A stretch of DNA of 64,000 bases from assembly GCF_009792355.1 (NCBI RefSeq), contig NZ_CP047045.1, positions 2,878,501-2,942,500 of the forward strand, given 5' to 3'. This DNA comes from Terricaulis silvestris. GTDB lineage: Bacteria; Pseudomonadota; Alphaproteobacteria; Caulobacterales; Aquidulcibacteraceae. Of this stretch, positions 1 through 64,000 are shown piece after piece (the stretch's first letter is position 1; each line of letters opens with the position of its first letter). The position numbers and the translations under genes were made by a program. The notes beneath the pieces are model-generated. The model saw nothing but the letters and a program-made list of their open reading frames with translations. It made no database searches and was not told where the DNA came from.

Positions 1-182
1 AACAAACTGATCTGGAAGTCGGTGATGCCGAGATCGCTGCGAATCGGGTCGACCATCAAAGAGATGACCTGCCGATCTAGGAACGAGACAGTGCATAACA
101 CGAGCAGGATCGCGACGGCCGGCCATCCGGTAAGACCGGCCACGCGCGCCCGGCCATCGCTAACTGTGCTGTCCTGCGCCAT
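1..182 (-). CDS. MFS transporter, N-terminal fragment (runs off left edge)
   Basis: The reverse strand reads an open frame from an ATG at 182-180 to the window edge, about 60 codons. The first 18 or so residues are hydrophilic, followed by a hydrophobic segment (WPAVAILLVLCTVSFLDRQ) and then a loop with DPIRSDLGITDFQ. An N-terminal transmembrane helix ending in an acidic-Arg pair and leading into a short amphipathic stretch is typical of major facilitator permeases of the anion:cation symporter type. Substrate cannot be told. It is divergent from the acyl-CoA ligase at 318, and the 135 bp between them must hold both promoters; I see no clear operator there. Confidence 0.75.
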   Translation of the reverse strand, partial: MAQDSTVSDGRARVAGLTGWPAVAILLVLCTVSFLDRQVISLMVDPIRSDLGITDFQISL

Positions 183-317
183 AGATCGCCGCCTTCGCTT
201 GAGAGCGACGCAAATGCTAGTGCAATCGCGTGTCATACGGGCGCCGACGCTCTTGTCATCGAATAGGCGATTGCCGCGTACGGCCACCACGCGACACTTG
301 ATTTTCGCCCTGGCGGC

Positions 318-1907
318 GTGAACCAATTTCGTATGACCAATTGTCCAACGCCGCACACATGGCTCGCGGACGCACGCTCGCTCTATCACGCATTCGAGAT
401 GGCGGCCGATCGCTTTGGAGAGCGGATCGCGATCATCGACGGCGATGAACGGCTTACTTGGCTTGATCTTCGGCGCGAGAGCTGCCTCGTCGCGCGTGCC
501 CTGATGGGGTCAGGCGTCGCGCGCGGCGATCGCTGCTGCATTTGGGCCGCCAACCAAGCGCGCTGGATCGTGACGGCGCTTGGCTTGCACGCCGTCGGCG
601 CAACGCTTGTCCCAGTCGGCGCGCGGCTCAAGGCGCGCGAAGTCGGCGACATCCTACGCCGCACGCGCGCCAGACTCTTGTTTTGCGATCCGGGGCTTGT
701 CCATGACGAGTCTATCGACGGCGGTGACGACCTCAAGGCGATTGTCGCCTTCGGCGGCGCGGACGACCACACTTTGTCGTGGGCGGAATTCCTGCTCCGC
801 GCCGAAACCGTCACCGAAGCGGATCTCGACGGTCGCATCTTGGCCGACGCGCCGGATGATTTAGCCGACATCCTCTTCACCTCAGGCACGACTGGCGTTC
901 CCAAGGGCGTGCCAATGACTCACGCGCAAAGCCTCATCGCGTGCGCGCAGCAGCAGCTCTGCGTGTCGCGATTCATCGCGGGCGACGTGTTCGCCGTCGC
1001 CTATCCGTTCGCGCACAACGCGGGCTATCGCGCCGGCTGGCAGGCGGGACTGCTGTTCGGCGCCACGGTTATCGCCGTGCGCAACACGAAGGCGATCGAT
1101 TTTCTGCGCCTCATCGACGAGGAGCGCGTCACCATCCTGCCCGCCGTGCCGACAATCCATCAGGCCATGCTGGCGCATCCCGATCGCGCTCAGTTTGATC
1201 TCTCCTCCATCCGGAACGTTTCAACGGGCGCGACCGTCATCCCGGTCGAACTCATTGCCGACATGCGCGTATTCTATGGCGCGGAAGCCGTGTCGACAGG
1301 CTACGGACTGACAGAGGCCGCCGGCTCAGTCAGCCACACCCGCCCGGGCGACAGCGCCGACGTGATCGCGACGACGACAGGTCGCCCGCTCGACAATCTC
1401 GAAGTGAAGCTGGTGGACGCTTCGCACAACGAGGTCCGGCGCGGCGACGCCGGTGAGATCGCGGTGCGTGGGCCTCAGATCATGCGCGGCTATTTCGAGG
1501 ATGCCGAAGCCACACGCGCCGCCTTCACCGAGGACGGTTTCCTGCTCACAGGCGATGTCGGGAAGTTCGACGCCGCAGGCAATCTCAAGATTACCGATCG
1601 CATCAAGGACATGTTCATTGTCGGCGGTTTCAACGTCTATCCGGCAGAGGTCGAAGCGCAGATCCGGCGCATGGACGGTGTGGAAGACGTCGCCGTGATC
1701 GGCGTGGAGGACCATCGCCTCGGCCAGGTCGGCCACGCCTTCATCGTCCGCGCGGCGCGCTCGACGTTGGATGAAGCCGCAATCATCGCCTGGTGCCGCG
1801 GCGCGATGGCGAACTACAAGGCGCCGCGCAGCGTCACCTTTCTTGACGCACTCCCGCGCAACGCAACCGGCAAAGTGTCAAAAGCGGCGCTACGCGTTCC
1901 AGGCTAA
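318..1907 (+). CDS. AMP-binding acyl-CoA ligase, FadD3-like
   Basis: A 529-residue adenylate-forming enzyme that should activate a carboxylic acid to its CoA thioester with ATP. The P-loop FTSGTTGVPKG lies near residue 187, the A5 motif GYGLTEAAG near 322, the TGD motif (LLTGDVG) near 410, the hinge/A8 region DRIKDMFIVGGFNVYPAE near 430 and the A10 lysine motif ATGKVSKAAL at the C-terminus, so it looks fully active. The GGFNVYPAE hinge resembles FadD3, the ligase for steroid ring C/D propanoates, but also other FadD proteins, so the substrate is open. I kept the GTG at 318; an ATG at 333 is the alternative. Its TAA overlaps the stop of the convergent crotonase gene by 4 bp. Confidence 0.9.
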   Translation: MNQFRMTNCPTPHTWLADARSLYHAFEMAADRFGERIAIIDGDERLTWLDLRRESCLVARALMGSGVARGDRCCIWAANQARWIVTALGLHAVGATLVPVGARLKAREVGDILRRTRARLLFCDPGLVHDESIDGGDDLKAIVAFGGADDHTLSWAEFLLRAETVTEADLDGRILADAPDDLADILFTSGTTGVPKGVPMTHAQSLIACAQQQLCVSRFIAGDVFAVAYPFAHNAGYRAGWQAGLLFGATVIAVRNTKAIDFLRLIDEERVTILPAVPTIHQAMLAHPDRAQFDLSSIRNVSTGATVIPVELIADMRVFYGAEAVSTGYGLTEAAGSVSHTRPGDSADVIATTTGRPLDNLEVKLVDASHNEVRRGDAGEIAVRGPQIMRGYFEDAEATRAAFTEDGFLLTGDVGKFDAAGNLKITDRIKDMFIVGGFNVYPAEVEAQIRRMDGVEDVAVIGVEDHRLGQVGHAFIVRAARSTLDEAAIIAWCRGAMANYKAPRSVTFLDALPRNATGKVSKAALRVPG

Positions 1908-2704
1908 CCGCGCCATTTGGGCGGTCGCTGCTCGCGGAAGGCAAGCGCTGCTTCGTCAACGTTGCCAGTCATCGCGCACAACACTTGCGTGCGGTTCTCC
2001 AAGTCGAGCCCACCGGCCAATGTCGGCGTTTCGAGATTGCGCCAGATCACTTGCTTGCTCATGCGGACGCCGAAGGGTGAGAGCGCCGCGATCTGCCGCG
2101 CAAGCTCGATCGCCCGCGTCAACAACGCCTCCTCCCCGGCGATTTCGCTGACGAGCCCGATGTGGTGGGCCTCCTCTGCAGTCATGGTACGTCCGGTAAG
2201 CAACATCTCGAAGGCGCGGCTCGAACCGACCATGCGCGGCAACAACCAGCTCATGCCGGCGTCGCCGGCTGAGGTTCCGACCTTCACATTGGTCGCCGCG
2301 AAACTTGCCGATGGCGACGCGAGGCGAATATCCGCGGCGAGCGCCAACGCAAATCCGCCGCCTAGAGCCGGCCCGTTCACCGCCGCGATTGTCGGCTGAG
2401 GGAGGCGCGACCAGCCGGTGATCATGGCCGCGAAGGCTTCCTGGGAGCGCATGCCGTTGATCACCGGCCCGGCGCCGTCATGGTCCAAGGTCGTGGCGCT
2501 TTCTTTCAGATCGTAGCCCGAGCAAAAGCCGCGCCCGGCGCCAGCAATCACGATCACACGCGCGTTGTCCGCCTTCGGCAGGCGATCCATCGCCTCGTCC
2601 AACGCCGCTATCAGATCGGGGCTCAGCGCATTTAGCCGTTCCGGCCGATTGAGGCGCAACACGATCACGCCCCCGCCCTCGTCGCGCCATTCCAACACGC
2701 TCAT
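1904..2704 (-). CDS. crotonase-fold enzyme (enoyl-CoA hydratase/isomerase family)
   Basis: A 266-residue member of the enoyl-CoA hydratase/isomerase superfamily. The oxyanion-hole elements are present: FCSGYDLKES near residue 63 and GPALGGGFALA near 108. The two glutamates of classical hydratases are not: the GGGCE position reads GGGFA and the QPE position reads ATN. So it binds acyl-CoA but probably does something other than textbook hydration, such as isomerisation or C-C cleavage. Start: the ATG at 2704 gives the normal family N-terminus (MSVLEW); the frame continues upstream but adds non-conserved residues. Stop overlaps that of the convergent ligase by 4 bp. Confidence 0.85.
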   Translation of the reverse strand: MSVLEWRDEGGGVIVLRLNRPERLNALSPDLIAALDEAMDRLPKADNARVIVIAGAGRGFCSGYDLKESATTLDHDGAGPVINGMRSQEAFAAMITGWSRLPQPTIAAVNGPALGGGFALALAADIRLASPSASFAATNVKVGTSAGDAGMSWLLPRMVGSSRAFEMLLTGRTMTAEEAHHIGLVSEIAGEEALLTRAIELARQIAALSPFGVRMSKQVIWRNLETPTLAGGLDLENRTQVLCAMTGNVDEAALAFREQRPPKWRG

Positions 2705-3017
2705 GGCTACACTCCACGCCTCCACGCGGGGCAAGCTTGCGCTGAAAGGAGACCGCTCCGTCAACTGGACGGCGGGTCATTTCGCCCTGCCGATATCGCG
2801 CGGGAAGGCTGTGACGATTGGCTGGTTGTTCATTTGCAGGTTCATCGGCGCTGCTCCATCCCCGCGGCTGAGCAGACGAAATTCGTGCGTCGTTCAGAAG
2901 CCCGACGACGGACCGCTAGACCTGTGAGGGATATGGGCAATCGTGGACGCGATGCCTGCGCGGGAAGGCAGCGGCTCGGGTTTGACGTGGCTTGGACCGT
3001 CGTCATGGTGATTGGCA
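2705..3017. other. intergenic divergent region
   Basis: About 313 bp between the crotonase and Old Yellow Enzyme genes, which diverge from it. No convincing gene, tRNA or repeat. A short perfect inverted repeat, ACGAA-A-TTCGT at 2876-2886, could be a regulator site, but such an 11-bp element is weak evidence. Promoters for both neighbours are expected here; no sigma-70 pair stands out. Confidence 0.4.
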
Positions 3018-4187
3018 ATGTTGACCTCCGCCACAGCCGCCCAAGCGAATGAGAGCCCGCTCTTCGGCGCATTTGACGCTGGCCATCTGCGGCTCTCCAA
3101 CCGCGTCGTCATGGCGCCGATGTCGCGCTACCTTTGTCCCGATGAGGCGCCGCACGACGCCGTCGTTGAATACTACCGCCGCCGCGCGGCTGCAGGCGTT
3201 GGCCTGCTGATTAGCGAGGCGACCTACATTCCGCACGCGTCGGCGCATTCCTACGAGAACGTCCCACTCTTCTATACCGGTGCGTCACTCGCGGGATGGA
3301 AGCGCGTCATCGACGCCGTCCACGGCGAAGGCGGGCGCATGTTTCCCCAACTCTGGCACACTGGAAGCTTTCGCCAGATTGGCATGAAACCCGATCCCAG
3401 CGTTCCGGGCTTTGATGCGTCCGAAAATCTCAACGCCTTCGAGCATACGACCCATCAAACCAAGGCCATGACAGAAAGCGACATCGCCGATGTCATCGCG
3501 GCGTACGCAACCGCGGCGCGCTCCGCCCAGCAGATCGGCTTCGACGGTGTCGAACTGCACGGCGCGCATGGCTATCTGATCGACAGTTTCTTTTGGTCGG
3601 AGACCAACCGGCGCACCGACAATTGGGGCGGGGACATTGCGCAACGCACACGGTTCGGCGTGGAGGTCGTGAAGGCGATCCGGCAAGCCGTGGGGGCGAA
3701 CTTCCCCGTGTCGTTTCGCTGGTCGCAATTCAAGCAGCAGAACTATCGCGCCAAACTGGCCAATTCTCCAGAGGAGCTGGAGAGATTCCTGCATCCGCTG
3801 GTGGACGCCGGCGTCAGTATTTTTCACGCTTCGACGCGCCGTTATTGGGAGGCGGGATTCAAGGACCTATCGCCGCTCACACTCGCGGGCTGGACCAAGA
3901 AGATCACAGGAAAGCCCACCATTGCGGTGGGCAGCGTCGGCCTGGGCGGTGTTGCATCGACAGCCAAGACGTCTCCAACCCACGTCGACAGCACGACCAT
4001 AAATTTTGCCGACGCGCCCCTGGACGGTGTCGAAAAGGTCGAAGAGCTGCTTGAGGGAGGAGAGTTCGACCTCATCGCTGTTGGCCGCGCCCTGCTCGCC
4101 GATCCGGAATGGGCGCTGAAGGTGAAGGAAGGACGGCTCGCCGAGCGACGACCCTTTGCCAAGGAACTCCTGCGCACGCTGGAATAG
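3018..4187 (+). CDS. NADH:flavin oxidoreductase, Old Yellow Enzyme family
   Basis: A 389-residue FMN-dependent TIM-barrel reductase that would reduce an activated C=C bond, for example in an alpha,beta-unsaturated ketone or acyl group. Family marks: NRVVMAPMSRY near residue 28, QLWHTG near 112, GFDGVELHGAHGYLID near 174 with the HGAHG pair that binds the substrate carbonyl, SETNRRTDNWGG near 194, and the C-terminal FDLIAVGRALLADPEWA phosphate-binding region. The stretch after AVGSVGL (about 310-345) is longer than usual for the family. I chose the ATG at 3018; a TTG two codons earlier is possible. First of three same-strand redox genes followed by a MarR regulator. Confidence 0.9.
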   Translation: MLTSATAAQANESPLFGAFDAGHLRLSNRVVMAPMSRYLCPDEAPHDAVVEYYRRRAAAGVGLLISEATYIPHASAHSYENVPLFYTGASLAGWKRVIDAVHGEGGRMFPQLWHTGSFRQIGMKPDPSVPGFDASENLNAFEHTTHQTKAMTESDIADVIAAYATAARSAQQIGFDGVELHGAHGYLIDSFFWSETNRRTDNWGGDIAQRTRFGVEVVKAIRQAVGANFPVSFRWSQFKQQNYRAKLANSPEELERFLHPLVDAGVSIFHASTRRYWEAGFKDLSPLTLAGWTKKITGKPTIAVGSVGLGGVASTAKTSPTHVDSTTINFADAPLDGVEKVEELLEGGEFDLIAVGRALLADPEWALKVKEGRLAERRPFAKELLRTLE

Positions 4188-4338
4188 CCTGTGTCAACAG
4201 ATCAGTTCGCACATGCGATCATTGGGCGACCGCCGCTGGAGCGCGGGACGGCGGCTGCGGATAAAGATGTTCGTTATTCGGAAAGGCGCGCGCGTCCAAT
4301 GGACGACGTCAAGCATGTGCTGATCGGAGCGCGCCCAG

Positions 4339-5967
4339 ATGCGTGAACTGGGCGGTTTCGACTATATCATCGTCGGCGCCGGCTCTGCGGGCTGCGTGTT
4401 GGCGAACCGCCTGAGCGCCTCTGGCGGTCACAAGGTGTTGCTACTCGAAGCCGGCGGACGCGACACCAATCCGTGGATTCACGTCCCGCTTGGCTACGGC
4501 AAGCTCTTCCGCGACAAGTCAGTAAACTGGCTGTTCGAGACTGAGCCACAGGCGGAGCTCAACCAGCGGCGCATCAGCCAACCGCGTGGGAAAGTGCTCG
4601 GCGGCTCGAGTTCGATCAATGGCCTCGTCTACATGCGCGGCCAGCGCGAAGACTATGATCAGTGGCGCCAGATGGGCGCGGTCGGGTGGTCGTTCGACGA
4701 TGTGTTGCCCTACTTCCAGAAGGCGGAACGGCAAAGCCGAGGCGGCGATGATTATCACGGCGTGGATGGACCGCTGCCGGTTTCAGATCAATCCGAGCCA
4801 CACCCGCTGTGCGACGCCTTCATCACCGCCTGCGAACAGGCAGGCCATCCTCGCAACGACGACTTCAATGGCGCCGTACAAGAAGGCGCAGGCTATTACC
4901 AAACCACGTCGCACCGCGGCGTGCGCGTCAGCGCCGCGGTCGCTTATCTTAATCCCGCTCGCGGTCGCCCAAACCTCACGATCGTCACGAACGCGCATGC
5001 GTCGCGTATTCTGTTCGAGAGGCGCAGAGCAACGGGTGTTGAATGGCGGCGCGGCGATGAAACGTGGCGGGCGCAAGCGGATGGCGAAGTGATCTTGAGC
5101 GCTGGCGCGATCGGATCGCCGCACCTGATGCAGATTTCAGGCATTGGGCCGGCGGCGTTGTTGAAGTCACGCGGCGTTGCGCCGCTCCACGACGTTGTTG
5201 GCGTCGGTGAGAACCTGCAAGATCACCTGCAAGTGCGGATGGTGTTCGAGTGCACGCGTCCGATCACATTCAACGACGATCTCGCCAGCCCGTGGCGCAC
5301 AATGCTGGTTGGGCTCCGCTACGTGATGCAGCGACGCGGCCCGCTGACGGTGAGCGCCGGCTACGCGGGCGGCTTTTTCCGCACCGATTCCGCGCTCGCT
5401 TCGCCTGACATCCAAGTGCATTTCATCAATTTCAGCACGTCCAAAATGGGCGACGCACTGCATCGTTTCTCGGGCTTCACAGCATCGTCTTGCCAGCTGC
5501 GCCCGGAGAGCCGCGGTTACGTCCGGCTTAAGAGCGCCGATCCCTTCGATGCGCCGGCAATCAATCCGAACTATCTCGGCACGGACGGAGATCGCCGGTC
5601 GACGGTTGCTGGCATTAAACTCTTGCGCCGAATCATGCGCGGGCCTGCGCTGGAACCGTTTGTGAAACTTGAACGGGAACCGGGGCCGGATGTCGAGAGC
5701 GATGCAGAAATCCTGGCGTATTGTCGCCAAGCGGGGTCCTCACTCTATCACCCCACGTGCACGGCGCGCATGGGCGAAGATCCCGGCGCCGTGGTTGATT
5801 CACGACTGCGCGTTCGCGGACTGGACAAACTTCGCGTCGTGGACGGTTCGATCATGCCTTTCGTTATTTCCGGCAACACCCACGCCGCGATTGTCATGAT
5901 CGGCGAAAAGGCGGCGGACATGATCCTGGCGGACGCGACGCGCGCAAATACCGCGCACGCGGCCTGA
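4339..5967 (+). CDS. GMC family FAD-dependent alcohol oxidoreductase
   Basis: A 542-residue glucose-methanol-choline oxidoreductase, probably an alcohol dehydrogenase using FAD. The Rossmann FAD motif DYIIVGAGSAGCVLANRL is at residues 7-24, GMC signature 1 around GGSSSINGLVYMRG near 91, signature 2 around GAIGSPHLMQISGIGP near 256, and the C-terminal active-site region ISGNTHAAIVMIGEKAADMI near 515 carries the catalytic His. Length matches choline dehydrogenase and alkane-diol/terpene-alcohol dehydrogenases such as AlkJ. No signal peptide or Tat motif, so it acts in the cytoplasm or at the inner face of the membrane. It ends 13 bp before the aldehyde dehydrogenase, which suggests an alcohol-to-aldehyde-to-acid pair. 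Confidence 0.92.
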   Translation: MRELGGFDYIIVGAGSAGCVLANRLSASGGHKVLLLEAGGRDTNPWIHVPLGYGKLFRDKSVNWLFETEPQAELNQRRISQPRGKVLGGSSSINGLVYMRGQREDYDQWRQMGAVGWSFDDVLPYFQKAERQSRGGDDYHGVDGPLPVSDQSEPHPLCDAFITACEQAGHPRNDDFNGAVQEGAGYYQTTSHRGVRVSAAVAYLNPARGRPNLTIVTNAHASRILFERRRATGVEWRRGDETWRAQADGEVILSAGAIGSPHLMQISGIGPAALLKSRGVAPLHDVVGVGENLQDHLQVRMVFECTRPITFNDDLASPWRTMLVGLRYVMQRRGPLTVSAGYAGGFFRTDSALASPDIQVHFINFSTSKMGDALHRFSGFTASSCQLRPESRGYVRLKSADPFDAPAINPNYLGTDGDRRSTVAGIKLLRRIMRGPALEPFVKLEREPGPDVESDAEILAYCRQAGSSLYHPTCTARMGEDPGAVVDSRLRVRGLDKLRVVDGSIMPFVISGNTHAAIVMIGEKAADMILADATRANTAHAA

Positions 5968-5980
5968 GAATGGAATGCAC

Positions 5981-7411
5981 ATGACCTATCCCGAACTCGC
6001 CCTTCTGATTGACGGCGCCTTCATCACCGGCGCGGGCCGCAAGAGCGAGCCCGTTTTTAACCCCGCCACGGGCCGGGTATTAGCGCAGCTGCCGCACGCA
6101 AGCGCGAGCGATCTCGAAGCGGCCCTGGAAGCAGCACAGCGGGGCTTTGCTATCTGGCGCGCCGTCTCAGCTGCCGAGCGCGGCAAGATCATCAAGCGCG
6201 CGGCCGATCTCATCCGCGAACGGATCGATACAATCGCGGTCGCCATGACGCTCGAGCAAGGAAAACCCTTGGCGGAATCGCGTGGCGAAGCGGCGTACGC
6301 AGCGGACGTGATCGAGTGGTATGCTGAAGAAGGCCGCCGCGCGTACGGCCGCATCGTGCCCAGCCGCGTACCCGGCGTGCGGTTGATGGTCGAACAAGAA
6401 CCTGTCGGCGTTGCCGTCGCCTTCACGCCGTGGAATTTCCCAGCGCTCACGCCCGCCCGCAAGATAGGCGGCGCCTTGGCCGCTGGCTGTGCGCTGGTGC
6501 TAAAGCCGGCTGAGGAAACACCCGCCACCGCTATCGAACTCGCACGCGCTTTCGTCGATGCTGGTTTGCCAAAGGGTGTCCTCAACATCGTCTTCGGCGC
6601 GCCAGCTGAGGTGTCGCAGCACCTGATTGCTTCGCCGATCTCCCGCAAGGTCTCCTTCACGGGCTCGGTGCCGATCGGCCGACACCTGATGCAACTCTCC
6701 GCCACGCACATGAAACGAACAACGATGGAGCTCGGCGGCCACGCACCGGTCGTGATCTTCGACGACGTCGATCTGGAAAAGACCGCGGCCGCCTGCGTTA
6801 CGGCAAAGTACCGCAATGCCGGGCAAGTCTGCATCGCGCCCACGCGCTTTTACGTGCAGGAGAAAATCTACGAGCGTTTTGCTGACCGTTTCGCCGCAGG
6901 CGCGCGTTCGCTCGTGTTGGGAGACGGAATGGACCCGACCACTCAGATGGGGCCGATGGCGAATGCGCGACGCGTCGAAGCCATGGAAACCATGGTGGCC
7001 GACGCTCGCGACCAGGGCGCCACAATCACCGCTGGCGGGGCGCGACGCGGCAATCATGGCCTCTTCTTCGAGCCGACCGTCATCGCCAACGCGCCCGACG
7101 AAGCGCTGGTAATGCGTGAGGAGCCATTTGGCCCGATTGCGCCGATCGCGTCCTTTCGGGATTTCGATGACGTGATCGCACGGGCCAATGGCGTGCCGTA
7201 CGGCTTGGCCGCTTATGCGTTCACGACCTCAAACCAACGCGCGCTGGACGTCGGCCGCGCGCTCAAAGCGGGCATGGTCGGCGTGAACAGCTTTGCGGTC
7301 TCGCATCCCGAAACGCCATTTGGCGGCGTGAAAGAGAGCGGCCACGGACAGGAAGGCGGCGTGGAAGGGCTGCAGGCCTATTTCGACGTGAAGCTGCTCA
7401 GCCACGGATAA
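5981..7411 (+). CDS. NAD(P)-dependent aldehyde dehydrogenase
   Basis: A 476-residue aldehyde dehydrogenase close in style to succinate-semialdehyde dehydrogenases. Seen: the FTPWNFP motif near residue 149, the general-base glutamate in MELGGHAP (about residue 250), the catalytic cysteine in AGQVCIAPTR (about 284), and EEPFGP near 378. It would oxidise an aldehyde, most simply the product of the GMC enzyme just upstream, to the acid needed by the CoA ligases. ATGs exist at 5975 and 5981; the GGA at 5972-5974 is better spaced for 5981. Followed by a hairpin that probably ends the transcript. Confidence 0.92.
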   Translation: MTYPELALLIDGAFITGAGRKSEPVFNPATGRVLAQLPHASASDLEAALEAAQRGFAIWRAVSAAERGKIIKRAADLIRERIDTIAVAMTLEQGKPLAESRGEAAYAADVIEWYAEEGRRAYGRIVPSRVPGVRLMVEQEPVGVAVAFTPWNFPALTPARKIGGALAAGCALVLKPAEETPATAIELARAFVDAGLPKGVLNIVFGAPAEVSQHLIASPISRKVSFTGSVPIGRHLMQLSATHMKRTTMELGGHAPVVIFDDVDLEKTAAACVTAKYRNAGQVCIAPTRFYVQEKIYERFADRFAAGARSLVLGDGMDPTTQMGPMANARRVEAMETMVADARDQGATITAGGARRGNHGLFFEPTVIANAPDEALVMREEPFGPIAPIASFRDFDDVIARANGVPYGLAAYAFTTSNQRALDVGRALKAGMVGVNSFAVSHPETPFGGVKESGHGQEGGVEGLQAYFDVKLLSHG

Positions 7412-7417
7412 CAAAAC

Positions 7418-7441
7418 AGCGGGCCCGTTTCCGGACCCGCT
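7418..7441 (+). terminator. hairpin after aldehyde dehydrogenase
   Basis: A 10-bp inverted repeat with one mismatch around a TTTC loop, 7 bp after the aldehyde dehydrogenase stop. No U-tract follows, so termination is likely but not certain. Confidence 0.5.
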
Positions 7442-7444
7442 GAA

Positions 7445-7460
7445 GTCGATATGTCGATAT
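7445..7460. repeat. tandem 8-bp repeat GTCGATAT x2
   Basis: Two perfect adjacent copies of GTCGATAT, at 7445-7452 and 7453-7460, about 180 bp before the MarR gene, followed by TAGGAGGAA, which looks like a ribosome-binding site with no good start codon behind it. The repeat may be a regulator site, but a chance tandem is possible. Confidence 0.3.
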
Positions 7461-7637
7461 TAGGAGGAACGCTGTCGCGCTACGGATTGTTCGTGCCGCG
7501 AGCCTACGTGTCGCGTCAATCGATCCTGACGGAGCCCGCTGATCCATCACGAGCGCGATGAGGCGACAGCTTCTTGGGCAAGCCGCGCCCAGCGTACTGG
7601 CTAGCGAGCACGGCGAGCAGGCTGATACAGTGAACAC

Positions 7638-8129
7638 ATGCCCGTTTCCGCCGACCCAGATCCTCTCTGGCCGCCGACCGATCCGCTGACCGCCTCGATC
7701 CAAGCGCGCCTCTTCGCACTTTCGCGCTTGATCGACGCCGAGATCAGCCGCATCGCATCGGAAAACGGCTTGAACCCCGGTGAACTCGTCATTCTCGGCG
7801 CGCTGAAACGCATGGGTCCGCCACATCAGAGCACGGCAAGCGATTTGTTGCGCCTGCATTGGGTCTCAATGCCGGGGCTGATGAAGCAATTGGCGCGTCT
7901 TGAGGAACAGGCTCTGGTTCAGCGTGAGACTGATCCGGAGGATCGCCGGCGGACGCTCGTTCGCCTAACACGCAAGGCGCACGGCCTGTTCTCAAGGCTT
8001 GAACGCCGCCCTCAGGACCGCCTGTTCACCGCCATATCGAGCCTTCCCTTGGAGACCCGTCGGCGCATCCACGGCGCATTGGGCGAGCTCATGGACATCG
8101 CGCGGCCAGAGCTCAGAAAAGACGACTGA
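7638..8129 (+). CDS. MarR family transcriptional regulator
   Basis: A 163-residue winged-helix protein. The helix-turn-helix core spans about residues 48-90 (NPGELVILGALKRMGP, then STASDLLRLHWVSMPGLMKQLARLEEQALV) followed by the wing DPEDRRRTLVRLTRKA, the standard MarR arrangement. MarR proteins are dimeric repressors, often released by phenolic or acyl-CoA ligands. Its place after the OYE-GMC-aldehyde dehydrogenase genes and before the sulfation operon makes either a target. It lacks an obvious strong ribosome-binding site. Confidence 0.88.
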   Translation: MPVSADPDPLWPPTDPLTASIQARLFALSRLIDAEISRIASENGLNPGELVILGALKRMGPPHQSTASDLLRLHWVSMPGLMKQLARLEEQALVQRETDPEDRRRTLVRLTRKAHGLFSRLERRPQDRLFTAISSLPLETRRRIHGALGELMDIARPELRKDD

Positions 8130-8238
8130 AATTCCCCCAAATCGCCCACACGATCAGCGCCGCGAAACACGCCCAGGCAATTGACCTACTAGGCCTCCCG
8201 AGATTTACTTAACTCGGACACTATTTTGCGGTGCTGCG

Positions 8239-9033
8239 ATGCTGGACAAGCTTGTCGATATCGCGCTGGAAGCCGGCGCCGCGATCATGAGAATCTATGC
8301 CTCCGAGACGGTCGCGGCGCGCAGCAAGGACGATGGCTCGCCCGTCACCGAGGCCGACGCGACTGCTGAAGCCATCATCCTGGCGCGGCTCCATGAGCTC
8401 AATCCCGAAACGCCCATCATCGCCGAAGAAGAAGCGTCCGCCGGGCGTGCGCCCATCGCTGCAGCGCGATTCTTTCTGGTTGATCCGCTCGACGGCACCA
8501 AGGAATTCCTCAGTCGCAACGGAGATTTCACCGTCAACATCGCGCTGATTGAGAACAATCGGCCAGTGTGCGGGGTCGTCTATGCTCCAGCGCACGGTGT
8601 GATCTATGCCGGCGCCGAAGGCGACGGCGCACGCAAGGCGATCGTGGCAGAAGGCGCCGCACTCGACTGGCGACCCATCGAAGCACGCAATCCGCCGCAG
8701 GCCGGGCTGGCTGTTGTCGCCAGCCGCTCGCACATGTCCGAGGAGACGCACGCTTTCGTTGGGCGCTTCTCCGTTGCGAATCTTGTTCCTGCCGGATCAT
8801 CTCTGAAGTTCTGCCGCGTAGCTTCGGGCGAAGCCGACCTTTACCCACGTCTGGGCCGCACCATGGAGTGGGACACCGCCGCTGGCGATGCCGTCCTGCG
8901 CGCGGCGGGCGGACAGGTTTGCACCATGGACGGGCAGCTGCTTCGCTACGGCAAACGGCTGCAAGCCTCGGATGTGGACTATGCCAATCCGTGGTTCGTA
9001 GCGGCCGGCCGCTTCAATCCGTTTCAGGCCTGA
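8239..9033 (+). CDS. cysQ: 3'(2'),5'-bisphosphate nucleotidase CysQ
   Basis: A 264-residue inositol-monophosphatase-fold enzyme that removes the 3'-phosphate from PAP, the by-product left when PAPS donates its sulfuryl group. Metal-site motifs: EADATAE near residue 38, AEEEAS near 64, and [10 protein letters not shown] near 83, the DPLDGTKEF form being characteristic of CysQ; a second metal ligand region lies at [10 protein letters not shown] near 212. First gene of a compact operon with cysD (17 bp gap), cysNC (overlap), a sulfotransferase (21 bp) and a DUF1254 gene (overlap), which fits PAP clearance during sulfation. Confidence 0.93.
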
Positions 9034-9050
9034 GGCGCTGGAGGATGAGC

Positions 9051-9998
9051 ATGCCGCGCAGCTTTGCCGCTCACACCGAAGCGCCTTCGCCCTCCTCCGC
9101 GCGGCTGACGCATCTACAGCGCCTTGAGGCCGAGAGCATTCACATCATGCGCGAAGTGGCCGCCGAGGCCGAGAAGCCGGTGATGCTCTACTCGATCGGC
9201 AAAGACAGCGCGGTCATGCTGCACTTGGCGGCGAAAGCATTCTACCCATCGCCCCCGCCGTTTCCCCTCCTGCATGTCGACACGACGTGGAAATTTCGCG
9301 CGATGTACGAGATGCGCGAGCGCGTGGCGAAGGAACTGGGCTTTGAGCTCCTCGTCTACAAAAACCCGGACGCCGTCGAAAAGAACATCAACCCGTTCGA
9401 ACACGGCTCGGCCTTGCACACGCAGATATGGAAAACCGATGGGTTAAAGCAGGCGCTCGATAAATTCGGTTTCGACGCCGCCTTTGGCGGCGCCCGCCGC
9501 GACGAGGAGAAGAGCCGCGCCAAGGAGCGCATCTTTTCCTTCCGCTCGGCCAATCACCGTTGGGACCCCAAGAGCCAACGGCCCGAACTATGGCGCCTCT
9601 ACAACGCCAAGAAGCACAAGGGCGAGTCGATCCGCGTCTTTCCGATCTCGAACTGGACCGAACTCGACGTCTGGCAATACATTCACCTTGAGAACATCCC
9701 GATCGTCCCGCTCTATTTTTCCGCCACGCGCCCGGTCGTTCGTCGCGATGGCGCACTGATCATGGTCGATGATGAGCGCTTTCCGCTTAAGCCCGGCGAG
9801 GCGCCGGAGCTGAAGAAGGTGCGCTTTCGCACCTTGGGCTGTTACCCCCTCACGGGCGCCGTCGAAAGCGAAGCCGAGACGCTTCCGGCCATCATCCAGG
9901 AAATGCTGCTGACGACGACCAGCGAGCGACAGGGGCGGGTCATCGACCACGACCAGGCCGCTTCGATGGAGAAGAAGAAGCAGGAAGGCTATTTCTGA
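9051..9998 (+). CDS. cysD: sulfate adenylyltransferase small subunit CysD
   Basis: ATP sulfurylase subunit 2, about 315 residues (E. coli CysD has 302), which with CysN makes APS from sulfate and ATP. Seen: the PP-loop-like [17 protein letters not shown] near residue 45, [16 protein letters not shown] near 78, [20 protein letters not shown] near 145 and [15 protein letters not shown] near 201. The GGAG at 9041-9044 sits 6 bp before the ATG at 9051, so I prefer this start over the ATG at 9045. The TGA overlaps the start of cysNC (TGATG), so the two are translationally coupled. Confidence 0.95.
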
Positions 9999-11893
9999 TG
10001 GCCCACGTTTCCCAACTCATCGCAGAGGACATCGACGCCTATCTTCATCAGCATCAGCACAAGTCGCTGCTGCGCTTCATCACCTGCGGCAGTGTCGATG
10101 ATGGCAAATCCACCCTGATCGGGCGCCTCCTCTACGATTCGAAGATGATCTTCGAAGATCAGATGGCCGCGCTCGAGGCGGATTCCAAGAAGGTCGGGAC
10201 GCAGGGCGGTGAGCTCGACTTTGCCCTTCTTGTCGATGGCCTTGCCGCCGAACGCGAGCAAGGCATCACTATCGACGTCGCGTATCGTTTCTTCTCCACC
10301 GACAAGCGGAAGTTCATCGTCGCCGACACGCCTGGCCACGAACAATACACCCGCAACATGGTCACCGGCGCCTCCACCGCTGACCTCGCCGTCATCCTGA
10401 TCGATGCGCGCAAGGGCGTGCTCACGCAAACGCGCCGGCATTCGTATCTCGTCTCGCTCATGGGCATCCGCCATGTCGTGCTCGCCGTGAACAAGATGGA
10501 CTTGGTCGATTGGTCGAAGGACGTCTTCGACGCCATCGTTGCGGATTACACGGAGTTCGCGCACCGGATCGGTCTAAAGGACGTCCTCGCGATCCCGATC
10601 TCCGGTTTGAAGGGCGACAACATCGCCGGAACCAGTGACGCCTCGCCGTGGTATTCAGGTCCGACGCTGATGCAGCATCTCGAAGATGTCGAGATTGATG
10701 AAGAGCGTCGCGCCACTGAAGCGTTCCGCATGCCGGTGCAATGGGTTAATCGCCCCAATCTCAATTTTCGCGGCTTCTCAGGTCAAGTTAGGAGCGGACG
10801 CATCAGGCCGGGCGATCGCATTCGCGTAACGCCCTCGGGCGTGACCAGCGTTGTAGCGCGCGTAGTCACCCAGGCCGGCGACCTGACCGAGGCTGTTGCG
10901 GGTCAATCCGTTACGCTCACTCTGACGGACGAGATCGATTGTTCTCGTGGCGACGTGATCGCAGATGCCAGTGATCCACCTGAATGCTCGGATCAGTTCG
11001 AAACGACATTGATCTGGATGGCGGAGGATCACCTCCTGCCCGGGCGCCCCTACTGGCTCAAGATCGGCGCAAAGCTGGTTTCGGCGCAGATCACGGACAT
11101 CAAGTACAAGATCAACGTCAACACGCTCGAACACCTCGCGGGTAAGGTGCTTGAACTCAACGAGATCGCCATCTGCAATATCAGCCTCGATCAGCCCATC
11201 GCGTTCGATGCCTACGAGCGCAACCAGGACATGGGCGGCTTCATTCTGATCGACCGGATGACAAACGCGACGGTCGGCGCTGGCCTCATCCACTTCGCGC
11301 TGCGCCGCGCTCAAAACGTTCACTGGCAGGCGCTCGATATAACGCGCGAGTCTCGCGCAGCGCTGAAGGCGCAGCATCCCGCTGTGCTCTGGTTCACGGG
11401 CCTCTCGGGCGCCGGCAAGTCCACCATCGCCAATCTCGTGGACAAAAAGCTCAGTTCGCTCGGGCGCCACACCGTCCTTCTCGACGGAGACAATGTCCGC
11501 CACGGCCTCAACCGTGATCTCGGTTTCACGGATGCCGATCGCGTTGAGAACATCCGGCGTGTCGCCGAAGTCGCAAAGCTCATGGCGGATGCCGGTCTGA
11601 TCGTGCTTGTCTCGTTCATCTCGCCGTTCCGCGCCGAGCGGCGGATGGCGCGAGACCTGATGAACGACGGGGAGTTCTTTGAGGTGTTCATCGACACGCC
11701 GCTCGCCGAGGCGGAGAAGCGCGACGTCAAGGGTCTCTACAGGAAGGCGCGCGCCGGCCAGCTGAAGAACTTCACGGGCGTCGATAGTCCGTACGAAACT
11801 CCGGAGACGCCGGAATTTCATGTCGATACGACGAAAACAGCGCCCGCAGATGCGGCCGCCGCGATTGTCGACGCGCTCGTCGGCGCGCCCTGA
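9998..11893 (+). CDS. cysNC: bifunctional sulfate adenylyltransferase subunit 1 / APS kinase CysN/CysC
   Basis: A 631-residue fusion. The N-terminal GTPase (CysN) has G1 [10 protein letters not shown] at 31-40, [12 protein letters not shown] near 110 and NKMDLVDW near 165, followed by EF-Tu-like beta domains to about 440. The C-terminal part is APS kinase (CysC) with P-loop GLSGAGKST at 468-476, [15 protein letters not shown] near 501 and [14 protein letters not shown] near 540. Together it drives APS synthesis and phosphorylates APS to PAPS. This fusion is common in proteobacteria. No cysH or sulfite reductase is present in the window; the next gene is a sulfotransferase, so a role in PAPS supply for sulfation is likely. 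Confidence 0.95.
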
Positions 11894-11914
11894 TGCAAAA
11901 TTAGGAGCGGCCCG

Positions 11915-13174
11915 ATGCTTCGCGACCTACCTCTTCCGCCACCTGAAGCGCTGACGGCGCGGGCGCGAAGCAACGCCTATCCAGAGTTTTCCAAGGCCGC
12001 GCAACGGCTCTTGGAAGACGCCACCCAGCATCCGCGACCGCCCCTTGATGCCGAAAGGCTCGTAGCGACTGCGCGCGGCCAAACTGGCCTTTCGGAATTT
12101 GGCGATGGGCCGCTTGAAGAGCCGCTTGCAATCCTTTGCCGTTCATTGAACGACGAAGTCGAGTTGCATGCTTTGGGCGCTCAATATGCGCATCGCCAAT
12201 TGCTGGGCCTTTTGACGACGCGCCTCCGGCTCATGGATTTATGGCGGAAACATCCAGAGATCCTCGAAATCCCGATCGAACGGCCGATCATTGTGATCGG
12301 GTTGCCACGCAGCGGCACGACGATCCTGCACAAGCTCTTGGGTCATGACCCGATACGGCGTAAGTCGCCGTTCTGGGAACAGGTGATGCCATTGCCGATC
12401 GCAGCCGCGCCGGAGTCCGGGCCTGACCCTCGCATCGCCATCGCTCAAGCGTCGATCGACACGCTTTATACCCTGGCGCCCGAGTTTAGATTGGCGCACG
12501 AGATCACCGTCGACGAGCCTGACGAAGACATCATTCAGCTCACATATGGCTTTGCCTCAAAGCAGTTCGAATGGAGCTACGTCGTCCCATCCTTTGTTCG
12601 CTGGTACCGCGAGGCGGACCACACCATCGGATACCAGTGGTTCAGGCGCATCCTGCAAACATCGCAGTGGCTGCGGCCGGGCCCGACACGCTGGGTGCTC
12701 AAAGCGCCACAGCATCTTGAGCATTTGGAAGCGCTGACAGCCGCATTTCCAGACGCAGTCTTGGTGCAGACGCATCGCGATCCAACCGACGCGATCATTT
12801 CGCTCGCAAACATGACCTGCTGCGGCCAGCGCCGCTACTTTGATCATCCGAACCCGCATTTCGCTGGCCGCAATATGGCTGACATCATCGAACGCATGCT
12901 CAGCAGGGCTGAGGAGACCCGACCGCGCCTCAACCAGCCTGTCATCGACGTTGCGTTCGATGATTTCCGACGGGATCAGATGGGGTGCGTCAAGCAGATC
13001 TATGATGTCGCCGGAGACACTCTGAGCCAAGGCGCGGAACGGCGTATGTCCACCTGGATCGCCGAGAACCAGCTGAACAAACACGGCAAGCACGAATATG
13101 CCGCTGAAGATGTCGGACTCGATCTCGACGCGCTACGGCGGCGCTTCGATTTCTATCGCCATCGCTACACATGA
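11915..13174 (+). CDS. PAPS-dependent sulfotransferase (Sulfotransfer_3-like), copy 1
   Basis: A 419-residue sulfotransferase. The 5'-phosphosulfate loop VIGLPRSGTTILHKLL is near residues 127-142 and the 3'-phosphate motif THRDPTDAIISLANM near 288. The N-terminus carries QTGLSEFGD (near 56), a relative of TGLSDWGD found in both other sulfotransferases of this window, so the three are paralogues. It would transfer sulfate from PAPS to a hydroxyl of an unknown small molecule. AGGAG lies 7 bp before the ATG; the gene starts 21 bp after cysNC and overlaps the next gene by 4 bp, so it belongs to the PAPS operon. Confidence 0.88.
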   Translation: MLRDLPLPPPEALTARARSNAYPEFSKAAQRLLEDATQHPRPPLDAERLVATARGQTGLSEFGDGPLEEPLAILCRSLNDEVELHALGAQYAHRQLLGLLTTRLRLMDLWRKHPEILEIPIERPIIVIGLPRSGTTILHKLLGHDPIRRKSPFWEQVMPLPIAAAPESGPDPRIAIAQASIDTLYTLAPEFRLAHEITVDEPDEDIIQLTYGFASKQFEWSYVVPSFVRWYREADHTIGYQWFRRILQTSQWLRPGPTRWVLKAPQHLEHLEALTAAFPDAVLVQTHRDPTDAIISLANMTCCGQRRYFDHPNPHFAGRNMADIIERMLSRAEETRPRLNQPVIDVAFDDFRRDQMGCVKQIYDVAGDTLSQGAERRMSTWIAENQLNKHGKHEYAAEDVGLDLDALRRRFDFYRHRYT

Positions 13175-14562
13175 CGGATGGGCAGCACGCCATGACAGGC
13201 CAGGTTGATCCCTCGCTGAGCGATGCCGAAGTTGCGGAACTCGCCGAGGAAGCATACCTCTACGCCTATCCGATGCTGGTGGCGTACGGCTTCTTCCATC
13301 GCCAAGTGGCGGGACCGGCCGCGCCAGAACGGCAAGCGTTCAACCGTTTCACGCACTTCCGTGAGCTCGCGAGCCCTGCACTCAACAACACCATCCCATG
13401 GGTGAACACGGACACGCTCTACTCGGCAGTCTGGCTCGACCTTCGCGCCGAGCCCTTCGTGCTCACCAATCCCGCGTTCGAGGATTTCCGCTTTCACGAC
13501 ATTCAGGCGAACGATTGGTACACGATGTGCTTCGTCACGCGCGGCACGCGTGATGTCGGCAATGGATCGCGCACCTATCTCATAGCGGGTCCCGATTGGA
13601 CCGGACCGAAGTCAGATTTCGTCGATGAAGTGATCAGCGCCGAAAGCTCGATCGTGAAGCTCTTCGTTCGCGTCGTGGTCGAGAACGACGGCGATGTCGC
13701 GGCGATCCATCGGCTCCAAGATCAGTACGACCTGCGGCCGCTCAGCGCCGTGCTCGGTGAACCCACGCCGGCAGCAACACTTCTCAACCTGCCGTCGCCC
13801 GAATCCGCCTTGTTTGAAGGCGGCTTCTATGAATGCCCCACGCCGGCGTTTATACGCGTCTTCAACGCCCTGATGATTGTAGCGACGATCCATCCTAGCG
13901 AGCGAGATTTGTTCGCGCGCTTCGCTCGCATCGGCGCGACGCCGGGCGCGGCGTTCGATGAAACTGCACTGCGTGAGCATCATGTCGCGGCGATCATGCG
14001 CGGCATTGGCGCGGCGCGCGCAAGAATCACCAAGCGGCTCGCTCATCTCGGCGACCCCATCAATGGATGGACATACCCCCTCGACTTGCGCGGCGGGCGC
14101 GACGTGCTCGCCGGCAGCACGCGCGCGTTCGAGTGCCGCGCCGTCCTTGCGAAATACGCCATATGGGGTCCGCCGGCCGAGGAAGTGGTGTACATGAATT
14201 GCGACGTTGATGCCGACGGCGCGTTGCTCAACGGCGCCGATGCTGCGTACACCTTGCGCTTCGATGGCCCGGTCCCCGCGAAAGGTTTCTGGTCCTTCAC
14301 GGTCTACGACGCGGAAACGCGGCTGCTCTCGCCGCATCCAAGTGGCCGCTACAAACGCGGCGATCGCGATCGCGACATGGTGCGCGCCGGCGACGGCTCG
14401 CTCACACTCTATCTGCAGAACCAACCGCCGGCGCCGGATCGGCAAGCGAATTGGCTGCCGATTCCGCTTAAGGGCTTTCAAGTCGTGGCGCGCCTCTACT
14501 GGCCAACGCCGGACGTGCTTGATCTATCCTATAAGCCGCCACCGATCGTGCGCGTGCGCTAG
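13171..14562 (+). CDS. DUF1254/DUF1214 domain protein
   Basis: A 463-residue protein with the DUF1254 N-terminal pattern (EEAYLYAYPMLVAYGF near residue 25, then NTIPWVNTDTLYSAVWLDL near 74) and a C-terminal DUF1214 beta-rich part (KGFWSFTVYDAETRLL near 371, ending with YWPTPDVLDLSYKPP). The biochemical function of this family is unknown to me. It has no signal peptide, unlike many DUF1254 proteins, so it is probably cytoplasmic. It starts inside the sulfotransferase stop codon (ATGA), which makes coupled translation and joint function likely; the same partnership recurs at 39076-41631. Its stop overlaps that of the convergent epoxide hydrolase by 4 bp (CTAG). Confidence 0.85.
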   Translation: MTDGQHAMTGQVDPSLSDAEVAELAEEAYLYAYPMLVAYGFFHRQVAGPAAPERQAFNRFTHFRELASPALNNTIPWVNTDTLYSAVWLDLRAEPFVLTNPAFEDFRFHDIQANDWYTMCFVTRGTRDVGNGSRTYLIAGPDWTGPKSDFVDEVISAESSIVKLFVRVVVENDGDVAAIHRLQDQYDLRPLSAVLGEPTPAATLLNLPSPESALFEGGFYECPTPAFIRVFNALMIVATIHPSERDLFARFARIGATPGAAFDETALREHHVAAIMRGIGAARARITKRLAHLGDPINGWTYPLDLRGGRDVLAGSTRAFECRAVLAKYAIWGPPAEEVVYMNCDVDADGALLNGADAAYTLRFDGPVPAKGFWSFTVYDAETRLLSPHPSGRYKRGDRDRDMVRAGDGSLTLYLQNQPPAPDRQANWLPIPLKGFQVVARLYWPTPDVLDLSYKPPPIVRVR

Positions 14563-15710
14563 CGCAGCGACCGAAAGGCCTCCGTGACGTCCGCGGCGAA
14601 AGCCTCCGGTTCTTCGAATGCAGCAAAGTGACCGCCGGACTTCATCTCCTCCCAGCGCGTGATGTTCCAAACGCGCTCAGCGACACTGCGAGGCGGGTGC
14701 GGCAGGAATTCAGCGGGATAAAGCGCGCAAGCTGTGGGCACATTCACTCTCAATCCTGCGTGCTCGCCGCGCCGTACTTCCATGGCCGCGCCGACATAAG
14801 ACCAAATCATCGACGTCACGGCGTCATTGGTCAGGTGGATCATCAGATTGGTGATCAATTGATCCTTGCTGAAGCGGGTTTCGATGTCGCCCCGGGTATC
14901 GCCCCAGCCATGGAATTTCTCCAGCACCCAGGCCGCATACCCCATCGGGGAGTCGGAGAGCGCGATGGCGATCGTCTGCGGCTTGGTCATGTGCAGCATC
15001 ATGTACGCCGAGGCCTGGCGTTGCACCGCCTCGAACCGTGCGCGCCATTCGCGTTCCTCGGCGCTCATCTGTTCCAGTGCGATTGCCGGAGGCACGCACA
15101 AATTGAGGTGTATCCCCGCGACCTCCGGCGCCGTGGCGCCAAGCCAGGATGTAACGGCGCTACCCCAGTCGCCGCCTTGCGCCACGAAACGCGTGTAGCC
15201 TAGCGCCTCGACCATAAGTTTGTGCCAAAGGCTCGCAACGTAGCGTGGGCCAACGGGCGTCGCGGGCCGTTGCGAGGGCCCATATCCGGGCAGAGACGGC
15301 ACGATGACATCGAACGCGTCGCGCGGATCTCCACCGAAACGCGCCGGATCGCTCAGCCGCTCGATCGCGCCAAAGAATTCGTAGGTCGAGCCGGGCCAGC
15401 CATGCGTGAGGATCAGCGGCAACGGCGACGGACCCTTGCCGCGGATGTGGTAGAAATGCACATCCAGGCCTTCGACGTTCGCCTTGAATTGCGGGAAGCG
15501 ATTGAGTTCGGCCTCCGCCGCGCGCCAGTCGTAGCGTTCTAGCCAATAGGTGACGAATTCCTTGAGATATGCCACGTCAGCGCCGTAGCGCCAATCGCCG
15601 TCATCGGTGGGCGCGTAGGTGAAATGCGCCGCTGCCAGTTTGCGGTGAATTTCGTCCAGCCGGACTTGCGACGTTTCAATGCGGAACGCGCGGACCTCGA
15701 TCGCACCCAT
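14559..15710 (-). CDS. epoxide hydrolase family protein
   Basis: A 383-residue alpha/beta hydrolase with the N-terminal EHN domain (residues 5-110) found in microsomal-type and limonene/juvenile-hormone-type epoxide hydrolases. Oxyanion motif HGWPG at 103-107, nucleophile Asp181 in QGGDWGSAV, and a C-terminal GGHFAAFEEPE containing the catalytic histidine. It would open an epoxide to a diol, in keeping with terpenoid or steroid oxidation. It is the second gene of a minus-strand pair, 9 bp after the DUF1214 gene, and ends in a 4-bp stop overlap with the gene on the other strand. Confidence 0.9.
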   Translation of the reverse strand: MGAIEVRAFRIETSQVRLDEIHRKLAAAHFTYAPTDDGDWRYGADVAYLKEFVTYWLERYDWRAAEAELNRFPQFKANVEGLDVHFYHIRGKGPSPLPLILTHGWPGSTYEFFGAIERLSDPARFGGDPRDAFDVIVPSLPGYGPSQRPATPVGPRYVASLWHKLMVEALGYTRFVAQGGDWGSAVTSWLGATAPEVAGIHLNLCVPPAIALEQMSAEEREWRARFEAVQRQASAYMMLHMTKPQTIAIALSDSPMGYAAWVLEKFHGWGDTRGDIETRFSKDQLITNLMIHLTNDAVTSMIWSYVGAAMEVRRGEHAGLRVNVPTACALYPAEFLPHPPRSVAERVWNITRWEEMKSGGHFAAFEEPEAFAADVTEAFRSLR

Positions 15711-15719
15711 GCTGCTCCC

Positions 15720-16940
15720 TCAGATGCCGAACCGGCGCAGCACAGCCTTCGCTCGCCGATGAATGATCTCACGGCGCTGTGCGGGCGTCACCACGGGTGT
15801 ATCCGCGGGCAAGTGTTCACGTAGTTCCGCGAGCTTGACTTTGCGCGCCGTCGGCATCGGATGACGATCGGCCACGTACCAGCGCCACTGAAACACTCCA
15901 GTGCCATTGTCGACCGTGTCGATCCAATTCGGCACGCCGGGATCTTTCCGCGCGATGACAATGCGGGCCTTGCCGTCCGCATCGAGCTGCGCCTGATGAC
16001 CGTTGAGCGAACTCTGATGGTAGGCGTAATCCACAGTCTGAAAGAACGGATCGGCCACCTGCACGCTCCAGAAGCGAGCGTTTGGAATCTCGCTTTCGCA
16101 GATGATCGCCTCGTCCTCTTCAAGCTCGAACACGATCTTCGGATAAACAGCGCGCGGGTTGCCGCCGACATTCTTTGTCTCAGCCATGTTTTCCGCCCAG
16201 AAAGTGTTCTTGTCGCCACCTTCGGCCAGAATGCGATCCACGAGCTTCAAAAAGAAATCGACGGAGAACTTAGTCAGGAAGCCAATCGCCTTCACGCGCC
16301 GCTCCACTTCGGCCTGGCTGAGCGCTACCGGCTCATTCGCGTCCCGATCGAGGCATTCGATATGAATGTCGATGCCCTTCTCGTTTTCCCAATCGTACCA
16401 AGCCTCGCGCAGCATCACAGTGATGTTCGGCGCGGCGGGATCGAGTTCGATCCAATTGCCATCGTGTCTTTTGGGCGAGGCGATGATCTCGAAGCTGCCG
16501 TCCGCGGCGATGTTGAAATCGTCGAAATCCCAGGTTCCGAGATTGGATTGGTTAGCGTCGCCCCAGAAGCCGCGTTGCGCCTGCAGTTCAAGCCAGCGCG
16601 TGCTGCCCACTTTTCCCTTCAGCCGATAGGTTTTCGAGCCGTCGACAAACGTCCAGCGATAGTGGAAATCGGGGCACGGCGCCCCGAAGCCGGACTCGAA
16701 CGGCAAGAAGATCGTCTGCATGTAGAAATGCGGATAACGCTGCCGCGGCGCCATGTAGACGCTAAACCCGAACGCTTGCAGCATCTGGATTAGGTACTGC
16801 GCCTGCGCGCACCCGACAGGGTCATCGGCCCAACGCGAATTGAGCACCAGCGCGCGCGCTTCGTCGATTGTCGTCAAATAGTCTTCCCACACCCGCTGCG
16901 ATGTGGCGGTCGCGAACTTGGGCGTGGGCGAAAGGTTCAT
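15720..16940 (-). CDS. DUF1214-like protein, copy A
   Basis: A 406-residue protein of a family without known reaction. It aligns by eye with the 39076-40446 product: both have a PRQxYPxFYxxxxF block (near 74), WxxLQAQ/WVNFQAF followed by GNxNxxxLGxWDxDxF (near 130), a Glu-rich ELEEDEAIICE/EIEPEEALIFE segment, WSVQxxD (near 314), and DPGxPNWxD (near 353). These correspond to the DUF1214 region of DUF1254-type proteins. No signal peptide with the ATG at 16940; an ATG at 16973 would add eleven residues. It precedes the epoxide hydrolase and probably shares its transcript. Confidence 0.75.
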   Translation of the reverse strand: MNLSPTPKFATATSQRVWEDYLTTIDEARALVLNSRWADDPVGCAQAQYLIQMLQAFGFSVYMAPRQRYPHFYMQTIFLPFESGFGAPCPDFHYRWTFVDGSKTYRLKGKVGSTRWLELQAQRGFWGDANQSNLGTWDFDDFNIAADGSFEIIASPKRHDGNWIELDPAAPNITVMLREAWYDWENEKGIDIHIECLDRDANEPVALSQAEVERRVKAIGFLTKFSVDFFLKLVDRILAEGGDKNTFWAENMAETKNVGGNPRAVYPKIVFELEEDEAIICESEIPNARFWSVQVADPFFQTVDYAYHQSSLNGHQAQLDADGKARIVIARKDPGVPNWIDTVDNGTGVFQWRWYVADRHPMPTARKVKLAELREHLPADTPVVTPAQRREIIHRRAKAVLRRFGI

Positions 16941-17095
16941 GTCTGGCGCTCGAGTGATTGGCCGGGCAAGCACATTAAGGCACGGCCTCGCAACGCCAAG
17001 CGCCGTCTCAGTTGTTCATCGCGGATACGATGGCTCTGCTCGTCCGCTCTGCTTATGCGTCGTCGCGCCTACACTGTGGCGAGGAGACCTAAAGC

Positions 17096-17890
17096 GTGGA
17101 TCTCGGCCTCAAGGACAAGGTCGCCATCGTCGCCGGCGGCAGCCGAGGCTGCGGGCGCGGCATCTCGGAAAGTCTCGCCGCGGAAGGTGCGAGTGTGCTG
17201 CTCAGCGGACGCAACACGGACGCGGTCGAAGCCAGCGTAGCCGCCATACGCAACGCTGGCGGACGCGTCACGGGCGTCGTCGCCGATATGCTAACCGAAG
17301 GCGGCGTCGCATCGATCACCGAAGCCGCGAAGAGCGTATTCGGCGACGCCGACATCCTCGTCGTCAATCCGCCTGGTCCTGTGCCCGACAAAGCGACGAA
17401 CCGCTGGCGCGGCTTCGAGAACTCGTCGGACGAGGACTTTGAACTGGCCTATTCCATGTTTATGATGACGCAGGTCAGGCTTGCGCGCGCCGTCCTCCCG
17501 GCCATGCGCGCCAAGAATTGGGGACGATTGGTCAATATCGGCTCGATCGCGATGAAGACGCCACACCTGGACGATCCGATGCCGGCCACGAACATTCGCG
17601 TCGCCGCAGCCGCGCTTATGAAGACGCTGGCGCAAGAGAACGGTCCGTATGGCATCACGGCGAACACCATCGCCACCGGTCCCTTTGAGAGCGAACTCTC
17701 GCACCAGTATCGCGCATCCGGCACGGGCGTGAAGACCGCTGAATGGTACGCCAAGATGCTTCCCGTCGGCCGCTGGGGCGAGCCGCGTGAAATGGGCGAT
17801 CTGGTTGCATTCCTATGTTCGACGCGAGCCGCGTTCATCACCGGCGAAACCATCCGCATCGACGGCGGCTACACCAAGAGCTTGTTCTAG
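17096..17890 (+). CDS. atypical short-chain dehydrogenase/reductase (catalytic Tyr/Lys absent)
   Basis: A 264-residue SDR-fold protein. The nucleotide motif is GGSRGCGRG near residue 13 and the C-terminal IDGGYTKSLF is standard, but the segment that should read YxxxK (after NIGSIAMKTP) reads TNIRVAAAALMKTLA, with no Tyr or Lys at the expected spacing. A subgroup of SDRs annotated as 3-oxoacyl-ACP reductases replaces this motif with N-x-x-R, so it could still be an enzyme, or a partner subunit. GTG start at 17096 supported by GAGGAGA at 17081-17087. First of three tightly packed SDR genes. Confidence 0.82.
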   Translation: MDLGLKDKVAIVAGGSRGCGRGISESLAAEGASVLLSGRNTDAVEASVAAIRNAGGRVTGVVADMLTEGGVASITEAAKSVFGDADILVVNPPGPVPDKATNRWRGFENSSDEDFELAYSMFMMTQVRLARAVLPAMRAKNWGRLVNIGSIAMKTPHLDDPMPATNIRVAAAALMKTLAQENGPYGITANTIATGPFESELSHQYRASGTGVKTAEWYAKMLPVGRWGEPREMGDLVAFLCSTRAAFITGETIRIDGGYTKSLF

Positions 17891-17898
17891 GAGGGCGC

Positions 17899-18720
17899 GT
17901 GGGCAGGTTCACCGGCAAAGTCGTGATCGTCACCGGATCGACACAGGGTCTAGGCGAAGGCATCGCTTTGCGCTTCGCGAAGGAAGGCGCGCGCGTTGTG
18001 ATCAATGGCCGCTCACGCGCCAAAGGCGAGGCAGTGATGGCGAAACTGCACGCCATCGGCGCCGATGCACTCTTTCTGCCGGCCGACCTGTCGAACAAGC
18101 CAAGCGCTCAAACCGTTGTGAGCGACGCGGCGACGCATTTCGGCCGTGTCGACATCCTGGTCAACAACGCGCAGGCGCAGACGCCGCACATTGAGACGCT
18201 CGATCCCGCCAACGACGGCCATTTTGAAAGCACGATGCGCTCTGGGCTCTACGCCTCACTCTGGACCGCACAGGCGGCGTTTCCGCACATGCGCGCGGCG
18301 GGAGCCGGCCGCGTCATCAATTTCGCCTCCACCAACGGCGTGTTCGGTGCGAAATACGGCGCTGCTTACAATGCCTGCAAGGAAGCCATCCAGGCGCTGA
18401 CGCGCACGCTCGCCAATGAATGGGGGCAATACGGGATCACAGTGAATACCGTTCTGCCCTCCGGCATGAGCCCCTCCTACGCCGCATTCTTCGAGGGCGA
18501 TCCAAAACGCGCGGAAGCCTCCGCCAACGCCATCCCACTGCGCCGGCATGGGCGCGCCGAGGAAGATATCGGCGCCGCGATCGCGGGTCTCTGCTCGGAC
18601 AGTGGCAGCTTCATCACCGGGCAAGCGCTTTTCATCGATGGCGGCCAGAGCCTGCTCGGCATGCCGCAATTGCATACGCTGGGTTACGATCCTCATCGCG
18701 CGGCGGGTGCACATGGCTGA
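17899..18720 (+). CDS. short-chain dehydrogenase/reductase (canonical)
   Basis: A 273-residue SDR with cofactor motif TGSTQGLGEG near residue 12, NN at 89-90, Ser144 and the catalytic pair Tyr157/Lys161 (YNACK). It would oxidise or reduce a hydroxyl/keto group with NAD(P). GTG start at 17899 chosen because AGGAGG (17889-17894) lies 4 bp upstream and overlaps the stop of the previous gene. The C-terminus is about 25 residues longer than usual after IDGGQSLLG. It is the only one of the three clustered SDRs here with intact catalytic residues. Confidence 0.9.
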   Translation: MGRFTGKVVIVTGSTQGLGEGIALRFAKEGARVVINGRSRAKGEAVMAKLHAIGADALFLPADLSNKPSAQTVVSDAATHFGRVDILVNNAQAQTPHIETLDPANDGHFESTMRSGLYASLWTAQAAFPHMRAAGAGRVINFASTNGVFGAKYGAAYNACKEAIQALTRTLANEWGQYGITVNTVLPSGMSPSYAAFFEGDPKRAEASANAIPLRRHGRAEEDIGAAIAGLCSDSGSFITGQALFIDGGQSLLGMPQLHTLGYDPHRAAGAHG

Positions 18721-19387
18721 GCTCGCGGGCATGCACGTATTGGTCGTCGGCGGCGACGAGATCGGGCGCGGAATCGCCAAGCGCTTCACGCGCGAAGGCG
18801 CATCGGTGTCACTCGCGGACGCCATGGACAACGCGGCGCCGAATGCACTCGATATCCTGGTGCTGAACATTCTCGGAGCGCCCAATCTGGCGCCGCTTGA
18901 GACGCAATCGCCGGCGGCGTTCGACGCGGCGCTGCAACGCGTCGTCGCTTGCGCGCGCATGATGCAAGCGGCGGCGCCGGCAATGCGCGCGCGTGGCGGC
19001 GGGCGCATTATCCTGATCGGACACCGCTACGGCGAAACTGTGGGCGAAGGCATCGGCGCTTACAATGCAGCCGCGTACGCGCTGGTCGGACTAACACGCA
19101 CGGCTGCCATCGAGTGGGGCAAATGGGGGATCACGACCAACTTGCTGCTGCCCTTCGCCGATACGTCCGAGCTGCGCGCGGCGCGCGAGAAGCGACCGAA
19201 GATCATCGACTTGTTCACCGGCCAGGTTCCGCTTCGGCGCGCCGGCGACCCGGTGGAAGATATCGGCGGCGCTGCGCTCTTTCTGGCATCGGCGGATAGC
19301 GCGTTCGTGAATGGCCAGATCGTCCATGCCGACGGCGGCCAGCATATCGCCGCGCCCGTGCTCAACCCCATCAAGTACGCCACCTAA
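18713..19387 (+). CDS. short degenerate SDR-fold protein
   Basis: A 224-residue protein, shorter than the usual 250. It keeps a GxxxGxG-like stretch (GGDEIGRG near residue 12) and the C-terminal FVNGQIVHADGGQ, but about 30 residues normally found after the second strand are missing, NNAG is replaced by LNILGAP, and the active-site segment reads GAYNAAAYALVG: Tyr is followed by no Lys. It probably cannot catalyse hydride transfer by the usual mechanism. It overlaps the preceding canonical SDR by 8 bp, as expected for subunits of one complex. Three bp separate its stop from the convergent sulfotransferase stop. Confidence 0.8.
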   Translation: MAELAGMHVLVVGGDEIGRGIAKRFTREGASVSLADAMDNAAPNALDILVLNILGAPNLAPLETQSPAAFDAALQRVVACARMMQAAAPAMRARGGGRIILIGHRYGETVGEGIGAYNAAAYALVGLTRTAAIEWGKWGITTNLLLPFADTSELRAAREKRPKIIDLFTGQVPLRRAGDPVEDIGGAALFLASADSAFVNGQIVHADGGQHIAAPVLNPIKYAT

Positions 19388-19390
19388 GAC

Positions 19391-20551
19391 TCAGCGTTCC
19401 TTGCCGACGTTGAAGTCGGCGTAATAGTCCGCATAAACACGGTCAATTTGCGCCAGGTCGAGTCCGAAATCGGGCAGAGCGTAGGCGTGCTTCGGCCCCT
19501 TTGCGTGCGACGCGCGGTCGGCTTCCATCCACGCGCGGATGGCGGCCTCGCGCTGCGGTGAAAACGAAATGCCGAACTTCTGATAGCAGCCGCGGAACAC
19601 GGCGAGCGGATCAGCTTGCACGTCGAGATAGTGCGCGTCGTAGAAGCGCTCGGCCATGCCCGGACGCTTGCGCATCGCCGCCAGCTTGCGCAGCCCTTCG
19701 GCTTGATGCTCCATCATGCCGAAGTCGCTTGGTTTCACGTTGCCTGAAAACGTGCTGCGCCAGACGGTGAGGTTATTCGAGAGCGATGGAATGATCTTGG
19801 CCGGATCGCGGTGGCACTGCACGAACAGCGCATCGGGAAACACCGCGATCAGCTCATCCATCCAAGCGATGTGCGCGGGCGTCTTCAGCACCCAACGGTC
19901 GCGCCGGCGTCGCGATTGCAGCAATTGGAGCAATTGCCGCTCTTCCTGATACACGCCGGTGAAATCGACGCTGTAGAGCAGCTTCGTGTAGTTCGGTACG
20001 TTCCACCACGCCGCATAGTTTACGGTGAGGAAAGAAAGCTCCCAGAGGAAATTGCACTCCTCTGGTCGGAGCGCGTCAAACGGATGAATGGCCAGGAGCT
20101 CGGGCGCCATGAAGCCTTCGAACGCCATCGCTTCCGATGCACGTGCGATACGGGGGTCGGTGTCGAAACTCTCCTCCTCCGGCGGCGGAGAGGGATACAT
20201 GATCTCCCACGTGAGCGGCGAACGGTTCACGGGATCGGCGCTCAGCATATTGTGAAAGAACGTGGTGCCTGCGCGCGGCAGGCCGATCACGAAGATTGGA
20301 CGCTCGATCTTCTCCTTGGCGATATCGGGAAAGCGCTTGCGGTCCTCGGTTGTTTTGAGGCGCATGCAGAGATTGTCGAACAAGCGCCGGTGCGCGCGCT
20401 CGGCGCCGAGCGGCGTCAGGTTCGCGATGGTGTTGAGATCGTCGATCAGAACCTCGAACGGTTCGCGAAATAGACTGTCCCCCCAATCGGAAAGACCAGT
20501 CGCGGCTTGCGCCGTGCGCATCATCGCCGCTGCCGGAGGGAGTTCTTTCAT
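19391..20551 (-). CDS. PAPS-dependent sulfotransferase, copy 2
   Basis: A 386-residue sulfotransferase paralogous to those at 11915 and 40462. Shared marks: TGLSDWGD at 18-25, the PAPS 5' loop VIGLPRAGTTFFHNML near 88-103, then DPVNRSPLTWEIMYPSPPP, and the 3'-phosphate motif CHRDPAKIIPSLSNN near 255. It also has RWVLKTPAHIAWMDEL near 225, the KxPxH strand common to this group. Last gene of a minus-strand run that begins with a sulfatase and SDRs, 16 bp after the ferritin-like gene. Confidence 0.88.
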   Translation of the reverse strand: MKELPPAAAMMRTAQAATGLSDWGDSLFREPFEVLIDDLNTIANLTPLGAERAHRRLFDNLCMRLKTTEDRKRFPDIAKEKIERPIFVIGLPRAGTTFFHNMLSADPVNRSPLTWEIMYPSPPPEEESFDTDPRIARASEAMAFEGFMAPELLAIHPFDALRPEECNFLWELSFLTVNYAAWWNVPNYTKLLYSVDFTGVYQEERQLLQLLQSRRRRDRWVLKTPAHIAWMDELIAVFPDALFVQCHRDPAKIIPSLSNNLTVWRSTFSGNVKPSDFGMMEHQAEGLRKLAAMRKRPGMAERFYDAHYLDVQADPLAVFRGCYQKFGISFSPQREAAIRAWMEADRASHAKGPKHAYALPDFGLDLAQIDRVYADYYADFNVGKER

Positions 20552-20567
20552 CGCCTCGACACTCCGC

Positions 20568-21392
20568 TCATGTCGGCTCGGTTTCGTATTGGGTGAGGTA
20601 AGGCCCGACGCCTTCGGGCGCCCGCGTGTTCGCCGGATTGTAAGTGGGTGAGAGAACCTTCAGCAGTTCGGGGATCGCCTTCTTGCCGGTTGTCTTCGCG
20701 AACTCTTTCTCGCGCGCAATCGACGCCTCGCGCTCGGCCGCGGACATGCGCTCACGATCCTTGCCGAGCAAGTACGCGCCAACGCGCTTGCCATAGCCTA
20801 TCAAATGCACGATCGCGAATAGGAAGCCGTAAGCGCGATAGAGCCAGCCGTTCAGCAGGTCGTTCTTACCATAGAGCTTCTGGTAAATTTTGAACGCGAC
20901 CTCGCGGTGTTCGTACTCCTCAGCCATGTGCCAGCGCCAAAGGTCAACGGCGTCCTGGTCGGCGCCTTCGAGATATTTGTTGTAGGCGTCGAACCACATG
21001 GTCGCGCCAAGCGCCCCCATGGCTTCGAAGCCGTCGGCGTACGCCAGATTGAACTTCAGAGATTTGGTCTCGAGAAAACGGGTAAGATCAGCGTCGAGCT
21101 TGGCTTCGTGATCTGCAAGCTCCGGATAACCCGATGAACGCAGGCGTTCGTTGAACGCATTATGCTGTTTGCAGTGCTGAGCTTCCTGCTTGATGAAGAT
21201 CGCTAGTCCGCGGTGCAGCTCGGTCTCGCGCGGATCGAGGACGGCTTTGGCCTTCAGCATCACCTTCACGAGGTAGGGTTCTACGTACGACGGTATGGTC
21301 GAGCTTGCGTTGGCGCGCTGGACGAACTCGATGTGCGGCGCCCAGTGCGGGCGTATCTTCGAGAAGTCCATCTTGGGGTAGCGGACCTTCAT
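20568..21392 (-). CDS. ferritin-like metal-dependent hydrolase family protein (PF10118-like)
   Basis: A 274-residue, mostly helical protein. Two carboxylate-histidine sites are visible: EAQH at 70-73 with a further His77, and AEEYEHREVAF near 158-167, with Glu123 (GFEAMGA) between them, the layout of a di-metal ferritin-like bundle. This matches the family called predicted metal-dependent hydrolase, whose real reaction is not established; a di-iron oxygenase-like role is possible. The ATG at 21392 gives the family start MKVRYPKMDF. It sits directly before sulfotransferase copy 2 and 91 bp after an SDR gene. Confidence 0.8.
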   Translation of the reverse strand: MKVRYPKMDFSKIRPHWAPHIEFVQRANASSTIPSYVEPYLVKVMLKAKAVLDPRETELHRGLAIFIKQEAQHCKQHNAFNERLRSSGYPELADHEAKLDADLTRFLETKSLKFNLAYADGFEAMGALGATMWFDAYNKYLEGADQDAVDLWRWHMAEEYEHREVAFKIYQKLYGKNDLLNGWLYRAYGFLFAIVHLIGYGKRVGAYLLGKDRERMSAAEREASIAREKEFAKTTGKKAIPELLKVLSPTYNPANTRAPEGVGPYLTQYETEPT

Positions 21393-21483
21393 GTTCCCGG
21401 CTCCATCGGTCGGCGAAGCCCTATCGTATCGCGCGCTAAGTCGCTTGCCGACGCTGCGGCGCACTCATCGCCCCAGCGATGAG

Positions 21484-22278
21484 CTAAAGCGCCGTGTAGT
21501 AACCACCGTCGGCGTTGATCACCTGCCCCGTCACGTAGCGCCAATAGTCGCTGCACATAGCCACGACCATCGCTCCGATATCGTCGCGCATGTCGCCCAT
21601 GCGGCCGAGCGGAAAGCTCGCGAGCGCCTGGGCCGAGCGCTCCGGATCGCGGGCGAGATAGTGGCGCGCGCCGTCCGTCAGCGCGGCGGGCGCCACCGCA
21701 TTGACGGTGATGCCGTGCGGGCCCCATTCACGAGCCAACGCCTTGGCGAAACCGCGCTGTGCGTTCTTCGTCGCCGCATAGACCGGGTTCATCGCGCCGC
21801 CGTGCAAGCCTTGCGAGGACGTAAAGATGATGAACCGGCCACGCCCACTGTCGCGCAGGTGCGGGAAGGATGCCTGCGCCAGATGAAACGCCGCCCCGAG
21901 CGCCGTGCCGCATTGTTCGTCCCAATTTTCATCGTTTACGTCTTCCAGTGCGAACGCCTTCCCCGACAGAGCGCTGGACGCGTTGTGAATGACAATATCG
22001 ATGCCGCCATAAGCGGCGACGCTTCCCTCGATAAGCGCGTCGATCGCCGGACGTTGGGCGACGTCGGTTTCGACGACCAGCGCCTCTCCGCCATCGGCGC
22101 AGACGAGTTCGGCCGTCTCTTCGCCGGTTGAGCGGCGGCGCGCGGCAATCACCACGCGGGCGCCCGCCAGCGCGAGCGCGCAAGCCAGACCGCGGCCAAT
22201 GCCACCGCCAGCGCCCGTAACGATCGCGACCCGCCCATTGAGGACGCCGCGGGAATTGGACCAATCCATCGCACTCAT
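21484..22278 (-). CDS. short-chain dehydrogenase/reductase (canonical)
   Basis: A 264-residue SDR with TGAGGGIGRG at 21-30, HNASS in place of NNAG, Ser154/155 and the active pair Tyr167/Lys171 (YAATK), and the C-terminal VTGQVINADGGYY. Start at 22278 gives an ATGA overlap with the preceding gene, the degenerate SDR at 22275-22976; an ATG at 22290 is also in frame. The tight coupling of an active and an inactive SDR is the main point of interest. Likely acts on a hydroxyacyl-CoA or cyclic alcohol. Confidence 0.9.
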   Translation of the reverse strand: MSAMDWSNSRGVLNGRVAIVTGAGGGIGRGLACALALAGARVVIAARRRSTGEETAELVCADGGEALVVETDVAQRPAIDALIEGSVAAYGGIDIVIHNASSALSGKAFALEDVNDENWDEQCGTALGAAFHLAQASFPHLRDSGRGRFIIFTSSQGLHGGAMNPVYAATKNAQRGFAKALAREWGPHGITVNAVAPAALTDGARHYLARDPERSAQALASFPLGRMGDMRDDIGAMVVAMCSDYWRYVTGQVINADGGYYTAL

Positions 22279-22976
22279 GGGACCATCCATTCGCCGCCAT
22301 CAACCATCAGCGTGGCCCCGGTTATCGACCGTCCCGCTTCGCTGGCGAGAAAACCCAGGATCGGTGCGATCTCGGCGCGCGGATCGGGTGCGCGCCCGAG
22401 CGCCACGCTCACCGCGTCCGGCTTAGCGGCCAGCGCCACGTCCTCGAATGGCGCGAGCGCACGCGGCGCGGCGGACACCCAGTTCAGCGTGACGCCCGAG
22501 CCGCCCCATTGGCGCGCCACAGCCTTCATCAAGCCGCGCTGGCCTTCGAGCAAAGTCGAGAGCGCGACCATGCCGGGCGCGCCGACCAGCGACAGCGACG
22601 GCGCAACGAACACGATCGCCCCACCGCGCGGCTTGAGGTGCGGCCCGAGCGCCTGCAGCAGCCGCGTCGTGGTCCGCAATCCGTCCATTGCCGCATCACG
22701 CCAATCGGCCTCCGCCATCGCCGCTACGGTTTCGACACGCATGGCTTGGAGTGGGATCACGCTTATCGCGACCAATTCCGGCGCGCCGTGCTTGGCGATC
22801 GCCGCGGCGATCCCGGCGGCTACCGTCTTGCGCGACGAAAGATTGATATCCGCGCCGATCCGTACGACCTCGGCGCCGGCGTCGCCCATGCCATTCGCGA
22901 CGCCCGCCAGCATGTCGTGTCCGATCGAGATCGCGAACACGCGCCGCCCGTTCAGCCAGGATGCGTCAGAAGTCAT
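22275..22976 (-). CDS. SDR-fold pseudoenzyme
   Basis: A 233-residue protein recognisable as an SDR by its C-terminal half (ATLMVDGGEWMVP) and overall length, but both functional sites are gone. The expected TGxxxGxG reads SIGHDMLAGVA, NNAG reads ISVIP, and where YxxxK should be the sequence is MVALSTLLEGQRG. It probably binds no NAD(P) and performs no catalysis. It lies between two intact SDR genes, 6 bp after one and with a 4-bp overlap with the other. A precedent is BbsC, the inactive SDR subunit of BbsCD in anaerobic toluene degradation. A structural or regulatory subunit is my inference. Confidence 0.82.
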   Translation of the reverse strand: MTSDASWLNGRRVFAISIGHDMLAGVANGMGDAGAEVVRIGADINLSSRKTVAAGIAAAIAKHGAPELVAISVIPLQAMRVETVAAMAEADWRDAAMDGLRTTTRLLQALGPHLKPRGGAIVFVAPSLSLVGAPGMVALSTLLEGQRGLMKAVARQWGGSGVTLNWVSAAPRALAPFEDVALAAKPDAVSVALGRAPDPRAEIAPILGFLASEAGRSITGATLMVDGGEWMVP

Positions 22977-22982
22977 TTCGGC

Positions 22983-23954
22983 TCATTGCGACTCCGGCCG
23001 CGGCTTGGCGAACGCGGACGCCGGCAAGGTCTTGGCCACGCGTCCATCGGCCATTGGAAAGGCACGCATGTACAATTCTATCTCCGCCTGCTGGCTGTCC
23101 ACCAGCGTGGCGCCCGACATATCTGAGGCGCGGTCGATCAAATCCGCTACGCGCTCGGGCGCAACGTCGCGCTCGATCACGCCCTCCGCCTCAACCCAGG
23201 CCACGCGCGCGAGCCGCCCGCCGCCGGTGCTGAACACGGCGCCCGTGGCGCGCGCCTCGGAGCTGACAAGATAAATCGCCACCGCCGCCACGCTCTCCGC
23301 CGGCAATTGCTCGCGCATCCAGTCGATGAACGTGCGATCGGGGACCGCCTCGATCATGCGGCTATAGGCCGAAGGCATCAGCGCATTCACATGAATGCCC
23401 AGCGCCGCCCCTTCCTTGGCGGCATCGAAGGTCAACCCGATGAGCCCGGATTTGCTGGCTGCGTAGGCCGAGCTGCCACCCATGCCCAGCGCAGCATTCG
23501 AGGCGATGTTGAGGATGCGGCCATAGCCCTGCGTCGCCATAATCGGCCAAACCGCGCGTGTGAGATGGTGCGGCCCGATAACATTGGTGCGATACGCGTT
23601 CTCGATGCGCTCGTCGCTCACCGCGGTGAGCGCGCCCGATGCCGAAATGCCCGCGTTGTTGATCAAGACATCGACGCGCCCATACGCCTCAATCGCCGCC
23701 GCCACGATCGCGCGCGCCTCGTCAGCGGCGCCAACAGGGAGATTGCTCGCAATCGCGTCGCCGCCGTCCGCTCGAATCTCCGCGACGACAGCGTCCGCCA
23801 CCGCGGCAGCTCCCGCGTCGCGGCCGAACATGTCGCCGCCATAGTCATTGACCACCACGCGCGCGCCGCGTCGCGCGAGCTCCAGCGCATAACAGCGCCC
23901 CATGCCGCCGCCCGCACCGGTGACAATCGCGACTTGGTTGTCGAAGCGGATCAT
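22983..23954 (-). CDS. SDR family, (3R)-hydroxyacyl-CoA dehydrogenase / 17beta-HSD4-like
   Basis: A 323-residue SDR with TGAGGGMGRCYALELARRGARVVVNDYGGDMFG at the N-terminus; the VVNDYGG segment after the second strand is characteristic of the D-3-hydroxyacyl-CoA dehydrogenase part of peroxisomal multifunctional enzyme type 2. NNAG at 99-102 and the pair Tyr164/Lys168 (YAASK) are intact. A C-terminal extension of about 70 residues follows TGAVFSTGGGRLARVAW. ATG at 23954 is 2 bp after the sulfatase stop; a TTG at 23960 would overlap it. A role in beta-oxidation of a side chain is plausible. Confidence 0.88.
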   Translation of the reverse strand: MIRFDNQVAIVTGAGGGMGRCYALELARRGARVVVNDYGGDMFGRDAGAAAVADAVVAEIRADGGDAIASNLPVGAADEARAIVAAAIEAYGRVDVLINNAGISASGALTAVSDERIENAYRTNVIGPHHLTRAVWPIMATQGYGRILNIASNAALGMGGSSAYAASKSGLIGLTFDAAKEGAALGIHVNALMPSAYSRMIEAVPDRTFIDWMREQLPAESVAAVAIYLVSSEARATGAVFSTGGGRLARVAWVEAEGVIERDVAPERVADLIDRASDMSGATLVDSQQAEIELYMRAFPMADGRVAKTLPASAFAKPRPESQ

Positions 23955-23956
23955 TG

Positions 23957-26296
23957 TCAAACTCGACGCGGCGGCCGCAGCGCCGACGCGATCTCCTCCG
24001 GCGTGTAGGGCGAGTTGTCGAGGTCGATGATCACCGAACGAATGGCGCCGCGAAACTCGAATGGTCGCTCATACGCCTTGCTCGTCGGCGTCGAACCATT
24101 GCGGCCGATCTGTAGCCCTTGCATGGCTCGACCGAACAACAAAGGTTCGTGGTGCTGACGGATGAGGCTGCGATCATCTGCGAAGAGTTCGACCAAACCC
24201 TGCCATGGCCGCGATGTCACCTCGTGCCGAAGGACGATCCTGGATGCGCCGACGGGCGCGGGCGCTTCGGTGCGCAGCGAACGCGGCAAGCATGAGAACT
24301 CATGGACGAGCTTGCCGCCTTGCAGATAGAGCACGCAACCGAGAAACACGTTGCCTGACGCGAGAAGCACGCCGTCTTGGCCGGCGCGCAACGGCGCTTG
24401 CAGCACGATCTCGATTGTATGGGAGCGGCCGACGAGAGCGGGCGCTGCTTCTTCCGGGATCAAGTCGATCGGGGGTGTGAGCACCCACCGCGAACGTTCG
24501 CCGCCGCGAAAGAACGGGCCCCACGACTTTTCCTTGATCGTGCGCGTGTCGATCGGAAAGACGTCATAGCGGTGAGCGGCCTGGATCCAGCGCTGCTCTA
24601 GCTCGGCCACCTTTTCCGGGTGCGCGGCGGCCACATCTTCCAGTTCGTTGCAGGCCTCGGCGAGATTGTAGAGCTCCCAGCCATCGCCCTCCTGCCGAAA
24701 CGGCGCTTTCGACACCAGCCGCCACCCTTCTGCGTACATTGCGCGCGTGCCGTTGAGTTCGAAGTGCTGCGCGGTTCTCGTCTCCGGCGCCTCCGCGCGA
24801 GCGAATGTCGGGCTAAAATCGATTCCTTGGATCGACTTGGCGGCACGCCCGTTTCTCGCCTCCAGCGGCCGAACTCCAGAGCAGGCAAGGATGGTCGGAA
24901 GGACATCGCTGACATGCGCGTATTGCGGGCGTACTTCGCCGCGAGCCGCAATTCCGCGTGGCCAATGCACGATCAGCGGATCGGCAACGCCGCCGAGATG
25001 GGTATCATGCTTGTAGGACCGAAACGGCGTGTTCGACGCCATCGCCCATCCCATCGGGTACATGGGATAGGTGCCCGGGCCGCCCAGCTCGTCGATCAGC
25101 GGCAACACTTCGGCGAGAGGCACGCCTCCGACTCCGGACGCCAACAAGTTGGGCGTCCCGGTCAATGCGCCGTCGGGCGAACCACCATTGTCCGAGATCA
25201 GCATGATCATCGTGTTGTCGAGCGCGCCCGTCTCGCTGAGCGCCGCGATCAGCCGGCCGATGTTCGCATCCAAGCGTGCGACGACCGCTGCGTAGAGTTC
25301 CATGTAGCGGCTGTAGAGACGGCGTTGGTCGGGCGACAATTCACTCCACGCCGCGACACCCCGGTTGCGGGGCGGCAAGCGCGTGTTTGGCGGCACGACG
25401 CCCAACTCGATTTGACGCGCGAGGCGCGCCTCTCGCGCATGGTCCCAGCCTAGCTCGTATCTGCCCCGCTGCGCGGCGATATCTTCCGGCGTGGCGTGCA
25501 AGGGCGAGTGCGCGGCGGCGTGAGCCAAAGAGAGGAGGAATGGACGGCCATCGGCCACCGCGGCGTGCTCGCGCAGGTAGCGGATGGCGTTGTCAGTGAA
25601 CGCATCCGTGGCGAAGTACGACTGGTCTGAAATTTCTACGCGCTGATTTCCATCGTAGACGTTGGACGGCTGATAATAGTGAAGCGAGTGACCTTGAAAC
25701 CAATGCGCGCGCTGATAGCCGCGCTGCAACGGCCAGTTCTCAAACGGTCCCACCGCGGTCGCTGACGCCTCGGCGTTCACGTGCCACTTGCCACAATGAT
25801 AGGCCAAATAACCGTGCGCGCTGAGCGTCTCCGCCAACGTGATGGCGTCCGCGGCGAGATCGCCGCGATAGCCGGGATAGCCCTCATCGGCGAATGTCAG
25901 CCAGCCAAGACCGGCGCTGTGCGGATTGAGGCCGGTCAGCAAGCTCGCGCGTGTTGACGAGCACACGCCCGTCGTCCGGAAACTGGTGTAGCGTAGGCCG
26001 CCCGAAGCCAACGCATCCATCGCCGGCGTGGCGATCTCGCCGCCGTAACAACCCAGATCTGAGAAACCCACATCGTCGAGAACAATAACGACCACGTTCG
26101 GTGCGCCCGCAGGCGCGTCGCGCTCACGCGCGAAGTTCGGTGCCGACTCATCGAACGTCGCGCCAATACGGCCCTGAAATGTTTGCTCCTGGGCGACGCC
26201 GGCGGCGCAGGAGGCCGCGCCAGCGCCGCCCAATGTCAGCGCGCCCGTCAACGCTGTCCGCCGCGATATGCCGGAATGCGAACGACGCTTGGGCAT
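23957..26296 (-). CDS. exported arylsulfatase-family sulfatase
   Basis: A 779-residue formylglycine-type sulfatase that would hydrolyse a sulfate ester. The N-terminus has a twin-arginine signal (SRRTALTGALTLGGAGAASC, near 9-28) ending in a possible lipobox cysteine, so it is likely exported folded and perhaps membrane-anchored. Metal ligands VLDDVGFSDLG near 75; the modified cysteine is Cys112 in GVCSSTRASLLTG; HCGKWH near 161; SDNGG near 370. The usual CxPxR reads CSSTR, so Pro/Ala is replaced by Ser. The C-terminal 200 residues form an extra domain common in such arylsulfatases. Start at 26296 has GGAGAG upstream. It follows a TonB receptor gene with a strong terminator between. Confidence 0.92.
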   Translation of the reverse strand: MPKRRSHSGISRRTALTGALTLGGAGAASCAAGVAQEQTFQGRIGATFDESAPNFARERDAPAGAPNVVVIVLDDVGFSDLGCYGGEIATPAMDALASGGLRYTSFRTTGVCSSTRASLLTGLNPHSAGLGWLTFADEGYPGYRGDLAADAITLAETLSAHGYLAYHCGKWHVNAEASATAVGPFENWPLQRGYQRAHWFQGHSLHYYQPSNVYDGNQRVEISDQSYFATDAFTDNAIRYLREHAAVADGRPFLLSLAHAAAHSPLHATPEDIAAQRGRYELGWDHAREARLARQIELGVVPPNTRLPPRNRGVAAWSELSPDQRRLYSRYMELYAAVVARLDANIGRLIAALSETGALDNTMIMLISDNGGSPDGALTGTPNLLASGVGGVPLAEVLPLIDELGGPGTYPMYPMGWAMASNTPFRSYKHDTHLGGVADPLIVHWPRGIAARGEVRPQYAHVSDVLPTILACSGVRPLEARNGRAAKSIQGIDFSPTFARAEAPETRTAQHFELNGTRAMYAEGWRLVSKAPFRQEGDGWELYNLAEACNELEDVAAAHPEKVAELEQRWIQAAHRYDVFPIDTRTIKEKSWGPFFRGGERSRWVLTPPIDLIPEEAAPALVGRSHTIEIVLQAPLRAGQDGVLLASGNVFLGCVLYLQGGKLVHEFSCLPRSLRTEAPAPVGASRIVLRHEVTSRPWQGLVELFADDRSLIRQHHEPLLFGRAMQGLQIGRNGSTPTSKAYERPFEFRGAIRSVIIDLDNSPYTPEEIASALRPPRRV

Positions 26297-26310
26297 GGCG
26301 CGGTCTCTCC

Positions 26311-26350
26311 AAAAAAAAGCCGCCGCGCCCGGGAGGGAGGGCGCGGCGGC
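26311..26350 (-). terminator. rho-independent terminator after TonB receptor
   Basis: On the minus strand a perfect 12-bp GC-only stem (26339-26350 with 26319-26330) with an 8-nt loop is followed by eight T residues (26318-26311). It lies 26 bp after the TonB receptor stop. The sulfatase start codon is only 14 bp beyond the T-tract, so sulfatase expression needs read-through or a promoter inside the hairpin region. Confidence 0.92.
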
Positions 26351-26375
26351 CGATATCGGCGTTTGGCCGAGCGCC

Positions 26376-28637
26376 TTATTCGCCGCCGAAATTGTACCGG
26401 AGCCGAACGCCGTACGTGCGCGGTTCGGCATCGACAACGGCGTTCACAGTCGTCACCGAGTTCTGGAAGTACGGATTCACGTACTCATTGTCGAAGGCGT
26501 TGCGCACCCAGGCCGAAAGATCGACGCTGGAGCCGAAAACCCCGTTCCATTCCGCAGTGAAGTCCACCAAGTCGTGCGCCTCCATCCAGTGAATGGCGGG
26601 ATTGAAGGAGTCGCTTCCGCTATATCGATCTTGGTGGAAGAAGCTCACGCCGACATTCGCCTCCCCGAGTGAAGGATCAATCGGCAAAGTCACGATCGCA
26701 GATGCGCTGGAGATGTTTCGCGGCGCGCGCGAGAACGGGTTTCCGGACAAGTCCACGTTCCCGGGCGGCGGCCCGATGAACTCGAGGAAGTCAGAGTCGG
26801 TGTAGGCGTAGAAGCCGCTGAACTCCAACCAATCCGTTGGCCTCACCAGGAACTCGAGTTCGATACCCTGAATTTCGGCTCGACCCGCATTCCATGTGAC
26901 CGTGGTGGGTGGGACCGTCAACGCCGTCAGCAAGCGCTGAATGTCGGTGTATTCGGCGTGGAAGATCGCGACATTCGTACGCACGAATACACCGCCGATA
27001 TCCCAGTCCGACTTCATCCCGAACTCGTAGTCTGTCACCAATTCCGGCTCAAAAGCGTCCCGCAGCGTGGCCTCCGTGCCGCCGCGCGCACCGAAACCGC
27101 CACTGCGATAGCCGTGGCGCGTCGCCAGGTAGAACATCAAATCGTCGGTCGCCTGATATTGAACCCCCAAATTGTAGGTTGGCTCTTCAAAGCTCGCTTC
27201 GAGGTTCAGCTGGCAGCCGGCGAGGCCTGGGTTGATTTCAGGCGTTGCCGTGTTGTTGTCGTGGTCCACCGTAAAGCGGCACGTCGCGGCGGTGCGATTC
27301 CTGACATAGGCGTCGCGCTCATCATGGTTGAATCGCGCGCCCACTGTCGCCGACAGACCAGCGAGGATGGCATCCAATTCGAAATTGCCCTCCGCGAAGA
27401 TCGCCCAACTGGTGTTGCTCCCGCCAACCCAAGTGTCGCTGAAGGCCGGGAGATCTCGCAGATCCTCGAAGGTTTCCAGGACGCCATCTGCGGCGGGATT
27501 TGCGGCGCCGGCGCCGGAGCCCGCGCTCAACCCTTGATCATCGCCCTTCTCACGGAAATAGAAGCCGCCGAAGATGACATTGCCCCAGTCGTAGTCGAGC
27601 TGAAGCTGGAGTTCGTTCGAGACTTGGTTTTGCTCCGTCACCCGTTGAATCGTCAGATAGAGCACATCGCTGCCGTCGGTGTCCTCCAGCGTGTTATTTT
27701 GCAGCTCCCGATAGCCGGCGATGTTCTTGAACGTCACGTGCTCGTTCAATTCCAGCGTAGAAATATTCTCGAAGCTGAAGACATCGATCTCGCTGCGTGC
27801 GTTGACGAGGCCGCTGCGCGTTTCATGGCGCCCGTGCGCAAATGGCGTGCCGGCGCCCGTGCGATTGTACCCGCCCGTTCCGCCATTGTCGGATGTGGCG
27901 GACATTACCGTGAACAGCGAGTTGAAGCTGTCGGTCGGATGGAAGTCGAAACCGACACGGAAGGCCCGCTCGTCAACGCTATTGATCTCGTTGCCCGTCA
28001 CGAGGTCGGTGATGTAGCCGTCGCTTTGGTTCCACATGCCCGCGACGCGAATGCTTGCGGACCCGTCCAGCGGCACGTTGATGAAGCCTTGCGTTTCGTA
28101 GGTCCCGAAATTGGCGGCGGATTGCGAAATCGCACCTTCGAAGTCGCTGGTGGGCGCCGCAGGCGTCACCAGAATGGCGCCGCCGACAGTGTTGCGGCCG
28201 AACAGCGTGCCCTGAGGCCCGCGTAGCACCTGCACATTCGCCGTATCAAAAAAACCAAGGTTCGCCCCGATGGGGCGTGGCACAGGGACTTCATTCACGT
28301 AGAGCGACACCGACGGATCCGACAGCATTGTCAGATCTTGCTGGCTCAATCCCCGGATCGTGAACACGGGCGTCGAACGACCCGAGCCGAGCCCATTGCT
28401 GACTACGAGGTTCGGCACCGAGCCGTTCAGGTCCATGATGTTGGTAATGCCTTCGCGCTCAATCTGCTCAGCGCCGAGGGCTGACACCGCGAGCGGGACA
28501 TCTTGGATGTTTTCCTCGCGACGCCGGGCTGTAACGACGATTTCGCCTTCTGTTGTTTGGGCTTCGGCGATGGCGGGGGCCGCCAGGCTCAAAACCGTTG
28601 TCGCCCACAAGAGCGCTCGCTTCGCACCAATCTTCAT
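26376..28637 (-). CDS. TonB-dependent outer-membrane receptor
   Basis: A 753-residue outer-membrane receptor. Signal peptide at 1-27 (MKIGAKRALLWATTVLSLAAPAIAEAQ), TonB-box-like EIVVTARRREENIQDVPLAVSAL directly after it, plug domain to about residue 160 (VQVLRGPQGTLFGRNTVGGAI), then a beta-barrel ending YGVRLRYNFGGE. The style (VVTARRREENIQDVPLAV) is that of sphingomonad/caulobacter receptors used for uptake of hydrophobic carbon sources rather than siderophores. GGGAGG lies 11 bp before the ATG. Divergent from the ligase module at 28799, and upstream of the sulfatase, so it may import a sulfated or hydrophobic substrate. Confidence 0.93.
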   Translation of the reverse strand: MKIGAKRALLWATTVLSLAAPAIAEAQTTEGEIVVTARRREENIQDVPLAVSALGAEQIEREGITNIMDLNGSVPNLVVSNGLGSGRSTPVFTIRGLSQQDLTMLSDPSVSLYVNEVPVPRPIGANLGFFDTANVQVLRGPQGTLFGRNTVGGAILVTPAAPTSDFEGAISQSAANFGTYETQGFINVPLDGSASIRVAGMWNQSDGYITDLVTGNEINSVDERAFRVGFDFHPTDSFNSLFTVMSATSDNGGTGGYNRTGAGTPFAHGRHETRSGLVNARSEIDVFSFENISTLELNEHVTFKNIAGYRELQNNTLEDTDGSDVLYLTIQRVTEQNQVSNELQLQLDYDWGNVIFGGFYFREKGDDQGLSAGSGAGAANPAADGVLETFEDLRDLPAFSDTWVGGSNTSWAIFAEGNFELDAILAGLSATVGARFNHDERDAYVRNRTAATCRFTVDHDNNTATPEINPGLAGCQLNLEASFEEPTYNLGVQYQATDDLMFYLATRHGYRSGGFGARGGTEATLRDAFEPELVTDYEFGMKSDWDIGGVFVRTNVAIFHAEYTDIQRLLTALTVPPTTVTWNAGRAEIQGIELEFLVRPTDWLEFSGFYAYTDSDFLEFIGPPPGNVDLSGNPFSRAPRNISSASAIVTLPIDPSLGEANVGVSFFHQDRYSGSDSFNPAIHWMEAHDLVDFTAEWNGVFGSSVDLSAWVRNAFDNEYVNPYFQNSVTTVNAVVDAEPRTYGVRLRYNFGGE

Positions 28638-28667
28638 AACCGTACTACCTCCCCTGAGCCCGGCTAG

Positions 28668-28682
28668 GTCCGTTTTTCGAAC
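28668..28682. promoter_or_regulatory. candidate operator, GTCCG-TTTTT-CGAAC
   Basis: An imperfect 15-bp inverted repeat, 31 bp upstream of the TonB receptor start codon and inside the divergent region with the ligase module. On the receptor strand it reads GTTCGAAAAACGGAC. A near copy with a 6-bp spacer lies upstream of the amidohydrolase at 42872. The layout resembles the GTTCG-N5-CGAAC type of site known for IclR-family PcaR/PcaU regulators; an IclR gene is at 38291. Confidence 0.5.
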
Positions 28683-28798
28683 GCTGTATGTAATTCCGTG
28701 GCGAGTGTGACGCTCTTCTTTGCGGCGGCGGTTTTCAATATGCCCTGCTTCGTTATCGCCGGTGCGATGTATGCCCTGATCGCCCTTGGCCTTTTCTG

Positions 28799-30136
28799 GT
28801 GTCGCTTGGAGAACACAAAAGGCACCCGACTGAAGGACGCAAACCCTTGGACCGCAGATACTTCGATCCAATCGAGACGGCACCAAGATCGGAGATCGAT
28901 CGCGTTCAAGAAGAGCGCCTCATCGAGCAGGTGGGGCATGTATATGAGAGATCACCGCTCATTCGGCGGGAGTGGGACAAGGCCGGCGTTACGCCCAACG
29001 ACATTCGCTCCATAAGCGATTTCAAGCGCCTCGCGCCGTTCATCGAAAAGGCGACGATCCAGAATTTCCGCGCCGAGACCGGCGACCCGATGGGCGGCGT
29101 GCTCGCCGGCCCTCTTTCAGAAGTGGCGCTCTACGGGACCAGTTCGGGCACCACAGGTGATCCCACCTTGTTCGCGGAGAGCTGGACCGCGCGCGGCGAA
29201 ATGATCTTTACAGCGCGAGATATCTGGGAAACCGGTCTGCGTCCTGGCGATCACCTGATCGATGTCCAGATGGTCATCCGCTCGATCGGGCGGCTCTACT
29301 TTCTAGACATGGGCGCCACGCCAATCTTCTTTCATCACGACGCCAGCGATGTGCCGCGCCTGATTCAAGCGTGTCTCAAATACCGCCCGAGCTGGATGTT
29401 TCACATCAGCTCGCCGCTCATCTACGCGCTCGAACGCCTCGAAGCCGAAACGAAAGTGGATCTTCGCGACGTCTTCTCTTCGTTCAAGGGCGTCATCTAT
29501 GGCGGCGAGCCGATGGGCCGGCACAACAAGGAATTGATGAAGCGCTGGGGCGTCCCTGTATTCGAATTCACCAGCCTCGGCGACTGCGGCACCGCATGGG
29601 AATGCCAAGCGCGCGACGGCTTCCACGCATGGGAAGATCTCGTCGTCTTCGAAGTTGTCGATCCCGAAACGGGCGATCCCGTCCCATCTGGCGGGCGCGG
29701 CGAGATGGTATGCACCGCCCTCGTCGACAAGGTCGATCCGCTCATCCGCTTCCGTTCGGGTGATCTCGTGCGCTGGACGAATGAACCGTGCGCGTGCGGC
29801 CGCACGCATGCGCGCTACTGGCCACTCGGACGCGCAGGCGACGAACTGATCGTCGATGGCCGTAGTGTGATGCCGGCGGACGTCTGGAGCGCGGTCGAAA
29901 GCGTGCCCGAAACCGCATCCGGCCTCTTCCAGATCATTCGCCCGCAACGCGAAGTGTCAGAGCTGAAACTGCGCGTTGGCTACGACGGCGCGCCGGACAT
30001 GGCTGATCTCGCGCGCCGCGTCGCGGACGCGGTGGAGAAGAATACCGGACTTCGCCCGAGCGTCGAACTGATGCCCAACACGGAAATCGTGAAGTTCGGG
30101 CCGCCCCATAAGATTCCACGGACGGCGAAGCAATGA
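28799..30136 (+). CDS. PaaK-like adenylate-forming CoA ligase
   Basis: A 445-residue enzyme of the phenylacetate-CoA ligase branch. Motifs: GTSSGTTGDPTLFAES (P-loop) near residue 113, YGGEPMGRHNKEL near 237, FTSLGDCGTAWECQ near 258, RFRSGDLVRW near 318, and CACGRTHARYWPLGRAGDELIVDG near 330. It would activate an organic acid to its CoA ester as entry to the following module: unknown protein (4-bp overlap), kinase, acyl-CoA dehydrogenase, two SDRs. The GTG at 28799 is the best start I can find; other starts downstream are possible. Confidence 0.85.
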   Translation: MSLGEHKRHPTEGRKPLDRRYFDPIETAPRSEIDRVQEERLIEQVGHVYERSPLIRREWDKAGVTPNDIRSISDFKRLAPFIEKATIQNFRAETGDPMGGVLAGPLSEVALYGTSSGTTGDPTLFAESWTARGEMIFTARDIWETGLRPGDHLIDVQMVIRSIGRLYFLDMGATPIFFHHDASDVPRLIQACLKYRPSWMFHISSPLIYALERLEAETKVDLRDVFSSFKGVIYGGEPMGRHNKELMKRWGVPVFEFTSLGDCGTAWECQARDGFHAWEDLVVFEVVDPETGDPVPSGGRGEMVCTALVDKVDPLIRFRSGDLVRWTNEPCACGRTHARYWPLGRAGDELIVDGRSVMPADVWSAVESVPETASGLFQIIRPQREVSELKLRVGYDGAPDMADLARRVADAVEKNTGLRPSVELMPNTEIVKFGPPHKIPRTAKQ

Positions 30137-30906
30137 GTCAAACTTCTCATTTCGGTCTGCTCGGCGGCGCGCCGAGCAATGCGAGCGCCGAGACGCTGAA
30201 ATTGCTCGAAGGCTATAATCGCGGCCATCGCAAAAACCCCGTGGTGGAAGGCGCTTCCAATACTTGGGGCATCGGTTGTGCTGTGATGGCGGACGGCCCA
30301 ATCGACTATCCGATCTCGTGGACCGACATCATCGCCGATGAAGCGTGGGCCAACAGCATGCTGGGCGACGCCGACGTGCAAGCCGGCGATTTCGTGTTTT
30401 TCTCCTACATCTATCCGCAGTCGGGACACACTTGGCCTTGGCTCAAGTCCGGCTTTGATCGTGGCGCAAAGCTCGCCACCGGAATGCCCACGCAATGGGA
30501 CGCGTATCGGCTCGAAATGTATTGCCGGTTGTTTCCGATGAAGCTGATCTTCGGCTTGATGCCGGAAGCGTTGGACGGCCTCGAAGGCGCGGGCCACAAG
30601 CCCACGACGGTGTTCGGGAAGGTTCAGCGCATCATCGCCGTTGGCTCGGCGTGGGAGCGCTTGAGCGCCGCAGGCCTGAAGCCGTGGAAGCTTCACTGGC
30701 TCGGACCAATCATCGCTGTCGACCCGTGCGATGGCCGCGGCGCCCGCTTCGATCATGCGCAATGGACGCTTGAGGACGACAACGGTCGGCTGCTGATCTC
30801 AAACAAAAGGCCGCGCGAAGCGTCGCTCACGCGTGCAGCGCTCGCCACGCGCGGACGCGTCGAGACGGTGGATGGCGAACCGCGTTTGTTCGTAACGGAG
30901 AGCTGA
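30133..30906 (+). CDS. uncharacterised protein, possible truncated ligase-fold partner
   Basis: A 257-residue protein I do not recognise with certainty. By eye, the stretch AGDFVFFSYIYPQSGHTWPWLKSGFDRGAKLATGMP (near 85), then LMPEALDGLE (near 138) and FGKVQRIIAVGSAWERL (near 160), follows the order of the central domain of the PaaK-like ligase encoded just upstream (PGDHLIDVQM, IYALERLE, FKGVIYGGEPMGRH). It lacks a P-loop and the C-terminal lid domain. It might be a non-catalytic subunit or CoA-carrier partner of that ligase. Both its ends overlap neighbouring genes (ATGA and TGATG), so it is part of one translational chain. Confidence 0.6.
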   Translation: MSQTSHFGLLGGAPSNASAETLKLLEGYNRGHRKNPVVEGASNTWGIGCAVMADGPIDYPISWTDIIADEAWANSMLGDADVQAGDFVFFSYIYPQSGHTWPWLKSGFDRGAKLATGMPTQWDAYRLEMYCRLFPMKLIFGLMPEALDGLEGAGHKPTTVFGKVQRIIAVGSAWERLSAAGLKPWKLHWLGPIIAVDPCDGRGARFDHAQWTLEDDNGRLLISNKRPREASLTRAALATRGRVETVDGEPRLFVTES

Positions 30907-31961
30907 TGGCCGAGGCGGATGCATCGGTCTTCGATCCCGTTCGCTTTGCGGTGTGGGCTGATGCGAACTTGCCGGGTCTCGGCCAAGGCTCGGTTTCCAG
31001 CACGATCCTCGCCGGCGGCGCCAGCAATATCGTCCTTTGCATCGCACGCGACGGTGCGCCTATGGTGCTACGCCGCCCGCCGCGCACGCCGCGCCCGGAT
31101 AGCTCCAAGATCATAGCACGCGAAGCGCAAGTGCTGGCGGCGCTAAAGCCGGCTGACGTGCCGCACCCGGAATTCCAGATTTATTGCGAAGACTCATCTG
31201 TGATCGGGGCGCCGTTTTATGTGATGGCGATGGTGGACGGGTTTTTGGGCTACCCGCTTGAGAACTTACCAGCGCCCTATGACCGACCGGGCGAGGCCCG
31301 ACGCTCTCTCGCGTTCGCGCTTGTCGAAGGCATCGCGCGTTTGGCCAACGTCGACTACCAAGCCGTCGGCCTAGAGGGCTTCGGCAAGCCGGAAGGCTTC
31401 CTTGAGCGCCAAGCCACGCGTTGGATGTCTCAACTCGCTTCTTACAAGGAAAGCGAAGGCTACGAGCAGCGCGACATTCCCGGGCTCGCTTATGTCGCCG
31501 ACTGGCTCAAGGCCAACACGCCGCCGATGTCCAAGCCCGGAATCATTCACGGCGACTACAGCTTAGCCAACGCGATGTTTCATCACGGCGCGCCCGCGCG
31601 CCTGGCGGCGATGATCGACTGGGAGCTGGCGACGATCGGCGATCCGCTGCTGGATCTCGGTTGGGTGCTCTACGCCTATCGCGGACGTGATGAACGTACC
31701 CCGCCCTCTGGCTATTTCGACCCGACGGACTTCCCCTACCGCGAAGACTTGGCGGAGTATTACGCCGAACGCACCGGCCGATCGCTCGATCACCTCACCT
31801 ATTACATGGTGCTCGCGCAGTTCAAACTTGGTGTGATCATGGAGCGCCAATACGCGCGCATCCTGAACGGCCGACAAAGCATCGAAGTCGCCGGAGACGC
31901 CGGCGCCTTCGTGGTGCGGCTCATTGGGAAAGCGCACGCGATGGCGCGAGGCGAAGCGTAG
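30906..31961 (+). CDS. APH-type phosphotransferase (LvaA/ACAD10-11 kinase-like)
   Basis: A 351-residue aminoglycoside-phosphotransferase-fold kinase of the group linked to acyl-CoA metabolism. Glycine-rich GGASNIVLCI near residue 36, the catalytic loop IHGDYSLANAMF with His215, Asp217 and Asn222, and the metal motif IDWELATIGDPLLDLG with Asp238 are intact. In the lva pathway and in the mammalian ACAD10/ACAD11 fusions such a kinase phosphorylates the hydroxyl of 4-hydroxyacyl-CoAs so that an acyl-CoA dehydrogenase domain can eliminate phosphate. The next gene, 11 bp on, is exactly such a dehydrogenase. Confidence 0.88.
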   Translation: MAEADASVFDPVRFAVWADANLPGLGQGSVSSTILAGGASNIVLCIARDGAPMVLRRPPRTPRPDSSKIIAREAQVLAALKPADVPHPEFQIYCEDSSVIGAPFYVMAMVDGFLGYPLENLPAPYDRPGEARRSLAFALVEGIARLANVDYQAVGLEGFGKPEGFLERQATRWMSQLASYKESEGYEQRDIPGLAYVADWLKANTPPMSKPGIIHGDYSLANAMFHHGAPARLAAMIDWELATIGDPLLDLGWVLYAYRGRDERTPPSGYFDPTDFPYREDLAEYYAERTGRSLDHLTYYMVLAQFKLGVIMERQYARILNGRQSIEVAGDAGAFVVRLIGKAHAMARGEA

Positions 31962-31972
31962 AAAGCAAAGCA

Positions 31973-33259
31973 ATGATCGACTTCTCGCTCGATGCCGAAT
32001 TCCAAACGAAAGTGGATTGGGCGCGAGAGTTCGTGCGCACGAAGGTCGAGCCTCTCGACCATCTCTGGCCCGAGCCGACCGCGCCCTATGATCGTTCGCT
32101 GACGAAAGCACGCGCCATCCTCAAGCCACTTCAGGACGAGGTTCGCCGCCAGGGCTTGTGGGCCTGCCATCTCGATCACGAACTTGGCGGCCCCGGCTAC
32201 GGCCAAGTGAAGCTCACCTACATCAACGAAATCCTCGGCCGCACCAACTGGGGTCCCGTCGTGTTCGGGTGCCAAGGGCCCGACAGTGGCAACTCCGAAA
32301 TCCTCGCGCGCTTCGGCACGCCGGAGCAGAAGGAACGCTGGCTCAAACCGCTGCTCGATGGGAAAGTCTATTCTTGCTTCTCGATGACCGAGCCCACGGG
32401 CGGCGCTGATCCCACTTTGTTCGTGTGCAGCGCTACGCAGGACGGCGACGACTACGTTATCGACGGCGAGAAATGGTATTCCTCGCATGCCAACTTGTGC
32501 GACTTCCTGATCGTGATGGCGGTGACCGATCCGCAAGCGCCGCCTTATGAGCGCGCCAGCATGTTCATCGTGCCGGCTGATTCACCAGGCATCGAGTTCG
32601 TGCGCGAGACAGGCGTCTTCACAGAGCCGCTCGGCGCCAAAGGCGGTCACCCGTACGTCCGATACAAAGGGGTTCGCGTGCCCAAGACTGCGATGCTCGG
32701 GCCACGCGGTCAGGGCTTCAAGGTCGCGCAGTCGCGGCTCGGCGGCGGACGCATCCATCACGCCATGCGCACGATCGGCCTCGTACAAAAGTGCCTCGAC
32801 ATGATGGGCGAGCGTGCGCAAAGCCGCCTACTACGCAAGGGTCCGCTCGCCGACATCCAAGGCGTTCAGTACGACATCGGCGATACCTGGATCGCGTTGC
32901 AGCAGTTTCGTCTGCACGTGCTCTACGTGGCCTGGCTTGTTGACCAAGGCCGCGAAGACGACCTTCGCCTGGCAATCTCCGGCCTGAAGGTGGCGACGGC
33001 CAACATCTCGAAGGATGTGGTCTGGCGGGCGATGCACCTGCACGGCTCGCTCGGCGTGTCGAACGAAATGCCGTTCGCGCACATGCTGATGACGGCGGCG
33101 ATGCTTGGACTCGCCGATGGGCCCACGGAAATCCATCGCTCCGTTGTTGGACGTCTGGTTGCGCGTCAGTACGCCCCCGCCAGCGGTCCAAACCCAAGCG
33201 AGCATCTGCCGACACGCCGCGCCGAAGCGCTGCGCACCCATCCCGACGCGCTGGATTGA
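31973..33259 (+). CDS. acyl-CoA dehydrogenase family protein (ACAD11/LvaC-like)
   Basis: A 428-residue FAD-dependent acyl-CoA dehydrogenase fold protein. CFSMTEPTGGADPT near residue 137 is the FAD/substrate loop (usual TEPxxGSD), followed by VIDGEKWYSSHANLCDF near 160, and the C-terminal HGSLGVSNEMP and LADGPTEIHRSVVGRLVAR near 380. The DGPTEIHR-type ending is seen in the ACAD10/11-like branch. Together with the preceding kinase it could convert a phosphorylated hydroxyacyl-CoA to an enoyl-CoA. Second in function, fourth in order in a five- to six-gene operon. Confidence 0.9.
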   Translation: MIDFSLDAEFQTKVDWAREFVRTKVEPLDHLWPEPTAPYDRSLTKARAILKPLQDEVRRQGLWACHLDHELGGPGYGQVKLTYINEILGRTNWGPVVFGCQGPDSGNSEILARFGTPEQKERWLKPLLDGKVYSCFSMTEPTGGADPTLFVCSATQDGDDYVIDGEKWYSSHANLCDFLIVMAVTDPQAPPYERASMFIVPADSPGIEFVRETGVFTEPLGAKGGHPYVRYKGVRVPKTAMLGPRGQGFKVAQSRLGGGRIHHAMRTIGLVQKCLDMMGERAQSRLLRKGPLADIQGVQYDIGDTWIALQQFRLHVLYVAWLVDQGREDDLRLAISGLKVATANISKDVVWRAMHLHGSLGVSNEMPFAHMLMTAAMLGLADGPTEIHRSVVGRLVARQYAPASGPNPSEHLPTRRAEALRTHPDALD

Positions 33260-33262
33260 GCC

Positions 33263-34021
33263 ATGAGTTACTCGATCGATCTCACCGGCAAAATCGCGCT
33301 CGTCACCGGCGGCAGCCGCGGTCTGGGTAAATCGATAGCACTAGGCCTCGCTCGAGCTGGCGCTGATGTCATCGTCTCGAGCCGAAAGCAGGAGGCTTGC
33401 GCCGAAGTCGCCAAGGAGATCGAAGCGCTGGGGCGACGCGCCTTACCGGTCGCCGCGCATGTTGGCCGGTGGGAAGATATCACGCACCTGGTCGATGCCA
33501 GCTACGCCACCTTCGGCCGTATCGACGTCCTCGTGAACAATGCCGGCATGTCACCGCTTGCCCCGTCGAGCGTCGAGACGAGCGAAGACTTGTTCGACAA
33601 GATCGTCGGCGTGAATTTCAAAGGGCCGTTTCGGCTGACCGCGCTGGTTGGCTCACGCATGGCGGCCGGCGACGGCGGCAGCATCATCAACGTCAGCAGC
33701 ATCGGCGCGCTGAAGCCCAACCCGACCGTCACACCGTATTCCGGCGCCAAAGCCGCGCTGAACGCCATCTCGCTCGCCTTCGCGCAGGAATATGCGCCGA
33801 AGGTGCGCGTCAACGTCATCTCTCCCGGCGGCTTCCTGACGGAGGTCGCGAAAGGCTGGGCTACAGACGAGGAAGCACGCGCGGCCACGGCGCTCTCGCG
33901 TTGGGGCGAGCCGCAAGAGATCGTCGGCACGGTTCTCTATCTCGCCAGCGACGCCTCTTCCTACACGACTGGCGCGAACATCCGTGTCGACGGCGGCGCG
34001 TTTTGGGATCGAAAGCCATGA
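33263..34021 (+). CDS. short-chain dehydrogenase/reductase
   Basis: A 252-residue canonical SDR: TGGSRGLGKS near residue 15, NNAG at 92-95, Ser145/146, Tyr159/Lys163 (YSGAK), and IRVDGGAFWDRKP at the end. It follows the acyl-CoA dehydrogenase by 3 bp, and its TGA overlaps the ATG of the next SDR (ATGA). In the lva analogy this would be the 3-hydroxyacyl-CoA dehydrogenase step (LvaD), but which of the two SDRs fills it cannot be told. Confidence 0.9.
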   Translation: MSYSIDLTGKIALVTGGSRGLGKSIALGLARAGADVIVSSRKQEACAEVAKEIEALGRRALPVAAHVGRWEDITHLVDASYATFGRIDVLVNNAGMSPLAPSSVETSEDLFDKIVGVNFKGPFRLTALVGSRMAAGDGGSIINVSSIGALKPNPTVTPYSGAKAALNAISLAFAQEYAPKVRVNVISPGGFLTEVAKGWATDEEARAATALSRWGEPQEIVGTVLYLASDASSYTTGANIRVDGGAFWDRKP

Positions 34022-34788
34022 GACTGGCCGGAAAAATCGCCGCGATCACCGGCGGCGCCGGCGGCATCGGCCTCGCCATCGCTCGGCGCTACGCGGCGGA
34101 AGGCGCACACGCCGTCATTCTCGATCTGCTGGAGGAGAACGGCGAGCGCGAAGCGGCCGCCATCCGCGAAGCAGGTGGCCGCGCCACGTTCCTGACCCTC
34201 GACGCCGCCGACGAGGCCGCGGTGAATGCGACCATCGCACAGATCGAGGCGTCGATCGGACCGATCGACATTCTGGTTTGCTCCGCCGGCATTTCCGGCG
34301 CGCCCGGTCCGTTCTACAAAACCGACAAAGCCGAGTTCGAACGAACGTTGCGCATCAACCTGATCGGCCCGTTTCTCATCGGCAAAGCCGTTGCGGCGCG
34401 CATGGTCGAGGCAAAGCGCAAAGGCTCGATCATCAACATATCGTCAGTAGGCGGGCAGTTGGGCGTGGCGGAGTCCTGGCCCTACTGCACCAGCAAAGCC
34501 GGCCTCGACATGCTGACCAAGACGATGGCCTTGGCGCTGGCGCCGCACGGCATCCGCGTCAACGCTATCGGCCCTGGCCCAACAGAATCGCCAATGACCG
34601 CGCATCTCCCAGAGGCGGCGCGCGACACGATGATCTCGCGCACGCCGCTTGGGCGTTTCGGCACGACCGAGGAAATGGCTGGCGTCGCACTCTTTCTGGC
34701 GACGGACGATGCGGGTTTCGTCACTGGCCAAACCATCTACGCCGACGGCGGCCGCCTGGCGCTGAACTACGTGATGCCGAAGCCCTAG
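34018..34788 (+). CDS. short-chain dehydrogenase/reductase
   Basis: A 256-residue canonical SDR: TGGAGGIGLA at 11-20, CSAG in place of NNAG, Ser142/143, Tyr156/Lys160 (YCTSK), and GQTIYADGGRLALNYVMP at the end. The frame is open far upstream, but the ATG at 34018, inside the stop of the previous gene, gives the conserved N-terminus MRLAGKIAAITGG. Its stop (TAG within CTAG) overlaps the stop of the convergent SDR gene by 4 bp. Confidence 0.9.
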   Translation: MRLAGKIAAITGGAGGIGLAIARRYAAEGAHAVILDLLEENGEREAAAIREAGGRATFLTLDAADEAAVNATIAQIEASIGPIDILVCSAGISGAPGPFYKTDKAEFERTLRINLIGPFLIGKAVAARMVEAKRKGSIINISSVGGQLGVAESWPYCTSKAGLDMLTKTMALALAPHGIRVNAIGPGPTESPMTAHLPEAARDTMISRTPLGRFGTTEEMAGVALFLATDDAGFVTGQTIYADGGRLALNYVMPKP

Positions 34789-35522
34789 ACGATGGTCGCG
34801 CCGCCATCGACGCAGATGGTCTGTCCGGTCATGTAAGACGCCCGCGACGAGAGCAGGAACGCAGCGACTTCGCCGATTTCCTGCCATTCGCCTGGCCGCT
34901 GCATTGGCATCTTCAGCGCGCCCTTCTCGAAGGTTCGTCCTGGTTTTACGCCGATCAGGCCGGGGCTAATCACATTGATCCGAATGTTCTTCGCCGCGCT
35001 TTCAACAGCCGCCGTGCGCGTCAGCCCCAGAATGCCCGCCTTGACCGCGCTATAAGGAGCGATCGTCGCGACGCCGCGCAACGCGGAATTCGAACTGACA
35101 TTGACGATCGCGCCGCCCCCGACGCGCTCCATCTCAGGGATCTGATGCTTCATGCAAAGGAAGACGCTGAGCAGATCGATCTCATAGACACGCTGCCATT
35201 CCGCCACCGTGTGATCCACCAACGGTTTCAGCGGCGGGCCGACGCCCGCATTGTTGAACGCGCAATCGAGCCGGCCGTACGTTTTCAGCGCCGAGGCGAC
35301 GACCGCCGCCACATCGGCTTCCTTTGAAACGTCACAGCGCACGAAGATCGCCTCGCCGCCATGACCGCGCACCGCTTCCGCCGCCGCTTCGCCTTCGGCC
35401 TCGTTCACGTCAGCAAGCACCAGGCGCGCGCCTTCGCGGGCGAAGACATCGACGGCGCCGCGCCCAATGCCGGTCGCCGCACCGGTGATGATGGTGACGC
35501 GATCATGAAGCTCGCGCTCCAT
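34785..35522 (-). CDS. short-chain dehydrogenase/reductase
   Basis: A 245-residue canonical SDR: TGAATGIGRG at 13-22, NNAG at 90-93, Ser143/144, Tyr157/Lys161 (YSAVK) and TGQTICVDGGATIV. An Asp at the end of the second strand (LADVN) favours NAD over NADP. It is the second gene of a minus-strand pair, 12 bp after an MFS transporter gene, which suggests that its substrate is imported by that transporter. Confidence 0.9.
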   Translation of the reverse strand: MERELHDRVTIITGAATGIGRGAVDVFAREGARLVLADVNEAEGEAAAEAVRGHGGEAIFVRCDVSKEADVAAVVASALKTYGRLDCAFNNAGVGPPLKPLVDHTVAEWQRVYEIDLLSVFLCMKHQIPEMERVGGGAIVNVSSNSALRGVATIAPYSAVKAGILGLTRTAAVESAAKNIRINVISPGLIGVKPGRTFEKGALKMPMQRPGEWQEIGEVAAFLLSSRASYMTGQTICVDGGATIV

Positions 35523-35534
35523 TGCAAAATCTCC

Positions 35535-36764
35535 CTAACCTCGCACGCCGGGCTCGGCTGGATAGCGCCCCATGAACAAATAGCTTGCCGCGCCCAATCC
35601 GAACATGAGCGCCGCCCCCATGAGGGCATAGTCGTAATTGCCGACACGGTCGAAGACGGCGCCGAAAAACACGCTGGCCCCTGCCGTTGCCCAGATCATG
35701 ATGAAAACGGTCAAGCCATATATAGCGCTATAGGCCGTCATCCCGAAATAGCGCGCAATCATGTACGCCACGACATCGATCTCGGCGCCCTGCGCCAACC
35801 CGATCATCACAATGGCGATCATGATCGCGTTGAGCCCGGGGTCTGGTGTCAGCAAGAGCATGCATCCCGCGACCGGCGCCAGCGTATAGATGCAACCGAC
35901 CAACGGCGCCCAAACACGATCAACCAGAATGCCCGAAGTAAGCGTGCCAATGAGAACGGAGATCGCCAGTAGCGCAGCTAAGTTCGCCGCCAACTCCGGC
36001 GCCACGCCCTTTGACGTCAACAACGGCTGCATATGGCCCAAAAACGCGAGCACGGGCGCGTAGGTCAGCGCCGAGGCCGTGCACAAGATCAACACTCGGC
36101 GATCGCTCAACAACCGAAACCAGAGTTTCCAATCCAACAGCGGCGTATTCTGGGAATGCGGCGCGGGCGCATCCGGACGGCGATCACGCACCAGAAGCCA
36201 ACTGATCGGCAACGCTGCCAACGCGGCGATCGCCGCCATCAAATAAAAACCCGCGCGCCACCCGAACGCAGCGATGACATGGAACATCAGGATCGGTAGG
36301 ATCGCGCCGAACAGCGACAGACCGATGCGTGAGACGGCCAGCGCCGTGCCGCGCGAGGCGCCGAACCAGCTCGCCACCGCACGCGTATAAGCGATGCCGG
36401 TCGAGCCCATCCCGATCGTCACCAGCGCGAGGCAGAGAAGAAGGAACAGCGGATAGGAAGAGGTCGCGTTCGCCAACAGTACGTAGCAAAGCGCGAGCAG
36501 GCTAATGCAAACCGTCACCACCGGGCGCACGCCAAAATGATCGACAATGCGTCCATAGGCCGGCGCCATGAAGCAGACGAACAGGTTGATGTGGAAGGCG
36601 AACGATATCTGCGCGCGGGTCCAGCCAAACTCCGCCTGCAGCGGCGCCATGAATTGGCTCTGCGTGAACGAGAAGGCCGGATAGGCCAACGCCATGCCGA
36701 AGAAGGTTCCGACCACCACGCGCCAATGGTCGCGCCATTCCTGCTTCACGGACTGGGAAAGCAT
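35535..36764 (-). CDS. MFS transporter
   Basis: A 409-residue major facilitator with twelve predicted hydrophobic segments. FGMALAYPAFSFTQSQFMAPLQAEFGWTRAQISFAFHIN in TM1-2 and GRIVDHFGVRPVV in the loop 2-3 motif resemble the monocarboxylate/oxalate-formate-type MFS group, so an organic acid is a reasonable substrate. ATG at 36764 (MLSQSVKQEWRDHW) is preferred over an in-frame start 27 bp upstream, which would give a non-conserved extension. Divergent from a second MFS gene at 36977. Confidence 0.9.
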   Translation of the reverse strand: MLSQSVKQEWRDHWRVVVGTFFGMALAYPAFSFTQSQFMAPLQAEFGWTRAQISFAFHINLFVCFMAPAYGRIVDHFGVRPVVTVCISLLALCYVLLANATSSYPLFLLLCLALVTIGMGSTGIAYTRAVASWFGASRGTALAVSRIGLSLFGAILPILMFHVIAAFGWRAGFYLMAAIAALAALPISWLLVRDRRPDAPAPHSQNTPLLDWKLWFRLLSDRRVLILCTASALTYAPVLAFLGHMQPLLTSKGVAPELAANLAALLAISVLIGTLTSGILVDRVWAPLVGCIYTLAPVAGCMLLLTPDPGLNAIMIAIVMIGLAQGAEIDVVAYMIARYFGMTAYSAIYGLTVFIMIWATAGASVFFGAVFDRVGNYDYALMGAALMFGLGAASYLFMGRYPAEPGVRG

Positions 36765-36976
36765 TGACCCTCTAGTTATCGACCGCGCCAAGCGTTGAGC
36801 GGCCGCTAGTGTTCACACATTGCACCTTGGCGTCATGGCAGAGGCGCGACCGGTAGGCAGCCATCGCCCGTGCGATGAGCGTTGCGCGCACGCGCGAGCC
36901 CGACGAAGGCGAGGCATACTGACCTGCCTGCGCCTGTGAGGCGCCGACTATTTTGCAGTGCAGCAAGGAGCGCTTC

Positions 36977-38242
36977 GTGACTCAACCTTCAGAGGGCGGC
37001 GCATCTAACTATCGCTGGTACGTCCTCGCCATCCTGGTGAGCGTCTACATGATGCACCACCTCGACCGCGTGGTGTTTTCGCTGCTGCAGGAACCCATCA
37101 AGGCGGAGTTCAATCTATCCGACAGCCAGTTGGCGCTGGTATCGGGCACAGTGTTTGCGATTGCGTTCGGCGTCGCCGGACTGCCGCTTGGCTATCTGGC
37201 CGACCGCACGCGCCGCGTAACGCTTCTCTCCATCATCGTAGCGACATGGAGCAGCCTGACGGCGGTTGCGTCATTCGCCACGAATTTTGCGCATCTGCTG
37301 TTGCTGCGCGTCGTAATCGGGGCGGCGGAATCAGGCAGCACGCCGACCAATCTGTCGATCCTGAGCGATTACTTCAAGGACAAGCGCTCGACGGCGATCG
37401 GCATCTACCTGATGGGCTCGCAACTCGGCACATTAGTTGGCTTCGCGATCACCGGCGTCGTCGCCGTGCACTTTGGCTGGCGCGCAGCGTTGTTGGCCGC
37501 CGGCATTCCTGGCCTGTTCCTAGTCGCGCTGCTCTTGCTGACAGTGCGCGAGCCACCGCGTCAAAGCGATCACAAACCGGTTTCACTCCGCAAGGGGTTG
37601 GCCGAGATTGGCAGCAACGCACCCCTCGTCCATCTGATCGCTGCCACGACCATCGCCAACGTCGTGGCGCCTGGCATCTCCATGTGGCTGCCTTCGCTGT
37701 TGATGCGCGCGGGCGGGCAAGACATTGGCTGGACCGGCCTCGCCATCGCCTTCACCACAGCGCCGATCGGCATCGCCGGGACATTGTTGGCGGGCGCGGT
37801 CACTGAGCGGATCGGCGCCACCCAACCAGCACGCATGGCCCGACTCATGGCGTTGATGGCCTTTCTCTACATCCCCGCCATTCTCTTTGCCGTGAGCGGC
37901 GGGCCCTGGATCATGCTCGCGGGCTTCTGCGCTCATCTTTTTTTGCACATGTTCGTCAGCACGCCCGGATATGCGATGTGCATGAATATTTCCGCGCCAC
38001 ACCTGCGCGGCAGCACGACCGCCGTGTTGCAAGTGCTCTCGAACCTGATCGGCTTCGGCGTCGGCCCCATGGTGGGCGGCGTGCTCAGTGATTTGCTCAA
38101 ACCGCAATTTGGCGACGACTCGCTGCGATACGCCCTCGGCATCTATGTATTCCTGATCTTGTGGGCCGTTTATCACTTGCTTCGCGCCGCCAAGATTTTC
38201 TCCAGCGAGACGACTGCGCCACCGCAACCAGCGCCCGCCTAG
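36977..38242 (+). CDS. MFS transporter
   Basis: A 421-residue major facilitator. TM1 carries YMMHHLDRVVFSLLQEPIKAEFNLSDSQLALVSG, which is the anion:cation symporter-like pattern (acidic-Arg after TM1, then LQEPIK), and loop 2-3 reads GYLADRTRRVTL. The start is GTG at 36977, preceded by AAGGAG at 36965-36970 with 6 bp spacing; the open frame continues upstream but without a signal. Substrate probably an organic acid. It is followed after 48 bp by an IclR-family regulator that may control it. Confidence 0.92.
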   Translation: MTQPSEGGASNYRWYVLAILVSVYMMHHLDRVVFSLLQEPIKAEFNLSDSQLALVSGTVFAIAFGVAGLPLGYLADRTRRVTLLSIIVATWSSLTAVASFATNFAHLLLLRVVIGAAESGSTPTNLSILSDYFKDKRSTAIGIYLMGSQLGTLVGFAITGVVAVHFGWRAALLAAGIPGLFLVALLLLTVREPPRQSDHKPVSLRKGLAEIGSNAPLVHLIAATTIANVVAPGISMWLPSLLMRAGGQDIGWTGLAIAFTTAPIGIAGTLLAGAVTERIGATQPARMARLMALMAFLYIPAILFAVSGGPWIMLAGFCAHLFLHMFVSTPGYAMCMNISAPHLRGSTTAVLQVLSNLIGFGVGPMVGGVLSDLLKPQFGDDSLRYALGIYVFLILWAVYHLLRAAKIFSSETTAPPQPAPA

Positions 38243-38254
38243 GGGCGACCGTCC

Positions 38255-38280
38255 TTGCCGGGGAGCGTCCGTCCCGGTAA
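38255..38280. promoter_or_regulatory. inverted repeat before IclR gene
   Basis: TTGCCGGG and CCCGGTAA form an 8-bp inverted repeat with one mismatch around a 10-bp spacer, between the MFS stop (38242) and the IclR start (38291). It may be a weak terminator for the transporter gene or an autoregulatory site of the IclR protein. Confidence 0.35.
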
Positions 38281-38290
38281 GCGCTGAGTC

Positions 38291-39088
38291 ATGACCACAG
38301 TCGCGCCGCGTCCCGAGAAGGAAGAAGCTGGCGGCCCGCGCGCTATGTCGCGCGTGTTGCGTCTGATGAGCGTGCTAGCGCAGGCGCCAGAAGGCCTTTC
38401 ACTCACCGACCTCGCCGCTGCGCTCCACACAGCCAAGAGTACGCTGCTCGCAAGCCTCAAGCCGCTCGCTGCCGACGACTTCCTGGTTACGGAGGGCAAT
38501 CTCTATCGTCTCGGCCCGCGCGCGTTTCGGCTCGCCGCGGAGATCGGCTCCGCCTGGTCGTTGCCCCGAACCATCCGCGGCTATCTGCGTACGCTCGCCG
38601 ATCGCAGTGGCGAAAGCGCGGGCCTCGCGGTGCTTGACGCCGACATGCGCCGCTCCGTGTACGTCGATGTTATCGAGAGCCAGCGCCCGGTGCGCTATGC
38701 CCTCAAGATCGGGATGAGCGGGCCCCTCCACTCGACAGCCGCAGGCCGCGTGTTGCTGGCCTACCAGTCCGAAGCCTACCAAGCTGGGGCACTAAAGTCG
38801 GGCAAGCTCGCCGCAATCACATCGCGCACCACGACCGATCCCCAGAAACTCGTCCAGCAACTGGAGAAAGTGCGCCGCGACGGCTACTGGGTGAGCATCG
38901 GCGAGTCGATCGAGGACTCCGCGGCGATCGCCGCGCCCGTCTTCGGCCCCAACGGCGACATCCTGGCGGCGCTTTCGATCGGCGCGCCGTCTGATCGCAT
39001 GCAAGCCAATCTCGACATGATGCGCGAGATCATCCTGGAAGTCTCCGCGCACGCATCCGGCCGTGATCCAGAAGGTCAAAAACCGTAG
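38291..39088 (+). CDS. IclR family transcriptional regulator
   Basis: A 265-residue regulator. Winged HTH at about 15-80 (SRVLRLMSVLAQAPEGLSLTDLAAALHTAKSTLLASLKPL then the wing around LYRLGPRAF), followed by the IclR ligand-binding domain (SGLAVLDADMRRSVYVDVIESQ near 115, PLHSTAAGRVLLAYQ near 147, DGYWVSIGESIEDSAAIAAPVF near 197). IclR proteins respond to small aromatic or organic acids. Candidate sites of the GTTCG/CGAAC type lie upstream of the TonB receptor and the amidohydrolase. Its end overlaps the convergent DUF1214 gene by 13 bp. Confidence 0.9.
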   Translation: MTTVAPRPEKEEAGGPRAMSRVLRLMSVLAQAPEGLSLTDLAAALHTAKSTLLASLKPLAADDFLVTEGNLYRLGPRAFRLAAEIGSAWSLPRTIRGYLRTLADRSGESAGLAVLDADMRRSVYVDVIESQRPVRYALKIGMSGPLHSTAAGRVLLAYQSEAYQAGALKSGKLAAITSRTTTDPQKLVQQLEKVRRDGYWVSIGESIEDSAAIAAPVFGPNGDILAALSIGAPSDRMQANLDMMREIILEVSAHASGRDPEGQKP

Positions 39089-40446
39089 AGACCAGCGTGG
39101 AAGTCGCGACGGCGGCGCAGCTGGGCGGCTCGCTCCGCGGCAGTGACGCCACGCGACTCCGTCGGAAGGTACTGGCGTACATCGACGCGCTTCACCCTGC
39201 GGATTGTCGGCGTCTCGACGTGTTCCGCGCCGTACCAGCGCCACACCACACGCCCAAACACCGAGCCCATGGCGTCGAGCCAGTTGGACGTCCCAGGATC
39301 GCCAGAGCACAGCACGATGCGCACGCGCCCGTCTGCATCGGCGACCGCCGTGCGGTCATTCACATGGGTGGCGTGATGCACGAAGTCGCGCGTTTGATTC
39401 AAGATATCGCCGAGTTGGACGCTCCAATAACGCGATGGCGGCGGGGCGACCTCGAAGATGAGCGCCTCTTCCGGCTCGATCTCGTAGACCGCGATCTGGT
39501 AGGCCGCGAGCGGACTGGCGCCGTCCTTGGCATCCTTCTCATCGCGGCCGACGACGGTGTGGAACGCGTTGGTTCCACCCGCCTCCCTGAGCACAACTTC
39601 TTGCACCCGGGCGTAGGTCATGCGCGTGACGATGTATTTGACGATCTCTCCGCCAAGCGCGAGCCGACGCCCGAGTTCGCCCTCGCTTAGGATCATGGTG
39701 TCGGGGCGCAACCCGTCAGCGGCCTCGATGCGCAGCGGGGGTAGCGACTGGCCCTCGTAGACGAGGTGGCGCACTAGCAACCAATTGTTGCGACTCTCCG
39801 GGTCGAGCGGAATCCAGTTGCGCTCGCGTTGTGGCCCACCGACGAAAATCTCCAACTCGCCGTTGGCGTCATCTACGAAGCCGTCAATGTCCCAATTGCC
39901 GAGCGCGCGCGGGTTGGCATTGCCGACTCCGCTGAAGCTGTTGAAGGCTTGGAAATTCACCCAAGCGCAGTCGCCTCGACGGCCCACGATGCGGTAGATG
40001 CGCCGGCCGTCGAGAAACGCGGTGCGATAGACGAAGTCCGGATTGGGCAGGTTGTAGGAAAAGATCGAGGGATCGAAATACTCGTGCAGATAGAAGCGCG
40101 GATAGTCTTGCCGCGGTGCGACCGCGAGCAAGTACGCCTGCGCTTGAATCTGCGGCAGAATCGCCAGCGCCTCGGCGCGCGTCTGCGGATCGTGGTTGGT
40201 GAGCGGCGATGTGAGGATAAGTTCGCGCACCTCCTCGATCGCCGCATTGTAGCGGCGCCAGCCATCCGCTTCGCTGATCTCTCCATGCTCAAGTTCGGGC
40301 GCAGTGGCGCCGCTGCCGGGTGGCGCGTAGCGCCGCCAGGGCGGGAGTTCGTCAGCCATGCCCGCGCCCTCCGTGGCGCACGCAGCCGCAGCGCCGGCGG
40401 CGCCTTGCAGTGCTCCGCGTCTGGTGACGCAGATGGCTTTTGTCAT
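39076..40446 (-). CDS. DUF1214-like protein, copy B, Tat/lipoprotein signal
   Basis: A 456-residue paralogue of the 15720-16940 product, sharing APRQDYPRFYLHEYFDP (near 122), GNANPRALGNWDIDGFVDD (near 187), EIEPEEALIFE (near 338), RYWSVQLGD and GDPGTSNWLDAMG. It differs by an N-terminus with a twin arginine (VTRRGALQGAAGAAAAC, residues 7-23), which looks like a Tat signal ending in a lipobox cysteine, so this copy may be exported while copy A is cytoplasmic. It is the last gene of the operon amidohydrolase-sulfotransferase-DUF1214, 15 bp after the sulfotransferase, the same order as at 11915-14562. Confidence 0.75.
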   Translation of the reverse strand: MTKAICVTRRGALQGAAGAAAACATEGAGMADELPPWRRYAPPGSGATAPELEHGEISEADGWRRYNAAIEEVRELILTSPLTNHDPQTRAEALAILPQIQAQAYLLAVAPRQDYPRFYLHEYFDPSIFSYNLPNPDFVYRTAFLDGRRIYRIVGRRGDCAWVNFQAFNSFSGVGNANPRALGNWDIDGFVDDANGELEIFVGGPQRERNWIPLDPESRNNWLLVRHLVYEGQSLPPLRIEAADGLRPDTMILSEGELGRRLALGGEIVKYIVTRMTYARVQEVVLREAGGTNAFHTVVGRDEKDAKDGASPLAAYQIAVYEIEPEEALIFEVAPPPSRYWSVQLGDILNQTRDFVHHATHVNDRTAVADADGRVRIVLCSGDPGTSNWLDAMGSVFGRVVWRWYGAEHVETPTIRRVKRVDVRQYLPTESRGVTAAERAAQLRRRRDFHAGLYGF

Positions 40447-40461
40447 GCGCCGCTCCGTCTC

Positions 40462-41631
40462 TCATGCGCCGCTTCCCCGCTCGAGCACGACCTGGTTGTC
40501 AGCGATGTAGGGGGCGAAGGCACGGTCGATGTCTTCGAAGCTCAAGCCGAACTCCTCGAGCCCATATTTATGGCGCCCGAATTTGTGCCGCGGGTTATCA
40601 CTCATGTAGGCCAACAGCGGGGCCTCGTGCTCCGCGCCGAACGCTAGGCTCATCTCATCGTAGAGCTTCGCCAGGGTCCCGAGAGGATCGGCGTTGAGAT
40701 CAACGAACTGCACGTCGAAGAAGCGGCCTGGGCGTGCGAGCGCCTCTCTGATCTCGCGAAGGCGATTCATGATTTTGTGATAGCCGAAGCGCGACCTCGT
40801 CACGGCTTCGCGATCGACGTCGTCGCAGAAGAGACCGCGCATCTGGGTGACGATGCTGATGAGCGAGGCGATCGAACGCGCCGGATCGCGGTGCGCGAAG
40901 ACGACGATGGCGTCCGGATAGGCATCGAGCAGCTCGGGCAGATGGAACATGTGCTCCGGCGCTTTCAGCACCAGACGCCCTGGCGGGCCACGCCAGGCCA
41001 AAGTCTGCAACACCATGCGGTGTAAGCGATATGACGCGTGGAAATCCGTCGTCTCACGATAAGCTGTGTAGCGCGGCACGTTCGCTACCGCGCCGAGATA
41101 GCCACCGACGCCGGCGAGTTCGAGGATGGTGCTGCATTCCTCCATGCGCGCCGCGCCGTAGGCATGCTTGGCCATCGCTGACGCCGCCTTGAAGCCCTGG
41201 CGCGCGAGCATCGCCTCGATTTCGCCGATGCGTGGATCGCTTGTGTATGTCGCCGCCTGCGGCGGCGGAGAAGGACGCATCATCTCCCAGTACTGGACGC
41301 CACGATGCCCAGGCGCGGTCGCCAGCAGATTGTGCAGCAGCGTCGTGCCGCTGCGGCCATTCCCGGTCACGATGATCGGCCGTTCGATGCGGACATCGGC
41401 AATTTCAGGGAAACGCTTGTGGTCCTCCAGCAGCAAGAGACGTTGGCGCATCGTCTCGTAGAGACGCAGCGTAAGTTCAGCCCTACCCTTCGTGTTGAGG
41501 TGCGCTTCCTCGTTAAGCGAGCGCGCCAGGATGTCGATCCCGGTGAAAAAGTCCGGATCGCCCCAATCGGAGAGCCCCGTGCTTTCCTCGGCGGCTTGCT
41601 GCAGCGCCGTGCGATCGAGGCTGAGCGCCAT
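40462..41631 (-). CDS. PAPS-dependent sulfotransferase, copy 3
   Basis: A 389-residue paralogue of the other two sulfotransferases: TGLSDWGD at 18-25, PAPS 5' loop TGNGRSGTTLLHNLL at 89-103 (Asn-Gly replacing the usual Leu-Pro), RLVLKAPEHMFHLPEL near 225, and 3'-phosphate motif AHRDPARSIASLISI near 256. The ATG at 41631 gives the shared N-terminus; the frame runs further upstream without conservation. It follows an amidohydrolase by 11 bp and precedes a DUF1214 gene by 15 bp. Confidence 0.88.
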   Translation of the reverse strand: MALSLDRTALQQAAEESTGLSDWGDPDFFTGIDILARSLNEEAHLNTKGRAELTLRLYETMRQRLLLLEDHKRFPEIADVRIERPIIVTGNGRSGTTLLHNLLATAPGHRGVQYWEMMRPSPPPQAATYTSDPRIGEIEAMLARQGFKAASAMAKHAYGAARMEECSTILELAGVGGYLGAVANVPRYTAYRETTDFHASYRLHRMVLQTLAWRGPPGRLVLKAPEHMFHLPELLDAYPDAIVVFAHRDPARSIASLISIVTQMRGLFCDDVDREAVTRSRFGYHKIMNRLREIREALARPGRFFDVQFVDLNADPLGTLAKLYDEMSLAFGAEHEAPLLAYMSDNPRHKFGRHKYGLEEFGLSFEDIDRAFAPYIADNQVVLERGSGA

Positions 41632-41642
41632 GTTCGGCGCCG

Positions 41643-42872
41643 TTACGGAGTGAGACCCACGAAGCGCATGCCGTTTTCGTACATGATCTTGCGCGTATCC
41701 GACGGCTTCAGCGTCTTGCACGCCTCGTCTGCAAAGAGACGAGGCTCCTCCACGCCTTCAGAGTGCGGATAATCGGACCCCATCATGATCCAATCGGCCG
41801 ACCCGGTTTGGTTCACGAGCTGCTCGAGATTGTCCTCGGGATAGGCGACGACGCCCACGTGGCGCATGAAGATCTTGCTTGGCCGCTCCTTCAGCTGCCC
41901 GCCCGGCCAGAAGCCGTTTTTCGCCATGCCGCGGCTCTTATCCATCTTCACCAAAGTTGACGGCACCCACTCGGCGCCGTTCTCGGCCGAAAGAATCTTG
42001 ATGTTCGGGAAGCGCTCGAAGAAATTCCAGAAGATGAAGCTGGAGATCGTCTCGATCACCGGGCGCTCGCTATAGCCGTGCATCCACACGAACGCGCTCT
42101 GGCGCAGCCGCGATTTCTGCATCGGCTCGCCCCACACCGCCATGTGGTCCTTGAGATAGATCGCCTCGGAGACGTGGAAGACGACGCTGATTTTTGCTTC
42201 GTTGAGGATCGCCCAGTAGGGATCGTGATCGGGATGCGCCGGCGCCTTGCCGTTGAACGGCCCCATCGGCATCAGCACAAGCCGCGCGCCGTTCTCAACC
42301 GCCCATCGCGCCTGCTCACAGGCCTTGTTAACGTCAGCCAGCGTGATGACGGGGCATGAGAAAATCCGATCCGCGTAGTTCAGTCGCCACTGATCGAGCA
42401 TCCACTGATTGTAGGCGTGGAAGGTCGCGTGGGCGGCGGCCGGATCGTCAAAGTAGCTGATCGCGCTGACGAAGTTGCCGCAATAGAGAATGCTCGAGCG
42501 CACGTCCCACTTGTCGAGGTACTTCACGCGCTCTTCGGGGCCGGTCATCTCCGCAGTGATCGGCACGCGCATATCGACTTCGGCCTTGCCCTCCTTTTGT
42601 GCGCGCAACCACTCGTGCAGCTTGCCGGGCGGCGGAATCATGAAGTCTTCGGTCATGTAGTCGGCGCTGATCTCGACCTTGCGCGCGCCGACATAGAGCG
42701 CGAACTGACCGTCATCACCGTGCTTGTAGTGAAGGCCCCATTCCTTCTTGAACTTCTCGGGGAGGTAGCGCGTGAAGGCGTCCGGCGTTTCGTAGAGGTG
42801 AGTGTCGGCGTCGAAGATCGGCCCGTTGTAAAGGTGCTCGGCGTTTTGGGCGGCTTTGGTCGCGACGGCCAT
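41643..42872 (-). CDS. amidohydrolase family 2 (ACMSD-like) metal-dependent hydrolase
   Basis: A 409-residue TIM-barrel protein. The N-terminal metal motif is FDADTHLYETPDAF (D-x-H) near residue 20; further ligands are suggested by VFHVSEAIYL near 231, the WMHGYSERP segment near 263, and the terminal GSDYPHSEGVEEP near 374. Members include decarboxylases and C-C hydrolases acting on cyclic or aromatic acids; the reaction here is unknown. A second family member is at 57883. It is the promoter-proximal gene of an operon with sulfotransferase copy 3 and DUF1214 copy B; GGGAG lies about 6 bp before the ATG. Confidence 0.87.
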   Translation of the reverse strand: MAVATKAAQNAEHLYNGPIFDADTHLYETPDAFTRYLPEKFKKEWGLHYKHGDDGQFALYVGARKVEISADYMTEDFMIPPPGKLHEWLRAQKEGKAEVDMRVPITAEMTGPEERVKYLDKWDVRSSILYCGNFVSAISYFDDPAAAHATFHAYNQWMLDQWRLNYADRIFSCPVITLADVNKACEQARWAVENGARLVLMPMGPFNGKAPAHPDHDPYWAILNEAKISVVFHVSEAIYLKDHMAVWGEPMQKSRLRQSAFVWMHGYSERPVIETISSFIFWNFFERFPNIKILSAENGAEWVPSTLVKMDKSRGMAKNGFWPGGQLKERPSKIFMRHVGVVAYPEDNLEQLVNQTGSADWIMMGSDYPHSEGVEEPRLFADEACKTLKPSDTRKIMYENGMRFVGLTP

Positions 42873-42884
42873 AGTTCACTCCCG

Positions 42885-42901
42885 AGGCGGTGGGACCGCC
42901 T
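42885..42901. promoter_or_regulatory. 5'-leader hairpin
   Basis: AGGCGGT and ACCGCCT form a perfect 7-bp stem with a 3-nt loop, 12 bp upstream of the amidohydrolase start and just before its ribosome-binding site. On the plus strand it is followed by TTATT, but no plus-strand gene precedes it, so a leader role is more likely than termination. Confidence 0.4.
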
Positions 42902-42922
42902 TTATTCCATTTTTCGTACAAT

Positions 42923-42938
42923 GTTCGTTTTTTCGAAC
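42923..42938. promoter_or_regulatory. candidate operator GTTCG-TTTTTT-CGAAC
   Basis: A perfect 5-bp inverted repeat around six T residues, 51 bp upstream of the amidohydrolase-sulfotransferase-DUF1214 operon. It closely matches the element at 28668-28682 in front of the TonB receptor. Same orientation relative to the downstream gene in both cases. The half-sites equal those of PcaR-type IclR regulators. Confidence 0.55.
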
Positions 42939-43031
42939 CCCTGTCAAGGGTCTGGGTAAGCAAAGTACCCGCGCCGGCTAGCTCGGAAGCATGAGATGAC
43001 GCTCAAATCGCCCGGACGATGAGGCGCGCCA

Positions 43032-43958
43032 TCAGTTGACGATGCCGCTCGCCTTCAGCAAGCGCATCACCTCGGCCTTTTGCTTCAGGTCGCCGGTTTC
43101 TGAGACGTCGCGCGGCACGCGATAGTCCGTTTCGGCGCGGACGGCGTCCCATCGCTGCAGCACCGCTTCGGTGGTGAAGCCATCCGCAGGCAGCGTCAGG
43201 CCTTGAGTTTCGCCGGTGAACGCTCGGCTCACATGCGCGCCGCCGGCAAGATACGTCTCCCCGGTCACCGGACAGGACTCGTGCACCAGGAGCGCTGCAA
43301 CCGGCGCCACCAGATGCGGCGGCTGCATAGCGCGCAGCATGTCTAACGCGGCAGGATCAGTGACCGTCTCTTCGGTCAGGCGCGTCGTCGCCGCCGGCGC
43401 GATCGCATTCACCTTGATGCCGACGGAGGCGCCCTCGTGCGCCAAGGTGCGCATCAACCCGATCAGCGCTGCCTTCGCTGTCGCATATTCCGCCAAGCGG
43501 GGCATGCCATACAATCCGGCTTGCGAGGTCGTGAGCAATATTCGCCCGCGACCTGTCGCCGCCAAATGCGGCCAGGCCGCCTGCAGCAATCGCCAAGCGC
43601 CAAACACGTTGACCGCCAGCATCCGCTCAAGATCATCAACCGACAGCTCCGGAAATGCCTTTCGTTTGCTGTTGATCGAGGCGTTGACGATGACGGCGTC
43701 CAAGGCGCCGAAATGCTCAAGCGATTGGGCGACGATTGCCGCACCGGCGTCTGGGTCGGTCAGGTCCGCGACAATGGCGCGCGCCACGCCGCCAGCCGAG
43801 TTGATCTCCTCCGCGACGGCGTGCGCGGGCTCGGCGCTGATGTCATTGATGACAACGCTCGCACCGCGTCGGCCCAGTTCCATCGCGTAGCCGCGGCCAA
43901 TGCCCCGCCCTGCTCCGGTAATGACGACGCACCGTCCGGTGAAATCAAGCGGGGACAT
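43032..43958 (-). CDS. SDR family, hydroxyacyl-CoA dehydrogenase-like
   Basis: A 308-residue SDR: TGAGRGIGRGYAMELGRRGASVVINDIS at 15-41, NASI in place of NNAG, Ser145, Tyr158/Lys162 (YATAK), and VTGETYLAGGAHVSRAF near 240. The last 60 residues form a C-terminal tail (QRWDAVRAETDYRVPRDVSETGDLKQK) like that in MFE-2-type 3-hydroxyacyl-CoA dehydrogenases. The frame runs on upstream into the thioesterase gene, but the ATG at 43958 gives the conserved start. Last gene of the crotonase-DUF35-thiolase-thioesterase-SDR operon, 5 bp after the thioesterase. Confidence 0.88.
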   Translation of the reverse strand: MSPLDFTGRCVVITGAGRGIGRGYAMELGRRGASVVINDISAEPAHAVAEEINSAGGVARAIVADLTDPDAGAAIVAQSLEHFGALDAVIVNASINSKRKAFPELSVDDLERMLAVNVFGAWRLLQAAWPHLAATGRGRILLTTSQAGLYGMPRLAEYATAKAALIGLMRTLAHEGASVGIKVNAIAPAATTRLTEETVTDPAALDMLRAMQPPHLVAPVAALLVHESCPVTGETYLAGGAHVSRAFTGETQGLTLPADGFTTEAVLQRWDAVRAETDYRVPRDVSETGDLKQKAEVMRLLKASGIVN

Positions 43959-43963
43959 GGGGC

Positions 43964-44395
43964 TCACACCACGAGATCGGTCAACGCCGCGCGCTGCTCC
44001 GGCGTGAGCGCCAACGGTTTGCGCGTGGCGCGATCGACGTAGACGTGGACGAAATAGCCGACCGCAGCCGGCGCCTCGGCGCCCTCGCGAAAGAGTCCAA
44101 CTTCGAAGCGCAAACTCTTGTCGCCCATGCGCCCTATGCGCACGCGCGCATCGATCGTTTCTGGAAATTCCACCGGTTGAAGAAACTCGCACTTGCTTTC
44201 AACGCATAGCCCGATCGACGGCGAGTCCGGCAGCCAAATAATGCGCCGTTCGAATAGCATCTTGGTCACGGCCGTATCGAACCAGCTGTAGTAGATCACG
44301 TTGTTGACGTGTCCGTAGGGATCGCCGTCGGCCCAGCGCGTCGGGATGTCGACCCGCCAGCGATAGTTTTCGCGGCGTTCGTCCTTGCTGGTCAT
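43964..44395 (-). CDS. acyl-CoA thioesterase (4HBT hotdog family)
   Basis: A 143-residue hotdog-fold thioesterase of the 4-hydroxybenzoyl-CoA thioesterase/YbgC type. TRWADGDPYGHVNNVIYYSWFDTAV near residue 19 contains the catalytic Asp and the GHVNN motif; CEFLQPVEFPETI near 68 is the second conserved strand. It would hydrolyse an acyl-CoA, releasing the acid and CoA. It overlaps the thiolase gene by 4 bp (ATGA), indicating coupled expression. Confidence 0.88.
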   Translation of the reverse strand: MTSKDERRENYRWRVDIPTRWADGDPYGHVNNVIYYSWFDTAVTKMLFERRIIWLPDSPSIGLCVESKCEFLQPVEFPETIDARVRIGRMGDKSLRFEVGLFREGAEAPAAVGYFVHVYVDRATRKPLALTPEQRAALTDLVV

Positions 44396-45528
44396 GCTTT
44401 CTCCAGCACGTGCACTGCCGATGCTGTGCCAAGGCCGACGACATGTGTTAGCCCGATCTTGGCGCCTTCGACTTGGCGTGCGCCGGCTTCGCCGCGCAGA
44501 TGAAGCGATACTTCGTACATGTTGGCGATGCCGGTGGCGCCGAGCGGATGGCCTTTGGAGAGCAATCCGCCCGACACATTAACCGGCACTTTGCCACCGA
44601 GCGTCGTCTCACCAGCGTCGATAAATTCGCCCGCTTGGCCCTCACCGCAAAGACCGAGGTTCTCGTAGTGCAACAGCTCGGCGGTCGCGAAGCAATCATG
44701 CAACTCGACAAGACTCACATCCTCTGGACCAATGCCGGCTTGCTCGTACGCAGACTTAGCCGCGAGGCGCGTCACGGTGTTCACATCCGGCATCATCGGA
44801 TTGGAGGGATTCCAGGGGTCCGATTGCAGCGCCGACGCCCGCACGCGGATGGCGCGCGACAGGCCCAACTCTCGCGCCTTTCGCTCAGACACCAACACCG
44901 CCGCCGCCGCGCCATCGACGTTCACGGAGCACATGAGCTTGGTGTTGGGATAAGCGATCATCTCCGCGCCCATCACCTGTTCGAGCGGCGTTTCCATTTG
45001 ATAGAACGATTTCGGATTCATCGTCGAATGATGGTGGTTCTTGACTGACACCTTGGCGAATTGCGCAAAGGTGGTGCCGTATTTCGCGGCATGCTCGGTT
45101 CCGGATTCCGCGAAAACCGCGGGCATCGAGGCTGATCCGAATAGGCCCTCAAGCGGAATGCCGGTCTCCGCGCCGCCGCCCAGCATCCCGCGCGGCGTCT
45201 TCTCCACGCCAACGGCGAGCGCCACGTTGTACACGCCAGACTTGACCGCCAGCCAAGCTTCGCGAAACGCCGAAGCGCCGCTTGCGCAGGCATTGACGAT
45301 ATTGGTCACTGGGATGCCGGTCTGCCCGATCTCACGCATGATCGCTTGGCCGGTCATCTCGTAGGCGCCGAAGACGGTGCCGCAATACATGATCTGCACG
45401 TCGCGCGCGCCGAGCCCGCAATCGTCGAGCGCCATCAGCGCGGCTTCACCGCCGAGCTGCGCAAAGGTGCGGTCCGGATAGCGCCCGAAGCGCGTCATAT
45501 CGATGCCGAGGATATAGACGTCTGCCAT
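44392..45528 (-). CDS. thiolase family protein (SCP-x type)
   Basis: A 378-residue thiolase that would split a 3-ketoacyl-CoA with CoA. Active-site residues are complete: Cys81 in NACASGASA, the His in VELHDCFATAELL near 275, and GHPLGATG near 324. The length and the ELHDCF form fit the sterol-carrier-protein-x/lipid-transfer type rather than FadA. The preceding gene encodes a DUF35 protein, and such thiolases commonly form complexes with DUF35 partners (as for Ltp2/ChsH2 in steroid side-chain degradation). Confidence 0.92.
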   Translation of the reverse strand: MADVYILGIDMTRFGRYPDRTFAQLGGEAALMALDDCGLGARDVQIMYCGTVFGAYEMTGQAIMREIGQTGIPVTNIVNACASGASAFREAWLAVKSGVYNVALAVGVEKTPRGMLGGGAETGIPLEGLFGSASMPAVFAESGTEHAAKYGTTFAQFAKVSVKNHHHSTMNPKSFYQMETPLEQVMGAEMIAYPNTKLMCSVNVDGAAAAVLVSERKARELGLSRAIRVRASALQSDPWNPSNPMMPDVNTVTRLAAKSAYEQAGIGPEDVSLVELHDCFATAELLHYENLGLCGEGQAGEFIDAGETTLGGKVPVNVSGGLLSKGHPLGATGIANMYEVSLHLRGEAGARQVEGAKIGLTHVVGLGTASAVHVLEKA

Positions 45529-45530
45529 GG

Positions 45531-45959
45531 TCAGCTCTTCTGCGGTTCAAACTGATAGCCGACGTACGCACGCCCCTCAGCATCCGTGCGGCCAAGCGCT
45601 TCGTTGAAGGTCAGCCGCACCTCGATGTTCGGCGCGATCGCCTCGGGTTCAAACCCCACGCCGACAAGATTGGCTTTCAGCGCAAGCCCGCCATCGAACG
45701 CCGCGATCGCCGAGACGAACGGCGTCGCAATGCCTGGATAAGAGCGCTTTACGATTGAGTACGCGATGAGCTTGCCTGTTTGCTTCACGCGGAACGCGTC
45801 AAAGCCATCGCGCGAGGCGCAGGCCGGACACGCCAACCGCGCGTCCGCCGTGACCGCGCCGCATGCGCGGCAGCGATGCGCCTCGATGAATGGCTTGCCG
45901 TCTGGATCAAACTTGATGTGCGGCTTGGCCGCGATCGGGCCGGTTTCAGGTTGCGCCAT
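45531..45959 (-). CDS. Zn-ribbon/OB-fold DUF35 protein
   Basis: A 142-residue protein with a rubredoxin-like zinc ribbon (Cys30, Cys33, Cys44, Cys47) followed by an OB-fold (TGKLIAYSIVKRSYPG to VRLTFNEALG). DUF35 proteins bind acyl-CoA and act as partner subunits of SCP-x-type thiolases or aldolases and, as the ChsH2 domain, of MaoC hydratases. It lies 2 bp upstream of the thiolase gene, so it most likely forms a complex with that thiolase. The Cys-free thiolase homologue at 58968 has no DUF35 gene beside it and could also use this one. Confidence 0.9.
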   Translation of the reverse strand: MAQPETGPIAAKPHIKFDPDGKPFIEAHRCRACGAVTADARLACPACASRDGFDAFRVKQTGKLIAYSIVKRSYPGIATPFVSAIAAFDGGLALKANLVGVGFEPEAIAPNIEVRLTFNEALGRTDAEGRAYVGYQFEPQKS

Positions 45960-45964
45960 ATGCC

Positions 45965-46771
45965 TCAGGCTCCAGTAAACACGGGCGCGCGTTTTTCGAC
46001 GAAGGCCTCGACGGCTTCCTTGTGGTCCGCGGTTTCGTGAGCAAGCGCTTGAAACGCGGCGGAGAGTTCAAGGATGTCTGTCAGCCGCGCGTGCTGCGCC
46101 TCGCGAAGCAGGCGCTTGGCAAGTCGCACGCTGCGCGGCGGATTGACCGCGATCCGCGCGGCCAGCGCGCGCGCCTCTCTCATGACGTTCTCGGCAGGCA
46201 CAACTTTGTTTACTAGCCCAATGGCGGCCGCCTCTACCGCGGTGATCGTGTCGCCTGTAAGGACAAGTTCGGCGGCGCGGCTGTAGCCAACAACCCGTTG
46301 CAGCACCCAAGCGCCCCCATCGCCTGGCGTGATGCCCATCTTGATGAAGCTCGCAGCGAACTTCGCATTCTCCGCCGCCACACGCAGGTCGCACAAGGCG
46401 GCGAGATCGCAACCCAGACCAATGGCGTGGCCGTTGACCGCTGCGATCGTTGCAATCTCAAGTTCCGCGAGAACGCGCGGGATCTGCTGCACGCCGCGAC
46501 GATAGTTGGCGCGCGTGTCGGCCGGCGTCGCGAGCGGCCCGATGCCGTTGCGATCGCGCATGCCTTGAATGTTGCCGCCGGCGGAGAACGCGGAGCCGGC
46601 GCCCGTCAGGATCAGCACACTGACGCCTGGATCGGCGTCCGCCGAGCGGAGTGCCGCGATCAACTCCTCGCAGTCGGTGTGTTCGCCGATCGCGTTGCGC
46701 GTTGCCGGACGGTTGAAGGTGACGATCGCGACGCGGCCCTCACGTTCGGTCAGGACAAAAGGCTCGGACAT
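45965..46771 (-). CDS. crotonase-fold enzyme (enoyl-CoA hydratase family)
   Basis: A 268-residue crotonase-superfamily protein: oxyanion loop FSAGGNIQGM near residue 64 and GHAIGLGCDLAALCD near 108. The first catalytic glutamate position is Asp (GCD) and the second (QPE) reads ASF, with an Asp in TPGDGG instead, a layout seen in isomerase-type members rather than hydratases. The ATG at 46771 gives the family start MSEPFVLTER. First gene of the five-gene minus-strand operon, divergent from the CoA-transferase operon. Confidence 0.87.
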   Translation of the reverse strand: MSEPFVLTEREGRVAIVTFNRPATRNAIGEHTDCEELIAALRSADADPGVSVLILTGAGSAFSAGGNIQGMRDRNGIGPLATPADTRANYRRGVQQIPRVLAELEIATIAAVNGHAIGLGCDLAALCDLRVAAENAKFAASFIKMGITPGDGGAWVLQRVVGYSRAAELVLTGDTITAVEAAAIGLVNKVVPAENVMREARALAARIAVNPPRSVRLAKRLLREAQHARLTDILELSAAFQALAHETADHKEAVEAFVEKRAPVFTGA

Positions 46772-46795
46772 CCCAGGTTCACCGTTGCGCCTAGC

Positions 46796-46842
46796 GGCTC
46801 GCCCAAACGCCATGAACCCGCCGTCGCGAGCAAGGGCGAGCC
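46796..46842. promoter_or_regulatory. inverted repeats in divergent promoter region
   Basis: A perfect 9-bp inverted repeat, GGCTCGCCC (46796-46804) and GGGCGAGCC (46834-46842), separated by 29 bp, with a second one, CCGTCGC (46821-46827) and GCGACGG (46849-46855), interleaved. It lies between the divergent operons at 46771 and 46964. In GC-rich DNA such pairs can arise by chance, so a regulatory role is only possible. Confidence 0.3.
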
Positions 46843-46963
46843 AAAGCGGCGACGGGACATATCGACCACACGATACCACCCGCTGGTTGCCCGGCTCGCG
46901 CTTGCCGGGGTCGGCGCTTTCCAGACATGCAATAGGCGGAAGTTTTAAACGAGGCTGGCGGCA

Positions 46964-48190
46964 ATGCCCTCTGCGGCGCTATCGGGCGTACGGGTTCTGG
47001 ATCTCAGCCGTGTCTTGGCTGCGCCGTTGGCCGCCCAGATGCTCGGCGATCTCGGCGCCGAGGTGATCAAAGTCGAACGACCCGGCGCCGGCGACGAAGC
47101 GCGTGACTATGGTCCACCCTTCCTCAAGGACCGCGACGGCGAACCAACGCGCGACGCAGCTTTCTATCTGAGTGCAAACCGCAACAAGAAATCGATCACG
47201 GTCGATCTCGCCAAGCCCGAGGGCCAAGAGATCATTCGCGCGCTGGCGCGGAAATCGGATGTCGTCCTTGAGAACTTCAAGACGGGAACGCTCGCCAAGT
47301 ATGGACTCGACTACCAAAGCCTGAAGCAAGTGAACCCAAGGCTGATCTATTGCTCGGTCACCGGCTTCGGCCAGACCGGGCCGCTCGCGCAGAAGCCCGG
47401 CTATGACGGCGTCTTCCAAGCCATGAGCGGCCTGATGAGCGCGACTGGCCATCCCGACGGCGCGCCGGGCGGCGGGCCGCTGAAGATCGGCATCTCGATG
47501 GTGGACATTCTCACCAGTCACTACGCGACAAGCGCCATTCTATCGGCGCTCTACCATCGCGACGTGCACGGTGGCGGTGGCCAATACATCGACATGGCGC
47601 TCCTGGATTGCGGTCTCGCTTCGCTTTCGCATTATGCTATGAATTACCTCGTCTCCGGCGTACTGCCGCCTCGGCGTGGCAATGGCGGATTCGGCGGCGT
47701 GCCGTCGCAATCGTTCCGCTGCGCCGATCGCGACATCTTCCTCGTCGCCGGCAACGATGCACAGTTCGCGCGCTTCTGCGGCGCCATCGAGCGGCCTGAT
47801 CTCTGCGCCGACGCGCGTTTCTCTAGCACCCGCGCGCGCATCGAAAACCGCGACGAACTCTTGCTCATCCTCGACAAGGAAATGGTCCGTCGCACTGCCG
47901 CCGAGTGGCTGGATCGCCTGGACGCGGCGGACGTACCTGCAAGCCCGGTCAACAATCTGCAGGATGCGCTAGCACATCCCCAGGTACAGCACCGGGACAT
48001 GCTGCAAACGGTTGACCACCCGGTCGCCGGCGACCTGCATCTCCTGCGCAATCCGATCAAGCTTTCCGAAACGCCGATCGGAGAGGCCACTGCGCCGCCG
48101 GTCGTCGGTCAGCACACGACCGAAATTCTTCAATCCCTGGGCTTCGATGAAGCGAAAATTTTGGCGCTGCGCCATTCGCGCGCCGTTTGA
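46964..48190 (+). CDS. CaiB/BaiF family CoA-transferase
   Basis: A 408-residue class III CoA-transferase that would move CoA between carboxylic acids. N-terminal VRVLDLSRVLAAPLAAQMLGDLGAEVIKVERPGAGDEAR near 9-47 is the family hallmark; SVTGFGQTGPLAQKPGYDG near 129 and the active-site Asp in GISMVDILT (near 182) follow. It provides an ATP-free way of activating an acid. First gene of the plus-strand operon with two crotonases, an acyl-CoA dehydrogenase and a SnoaL-like protein, 15 bp before the first crotonase. Confidence 0.92.
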   Translation: MPSAALSGVRVLDLSRVLAAPLAAQMLGDLGAEVIKVERPGAGDEARDYGPPFLKDRDGEPTRDAAFYLSANRNKKSITVDLAKPEGQEIIRALARKSDVVLENFKTGTLAKYGLDYQSLKQVNPRLIYCSVTGFGQTGPLAQKPGYDGVFQAMSGLMSATGHPDGAPGGGPLKIGISMVDILTSHYATSAILSALYHRDVHGGGGQYIDMALLDCGLASLSHYAMNYLVSGVLPPRRGNGGFGGVPSQSFRCADRDIFLVAGNDAQFARFCGAIERPDLCADARFSSTRARIENRDELLLILDKEMVRRTAAEWLDRLDAADVPASPVNNLQDALAHPQVQHRDMLQTVDHPVAGDLHLLRNPIKLSETPIGEATAPPVVGQHTTEILQSLGFDEAKILALRHSRAV

Positions 48191-48205
48191 ACGAAAGAGC
48201 AAGCC

Positions 48206-48991
48206 ATGACCGACAAGATCATCACCGAGAAGGACGGCGCCGTCGGCCGCCTCATCTTTAACAACCCGGAAAAGCTCAACGCCATCTCGCTTGAGATGTG
48301 GGAGGGCCTCGGCACAGCCGTTGCCGTTTTCGAGGACGATCCTGATATCCGCGCGATCGTTGTCTCCGGCGCTGGCGGCAAGAGCTTCATCGCAGGCGCC
48401 GACGTCTCCAAATACGGCGACGAACGCATGGGACGCGAAGCGCAAGAACACTATGCGGCGACGGGCGAGAAGTCGCTCAAGGCGCTCTACAATTCTAAGA
48501 AGGTGACGATCGCCGCCATTGACGGCTGGTGCATCGGTGGCGGCGTCTCGGTCGCGGTGTGCTGCGACCTTCGCTATTGCTCCGACAAGTCCAAGTTCGG
48601 TCAGCCAGCGATGCGCTATGGTATTGGCTATCGCTATTCGAGCTTGCGGCGGCTTGTGGACCTCATCGGCGTGCCGGCGACGAAGGACATGCTGCTGGGT
48701 GGCCTGCAGTTCGACGCCGAGGAGGCGCTCAAGAAGCACCTCGTCGGCCGCGTGATCCCGGAAACCGACTTCAACGCCTGGATCGAAAAAACCGCGAAGG
48801 GCATTTCCGAAGGCGCGCCGCTCACCGGCTATCAGATCAAGTACACCCTCAATGAAATCTGCAAGGACCCGGCCGACCGCAAAACCGATCGCTGCGAGGA
48901 GTTGTTCCAGGTGTGCTATGCCTCGGACGACTACAAGGAGGGCGTCGCGGCCTTCGCGGAAAAACGCAAACCTCAGTTCAAGGGCAAGTAA
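48206..48991 (+). CDS. crotonase-fold enzyme lacking hydratase glutamates
   Basis: A 261-residue crotonase-superfamily protein: FIAGADVSKYG near residue 62 and WCIGGGVSVAVCCDLRY near 108 supply the oxyanion hole. The hydratase glutamates are absent: the GGGCE position reads GGGVS and QPE reads QPA. An unusual C-terminal segment (ICKDPADRKTDRCEELFQVCYASDDYKEG) contains two extra cysteines. It may be an isomerase or a ring/C-C bond hydrolase. Located 15 bp after the CoA-transferase and 11 bp before the acyl-CoA dehydrogenase. Confidence 0.87.
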   Translation: MTDKIITEKDGAVGRLIFNNPEKLNAISLEMWEGLGTAVAVFEDDPDIRAIVVSGAGGKSFIAGADVSKYGDERMGREAQEHYAATGEKSLKALYNSKKVTIAAIDGWCIGGGVSVAVCCDLRYCSDKSKFGQPAMRYGIGYRYSSLRRLVDLIGVPATKDMLLGGLQFDAEEALKKHLVGRVIPETDFNAWIEKTAKGISEGAPLTGYQIKYTLNEICKDPADRKTDRCEELFQVCYASDDYKEGVAAFAEKRKPQFKGK

Positions 48992-49002
48992 GCGCCGCGC
49001 CA

Positions 49003-50190
49003 ATGGACCTCGATTTCTCACCGGAAGAACACGCGTTTCGGCGGGACGTCCGCGCCTTCATCGATGCTCATCTGCCCGCGGAGACGCGCGCCAAGGTGAT
49101 GGGCGATCGCCCACTCGACAAAGCCGACATCGTCGGCTGGCAGCGCATCTTGAACACGCGCAGCTGGGCCACGCCCTCTTGGCCAAAAGAGTATGGCGGC
49201 CCCGGCTGGGACGCCGTACGGCGCTACATCTTCCTGGACGAACTCCACCAAGGCGGTGCGCCGGAGCCGATCTCATTCAACGTCGCCATGCTCGGCCCCG
49301 TCATCATCGCGTTCGGAACGGATGAGCAAAAGCAACGCCTGCTGCCCCGCCTCGCCAATCTCGACGATTGGTGGTGCCAGGGCTTCTCCGAGCCGGGCGC
49401 CGGCTCCGACCTGGCCAACATTTCAACCACCGCGCGGCGCGAAGGCGACCACTACATCGTGAACGGCCAGAAGATGTGGCAAGGCATGGGCCACTGGGCC
49501 GATTGGGGCTTCTTCCTCGTCCGCACGGATCCCAGTGCGCCGAAGAAGCAGGCTGGCATCACCTTCCTGCTGATCGACATGAAGTCGCCTGGTGTTTCGC
49601 TTTCGCCGATCATCACGCTCGACGGTCGCCACGAAGTGAATTCCGTCTTCCTCGACGACGTGCGCGTGCCCATCGAGAACCGCGTCGGCGAAGAGAACCA
49701 GGGCTGGACCGTGGCCAAGTACTTGCTCTCGAACGAGCGCACAAACATCGCCCGGGTCGGCGTCACCAAACGCATCCTGGCCAAGACACGCCGCGCCGCC
49801 GAGGCGAACGGCCTCATCGCTTCGCCCTCCTTCCGCGCCAAGCTCTCGCGTGTCGAGATCGGCCTCCAGGCGGTCGAGACACTTCAGATGCGCCTACTCG
49901 CCGCGTTGGCGAAAGACAACCGCGCTGATCCGCGTTCTTCGGTCCTCAAGCTCAAGAGCGTTGAAGTGCGCCAAGCCGCCTCGGAATTACTGATGGAAGC
50001 CAACGGCGCGCTGGGCATCTCTTTCGTCGCGTTCGAACAAGGCCAAACGCCGCCCTTTGACGAAGCCGACGAGGGCTGGTCGGCGAGCGCCGTTTGCTTC
50101 AATCTGCGGGGTGCTTCCATCTATGGCGGCGCGAGCGAGGTCCAACGCAACATCGTGGCGGACACGCTTTTGGGCCTGACGCGCGGCTGA
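49003..50190 (+). CDS. acyl-CoA dehydrogenase family protein
   Basis: A 395-residue FAD-dependent acyl-CoA dehydrogenase. CQGFSEPGAGSDLANISTTA near residue 123 and MWQGMGHWADWGFFLVRT near 155 form the FAD/substrate site, and ASIYGGASEVQRNIVADTLLGL ends the protein with the usual Arg near the FAD. It resembles the large subunits of FadE pairs used for cyclic or branched acyl-CoAs (pimeloyl-CoA dehydrogenase, ChsE-type); no small subunit gene is adjacent. The frame is open further upstream, but ATG 49003 starts the conserved MDLDFSPEEHAFR. Confidence 0.9.
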   Translation: MDLDFSPEEHAFRRDVRAFIDAHLPAETRAKVMGDRPLDKADIVGWQRILNTRSWATPSWPKEYGGPGWDAVRRYIFLDELHQGGAPEPISFNVAMLGPVIIAFGTDEQKQRLLPRLANLDDWWCQGFSEPGAGSDLANISTTARREGDHYIVNGQKMWQGMGHWADWGFFLVRTDPSAPKKQAGITFLLIDMKSPGVSLSPIITLDGRHEVNSVFLDDVRVPIENRVGEENQGWTVAKYLLSNERTNIARVGVTKRILAKTRRAAEANGLIASPSFRAKLSRVEIGLQAVETLQMRLLAALAKDNRADPRSSVLKLKSVEVRQAASELLMEANGALGISFVAFEQGQTPPFDEADEGWSASAVCFNLRGASIYGGASEVQRNIVADTLLGLTRG

Positions 50191-50201
50191 GCGAGGTTGC
50201 C

Positions 50202-51116
50202 ATGACGTACCAAGGCAAGTGGCTGAACAAGCCGGAGACCATCCTGTTTTCCGTGGGTGAGCGCGTGGCGCACATCACGCTCAACCGGCCCGACAAGCGC
50301 AACGCGATCAGCCCGCAAATGCTGCAGGAACTTCACGACGCTTGCCTCGAAGCGGACGACCGCCAGGACGTCAATGTCATCGTGCTCGAAGGCGCCGGTA
50401 AGGATTTCTCCGCCGGGTTCGATCTTGGCGGCGTTTATGCAGGGCGCGCCAACGAGGACGCCGCGCGCGCAGCCGGTGAGCCGGAAATCGCCTATCGCAG
50501 CTCAATTAATTCATACGACGACGATTGCTGGTTCCTCGAACGCCAACAGGCGCTGATGGCGCTCATCTTTCAGATGCACAAGCCGGTGATTTGCAAGGTG
50601 CACGGCAATTGCCTCGCTGGCGCCAACGACATTGCACTGCAGTGCGATTTCATCATCGCCGCCGACGACGCACGCATCGGTTTTCCGGCCGCGCGCGCCA
50701 ATGGCACGCCGCCCAACCACATGTGGGTGTATCATTTGGGGCCACAGTGGGCGAAGCGTCTGCTCATGACCGGCGATTGCCTGTCAGGCCGTGACGCGGC
50801 TCATGTCGGCCTCGTGCTGGAGAGCGCTCCTGCCGATCAGCTCGATGCAGTCGTCAACGAACTCGCGCGGCGCATCTCCCACGTCGATGCGGAACTTCTC
50901 TCCGCGCACAAACGCATCGTCAACGTCGCACTCGAACTCATGGGCGCTGGCGTGCTGCAGCGGATCGCCGCGGAATCCGACGCGCGCGCGCACCTCACCA
51001 AGGGGCCGCGCCGCACGCAGTTCAAAGCCGACATGGCCGAGCACGGCTTGAAGACAGCCTTGAAGAACCGCGACGAGCCGTTCGGCGACGGCATGGTGCG
51101 CGTGCGGAGAGAGTGA
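50202..51116 (+). CDS. crotonase-fold enzyme (enoyl-CoA hydratase/isomerase family)
   Basis: A 304-residue crotonase-superfamily protein, longer than usual. FSAGFDLGGVYAG near residue 68 and GNCLAGANDIALQCDF near 138 are the oxyanion loops; the glutamate positions read Asp (AND) and Ala (FPAARANG). A WFLERQQALMALIFQMHKPVI segment precedes the second loop, and the C-terminus has a helical extension with KGPRRTQFKADMAEHGLK. It may be a hydrolase or isomerase. Start at the ATG 50202, 11 bp after the acyl-CoA dehydrogenase. Confidence 0.86.
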   Translation: MTYQGKWLNKPETILFSVGERVAHITLNRPDKRNAISPQMLQELHDACLEADDRQDVNVIVLEGAGKDFSAGFDLGGVYAGRANEDAARAAGEPEIAYRSSINSYDDDCWFLERQQALMALIFQMHKPVICKVHGNCLAGANDIALQCDFIIAADDARIGFPAARANGTPPNHMWVYHLGPQWAKRLLMTGDCLSGRDAAHVGLVLESAPADQLDAVVNELARRISHVDAELLSAHKRIVNVALELMGAGVLQRIAAESDARAHLTKGPRRTQFKADMAEHGLKTALKNRDEPFGDGMVRVRRE

Positions 51117-51676
51117 TGAACGACCTCACCGCCCGCCTCGACCGCGTCGAGTCAACTCTGGCCATTCAGCAACTGCCGATCCGCTATGCGGTAGCAGTGG
51201 ATTCCCGCGACATCGACGCTTGGCTCGTGCTGTTCGCGCCGGACATCGATTGCGGCCGCCGAGGCGTTGGCCGCGACGCGCTGCGCTCCTTCATCGAACC
51301 ACTGCTGGCGGATTTCTACCGCACGGCGCACCTGATCTGTGGCCACATGATCGATTTTCAGGATGCGGATCACGCCACCGGGCGCGTCTATTGCCGCGCT
51401 GAGCACGAGTACGGCGATCAATGGATCGTCCAGGCGATCTGCTATTTCGATACTTACGAGCGCATCGACGGCGTCTGGTTCTTCCGCCGCCGCGAGGAAG
51501 ATTTCTGGTACTCCGCCGATCTGCTCGAACGCCCGCAGAAGGCAGATTTCGCGCGCTGGCCCGGCCCGGCGCCCAAATTCGTACCGAAAATGATGGTCGA
51601 TCGTTTCCAGAGCTGGCGCGACTACTGGGCCAAGTGCGCGCCGGAGAAGATCACCGCGGCGACGAGAAAGCCCTAA
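51116..51676 (+). CDS. SnoaL-like/NTF2-fold protein
   Basis: A 186-residue small alpha+beta-barrel protein of the SnoaL_4 type: helix LDRVESTLAIQQLPIRYAVAVDSRDIDAWLVLFAPDIDC, then FYRTAHLICGHMIDFQDADHATGRVYCRAEHEYGD and DTYERIDGVWFFRRREEDFWY. Members include dehydratases, isomerases and oxygenase small subunits; a dehydratase/isomerase role is a reasonable guess. ATG at 51116 overlaps the preceding stop by one base (TGATG); a GTG one codon earlier is possible. The stop overlaps that of the convergent regulator gene by 4 bp (CTAA). Confidence 0.82.
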   Translation: MNDLTARLDRVESTLAIQQLPIRYAVAVDSRDIDAWLVLFAPDIDCGRRGVGRDALRSFIEPLLADFYRTAHLICGHMIDFQDADHATGRVYCRAEHEYGDQWIVQAICYFDTYERIDGVWFFRRREEDFWYSADLLERPQKADFARWPGPAPKFVPKMMVDRFQSWRDYWAKCAPEKITAATRKP

Positions 51677-52677
51677 GCCGACGGCGCCTGCCCGCCACGC
51701 CGTCGATACTCACGCGGCGAGGTTCCTGTTTGCTCGCGAAACACCTGCTTGAAGAACGGCACGTCGCCGTAGCCGACGAGCAGCGCCACACGCTCCACGC
51801 GGCGGCTCGAACGCGTCAGCATGTGCTTGGCGGCCTCAACCCGCAACAATTGCAGATACTGCAGCGGCGTCATGCCCAGGCTCTTGCGAAAGCGCCGCTC
51901 CAGCGTGCGTTCACTCACGCGAAGAAAGTCCGCCAGCTCCGACATGCGCGCACGCTGCGAGAAGCGCTGTTGCAGCCAGTGTTGCGCGCGTCCGACCAGG
52001 CCGTCTTGTCGGATCACGCGCGGTGAGAACACGCTCCAAGGCGCTGGGCCGTCTGGATACGGATCGATCAACGTCGCCTTCGCTAGCCAACTCCCGACAT
52101 TGGCTGAAAGCACGCGCTCGGCCATGCGCAGCGCCAACGCAGGCTCGGCCCTTGTTGTGCCGGTGCAAATGAAGCCATCGCCGTCGGCGATAATGCGCGG
52201 GACGTCGAGCGTTACGCGCGGATACCGGCGCGAAAACAGCCGCTCCAGCCACCACGGCGCCGTCGCCACGTGATCGTCGAGAATGCCCGTCTCCGCCAAC
52301 TGGAAGACGGCTGGACCGCTCGCTGCCAGCAGCGCGCCTTGCTCGCGTTGCGCCCCGAGCCAAACATGCAGCGGCCCGTCATGGTCAATCCGTGCGGTGA
52401 CTTCGTTCTCGTCGTCAGCTTGATACGCCGCGACATAGACCAGATCGAGCTTCGGCGCGTCCGTCCAGGCGGCGTCAGCCTTCAACTCACGCCCACCAGT
52501 CGTGCGGCAGGGCCGACCATGCGCCGTCAGTACGAGCACCTGGCTTGGGTTGTTGACGACATCGACGGCGCCGTACTGGCGCACGGTGTAGCGGTTTGCG
52601 CGTTCGAACATGTCGAGCACCGCGCCCACCGCGCCAAGCTCAGCGCCGTCCAGCGCAACGATGCCGATCGTGGGCAT
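51673..52677 (-). CDS. GlxA family AraC-type transcriptional regulator
   Basis: A 334-residue regulator with an N-terminal DJ-1/PfpI-like domain (MPTIGIVALDGAELGAVGAVLDMFERAN; GALLAASGPAVFQLAETGILD near 118, where the nucleophile elbow has Ser rather than Cys) and a C-terminal AraC HTH pair (MSELADFLRVSERTLERRFRKSLGMTPLQYLQLLRVEAAKHML and VERVALLVGYGDVPFFKQVFREQTGTSPREYR). It is divergent from the LuxE-LuxC-TauD operon, which is its most likely target. The ATG at 52677 is preferred to one 18 bp upstream. Confidence 0.9.
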   Translation of the reverse strand: MPTIGIVALDGAELGAVGAVLDMFERANRYTVRQYGAVDVVNNPSQVLVLTAHGRPCRTTGGRELKADAAWTDAPKLDLVYVAAYQADDENEVTARIDHDGPLHVWLGAQREQGALLAASGPAVFQLAETGILDDHVATAPWWLERLFSRRYPRVTLDVPRIIADGDGFICTGTTRAEPALALRMAERVLSANVGSWLAKATLIDPYPDGPAPWSVFSPRVIRQDGLVGRAQHWLQQRFSQRARMSELADFLRVSERTLERRFRKSLGMTPLQYLQLLRVEAAKHMLTRSSRRVERVALLVGYGDVPFFKQVFREQTGTSPREYRRRGGQAPSA

Positions 52678-52699
52678 TGAGGGCTCCCATCGCATCTGA

Positions 52700-52779
52700 G
52701 ATCAGTGATGCAGCGTGTCGCTTCCGCCGCTGATATTGTCGTAAACACCCCTAGTTGTCCAGCGGACCCGGGATCAGTG
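52700..52779. promoter_or_regulatory. direct repeat GATCAGTG in divergent region
   Basis: Two copies of GATCAGTG, at 52700-52707 and 52772-52779, on the same strand between the GlxA-type regulator and the LuxE-like gene. AraC-family proteins often bind direct repeats; the 72-bp distance would require looping. Could be chance. Confidence 0.3.
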
Positions 52780-52812
52780 TCCGATCAAACAAGAACGCAT
52801 AGGGAGACGCGG

Positions 52813-54159
52813 GTGTCTGTTCGGCGCGACCTGATCGAGTCCATCCTCGAACCCGGCGTTTTCGACCGCGCCGATCCCGACATCGAGGCCAAGCAGCTCG
52901 AAGCCGCGCGCGAGGTGTTTGCCGAGCGCCGGGGCCAGATCGGCCTGCTCCGCCGGCGTGCCGAGGAAGCGGGCGTCGATGAGATCAAGTCGATGCGCGA
53001 TCTCGTGCCGCTCTTGTTCGCGCACACCGCCTACAAATCCTACCCGCAATCCTTCATCGACCAAGGCCGCTGGGACCGCATGCTGCAATGGATGCAGACG
53101 CTCTCGGTCGACCGCACCGACAACGTCAATGTCGATGGCGTGCGTGGTGTAGACGACTGGATCGATCGTCTCCGCGAGGGCGGCCACATTGTGCTCGCCA
53201 CGTCGGGCTCAAGCGGCAAGTGCTCGTTTCTCAACCACACGCGCGGCGACAGCGCCATGAAGCGACGCCACGCGTCAGTCGCCGTGGGATGGCCGTTCGT
53301 GCGCGGGGCCAAGGATCGCGCTTGCTTCTTTCTTGGCCCCAGCGAGGGCCCCAACAGCGCAATCGAAGCGTCGCAAAACAACGCCGCCAATTTTGGCAGA
53401 CCCGGCGATGTCCATTTCCTCACAGACGAACCGCTGCTGATCAGCGAAGTCAGCCGCGCCGCCGCGCTGCGCACGCGCATGGCCGACGGCACGGCGACCC
53501 CTGGCGAGATCGAAGCGTTCGAGAATGAAGCGCGCGAAAAAGCCGCGCGCATGGATGCGGCGCTTGACGCAATGACGGAAAGCATACTCGCCCGCCGCCA
53601 CGAGCCGATCTACCTCACCGGCATGTGGGCGCAGCACATGATGATCATCAAGCGCGCGCGGAAGTTGGGCATTCCGGATGGCGATTTCAGTCCGAAATGC
53701 GTCGTCAGCGCCGGCGGCGGGGTGAAGGGCGTGTCGCTACCGCCCGACTACAAGGAGCAGGTTGCGAAGTTCTATGGCGACGTGATCCGTCCGACTGCCT
53801 ACGGCATGACGGAAATGGCGCAAATGATGCCGCGCTGCCAGTGCATGCGCTACCACCGCCCGCCCGGCCTGATCTGGCTGCTCCTCGACGCAAGCGGCGA
53901 ACGATTGCTCGGCCCGGAGGATGGGCCGAACGGCGTTGTCGAAGGCCGCTTCGGCTTTCTTGATCTGATCTATGAAGGCCGTTGGGGCGGCTTGATCACC
54001 GGCGACAAAGTCACCATCGATTTCGCCGCAACGTGTCCGTGCGGGCGGCCCGGCCCGACCATTCTCGACAACATCACACGCTTCGCGCAGGCCGGAGACG
54101 ATCACATCGGCTGCGCGGGCACGATCGATTCCTATATCCGGAGTTCGTTGACCGAATGA
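52813..54159 (+). CDS. LuxE-like acyl-protein synthetase / PaaK-fold ligase
   Basis: A 448-residue adenylate-forming protein. The P-loop is VLATSGSSGKCSFLNHTRGD near residue 130, the A5-like motif PTAYGMTEMAQMMPRC near 324, and the C-terminus has GDKVTIDFAATCPCGRPGPTILDNITRFAQAGDDHIGCAGT, with a CPCGR element as in LuxE/PaaK relatives. The next gene encodes a LuxC-type acyl reductase with a 4-bp overlap, so the pair could activate an acid and pass it to the reductase, as LuxE-LuxC do in luminous bacteria. GTG at 52813 has AGGGAGA at 52801-52807; an upstream ATG at 52705 would overlap the regulator's promoter. Confidence 0.82.
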   Translation: MSVRRDLIESILEPGVFDRADPDIEAKQLEAAREVFAERRGQIGLLRRRAEEAGVDEIKSMRDLVPLLFAHTAYKSYPQSFIDQGRWDRMLQWMQTLSVDRTDNVNVDGVRGVDDWIDRLREGGHIVLATSGSSGKCSFLNHTRGDSAMKRRHASVAVGWPFVRGAKDRACFFLGPSEGPNSAIEASQNNAANFGRPGDVHFLTDEPLLISEVSRAAALRTRMADGTATPGEIEAFENEAREKAARMDAALDAMTESILARRHEPIYLTGMWAQHMMIIKRARKLGIPDGDFSPKCVVSAGGGVKGVSLPPDYKEQVAKFYGDVIRPTAYGMTEMAQMMPRCQCMRYHRPPGLIWLLLDASGERLLGPEDGPNGVVEGRFGFLDLIYEGRWGGLITGDKVTIDFAATCPCGRPGPTILDNITRFAQAGDDHIGCAGTIDSYIRSSLTE

Positions 54160-55541
54160 ACGCGCCCGCACCTGTGCCGCCGCTCCCGGTTCCTCATGTC
54201 GTCAAGGGCACGACGATCTTTGGCAATGAGCAAGATTACGGCCGCTTCGCCACGCCGAAACTCAACCTCGATTCAATGGTGTGGCCCCGGAGTGAACCGG
54301 CGCCCGCCGCGGATGTGCCTGTCGCCGAAATCATCGACGTGCTCGTTCAAACCGGCGAGCGCCTCACGCGCGACCCTGACGGCGCGTTGGCCGAAGCACT
54401 CGAACGCAGCGTGAAATCCAACCCGCTGCCGCGCGATGTGCTCGAACGCTCCTACGCGAGCCTTGGCCGCATTTTCAATCGCGCGATGATGGAATTCCAA
54501 ATCGAGCAGGAACTCGGCGGTGCCGATTTGATCGACGGCTGGCGCGAGGTGGCGACCACATCCGGGCGACCAGCGCGCATCCGCGCGTTCCCGACGCGCC
54601 TGGTCCATATCATCGCCGGCAACGCGCCCGGCGTCGCGGCTCAATCCGTGATCCGCGGCGCGCTGACCAAATGCGTGAACCTGTTCAAGCTGCCGTCGAA
54701 TGATCTCTATAGCGCAACGGCCATCCTGCGCGCGCTTTCGGCCGTGGCGCCGGGCCACCCCATCGCGCGCTCGTTCTCGGCCGCCTATTGGCGCGGCGGC
54801 GACGCCGCCATCGAAGGCATGCTGTTTCGCCCGCAATTCTTCGACAAGATCGTTGCTTGGGGCGGCGAAAGCACCATTCGTGGCGCGCTCAAATATGTTG
54901 GCCCCGGTTTCGAACTCGTCGCGTTCGATCCGAAGACCTCGATCTCTATGATCGGGCGCGAAGCGTTCGCATCGGAGGAAACGCTAGATGAAGTTGCCAC
55001 GCGCGGCGCCTTCGACGCCACAGTCATGAACCAGCAAGCCTGCACCTCCAGCCGATTCCAGTTTATCGAAGGCACGGTCGAACAGGTCGATCGCTATTGC
55101 GCGAAGCTGCAGGCGAAGCTTGGCGAGGAACGGCCTACTTCCTCCTCAACCCCCATCCCGTTGCCGAGCAATATCCGCGACGAACTCGATGGCCTGCGCG
55201 CATTTGAGGACGATTACCGCGTCTTCGGCGGCTATGAAGGCCGCGGTCTCGTCGTGCGCTCCGATGCGCCGGTCGATTTCTATCCTGACAACAAGATCGT
55301 CAATGTCGTGCGGGTCGCCGACCTTCGCGACGCCGTTCGCCACGTCAGTGTCGCGACTCAAACTGTCGGCGTCTATCCCGCCGCGCGCCGCACGGAACTG
55401 CGCGACGCACTGTGCTCAGCCGGAACGCAGCGCGTCGTCGCCCTAGGTCTCGCCCAGCCGGAATCCGGATTGCCGCACGACGGCTTCTATCCGCTGCACC
55501 GTTTCGTGCGCTGGGTCACCGACGAAGGCGGGAACAACTAA
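54156..55541 (+). CDS. LuxC family acyl-CoA/acyl-protein reductase
   Basis: A 461-residue NADPH-dependent acyl reductase of the LuxC family, which makes aldehydes from acyl groups. Recognisable blocks: HIIAGNAPGVAAQSVIRGALTKCVNLFKLPSNDLYSA near 150, WGGESTIRGALKYVGPGFELVAFDPKTSISMIG near 234, and the acyl-accepting Cys296 in MNQQACTSSRFQFIEG. The start at 54156 lies in the stop codon of the LuxE-like gene. No luciferase genes are nearby, so the aldehyde must serve something else. TauD-type dioxygenase gene follows after 13 bp. Confidence 0.87.
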   Translation: MNAPAPVPPLPVPHVVKGTTIFGNEQDYGRFATPKLNLDSMVWPRSEPAPAADVPVAEIIDVLVQTGERLTRDPDGALAEALERSVKSNPLPRDVLERSYASLGRIFNRAMMEFQIEQELGGADLIDGWREVATTSGRPARIRAFPTRLVHIIAGNAPGVAAQSVIRGALTKCVNLFKLPSNDLYSATAILRALSAVAPGHPIARSFSAAYWRGGDAAIEGMLFRPQFFDKIVAWGGESTIRGALKYVGPGFELVAFDPKTSISMIGREAFASEETLDEVATRGAFDATVMNQQACTSSRFQFIEGTVEQVDRYCAKLQAKLGEERPTSSSTPIPLPSNIRDELDGLRAFEDDYRVFGGYEGRGLVVRSDAPVDFYPDNKIVNVVRVADLRDAVRHVSVATQTVGVYPAARRTELRDALCSAGTQRVVALGLAQPESGLPHDGFYPLHRFVRWVTDEGGNN

Positions 55542-55554
55542 GGAGCATGCCGCC

Positions 55555-56484
55555 ATGAAAACCAAACAGCTCGGCTCGTTCGGCGTGGAGATTACGGATC
55601 TCGATCTCTCCGGCGACCTCGACAGGACGACGATGAAGGAGATCGTCGAGGTCGTGGCCAAGAACGGCGTTGCCGTTTTCCGCAACCAACATCTCGACAA
55701 GCCGGCTTACGCCCGCTTCGGCCGCCTTTGGGGCGAACCGATCGACTTCTTCTTCACCCCCGACCTCGATCCGGAATTTCCGCATCTCATTCGCATCTCA
55801 AATTCTCCCGACCTCGATCCTGGACGCCGCGACGGCGCTGCGTTCTGGCATACGGACGGGTCATACGAATACTTGCCCGCTGCGTTCACGATGCTGCTAG
55901 CGCTCGAAGCGCCTGACGTCGGCGGTGAAACACGGTTCGCGGACCTTGTCGGCGCCTATGAAGCGCTTCCGCCCGAAACCAAAGCTCGCATCGACGGGCT
56001 CACCGTCAAACACATGCTCGTCGGCGGCAAACGCGGCGCCGACGAGGTTAAGGTCAAGCTCGATGCAGATGACAAAGAACGCGACGGCGGCATTCGCGCG
56101 CGCAAGCGCGCCGCGGAGCAGCCCGAGCACCCCATCGTGCTCACGCACCCGATCACCGGCAAGAAGGGCCTCTACGCGATTTCCGGCTCACCCATCGGCA
56201 TGGTCGGCATGAGCGAGGAAGAAGGCCTCGCTCTGCTTGACGAACTCAAACGCCACGCCCTGCAGCCGCAATTTCGCATCGAGATCAAGGCTGGCGCGGG
56301 CGATATCCTCATCTGGGACAACCTAGCAACGCTCCACTCCGCCACGCCACTCGAGTACAGCCACGAAGACGGAAAACGCCGCGTGCTTTTGCGCATCAGC
56401 ACGAACGGCCTCCCGCCGACGCACGCCGATCGCCGCCCGGCTTTCGTGAAGCCGGAAGGCGTAACATCGCTGAAGCTCGCCTAA
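55555..56484 (+). CDS. TauD/TfdA family Fe(II)/2-oxoglutarate dioxygenase
   Basis: A 309-residue dioxygenase with the facial triad His99, Asp101 (WHTDGSY) and His261 (TLHSATPLEY), and the 2-oxoglutarate arginine in KRRVLLRIS near 276. Family members hydroxylate taurine, 2,4-D or alkyl sulfates; the last (AtsK) release sulfate and an aldehyde. Because sulfotransferases are prominent here, an alkyl-sulfate substrate deserves testing, but nothing in the sequence proves it. GGAG lies before the ATG. Stop overlaps that of the convergent thioesterase gene by 4 bp (CTAA). Confidence 0.88.
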   Translation: MKTKQLGSFGVEITDLDLSGDLDRTTMKEIVEVVAKNGVAVFRNQHLDKPAYARFGRLWGEPIDFFFTPDLDPEFPHLIRISNSPDLDPGRRDGAAFWHTDGSYEYLPAAFTMLLALEAPDVGGETRFADLVGAYEALPPETKARIDGLTVKHMLVGGKRGADEVKVKLDADDKERDGGIRARKRAAEQPEHPIVLTHPITGKKGLYAISGSPIGMVGMSEEEGLALLDELKRHALQPQFRIEIKAGAGDILIWDNLATLHSATPLEYSHEDGKRRVLLRISTNGLPPTHADRRPAFVKPEGVTSLKLA

Positions 56485-56981
56485 CCGCCATTCTCCTCGG
56501 CGGCGATCCATTCACGGAATTTCTCGAAGTGGCGTGTTTGATCGCGCATGGCGAACTCGCCGTGGGCGCGCGCAAGCACCACTCCCGTGGAGACAAGCGT
56601 CAGTTCCCCGGCGTTGATCCAGCGGTTGCGTTCCACGCGTTCGCGCCACGCAACTAATTTCAGCGGCCGCTCGATCGGCACGGGACGCACGAACTCGACG
56701 CTCAATTTGGCGGTGACCGTCATTTGCCCGCACAGCAGTGGCAGATGGCCAAGCGCCTCGTCGATCACCGACGCCGTCCAGCCGCCATGAGCGACGCCCG
56801 CGCCGCCTTCGTGATCCTTGGGGCACATGAGCAGCGTCTCCGTCCGATGCTCACCGATGATCCCTTCCTTGGTGATGCCAAGCCGGCAGCCGCCGCGCCT
56901 GATGCATTCCGCACACAGGATCACTTCGCCGCCCGGCGCGCGCGGCAAAATGGGAGGCTTTGACGGCAAGGCATCGTTCAT
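56481..56981 (-). CDS. PaaI-type hotdog thioesterase
   Basis: A 166-residue hotdog thioesterase. HGGWTASVIDEALGHLPLL near residue 65 has the HGG...D/E arrangement of the PaaI group, preceded by an unusual N-terminal stretch with four cysteines (CAECIRRGGCRLGITKEG, and LLMCPKDHEGG), which could bind a metal. It would release an acid from CoA. It is co-directional with, and 5 bp after, the GntR regulator gene, so the pair may be autoregulated. Confidence 0.83.
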   Translation of the reverse strand: MNDALPSKPPILPRAPGGEVILCAECIRRGGCRLGITKEGIIGEHRTETLLMCPKDHEGGAGVAHGGWTASVIDEALGHLPLLCGQMTVTAKLSVEFVRPVPIERPLKLVAWRERVERNRWINAGELTLVSTGVVLARAHGEFAMRDQTRHFEKFREWIAAEENGG

Positions 56982-56986
56982 TCGGC

Positions 56987-57784
56987 CTACGCTCCTCGTC
57001 TCGGAGATTTCACGGTGAGGTCGCCCCGCCCGCTCGCCACCACCTCATCCAGTTGCGCTTTTAGGTGACGCCGCCACCACTTTTCGGCGCTCTCACGGTC
57101 ACGCTCACGCAACAGCTCAATCAGCTTCTCCTTAGCGCGAACATGGGCGCGGCGTCCCCGCAGCGCCTCCTCGCCCCCATACATGAGCGCATTGCCGATC
57201 AATTCCGTCTGCGCGTGCATCAACTCACGCAAGATCAGCACGAACATCGAGAGCGTCGTATTGGCGCAAATCTCCGCCAAGGTTTGGTAGAATTGTTCGT
57301 GCTCCTGCGTGAAGCGTGAGACGTCGTCGATCAGGCCGCCTTGGCGTTCCACCGACGCCGCCAAACGCTGGATGTCCTTCATCGCCACCGTGTCGGCGAT
57401 GAAGCCCATGATGCTGGGCTCGATCGTGAGGCGCGCGATGGAGAAATCCGCTTGCGTCGCGCCGTGGGCCTCGAGATAGACGCCAGTGTGCTCGGCCACC
57501 ATCGCCGCGCCAGGCACATTGTAGCGCGCCCCGCCCGAGGCGCCGCGCGAAATGCGGACCAGGTGCTTGGTCTCCAGGATGCGCATGGCTTCGCGCACCG
57601 TCGGGCGCGAGGCGGCGAACCGGTCCCGCAGCTCCACCTCGGACGGCAACGCGTCACCGGCACGGAGCTTGTTCTGGCGCACGTACTCACGCACCCAATC
57701 CGCAATCAATTCAGCGGTCTTGGGCACTTTCAGCCCGCCGCCGAGGGGGTGCCGCATCTGTTTCGCCGCTGCCACTGAGCGCAC
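56987..57784 (-). CDS. GntR family (FadR-type) transcriptional regulator
   Basis: A 265-residue regulator. GntR winged helix at about 20-90 (ELIADWVREYVRQNKLRAGDALPSEVELRDRFAASRPTVREAMRILETKHLVRISRGASGG) and an FCD ligand-binding domain after it (RLTIEPSIMGFIADT near 117, HEQFYQTLAEICANTTLSMFV near 163, MHAQTEL). FCD members sense organic acids or acyl-CoA. GTG start at 57784 with AAGGGA 10 bp upstream; an ATG at 57757 is the alternative. A perfect AT-rich palindrome 31 bp upstream of the gene is the likely operator and would also control the divergent operon. Confidence 0.9.
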   Translation of the reverse strand: MRSVAAAKQMRHPLGGGLKVPKTAELIADWVREYVRQNKLRAGDALPSEVELRDRFAASRPTVREAMRILETKHLVRISRGASGGARYNVPGAAMVAEHTGVYLEAHGATQADFSIARLTIEPSIMGFIADTVAMKDIQRLAASVERQGGLIDDVSRFTQEHEQFYQTLAEICANTTLSMFVLILRELMHAQTELIGNALMYGGEEALRGRRAHVRAKEKLIELLRERDRESAEKWWRRHLKAQLDEVVASGRGDLTVKSPRRGA

Positions 57785-57814
57785 CGCCTTCGTCCCTTAA
57801 TCGCACTGTCGATG

Positions 57815-57832
57815 CAATTATATATATAATTG
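57815..57832. promoter_or_regulatory. perfect 18-bp palindrome, likely GntR operator
   Basis: CAATTATATATATAATTG is fully self-complementary and lies in the 98-bp region between the divergent GntR regulator and amidohydrolase genes. FadR/FCD regulators bind AT-rich palindromes of this type. In such GC-rich surroundings an 18-bp AT-dominated palindrome is very unlikely by chance. It could also cover the -10 region of one promoter. Confidence 0.75.
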
Positions 57833-57882
57833 ACAAATCCGCCAAGGGGGATCATTTCGACCCCATTCAGGGAGCCTTGAGC

Positions 57883-58971
57883 ATGATCGCCGCCGACAAG
57901 AAAATCTGGGTCAATTCCGCCGACAGCCACGTTTGGGAGCCGCCCAAGCTGTGGGAGGAAAATCTGCCGAGCCACCTGAAGTCGCGCGGCCCCCGCGTTG
58001 ACCGGCGCGAGAAGCATGATGTCTATATCGTGGACAATGAAGAGGTGATCTTCATGAAGCCCGACATGCTCGATGCGATCTCGCCGCCAGGCATGCTCAA
58101 CCTCGACCTCCGCATGGCCGATCTCGACGAACAAGGCATCTGGGCCGAAGTCGTGTTCGCCTCCACGGGTCTGTGGATGACCGTTATGAAGGATCGCGAG
58201 CTTCAGCGCGAAAGCGCGCGGGTCTGGAATGACTGGGCGTACGCCGACATGATTAAGCGGTCGGAGCGCTACCTGCCCGCGGCAATGCTCTCCTCGATCA
58301 GCACGGAGGACGCCGCCGCCGAAGTCGAGCGCGTCGCGAAGCTCGGATTCAAAGCGCTTGCTTTCCCAACCACGCTCCCGGAGCCGCTCGAATACAACGC
58401 CAAGGAATGGGACACTGTTTGGGCCGTGGCCGAAGAAGCCGGCATGGTCGTCACCTTCCACGTCGGCACCGGCACTTCAGAGCTCGTCGTCACGCGCGGC
58501 CCGGGCGGCGCTCTCATCAATTACTGGGAAACGACCGTTCCGGCGCAACGTTGCGTGGTTCACCTTGTCTCGAGCGGCGCGCTCGATCGCTTCCCGAAGC
58601 TCAAACTGATGACCGCCGAAGCGGGCGCGTCCTGGATGCCGGCGCTGGGCGACCGCTTGGACGAGGCATTCCGTCAACATGCGCGCTGGATGCATCCGAA
58701 GCTGGAACGCTCACCGAGCGAGATTCTCAAGGCGCAGGTCTATTCGTCGTTCCAGCATGACGAGACGGCGATTCCGACTGCCATTCACACACCCTACAAG
58801 AACGTCCTCTGGGGCTCGGACTATCCACACCTCGAAGGCACGTTCCCCCATACGCAGGAAGTGCTGCACGAACTGTTCAAAGATGTGCCCGACGCCGTGC
58901 GCCATCGCGTGACATTGGGCGCGTTCGAGGAATTGTTCGGGGTCAGCATGCCGAAAGCACTCGCCGCATGA
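57883..58971 (+). CDS. amidohydrolase family 2 (ACMSD-like) metal-dependent hydrolase
   Basis: A 362-residue TIM-barrel amidohydrolase: D-x-H motif NSADSHVWEPP near residue 11, VVTFHVGTGTSEL near 188, LVSSGALDRFPKLKLMTAEAGASW near 230, and GSDYPHLEGTFPHTQE near 310. A distant relative of the 41643 product. Such enzymes can be decarboxylases or hydrolases of cyclic beta-diketones or lactone-like acids. ATG at 57883 has GGAG 8 bp upstream; a TTG two codons earlier is less likely. First gene of an operon with a thiolase homologue (4-bp overlap), an SDR and an MFS transporter. Confidence 0.87.
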   Translation: MIAADKKIWVNSADSHVWEPPKLWEENLPSHLKSRGPRVDRREKHDVYIVDNEEVIFMKPDMLDAISPPGMLNLDLRMADLDEQGIWAEVVFASTGLWMTVMKDRELQRESARVWNDWAYADMIKRSERYLPAAMLSSISTEDAAAEVERVAKLGFKALAFPTTLPEPLEYNAKEWDTVWAVAEEAGMVVTFHVGTGTSELVVTRGPGGALINYWETTVPAQRCVVHLVSSGALDRFPKLKLMTAEAGASWMPALGDRLDEAFRQHARWMHPKLERSPSEILKAQVYSSFQHDETAIPTAIHTPYKNVLWGSDYPHLEGTFPHTQEVLHELFKDVPDAVRHRVTLGAFEELFGVSMPKALAA

Positions 58972-60125
58972 CCAGCCGCCCGCGGCAGGCGGCGATCGTC
59001 GGCCTTCACGTCACTAAGCAAGCGCGCCGGCTGGAAGGACGCACGCCGCTCGATTTGCTGATGGAAGCCGCCGACGGCGCGCTCGCGGACGCAGCCGTCG
59101 ATGCACGCGATGTTGATGGGGCGGCGATCGCATGGCCCGGCCCCGGCGGTGTGCCGAACGAAGTCGGCAGTTGGGCCCGTTACTTCAAGTCGCCGTTGGC
59201 GTTCACCAATGAGCATTGGAGTGATACCGCCGGCGCGCGCGGAATCTTGAAGGCCGCCGCTGCTATTGAGATGGGCCTTTGCGATACCGTTGTTCTCGGC
59301 AGCGGCACCGTTGGGCAATTCACGTCTGGCGCCGTCGGTGTCGGCGACGGCATTGAATTTGCCGACGTATACGGCTCGACCGCGATGGCGCAGTTCGCGC
59401 TCGTGATGCGCCGCTACATGCACGAATACGGAATAGGCCCTGAGCCCTTCGCGCACGTCGCGGCGACTATCCGAAATCATGGTCACGTAAACCCGGAAGC
59501 CGTGATGTTTGGCGCCGGGCCATACACAGTGGCGGACATCCTGGTCTCTCCGCTTATCGCGGCGCCGTTGCACCGGCTCGAATGCGCGCTCGTCGCCGAA
59601 GGTGCGTGCGCTATCGTGATGACGACCTTGGAGCGCGCGCGCGACTTGCCGAACACGCCAGTCCTCGTCCTCGGCGGCGGCATGGAATTCTACGGCGCCG
59701 CCTACGCCAACCCGCCGCTCCTCTCCGACATGGGATTGATGGGCCAAGACGCCGTCAAACGCACATTCGGCTTGGCGGGCGCCGATGTCTCTGACGTGGA
59801 CGTGTTCTGCCTCTATGACGCTGTTGCCTTCGAGGTCGTGCGCCAGTTCGAAATGCTCGGCCTGTGTGGGCCCGGAGAGGGCGCGGCCTTCACCGCCGGA
59901 GATCGGCTGACTTTAGAAGGCGATTGCCCAACCAATCTCGACGGCGGCATCCTCTCCCATAGCTGGATCGGCACAGGCCAACTCACGCTCAAGGCCGTCG
60001 AATGCGCTCGACAGTTGCGGCACACGTGCGGAGACCGCCAGGTCAAGGGCGCAGAACTCGCACTCGCAACCAATGCTGGCGCCGGTGCGCGCCACATTGA
60101 GATCGCGCTGTTCGGCCGCGCCTGA
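58968..60125 (+). CDS. thiolase-fold protein without catalytic cysteine (Ltp2-like aldolase?)
   Basis: A 385-residue member of the SCP-x/lipid-transfer-protein branch of thiolases. Where thiolases have CxSG, it reads NEHWSDTAGARG (near residue 84), so the nucleophile is missing; the HD of the second motif is Tyr283-Asp (CLYDAVAFEV), and GHPxGATG reads HSWIGTGQ. Tyr-based, Cys-free homologues such as Ltp2 are retro-aldolases in steroid side-chain degradation and pair with DUF35 proteins. A retro-aldol role is therefore a serious option. Overlaps the amidohydrolase gene by 4 bp and ends directly before the SDR start. Confidence 0.82.
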   Translation: MTSRPRQAAIVGLHVTKQARRLEGRTPLDLLMEAADGALADAAVDARDVDGAAIAWPGPGGVPNEVGSWARYFKSPLAFTNEHWSDTAGARGILKAAAAIEMGLCDTVVLGSGTVGQFTSGAVGVGDGIEFADVYGSTAMAQFALVMRRYMHEYGIGPEPFAHVAATIRNHGHVNPEAVMFGAGPYTVADILVSPLIAAPLHRLECALVAEGACAIVMTTLERARDLPNTPVLVLGGGMEFYGAAYANPPLLSDMGLMGQDAVKRTFGLAGADVSDVDVFCLYDAVAFEVVRQFEMLGLCGPGEGAAFTAGDRLTLEGDCPTNLDGGILSHSWIGTGQLTLKAVECARQLRHTCGDRQVKGAELALATNAGAGARHIEIALFGRA

Positions 60126-60914
60126 ATGACAGCGCTCCCCAGGCCACAGGACTTATTCTCACTCGCCGGGAAAGTCGCCGTCGTCACCGGCGCCGGATCA
60201 GGCATCGGCGCTAGCATTGCCGCACATTTCGCCGGCGCCGGCGCGCATGTGATCTGCGTCGGCCGCGATCTCTCGAAGCTGGAAACTCAGGTCGCTCTCA
60301 TCAGAGATGGCGGCGGGCGCGCCGACGCAGTTTCGCTCGACGTGTCGCGTGATGCCGATGTCGATAACGCCTTCTCTGAAATCGCCGGCCGTTGGGGCGG
60401 CCTTCAGGTGCTGGTCAACAACGCCGCCATCATGGCCAAGCACGACTTTCTCACTACGACCGCCGACGATTGGGACGCCCTTCAAGCGACCAATACGCGC
60501 GGCGCCTTTCTGTGTACGCGAGAGGCCGTCAAGATCATGCGATCTGCCGGCGGCAGCATCGTCAACATTGCCTCAGTCGCCGCCATTCACGCTTCGGTGT
60601 TCGGCAATGCGCCGTATGGCGCGTCCAAGGCCGGCCTTCTGGCGCTGACACGATCGGTCGCCGTGGAGTTCGCGAGCGCGGGTATACGCTGCAACGCCGT
60701 CCTACCCGGCGCTATCGCCACCGAGGGCGGCCGCGAGGCGGCGAAAGCCACTTACCCTCCCCAGGGGCCGTTCGCACAGAAAGACCGCATCCTGCTCGGT
60801 CGCATCGGCGCACCGGATGACATCGCCGCCGCTGCGCTCTATCTCGCCAGCGAGGCTTCGAGTTACGTCACTGGCCAAACGCTGATCATCGACGGCGGCT
60901 TGATGGTCAGCTGA
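60126..60914 (+). CDS. short-chain dehydrogenase/reductase
   Basis: A 262-residue canonical [13 protein letters not shown] at 21-30, NNA at 98-100, Ser150, Tyr164/Lys168 (YGASK), and [18 protein letters not shown]. It begins on the base after the thiolase-like stop codon. It may oxidise the hydroxyacyl-CoA consumed or produced by the thiolase-fold protein. The [22 protein letters not shown] loop near residue 198 is longer than average. Confidence 0.9.
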
Positions 60915-60927
60915 GAGGGCATCCCAA

Positions 60928-62565
60928 GTGACGAGCGCCGTCGAGCAGTTGCAATCGGGCTTTGACTCCTGGCGCGCCACGACGCTGAAGCCGCTGCGCT
61001 TTCCCGTGTTCCGCGCGCTGTGGCTCGCGACCATGGCGGCGTATTTCGGCGCGGTGATTCAGACCGTCGGCGCCGCGTGGCACATGACAAGCATGGGCGT
61101 CTCCGCAGACTGGGTCGCTTATGTGCAGGCCGCCTCCTTGTTACCTACAGTGTTGCTCGCATTGCCCGCCGGCGCCTTGGCCGACACCGGCGATCGCCGC
61201 GTGCTCATGCTGATTGCGCAGATCTTCGGCGCGGCCGCGTCTGTTCTCCTCGTGGCGACTGCGCTCTTCAGTGCGATCGGCCCCGTCGTTCTGCTCGTCT
61301 TCACGCTGCTGATCGGCTGCGCCGCCGCGCTAGCGCAGCCTGCATGGCAAGCGGCGGTGGGAGATTTGGTGGAGCGGGATGATCTTCCCGCCGCCATCGG
61401 CCTCAACGCCCTTGCCTTCAACGCCGCACGCAGCCTCGGGCCCGCCATCGGGGGCGCCATCGTGGCTCTGGTCGGCGCTGTCGGCGCGTTCGCCGTCAAC
61501 GCATTCTCCTACCTCGCCCTGATCGGCGTCTTGGCCGGCTGGAAGGCGCCCAAGCCGGCCGACACTTTGCCGCCAGAGCCCATTGGCCGAGCGATCATGT
61601 CGGGCATCCGCTATGCACTGCTCTCGCCGGCGCTGCTGTCGCTGTTTGCGCGAGGAGCCTTGTTTGGGCTGTGCGCAAGCAGCGTGCTTGCTCTCCTGCC
61701 GCTTGTCGCGCGCGACAAGCTCGACGGCGGACCCCTCACTTACGGCGTGCTCCTCGGCGGCTTCGGACTTGGTTCGATGGCGGCGGCTCTGTTTACCGCC
61801 AGGACGCGTCAGTGGATGAGTTCGCAGCGTCTGGTTGGCGCGTGCACGCTCGCCTACGGTGTAATGGCCATATTCCTGACGCTGAGCCCTTTCGTGGCTC
61901 TTTCTATGGCGATACTGGCTGTCGCGGGCGCCGCCTGGATTCTCGCACTGGCGACGATCAGCACTTGCGTTCAGATGTCGTGCCCACGTTGGGTCGTTGG
62001 CCGCTGCGTGGCGATGGGCCAGGTGGCCACGCTCGGCGGGCTCACCGCCGGCGCCATTGTGTGGGGGACGATCGCAACGCACGCGGATCTGGAGCCTGCG
62101 CTGATCGCTTCCGGCCTCGCGCTGCTCGCCACGTTGCTGCTCGCAGGTGCGCTGCCCATACCCAACACCGACGCCCTGGATTGGAGCGTCGGCGCCCCCT
62201 ACCCAATTGCCCGCCCCGGCGTGACCATCGACCCACGCTCCGGCCCGATCATTGTGACGATCGAGTACCGCATCGCTCGCGACAGCGCCGACGCCTTCCT
62301 GCGAGCCATCCACGAGGTAGGCCGGATCCGGCAGCGCGACGGCGCGCGCCGTTGGAGCATCGCGCAAGACCTCGATGACCCGGAAATCTGGCGAGAGCGC
62401 TATCAGAGCCCGACCTGGACCGAGCATTTGCGGCGCGTCAGCCGCGTCACCGCCGCCGACCAAGCCCTACGTGAGAGCGTTCTGCAGTTTCACGAAGGTC
62501 CGCCTCCGGCGATTAAGCGCATGCTCGAACGGCCACCCGGGGCAACGCCCATCGCCGAACAATGA
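60928..62565 (+). CDS. MFS transporter (MFS_3/EntS-like) with C-terminal domain
   Basis: A 545-residue protein. The first 410 residues are an MFS permease of the EntS/MFS_3 type (FPVFRALWLATMAAYFGAVIQTVGAAWHMTSM; LPAGALADTGDRR; AWQAAVGDLVERDDLPAAIGLNALAFNAARSLGPAIGG). After the last membrane segment about 125 cytoplasmic residues follow (TIEYRIARDSADAFLRAIHEVGRIRQRDGARRWSIAQDL), with the strand-helix pattern of a small ferredoxin-like domain. Such exporters remove lipophilic compounds or siderophores. GTG start at 60928, 13 bp after the SDR stop. Confidence 0.88.
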   Translation: MTSAVEQLQSGFDSWRATTLKPLRFPVFRALWLATMAAYFGAVIQTVGAAWHMTSMGVSADWVAYVQAASLLPTVLLALPAGALADTGDRRVLMLIAQIFGAAASVLLVATALFSAIGPVVLLVFTLLIGCAAALAQPAWQAAVGDLVERDDLPAAIGLNALAFNAARSLGPAIGGAIVALVGAVGAFAVNAFSYLALIGVLAGWKAPKPADTLPPEPIGRAIMSGIRYALLSPALLSLFARGALFGLCASSVLALLPLVARDKLDGGPLTYGVLLGGFGLGSMAAALFTARTRQWMSSQRLVGACTLAYGVMAIFLTLSPFVALSMAILAVAGAAWILALATISTCVQMSCPRWVVGRCVAMGQVATLGGLTAGAIVWGTIATHADLEPALIASGLALLATLLLAGALPIPNTDALDWSVGAPYPIARPGVTIDPRSGPIIVTIEYRIARDSADAFLRAIHEVGRIRQRDGARRWSIAQDLDDPEIWRERYQSPTWTEHLRRVSRVTAADQALRESVLQFHEGPPPAIKRMLERPPGATPIAEQ

Positions 62566-62615
62566 TCGAGATGCCGATGTTTCCGCGGACCGATAGTGTT
62601 TGGCGGGGATTGTGG

Positions 62616-62644
62616 TTCGAGTGGCCGCCCAAACAGGCTAAAAT
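62616..62644 (+). promoter_or_regulatory. possible promoter for ligase gene
   Basis: TAAAAT (62639-62644) 43 bp before the ATG at 62687 resembles a -10 box in otherwise GC-rich DNA; TTCGAG (62616-62621) at 17 bp spacing is a poor -35. Weak evidence only. Confidence 0.25.
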
Positions 62645-62686
62645 GCGTTTGGGTGCGCTGAGCGCCCCCAATGCAGCAGGTGTGGC

Positions 62687-64000
62687 ATGAGCGGTGGGTT
62701 GCACGAACATACGTTGCCGAGCGTGCTCGAAGAGCTCTCCCGCGCGCGCGCAAATCACACCGCCTATATCGATGGCGCGGCGCGCATCACCTACAGCGAG
62801 GCGCTTGAGCGCGCACATCGCCTCGCCAACGCTTGGCGAAAACTGGGTGTCGGCCCGGGCGATCGCGTGCTGTGGCTGGCCCAGAATTCCTACCGCATTG
62901 TCGAAGGCGTCTGTGCGGCGTCGCTGATTGGGGCGATGTTCTGCCCGGCCAACTGGCGCCAGACCGCCGAAGAGATGGCGTTCGTCATCGACGACTTCTC
63001 ACCCAAGGTCGTGATCTGGCAGGACGAGGAGATCGGCGAAGCCGTGCGCGGCGCGCGCGGAATCGCAAGGCGGAGCGGCGCGACTTGGATCCAACATGAC
63101 GGGCCCGACGAGTACGAAGCCCTCCTGACCAGCGCCGACGCTTCACGCGTCGAACGCGCCATCGATGCCGCAGGCCCCACGCTCGTCGTTTACACAGCAG
63201 CCTTCGCCGGCGTCCCGAACGGCGCGATGCTCAGTCAACGCGCCATCCTCACGCAGAGCCTCGTCGTCCAGTTCGTTCAGCATCTGACGCCGGGCTCGGT
63301 GTTCTTGAACTCCGGCCCGATGTTTCACGTCGGTACGCTGATGACGACATTCGCGGTGTTCACGCAGGGCGGAACCAACGTGTTCGTGCGCCGCACCGAC
63401 GCCGAGCAGCTTTGCCAAGTCATCCATCAGGAGCGCTGCACCTTCGCGTTCCTGATGATGAAGGTCTGCGAGGACATCGTGCGCCTGAACAAGGACGGCC
63501 GTTACGACTTAAAATGCCTCACCTCGCCCGCCTTCTTTCCGGAATGGGACGCGATGGTGACGATCAATCCGCGTGACACGCGCAACACCGCCTACGGCTA
63601 CGGCCAGACCGAAGTGAACGGCCTCGTCACCTGGACGTTCTACGGCGCGCCCGGAGACAAAGGCGTGAGCGGCCGAAGCGCGCCGGGCACGCAGGTCCGC
63701 ATTTTCGATCCGGACGACAAGGAGGTCACGGACGGCCAAGTCGGCGAGATCGTCGTGCGCGGTCCGACGGTGATGTGCGGCTACTGGAACCGCGACGAAC
63801 TCAACGCCGAGCGCCAGCGCAACGGCTGGCACCACACCAACGATCTGGGACGCCGCGAGACCGACGGCTCACTCTCCTTCGTCGGCCCCAAGACGCAGAT
63901 GATCAAATCCGGCGCTGAAAACATCTATCCGGCTGAAGTGGAGGGCTGCCTGCGCCGCCACGCCGCCGTGGCCGACGCCGCCATCATCGGCATCCCCGAT
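62687..64000 (+). CDS. acyl-CoA ligase-like protein with degenerate P-loop, C-terminus cut by window edge
   Basis: At least 438 residues of an AMP-binding (FadD-like) protein: N-terminal domain with AYIDGAARITYSEALERAHRLANAWRKLGVGPGDRVLWLAQNSYR, NSGPMFHVGTLMTTF near 206, A5 motif AYGYGQTEVNG near 303, GRSAPGTQVRIFDPDDKEV, the GEIVVRGPTVMCGYW block, HTNDLGRRETDG, then KSGAENIYPAEVE near 420. The P-loop SGTTGxPKG is replaced by TAAFAGVPNGA at 170-180, losing the Ser/Thr-rich turn and the Lys. The rest is so well kept that it is probably functional with altered phosphate binding, or acts on pre-activated substrates. It runs past base 64000 in frame. Confidence 0.87.
   Translation, partial: MSGGLHEHTLPSVLEELSRARANHTAYIDGAARITYSEALERAHRLANAWRKLGVGPGDRVLWLAQNSYRIVEGVCAASLIGAMFCPANWRQTAEEMAFVIDDFSPKVVIWQDEEIGEAVRGARGIARRSGATWIQHDGPDEYEALLTSADASRVERAIDAAGPTLVVYTAAFAGVPNGAMLSQRAILTQSLVVQFVQHLTPGSVFLNSGPMFHVGTLMTTFAVFTQGGTNVFVRRTDAEQLCQVIHQERCTFAFLMMKVCEDIVRLNKDGRYDLKCLTSPAFFPEWDAMVTINPRDTRNTAYGYGQTEVNGLVTWTFYGAPGDKGVSGRSAPGTQVRIFDPDDKEVTDGQVGEIVVRGPTVMCGYWNRDELNAERQRNGWHHTNDLGRRETDGSLSFVGPKTQMIKSGAENIYPAEVEGCLRRHAAVADAAIIGIPD

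Follow-up and report, generated by a model that had tools for sequence, protein, structure and literature searches.

A candidate sulfation gene run with its own PAPS supply in a catabolic gene cluster of Terricaulis silvestris

Described sulfation systems

Operons that combine PAPS synthesis with a sulfotransferase are known from Sinorhizobium (NodP-NodQ-NodH) and Xanthomonas (RaxP-RaxQ-RaxST), where they are biosynthetic. The gene run described here occupies positions 8239-14562 of a 64,000-nucleotide stretch of T. silvestris DNA (hereafter the window). It is like these systems in that dedicated CysD and CysNC proteins accompany a PAPS sulfotransferase while a housekeeping set serves assimilation: ATP sulfurylase and APS kinase share one gene run with the sulfotransferase, and these genes are separate from the genome's own assimilation genes. 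It differs in its catabolic setting, in the inclusion of CysQ, in the short type of its sulfotransferase (PF13469) and in the DUF1254/DUF1214 protein that follows. This kind of operon is known; the DUF1214 partner and the catabolic setting are new.

Sulfation as a means of making a leaving group has precedents in curacin CurM (PMC6274090) and sorghum LGS1 (PMC8713700). In CurM and olefin synthases, a sulfotransferase is paired with a second, sulfate-expelling enzyme, which is the chemistry proposed below (PMC6274090 and PMC5408033). The CurM ST-TE is embedded in a PKS, acts on a carrier-bound beta-hydroxy acyl substrate and has a thioesterase partner, whereas the sulfotransferase of our run (ST1) is stand-alone and its partner is a DUF1254/DUF1214 protein. 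The 25-hydroxysteroid kinase of Sterolibacterium (PMC8449060) is similar in that an alcohol is activated during degradation of a hydrophobic substrate and elimination by a separate lyase follows, but it transfers a phosphoryl rather than a sulfo group; the text of that paper has no word starting with "sulfo". Searches of the literature for sulfotransferases in gene clusters of steroid degradation, for PAPS in catabolic clusters and for sulfated intermediates of biodegradation returned nothing relevant, and no function was found for the DUF1254/DUF1214 family.

ST1's sulfotransferase subfamily also adjoins an SDR gene in a catabolic setting in a mycobacterial locus (L043), whose sulfotransferase-SDR-hypothetical trio has the gene order of Rv3529c-Rv3530c-Rv3531c. 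These genes are listed among cholesterol genes (PMC6429209), and a KstR motif is placed 5' of Rv3531c (PMC1995591). No PAPS genes lie beside the trio in L043. Its third gene was considered as a DUF1214 relative, and profile comparison detected no relation.

Gene content of the run and its window

The sequence-only reading had described a cysQ-cysD-cysNC-sulfotransferase-DUF1254 run with gaps of at most 21 bp or overlaps, and family scores and coordinates agree with this collinear arrangement. The main features of the window are listed below, with L021 denoting the closest syntenic relative.

7638-8129, + strand: MarR-family regulator, probably of the operon (PF12802, 40.8 bits), 109 bp 5' of cysQ and on the same strand
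8239-9033, + strand: CysQ, 3'(2'),5'-bisphosphate nucleotidase, PAP removal (TIGR01331, 298 bits; equivalog cut-off 229)
9045-9998, + strand: CysD, ATP sulfurylase small subunit (NF009214 and TIGR02039 above cut-off from 9090 on; NF009214 553 bits, cut-off 413)
9998-11893, + strand: CysNC, ATP sulfurylase GTPase subunit fused to APS kinase (NF004035, 1079 bits; cut-off 715)
11915-13174, + strand: ST1, PAPS-dependent sulfotransferase (PF13469, 110 bits; curated cut-off 27)
13171-14562, + strand: large-form DUF1254+DUF1214 protein, ST1 partner (PF06863 and PF06742 above cut-off, 117 and 103 bits)
14559-15710, - strand: epoxide hydrolase (PF06441), a neighbour kept in L021 (84% identity)
15720-16973, - strand: small-form DUF1214 protein (PF06742, 47 bits), directly 3' of ST2 in L021
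17096-19387, + strand: SDR oxidoreductases, three reading frames between the preceding gene and ST2 (first from PF13561/PF00106, the other two from translations), absent from the L021 block
19391-20551, - strand: ST2, second PF13469 sulfotransferase (124 bits)
20568-21464, - strand: PF10118 predicted metal-dependent hydrolase, a kept neighbour (87% identity in L021)
23957-26437, - strand: sulfatase, possibly related (PF00884, 166 bits)
26376-28886, - strand: TonB-dependent receptor (PF07715; 59% identity in L021)
39076-40446, - strand: small-form DUF1214 protein (PF06742, 37.6 bits), 15 bp 3' of ST3
40462-41721, - strand: ST3, third PF13469 sulfotransferase (117 bits)

The cysD and cysNC genes overlap by 1 bp and the ST1 and DUF1254/DUF1214 genes by 4 bp, while 21 bp separate cysNC from ST1. 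The most probable start of cysD, judged by eye, is the ATG at 9045, which has GGAGG ahead of it and lies 11 bp past cysQ. The APS_kinase domain (PF01583) of CysNC spans residues 461-610. A promoter and terminator scan of 7400-14800 gave nothing above shuffled sequences and no sigma-70-like promoter. A 13-nt palindrome was seen at 7593-7612, upstream of the MarR gene.

Assignment of ST1 to Sulfotransfer_3 (PF13469) follows from a score above the curated cut-off and from intact PAPS-site residues (R132, G134, K263, H287, R288 and S296); all six are invariant in 39 aligned sequences (the window's three included). The sole solved relatives found for ST1 at E-values up to 0.01 were 2z6v (E-value: 5e-45) and 2zq5 (E-value: 3e-43). 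The large-form DUF1254/DUF1214 protein has one solved relative, the uncharacterised 3u07, and by eye has no signal peptide. It scores above cut-off for both domains, whereas the small-form partners contain DUF1214 only, and profile comparison relates the two forms weakly (probability 48). The small DUF1214 protein was also modelled (mean pLDDT 60, from three sequences only); in Foldseek the model matched 6ans, 3u07, 3vb9 and 2p3y, all uncharacterised, followed by matches of low TM-score. Within the small family, R189, R364 and D102 (numbering of the 15720-16973 protein) are invariant in 69 sequences.

The surroundings had been called catabolic, and the families matched among the window proteins fit that description: acyl-CoA ligase, epoxide hydrolase, SDRs, acyl-CoA dehydrogenases, thiolases, enoyl-CoA hydratases, CoA transferase and TonB receptor, with OYE, GMC oxidoreductase and ALDH named from translations. 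All three PF13469 matches of the genome fall inside the window, each with a same-strand DUF1214 gene. A PF00685 search of the genome gave no match; because it also missed ST1's own weak PF00685 match, it is insensitive for further sulfotransferases. Two of the sulfotransferases, two of the DUF1214 genes and the sulfatase had been passed over by the sequence-only reading.

The reported absence of the reductive steps (CysH, CysIJ) from the window was borne out. PF01507, the family common to CysD and CysH, matches cysD alone within the window, and no sulfite-reductase family was found among the 40 window proteins scanned (52 genes were called). The run thus lacks the linked cysH and cysI of a sulfur-assimilation locus. 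In this genome, cysH and cysI are found near 2.983-2.986 Mb, past the window's end at 2.9425 Mb. The assimilation set, 34-43 kb past the window, comprises sulfite reductase, a DUF934-CysH fusion, CysD, CysN without a CysC (kinase) domain, a tetrapyrrole methylase, TauE and PALP (cysteine-synthase-like). Its CysH carries CCxxR, CxxC and ECGLH motifs, the APS-reductase pattern, and its CysD and CysN are 50% and 44% identical to those of the operon. A third, lone cysD-cysNC set, 90% and 83% identical to the operon genes, is located at 451 kb with no PF13469 gene nearby. The genome does have a separate set for assimilation, which the sequence-only reading had asked to be checked. That reading had named the operon's cysD/cysNC being the only ones in the genome as counting against its proposal, and this is not the case. 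As the assimilation genes are separate, their CysN lacks the kinase and their CysH is of the APS-reductase type, the operon's cysNC is not needed for feeding assimilation. The 451-kb set without a PF13469 gene nearby indicates further or redundant roles for PAPS.

Recurrence of the pair and of its PAPS supply

In a class-wide PF13469 search, matches of another length, presumably TPR-type sulfotransferases, dominate among the matches listed, so our counts rest on hits to the ST1 protein. PF06742 misses divergent DUF1214 members (none found in G002, a genome of the same genus, versus two by a custom profile). Within the genus and class, a sulfotransferase and a DUF1214 gene lie on the same strand no more than 300 bp apart at 12 of 27 loci. 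These loci are all 21 foreign places of the ST1 search plus six from G002 and G017 with E-values of 1e-30 or better, the fragment G002:C145 being left aside; with L073 and L074, both DUF1214-adjacent and taken from the PF13469 listing rather than the ST1 search, the count becomes 14 of 29. At 12 of the 27, the retrieved stretch holds no DUF1214 gene, some loci being cut by contig ends. The same arrangement is found at 39 of 60 loci in the order of genome G493 (one locus per genome, the best 60 by score of 83 genomes with a hit; G493 and G566, loci L112 and L113, were counted apart). The small DUF1214 gene is absent within 300 bp at the other 21, among which one has it 5.3 kb away and one has a large-form DUF1254/DUF1214 gene 0.7 kb away. 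Only three of 15 plasmid records naming both genes have them close together; a pair is present on pNL2 of Novosphingobium aromaticivorans. An apparent DUF1214-sulfotransferase fusion of 745 residues in L154 and L155 was rejected because the DUF1214 part sits in another frame.

PAPS-supply genes join the pair in other bacteria. The order is cysD-cysNC-cysQ-ST-DUF1214 in Novosphingobium KACC 22771 and DUF1214-ST-VOC-cysQ-cysD-cysNC in P. sprentiae. In a 398-genome phylum sample, cysD-cysNC accompanies the pair at all three loci found outside the class; the six new loci of this sample include three with cysD-cysNC and four with DUF1214. A stand-alone CysC is encoded at 14 of the 60 loci in the order of G493, nine of them also with Sat, an enzyme unrelated to CysD/CysN, and DUF1214 is adjacent in all 14 (Fisher p 0.001). 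Candidates for PAP removal differ as well: CysQ of the window type, distant CysQ proteins in KACC 22771 and P. sprentiae (106 and 76 bits, under the TIGR01331 cut-off) and a DHH-like protein in L112-L114. No cysNC lies beside the sulfotransferase at any of the 27 genus and class loci, and neither cysD nor cysQ does so at any of the 60.

In a CysNC tree, the window copy falls in its genus's clade, adjoining the 451-kb copy from the same genome (moderate support, 87/85), and sulfotransferase-linked sphingomonad copies group with sphingomonads (100/100). Conservation of gene order in close relatives, which the sequence-only reading had called for, was found in part. L021 keeps the ST1-DUF1254 pair, but cysQ-cysD-cysNC is not beside it and cysD-cysNC lies elsewhere, which makes it look as if the supply genes were recruited to the pair. 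In G002, a tRNA gene and then the end of the contig come after cysQ-cysD-cysNC, with no sulfotransferase beside these genes as far as the contig reaches.

A proposed role in degradation

On balance, we favour the view that 8239-14562 is a sulfation module that makes its own PAPS and sits among catabolic genes, the DUF1254/DUF1214 protein being a dedicated partner that acts on the sulfated intermediate. The idea that PAPS is made here for sulfating a catabolic intermediate gains plausibility from the separate assimilation genes, the recurring pair and the PAPS genes that repeatedly join it; like the gene families and the intact PAPS-site residues, these are established by sequence comparison. 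In the scheme that we infer, CysD and the CysN part would make APS and the CysC part would make PAPS. ST1 would then transfer the sulfo group onto a hydroxyl of a small hydrophobic intermediate, and CysQ would destroy PAP, otherwise an ST1 inhibitor. The DUF1254/DUF1214 protein would act after ST1, in the same cytoplasm. Its step would most likely be loss of sulfate by elimination or substitution, with free sulfate returning to CysDN, in which case sulfation would activate a poor leaving group. We suggest only tentatively that DUF1254/DUF1214 proteins are sulfo-lyases of a new class. They would expel the sulfate, leaving an alkene, an epoxide or a rearranged product, and R189, R364 and D102 of the small form would be the sulfate-binding and catalytic residues; the operon's own enzymes would recycle sulfate and PAP.

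Sulfation is usually viewed as terminal conjugation or biosynthetic decoration. The recurring combination, which the counts above mark as more than a chance arrangement, suggests that sulfate is here a working handle in degradation and not a nutrient. If so, sulfation would have a new role as a self-supplied step of degradation clusters, at a cost in ATP like that of the known kinase step on a tertiary steroid alcohol. The pairing also gives DUF1254/DUF1214, a widespread family, a concrete and testable partner and substrate class.

A distinctly less likely account is that the sulfo group is a handle or trap that brings a hydrophobic steroid- or terpenoid-like intermediate into solution, lowers its toxicity and prevents it from leaving the cell until a sulfatase removes the group last, DUF1254/DUF1214 being another catabolic enzyme that happens to use sulfated substrates. 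The neighbourhood is of the type seen for hydrophobic substrates, the window's sulfatase may point to plain cleavage of sulfate esters, and the many paralogs fit broad conjugation (up to at least seven PF13469 matches per genome among the matches listed, and at least four ST1 relatives in many genomes, four being the number scored). However, the sulfatase, in which a twin-arginine-like leader and a CSSTR active-site-like motif were recognized by eye, looks exported and is absent from the corresponding place in L021, and conjugation alone leaves DUF1214 beside the sulfotransferase at those 39 loci unexplained.

It is improbable that the run makes a sulfated product (a lipid, signal, exopolysaccharide or secondary metabolite) in the manner of Nod factor, with its catabolic neighbours incidental. 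Operons of this kind serve biosynthesis elsewhere (NodPQ-NodH and RaxPQ-RaxST) and a Planktothrix PKS has a terminal sulfotransferase of ST1's family, but no PKS, NRPS, glycosyltransferase or acyltransferase family was found among the 40 window proteins scanned, and the neighbours that recur at other loci are ADH, SDR, acyl-CoA dehydrogenase and TonB genes. Least probable is that sulfate-activation genes were simply duplicated and one copy came to lie next to a sulfotransferase with which it has nothing to do. The high identity to the 451-kb copy and the lack of cysD-cysNC at this place in L021 would fit, but a separate CysD and CysN and an APS-type CysH accompany the reductive genes, and other lineages show the combination too, in part with PAPS enzymes that are not homologous.

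Sulfation genes and ATP sulfurylase sets of the genome

The sequence-only reading had described a self-contained sulfation operon of five genes, and all five were found to be real, collinear and tightly packed. CysQ, CysD and CysNC pass curated cut-offs in a family profile search, and the APS kinase domain of CysNC is complete. The sulfotransferase genes and the loci compared with the operon are as follows.

8239-14562 (+), operon: cysQ, cysD, cysNC, ST1 and a DUF1254/1214 gene
11915-13174 (+), ST1, PF13469 protein of 419 residues
19391-20551 (-), ST2, PF13469 sulfotransferase
40462-41721 (-), ST3, PF13469 sulfotransferase
about 451-454 kb of the genome (G000:C1, locus L005), lone cysD-cysNC, adjoining FAD oxidoreductase and PrsW protease genes
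about 2.977-2.986 Mb of the genome, assimilation locus: sulfite reductase, DUF934-CysH, CysD, CysN without kinase, tetrapyrrole methylase, TauE and a PALP gene

Six ST1 residues, R132 and G134 (in a P-loop-like motif), K263, H287, R288 and S296, do not vary across 39 aligned sequences, among them the three window sulfotransferases. Structures have been solved for the ST1 relatives 2z6v and 2zq5, which we take to be mycobacterial Stf enzymes. The DUF1254/1214 gene overlaps ST1 by 4 bp and, as no leader was seen by eye on its product, this protein should share the cytoplasm with ST1. All three PF13469 matches in the genome lie inside the window, while a PF00685 search of the genome gave no match but was insensitive, as it also missed ST1's own weak PF00685 match. 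Three of the genome's four PF06742 matches are likewise in the window. A DUF1214 gene lies 15 bp downstream of ST3 and another 2.4 kb downstream of ST2, with opposite-strand SDR genes between.

Use of the operon for sulfation had been linked to the existence of a second cysDN(C) set for assimilation. Such a set is present: in the genome, a single 3.86-Mb contig on which the window occupies 2878501-2942500, three ATP sulfurylase sets were found, namely that of the window, the lone pair (with no PF13469 gene found near it) and the assimilation locus. Because the assimilation CysH has APS-reductase cysteine motifs, reduction needs APS only. Window CysD is 90% identical to the lone copy versus 50% to the assimilation copy, and window CysNC 83% versus 44%; CysNC of a genome of the same genus (G002) is equally close to window CysNC (84%).

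The sulfotransferase-DUF1214 pair and the PAPS block in relatives

L021, a contig of a metagenome-assembled genome labelled Hydrogenophilaceae, shares with the window the order ST1, DUF1254, epoxide hydrolase, DUF1214, ST2, PF10118 hydrolase, two SDRs and TonB receptor (59-87% identity), and its counterparts of ST2 and DUF1214 are 15 bp apart. The predicted conservation of gene order therefore held for ST1-DUF1254 but not for cysQ-cysD-cysNC, in whose place L021 has an AMP-binding (acyl-CoA-ligase-like) gene; the only APS kinase match of its genome is in a cysD-cysNC pair on a different contig. In G002, cysQ-cysD-cysNC are together; a tRNA-Arg gene comes next, after which the contig ends. From these arrangements, the sulfotransferase and PAPS blocks have separate histories, having either been joined in the window's lineage or split apart in L021. 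As CysNC of this metagenome-assembled genome (G441; L021 and L045) groups with the window's genus in a tree (support 99/97), the Hydrogenophilaceae label or the binning may be wrong.

Searching with profiles derived from proteins of the window and from their relatives, we found a same-strand DUF1214 gene within 300 bp of the sulfotransferase in 12 of 27 genus and class loci (15 of 27 when either strand and distances up to 2.5 kb are allowed). In another order (one locus per genome, best 60 of 83 genomes with an ST1 relative), 39/60 loci have DUF1214 within 300 bp. Forty of the 61 sulfotransferase hits in these loci have an adjacent DUF1214, always on the same strand, upstream in 34 and downstream in six. 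Partners outside the window exceeded the Pfam DUF1214 cut-off in three checks (six, one more, and two of three). Chance adjacency is estimated, not computed, at a few percent at most because PF06742 matches number only 0-9 per genome (18 genus and class genomes; the model misses divergent members). As a control, DUF1214 was found within 2.5 kb of cysNC in 0/17 CysNC-centred loci (L075-L077, L079-L092).

PAPS supply beside the pair

Among the matches listed, taking the best place per record only, an ST1 relative and cysD/cysNC are at most 2 kb apart in 3/15 plasmid records that have both, and far apart in the others (11 Sphingobium Tom records and Sphingobium herbicidovorans). Of the three, Novosphingobium KACC 22771 has cysD, cysNC, cysQ-like, sulfotransferase and DUF1214 genes in one run; Paraburkholderia sprentiae WSM5005 has the order ADH, DUF1214, sulfotransferase, VOC, cysQ, cysD, cysNC; and in Sphingomonas paeninsulae a cysD-cysNC-cysQ run faces sulfotransferase and SDR genes. 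LuxC, MarR and ecdysteroid-kinase-family genes lie near the P. sprentiae sulfation genes, and LuxC, MarR and APH genes also occur in the window, where, at 52705-55541, the LuxC-type acyl-CoA reductase follows a protein without Pfam match.

Sulfotransferase, DUF1214 and cysD-cysNC occur together in all three loci found outside the class in a 398-genome phylum sample (L112-L114). No CysQ was found in these loci; a DHH-like phosphoesterase is present instead.

L112, 7059-8072, DHHA1 over cut-off
L113, 3079-4038, DHHA1 below cut-off
L114, 7052-8884, frame without Pfam match

NCBIfam gave no useful name for these three proteins. PAP phosphatase activity is known for DHH enzymes of the NrnA type, and the DHH-like protein is a candidate stand-in for that function.

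In the other order, a stand-alone CysC is present within 1.5 kb in 14/60 loci, nine of which also have Sat; examples were confirmed by Pfam and NCBIfam. DUF1214 is adjacent in 14/14 CysC loci versus 25/46 others (Fisher p 0.001), although independence is lower than these counts suggest because related species were counted singly. A better argument for functional coupling than the counts is that the ATP sulfurylases are of two unrelated kinds and the candidates for PAP removal of as many as three.

Possible reaction and catabolic neighbours

Operons that supply their own sulfotransferase with PAPS have precedents in the sulfation of Nod factor and RaxX. The window operon shares this feature, while its catabolic setting, CysQ gene and DUF1254/1214 partner are new; it is therefore a variant of the known kind, and a step beyond that kind would be plausible. 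PAPS synthesis costs about three ATP equivalents, and spending it on a compound under degradation would buy a handle or leaving group. Since DUF1214, not a sulfatase, travels with the sulfotransferase, the simplest reading would be that DUF1214 carries out a specific follow-up reaction on the sulfate ester. D102, W174, R189 and R364 are kept in 69/69 small DUF1214 family sequences. Sulfate as a leaving group has precedents in curacin CurM ST-TE (PMC6274090) and sorghum LGS1 (PMC8713700), and phosphorylation followed by elimination, by a lyase given there as unknown, is described for a tertiary steroid alcohol in PMC8449060.

At 23957-28886, a sulfatase gene (twin-arginine-like leader and CSSTR motif by eye) overlaps a TonB receptor gene; the corresponding place in L021 has the receptor and lacks the sulfatase. 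The enzyme may strip sulfate from a sulfated substrate that the cell has imported. An APH-family phosphotransferase gene precedes an acyl-CoA dehydrogenase gene at 30906-33259, an order reminiscent of hydroxyacyl-CoA phosphorylation-elimination, and both also occur near sulfotransferase-DUF1214 in two other loci (L073 and L147).

On a Mycolicibacterium plasmid (L043, 7974-10966), sulfotransferase, SDR and hypothetical genes stand in a row, presumably in the order of Rv3529c-Rv3530c-Rv3531c. A KstR motif upstream of Rv3531c is given in PMC1995591. ST1's subfamily stands here in a steroid-linked setting. In Planktothrix (L101, 2638-10170), a type I PKS ends in an ST1-subfamily domain, with little space for another domain after it.

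Follow-up and report, generated by a model that had tools for sequence, protein, structure and literature searches.

A sulfotransferase/DUF1214-only gene cassette in Terricaulis silvestris and its possible role in the catabolism of steroid- or terpenoid-like compounds

A 64-kb stretch of Terricaulis silvestris DNA (the whole stretch analysed, hereafter the window) holds two places at which a sulfotransferase (ST) gene is directly followed by a gene for a protein with DUF1214, a domain family without an assigned function. The question raised by this locus is whether the two proteins are partners, as the original prediction proposed from a pairing seen twice.

Sulfotransferase and DUF1214 genes in the window

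Analysis of the window confirmed both pairs. The first comprises an ST (11915-13174, +; PF13469 E 3.6e-31) and a VPA0106-like DUF1254+DUF1214 two-domain protein (13171-14562, +) with a 4-bp overlap. The second comprises an ST (41631-40462, -), a 15-bp gap and a DUF1214 protein of 456 amino acids (40446-39076, -; PF06742 E 3.5e-9). The third DUF1214 gene predicted nearby was also found, at 16973-15720 (-). All window STs belong to Sulfotransfer_3 (PF13469, E 1e-31 to 1e-35), and the window contains all three PF13469 genes and three of the four PF06742 genes of the 3.86-Mb genome. The third ST of the genome (20551-19391, -; PF13469 E 1e-35) was missing from the original prediction; it is 39% identical to the 40462 ST, and the ST of the first pair is 33% identical to the 40462 ST.

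The first pair lies inside a PAPS-synthesis operon. This operon includes a CysQ-like 3'(2'),5'-bisphosphate nucleotidase for PAP removal (8239-9033, +; PF00459, assigned from family and operon context), CysD, the sulfate adenylyltransferase small subunit (9045-9998, +, with the start at 9045 or 9051; phmmer match to an annotated Paraburkholderia CysD, E 3e-166) and CysNC, a fusion of the large subunit and APS kinase (9998-11893, +; PF00009, PF01583). Directly upstream of the 40462 ST, with an 11-bp gap on the same strand, is an Amidohydro_2 metal-dependent hydrolase or decarboxylase (41643-42872, -; PF04909), and a co-directional short-chain dehydrogenase (SDR; 43032-44192, -; PF00106) lies further upstream. 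The 15720 gene is followed directly by an epoxide-hydrolase-like alpha/beta hydrolase (14559-15710, -; PF06441 E 6e-35) rather than by an ST. A sulfatase (23957-26437, -; PF00884 E 1e-48) and an adjoining TonB-dependent receptor (26376-28886, -; PF07715) occur in the same catabolic island.

Comparison of the DUF1214 proteins revealed two subfamilies. The 13171 protein matches both PF06863 (E 1e-33) and PF06742 (E 1e-29) as well as PDB entry 3U07 (E 1e-43). The 39076 and 15720 proteins match only the end of PF06742, at 37.6 and 47.0 bits against a Pfam cut-off of 25 bits, and no match to PF06863 (DUF1254) was found in either at E 0.01. Hence, the assignment of both partners to DUF1254/DUF1214 holds for 13171, and 39076 is of a DUF1214-only type. 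Its motif DPGTSNWLD, with the ST upstream, fits the subfamily pattern DPGxxNW(L/I)D, and the polar residues D137, R226, N293, R376, D383, N388 and D391 are strictly invariant. The 15720 protein, which carries no signal sequence, belongs to the same subfamily (36% identical to 39076, profile E 1.3e-149), whereas 39076 and 13171 show no pairwise similarity (BLASTP E 0.15). One duplicated pair was therefore rejected, and what had been taken as a pairing seen twice is not the same pair repeated. No match to 13171 was found at any ST-DUF1214 locus.

At the level of fold, the AlphaFold2 model of 39076 (pLDDT 85) suggests two tandem beta-sandwich domains, an architecture that the 39076 and 13171 types have in common with Vibrio VPA0106 (3U07; Z 14.9) and VPA0735 (2P3Y, 3VB9; Z 13.7), the profile match to these being between single domains only. 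In its N-terminal domain, the 39076 type shows a weak alignment to DUF1214 of the two-domain subfamily. The uncharacterised Burkholderia cenocepacia protein 6ANS resembles the modelled 39076 over its whole length (Z 39.1, 358 residues, 26% identity; sequence E 5e-29). Unlike the 39076 type, VPA0106 and VPA0735 are DUF1254+DUF1214 proteins of the distinct subfamily that generally has no adjoining ST. In the search for function from fold, only uncharacterised relatives stood out; the other beta-sandwich matches, unrelated to the family, were set aside at Z ~5. Several of these are carbohydrate-binding or lectin domains.

Such domains are among the closest folds outside the family, if weak ones, and they lend something to a non-catalytic carrier role, in which the tandem beta-sandwich binds a sulfated or to-be-sulfated hydrophobic compound and exchanges it with the ST, a transporter or the following enzyme. 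The recurrence of MFS genes nearby and the existence of predicted exported members point the same way. We consider this role unlikely: the seven invariant residues suggest catalysis more than the needs of a binding surface, and weak fold matches say little on function.

Neighbourhood survey of the two DUF1214 subfamilies

A total of 80 independent loci of the 39076 type, chosen by DUF1214 alone and blind to ST, were used for the analysis. In 43 loci the immediate neighbour on the same strand was an ST, and in seven more the ST lay one gene away. After clustering at 70% identity an adjacent ST was present in 21 of 43 clusters, and at 40% in 6 of 10. STs were almost missing elsewhere in the flanks of 10 kb on either side, with nearly none at 3-10 kb from the DUF1214 gene. 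Analysis of whole genomes found a same-strand ST within 1.6 kb of 36 out of 83 copies, against 0.40 expected (~90-fold). In each of two mycobacterial genomes, with only 5-6 STs per genome, all four copies among the matches listed were paired, and an unbiased phylum sample gave four of six adjacent and five of six within ~1 kb. Distances among the DUF1214 proteins correlated with those among their STs (r 0.93 for 47 pairs; 0.81 for 22 dereplicated pairs; no permutation as high), a correlation that is partly species relatedness. The pairing extends over Alpha-, Beta-, Gamma- and Deltaproteobacteria and Actinomycetota. Since 18 of the 80 loci had no ST in the flank examined and the order of adjacent genes varied (ST downstream in 31, upstream in 12), the pairing is frequent without being obligate.

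The two-domain type behaved differently. No ST was found within 20 kb of ~26 two-domain copies of the class, among the matches listed; the 23 other genomes of the order with a 13171-type protein carried no related ST; and plasmid relatives had no adjoining ST. A general ST linkage of DUF1254+DUF1214 proteins was rejected after these class, order and plasmid surveys. The enrichment of STs expected beyond this locus thus holds for the subfamily of 39076 and 15720 and fails for the DUF1254+DUF1214 subfamily. It is very doubtful that the first pair is equally meaningful, as its 4-bp overlap inside a PAPS-synthesis operon stands against the lack of STs in all three surveys. The functional partnership of the original prediction is accordingly restricted to the 39076 type, for which adjacency, enrichment and co-divergence indicate that the ST and the DUF1214-only protein are very likely functional partners.

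The survey also bears on a weaker relation, in which both genes belong to the same regulated steroid or terpenoid clusters and act on different intermediates, the DUF1214 step being unrelated to sulfation. The loci without a local ST fit this reading, as do orphan copies among P450, SDR, acyl-CoA dehydrogenase and CoA-transferase genes. However, cluster membership alone would not yield STs crowded into the slots touching DUF1214 and nearly absent a few kilobases away, and the co-divergence after dereplication also argues against a merely shared pathway, which we regard as somewhat unlikely.

No open reading frame matching both profiles, that is, no ST-DUF1214 gene fusion, was found; an apparent fusion at one locus was rejected as an open contig edge. 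The literature searched on DUF1214/DUF1254, Rv3529c, Rv3530c, Rv3531c and bacterial steroid sulfation yielded no paper naming the ST-DUF1214 pairing.

Proposed role of the cassette

The 40462 ST matches positions 1-213 of the 216 of the PF13469 profile (E 1.4e-33). It contains the 5'-phosphosulfate loop GxxRxGT as GNGRSGTT (G90, R93, G95, T96) and the 3'-phosphate motif HRDP...S (H247-P250, S256), and both PAPS motifs are conserved across 53 STs, mostly DUF1214-linked. The mycobacterial proteins 2ZQ5 and 2Z6V belong to the same ST family (E 3e-45 and 4e-35), and carry PDB names of putative uncharacterized proteins only. The cassettes often have an SDR between the two genes and sometimes PAPS-synthesis genes, as in Paraburkholderia (DUF1214-ST-VOC-CysQ-CysD-CysN, as annotated), Nocardia (CysD-CysNC-DUF1214-SDR-ST) and Rhodococcus (CysD-CysNC-NTF2-SDR-ST-DUF1214). 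Owing to these genes and the intact PAPS-binding motif, PAPS-dependent sulfation at these cassettes is credible from sequence.

Overall, our analysis suggests that the pair at 41631-39076 represents a widely distributed cassette of PAPS-dependent ST and DUF1214-only protein, often with an SDR and sometimes with its own PAPS supply (CysD, CysNC, CysQ), which would sit in clusters degrading steroid- or terpenoid-like compounds. The SDR would set up an alcohol and the ST would esterify it with sulfate; the DUF1214 protein would convert or clear the same metabolite, most likely in its sulfated form. It is very likely that the ST and DUF1214 work on the same steroid-like compounds. Taken whole, a cassette in steroid or terpenoid catabolism with DUF1214 acting on the metabolite of the ST is the best explanation, at close to an even chance; direct action of DUF1214 on the sulfated compound is a tentative proposal. 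A domain family with no assigned function thereby gains a defined biochemical setting and a class of substrates that can be tested.

The original prediction named elimination, rearrangement or binding of the sulfated compound as candidate actions of DUF1214. A more specific chemistry is that DUF1214 is a lyase eliminating sulfate from the ester to give an alkene, a net deoxygenation together with the SDR and ST. The DUF1214-SDR-ST order and the chemical coherence of ketone to alcohol to sulfate to alkene speak for it, and sulfation activates for decarboxylative elimination in the ST-thioesterase pairs of curacin A biosynthesis. That system is a precedent for sulfation before elimination, whereas the present cassette has no thioesterase and DUF1214 is unrelated. 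Neither a set of catalytic residues nor a ligand nor a lyase fold was identified, and possibly exported copies could not directly reach a cytosolic ST product; a lyase is hence improbable.

The N-terminus of 39076 is Tat-like (TRRGALQGAAGAAAACA) if ATG 40446 is the start; an alternative ATG at residue 30 likewise has a good Shine-Dalgarno sequence. About 13 DUF1214-only members are predicted to be exported, and 39076 may be among them, judged on its N-terminal residues. An ST is linked to 4 of these 13 vs 46 of the 67 others. PAPS is cytosolic, and this, with the rarer ST link of exported members, counts against the partnership model.

The mycobacterial cholesterol locus

In Mycobacterium alsense, genes in the order DUF1214-SDR-ST lie near kshA and hsaG. 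The same order is seen in Rv3531c-Rv3530c-Rv3529c of the KstR cholesterol regulon, the link to M. tuberculosis being one of synteny, and the ST matches 2ZQ5 end to end (772 bits). Unlike in the window pair, an SDR intervenes before the ST and the DUF1214 protein has no Pfam match at E 1e-3; the window pair is without kshA context, and the KstR operon match holds for M. alsense alone. By this gene order, "hypothetical" Rv3531c would be a previously unrecognised member of the DUF1214-only family. In mycobacterial copies, two aspartates that are invariant elsewhere are replaced by N and E (NPG..NW.E vs DPG..NW.D), a point against the proposed cassette role.

A published table reports that Rv3531c is needed for growth on cholesterol and lists Rv3529c as non-required; PMC1995591 is cited with the evidence on the KstR-type locus. 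This difference favours the shared-pathway alternative and also fits an ST-independent role of DUF1214. It would likewise be possible under the proposed cassette if the ST product is a harmful ester and DUF1214 clears it. That SDR, ST and DUF1214 form an undescribed three-step module, in which steroid-like molecules are transiently sulfated and lose an oxygen function as DUF1214 catalyses departure of the sulfate, with Rv3531c as such an enzyme in cholesterol catabolism, is quite improbable. Rv3531c, hitherto hypothetical and without a Pfam match, is placed by synteny in an ST cassette common to tractable environmental bacteria.

Sulfotransferase and DUF1214 genes of the window

Analysis of the T. 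silvestris genome (3.86 Mb, single contig) revealed that the window (G000:C1:2878501-2942500) holds all three of its Sulfotransfer_3 genes and three of its four DUF1214 genes. Both gene pairs of the original prediction were found: the sulfotransferase at 11915-13174 overlaps the DUF1254/DUF1214 gene at 13171-14562 by 4 bp and, on the minus strand, the sulfotransferase at 41631-40462 is followed after a 15-bp gap by the DUF1214 gene at 40446-39076. A third sulfotransferase (20551-19391) was absent from that prediction. Sulfotransferase 11915 ends a complete CysQ-CysD-CysNC operon for PAPS synthesis and PAP removal, the DUF1254/DUF1214 gene coming next (8239-14562). The same island contains a sulfatase and TonB receptor (23957-28886), short-chain dehydrogenases (SDRs), acyl-CoA dehydrogenases, enoyl-CoA hydratases, thiolases and CoA transferases, a gene set typical of clusters that degrade hydrophobic compounds. 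Elsewhere in the order, relatives of sulfotransferase 11915 are confined to one of 79 other genomes and are missing from all four congeners, so the island (window 1-64000) looks accessory or horizontally acquired. A LuxC-type acyl-CoA reductase is common to the island (53982-55541) and a Paraburkholderia DUF1214-sulfotransferase locus (L037:1242-2702).

The two pairs are not equivalent. The 13171 protein matched PF06863 and PF06742 at full length, only the end of PF06742 was matched by 39076 and 15720 (36% identical to each other), and BLASTP found no similarity between these two and 13171. PDB relatives were 6ANS for 39076, and VPA0106 and VPA0735 for 13171. The AlphaFold2 model of 39076 (pLDDT 85, pTM 0.83) matched 6ANS (Z 39.1), 3U07 (Z 14.9) and 2P3Y/3VB9 (Z 13.7), all others scoring about 5; the predicted structure thus shows a fold common to 39076 and the two-domain subfamily. 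In profile comparison the 39076 type aligned through its N-terminal domain with the DUF1214 domain at the C terminus of the two-domain subfamily, which suggests that the 39076 type may be two copies of one domain, arisen by duplication.

Sulfotransferases beside DUF1214 genes

An alignment of DUF1214-only proteins was used as query against genome contigs, sulfotransferases playing no part in the selection. Of 585 stretches that fitted the pattern, 574 passed confirmation, and the 80 best of these were retained. Using a profile built from seven sulfotransferases, a sulfotransferase was found directly adjacent on the same strand in 43 of these 80 loci, on that strand but with one gene in between in seven, on the opposite strand within 1.5 kb in five and farther in seven; none was found in the flank examined in 18. 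Positions concentrate in the slots touching DUF1214, with nearly none elsewhere in the flanks. Clustering by DUF1214 identity left an adjacent sulfotransferase in 21 of 43 clusters at 70%, 13 of 23 at 50% and 6 of 10 at 40%. The 80 loci include sphingomonads, Acidocella, Ramlibacter, Halieaceae, Hydrocarboniphaga, Deltaproteobacteria, Mycobacterium, Rhodococcus, Nocardia, Blastococcus and Acidimicrobiia, and several mycobacteria (G748, M. asiaticum; G750; G751; G765) carry four separate pairs per genome. Across 26 whole genomes from the survey, at least 36 of 83 listed DUF1214-only genes had a sulfotransferase domain on their own strand no more than 1.6 kb away, where random placement would give 0.40. 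When 397 genomes of the phylum were sampled without bias, a DUF1214-only protein turned up in only six others, with the sulfotransferase adjacent in four and within about 1 kb in a fifth.

The class survey placed no sulfotransferase within 20 kb of about 26 two-domain copies, among the matches listed; the same survey found DUF1214-only copies with a sulfotransferase at G277:C24, G277:C224, G208:C189 and G034:C10. Relatives of 13171 occur in 24 of 80 genomes of the order, including the window's own, and none of the other 23 carries a relative of sulfotransferase 11915. No sulfotransferase was found near any of three plasmid relatives of 13171. Adjacency of 13171 to a sulfotransferase is therefore probably local, and the partnership proposed from two pairs holds for the second but not for the first.

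Genes for PAPS synthesis occur together with the cassette in Paraburkholderia (DUF1214-ST-VOC-CysQ-CysD-CysN, ST denoting the sulfotransferase), Nocardia (CysD-CysNC-DUF1214-SDR-ST), two Rhodococcus loci, and loci L065 and L083, and DUF1214-linked sulfotransferases keep their PAPS-binding motifs. Distances of the two proteins were correlated, with r 0.93 over 47 pairs and r 0.81 over the 22 pairs left by dereplication, and no permutation reached the observed r; because permutation leaves shared species history in, this sequence correlation is supporting rather than decisive. Overall, functional partnership of the DUF1214-only protein and the sulfotransferase is well supported.

The mycobacterial operon

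Five genomes of mycobacteria, two of Rhodococcus and one of Nocardia have a DUF1214 domain about 1,060 bp ahead of a same-strand sulfotransferase domain. The M. alsense locus (L128) reads acetaldehyde dehydrogenase, PPE, DUF1214-like (7357-8496), SDR (8439-9281), sulfotransferase (9282-10436) and KshA (10925-12067); in M. tuberculosis, kshA is Rv3526. The L128 sulfotransferase matched PDB 2ZQ5, the M. tuberculosis protein, end to end (772 bits). The DUF1214-like protein matched the DUF1214-only profile A5 (E 6e-73), with N and E replacing two aspartates. The L128 gene order is that reported for Rv3535c, PPE61/62, Rv3531c, Rv3530c, Rv3529c and kshA (PMC6429209), and a bound KstR motif is reported upstream of Rv3531c (PMC1995591). 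Four orthologues of Rv3531c by synteny (L128:7357-8496, L127:7149-8288, L129:9757-10923, L130:5463-6683) matched the DUF1214-only profile with E 1e-72 to 1e-90 and read NPG..NW.E, the remaining family reading DPG..NW.D; a Pfam search of the L128 and L130 proteins gave no match in either. Membership of Rv3531c in the DUF1214-only family rests on this synteny rather than on its own sequence. The finding is stronger than first presented, because it reaches a mycobacterial gene reported as a cholesterol requirement.

Possible roles of DUF1214

On the simplest interpretation, one metabolite passes through SDR, sulfotransferase and DUF1214: the SDR would supply an alcohol, the sulfotransferase would turn it into a sulfate ester and DUF1214 would convert or clear the ester. 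Rv3531c is reported as required on cholesterol and Rv3529c as not required; a required DUF1214 next to a dispensable sulfotransferase would be expected were the ester harmful on accumulation, and would also be expected if DUF1214 works independently of the sulfotransferase. Among the roles first proposed (elimination, rearrangement or binding of the ester), elimination of sulfate is no more than a possibility, and a carrier function is a live alternative. The one-metabolite reading is complicated by non-obligate pairing, by variable gene order among the loci and by an apparently exported DUF1214-only subset that is less often linked to a sulfotransferase (4 of 13, against 46 of 67 other DUF1214-only proteins, by a crude signal rule in the best 80 loci). 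Apparent export signals were Tat-like at L081, L121, L077, L063 and L120, and Sec-like at L049, L050, L051, L052 and L110; 39076 has two plausible starts, one with a Tat-like sequence.
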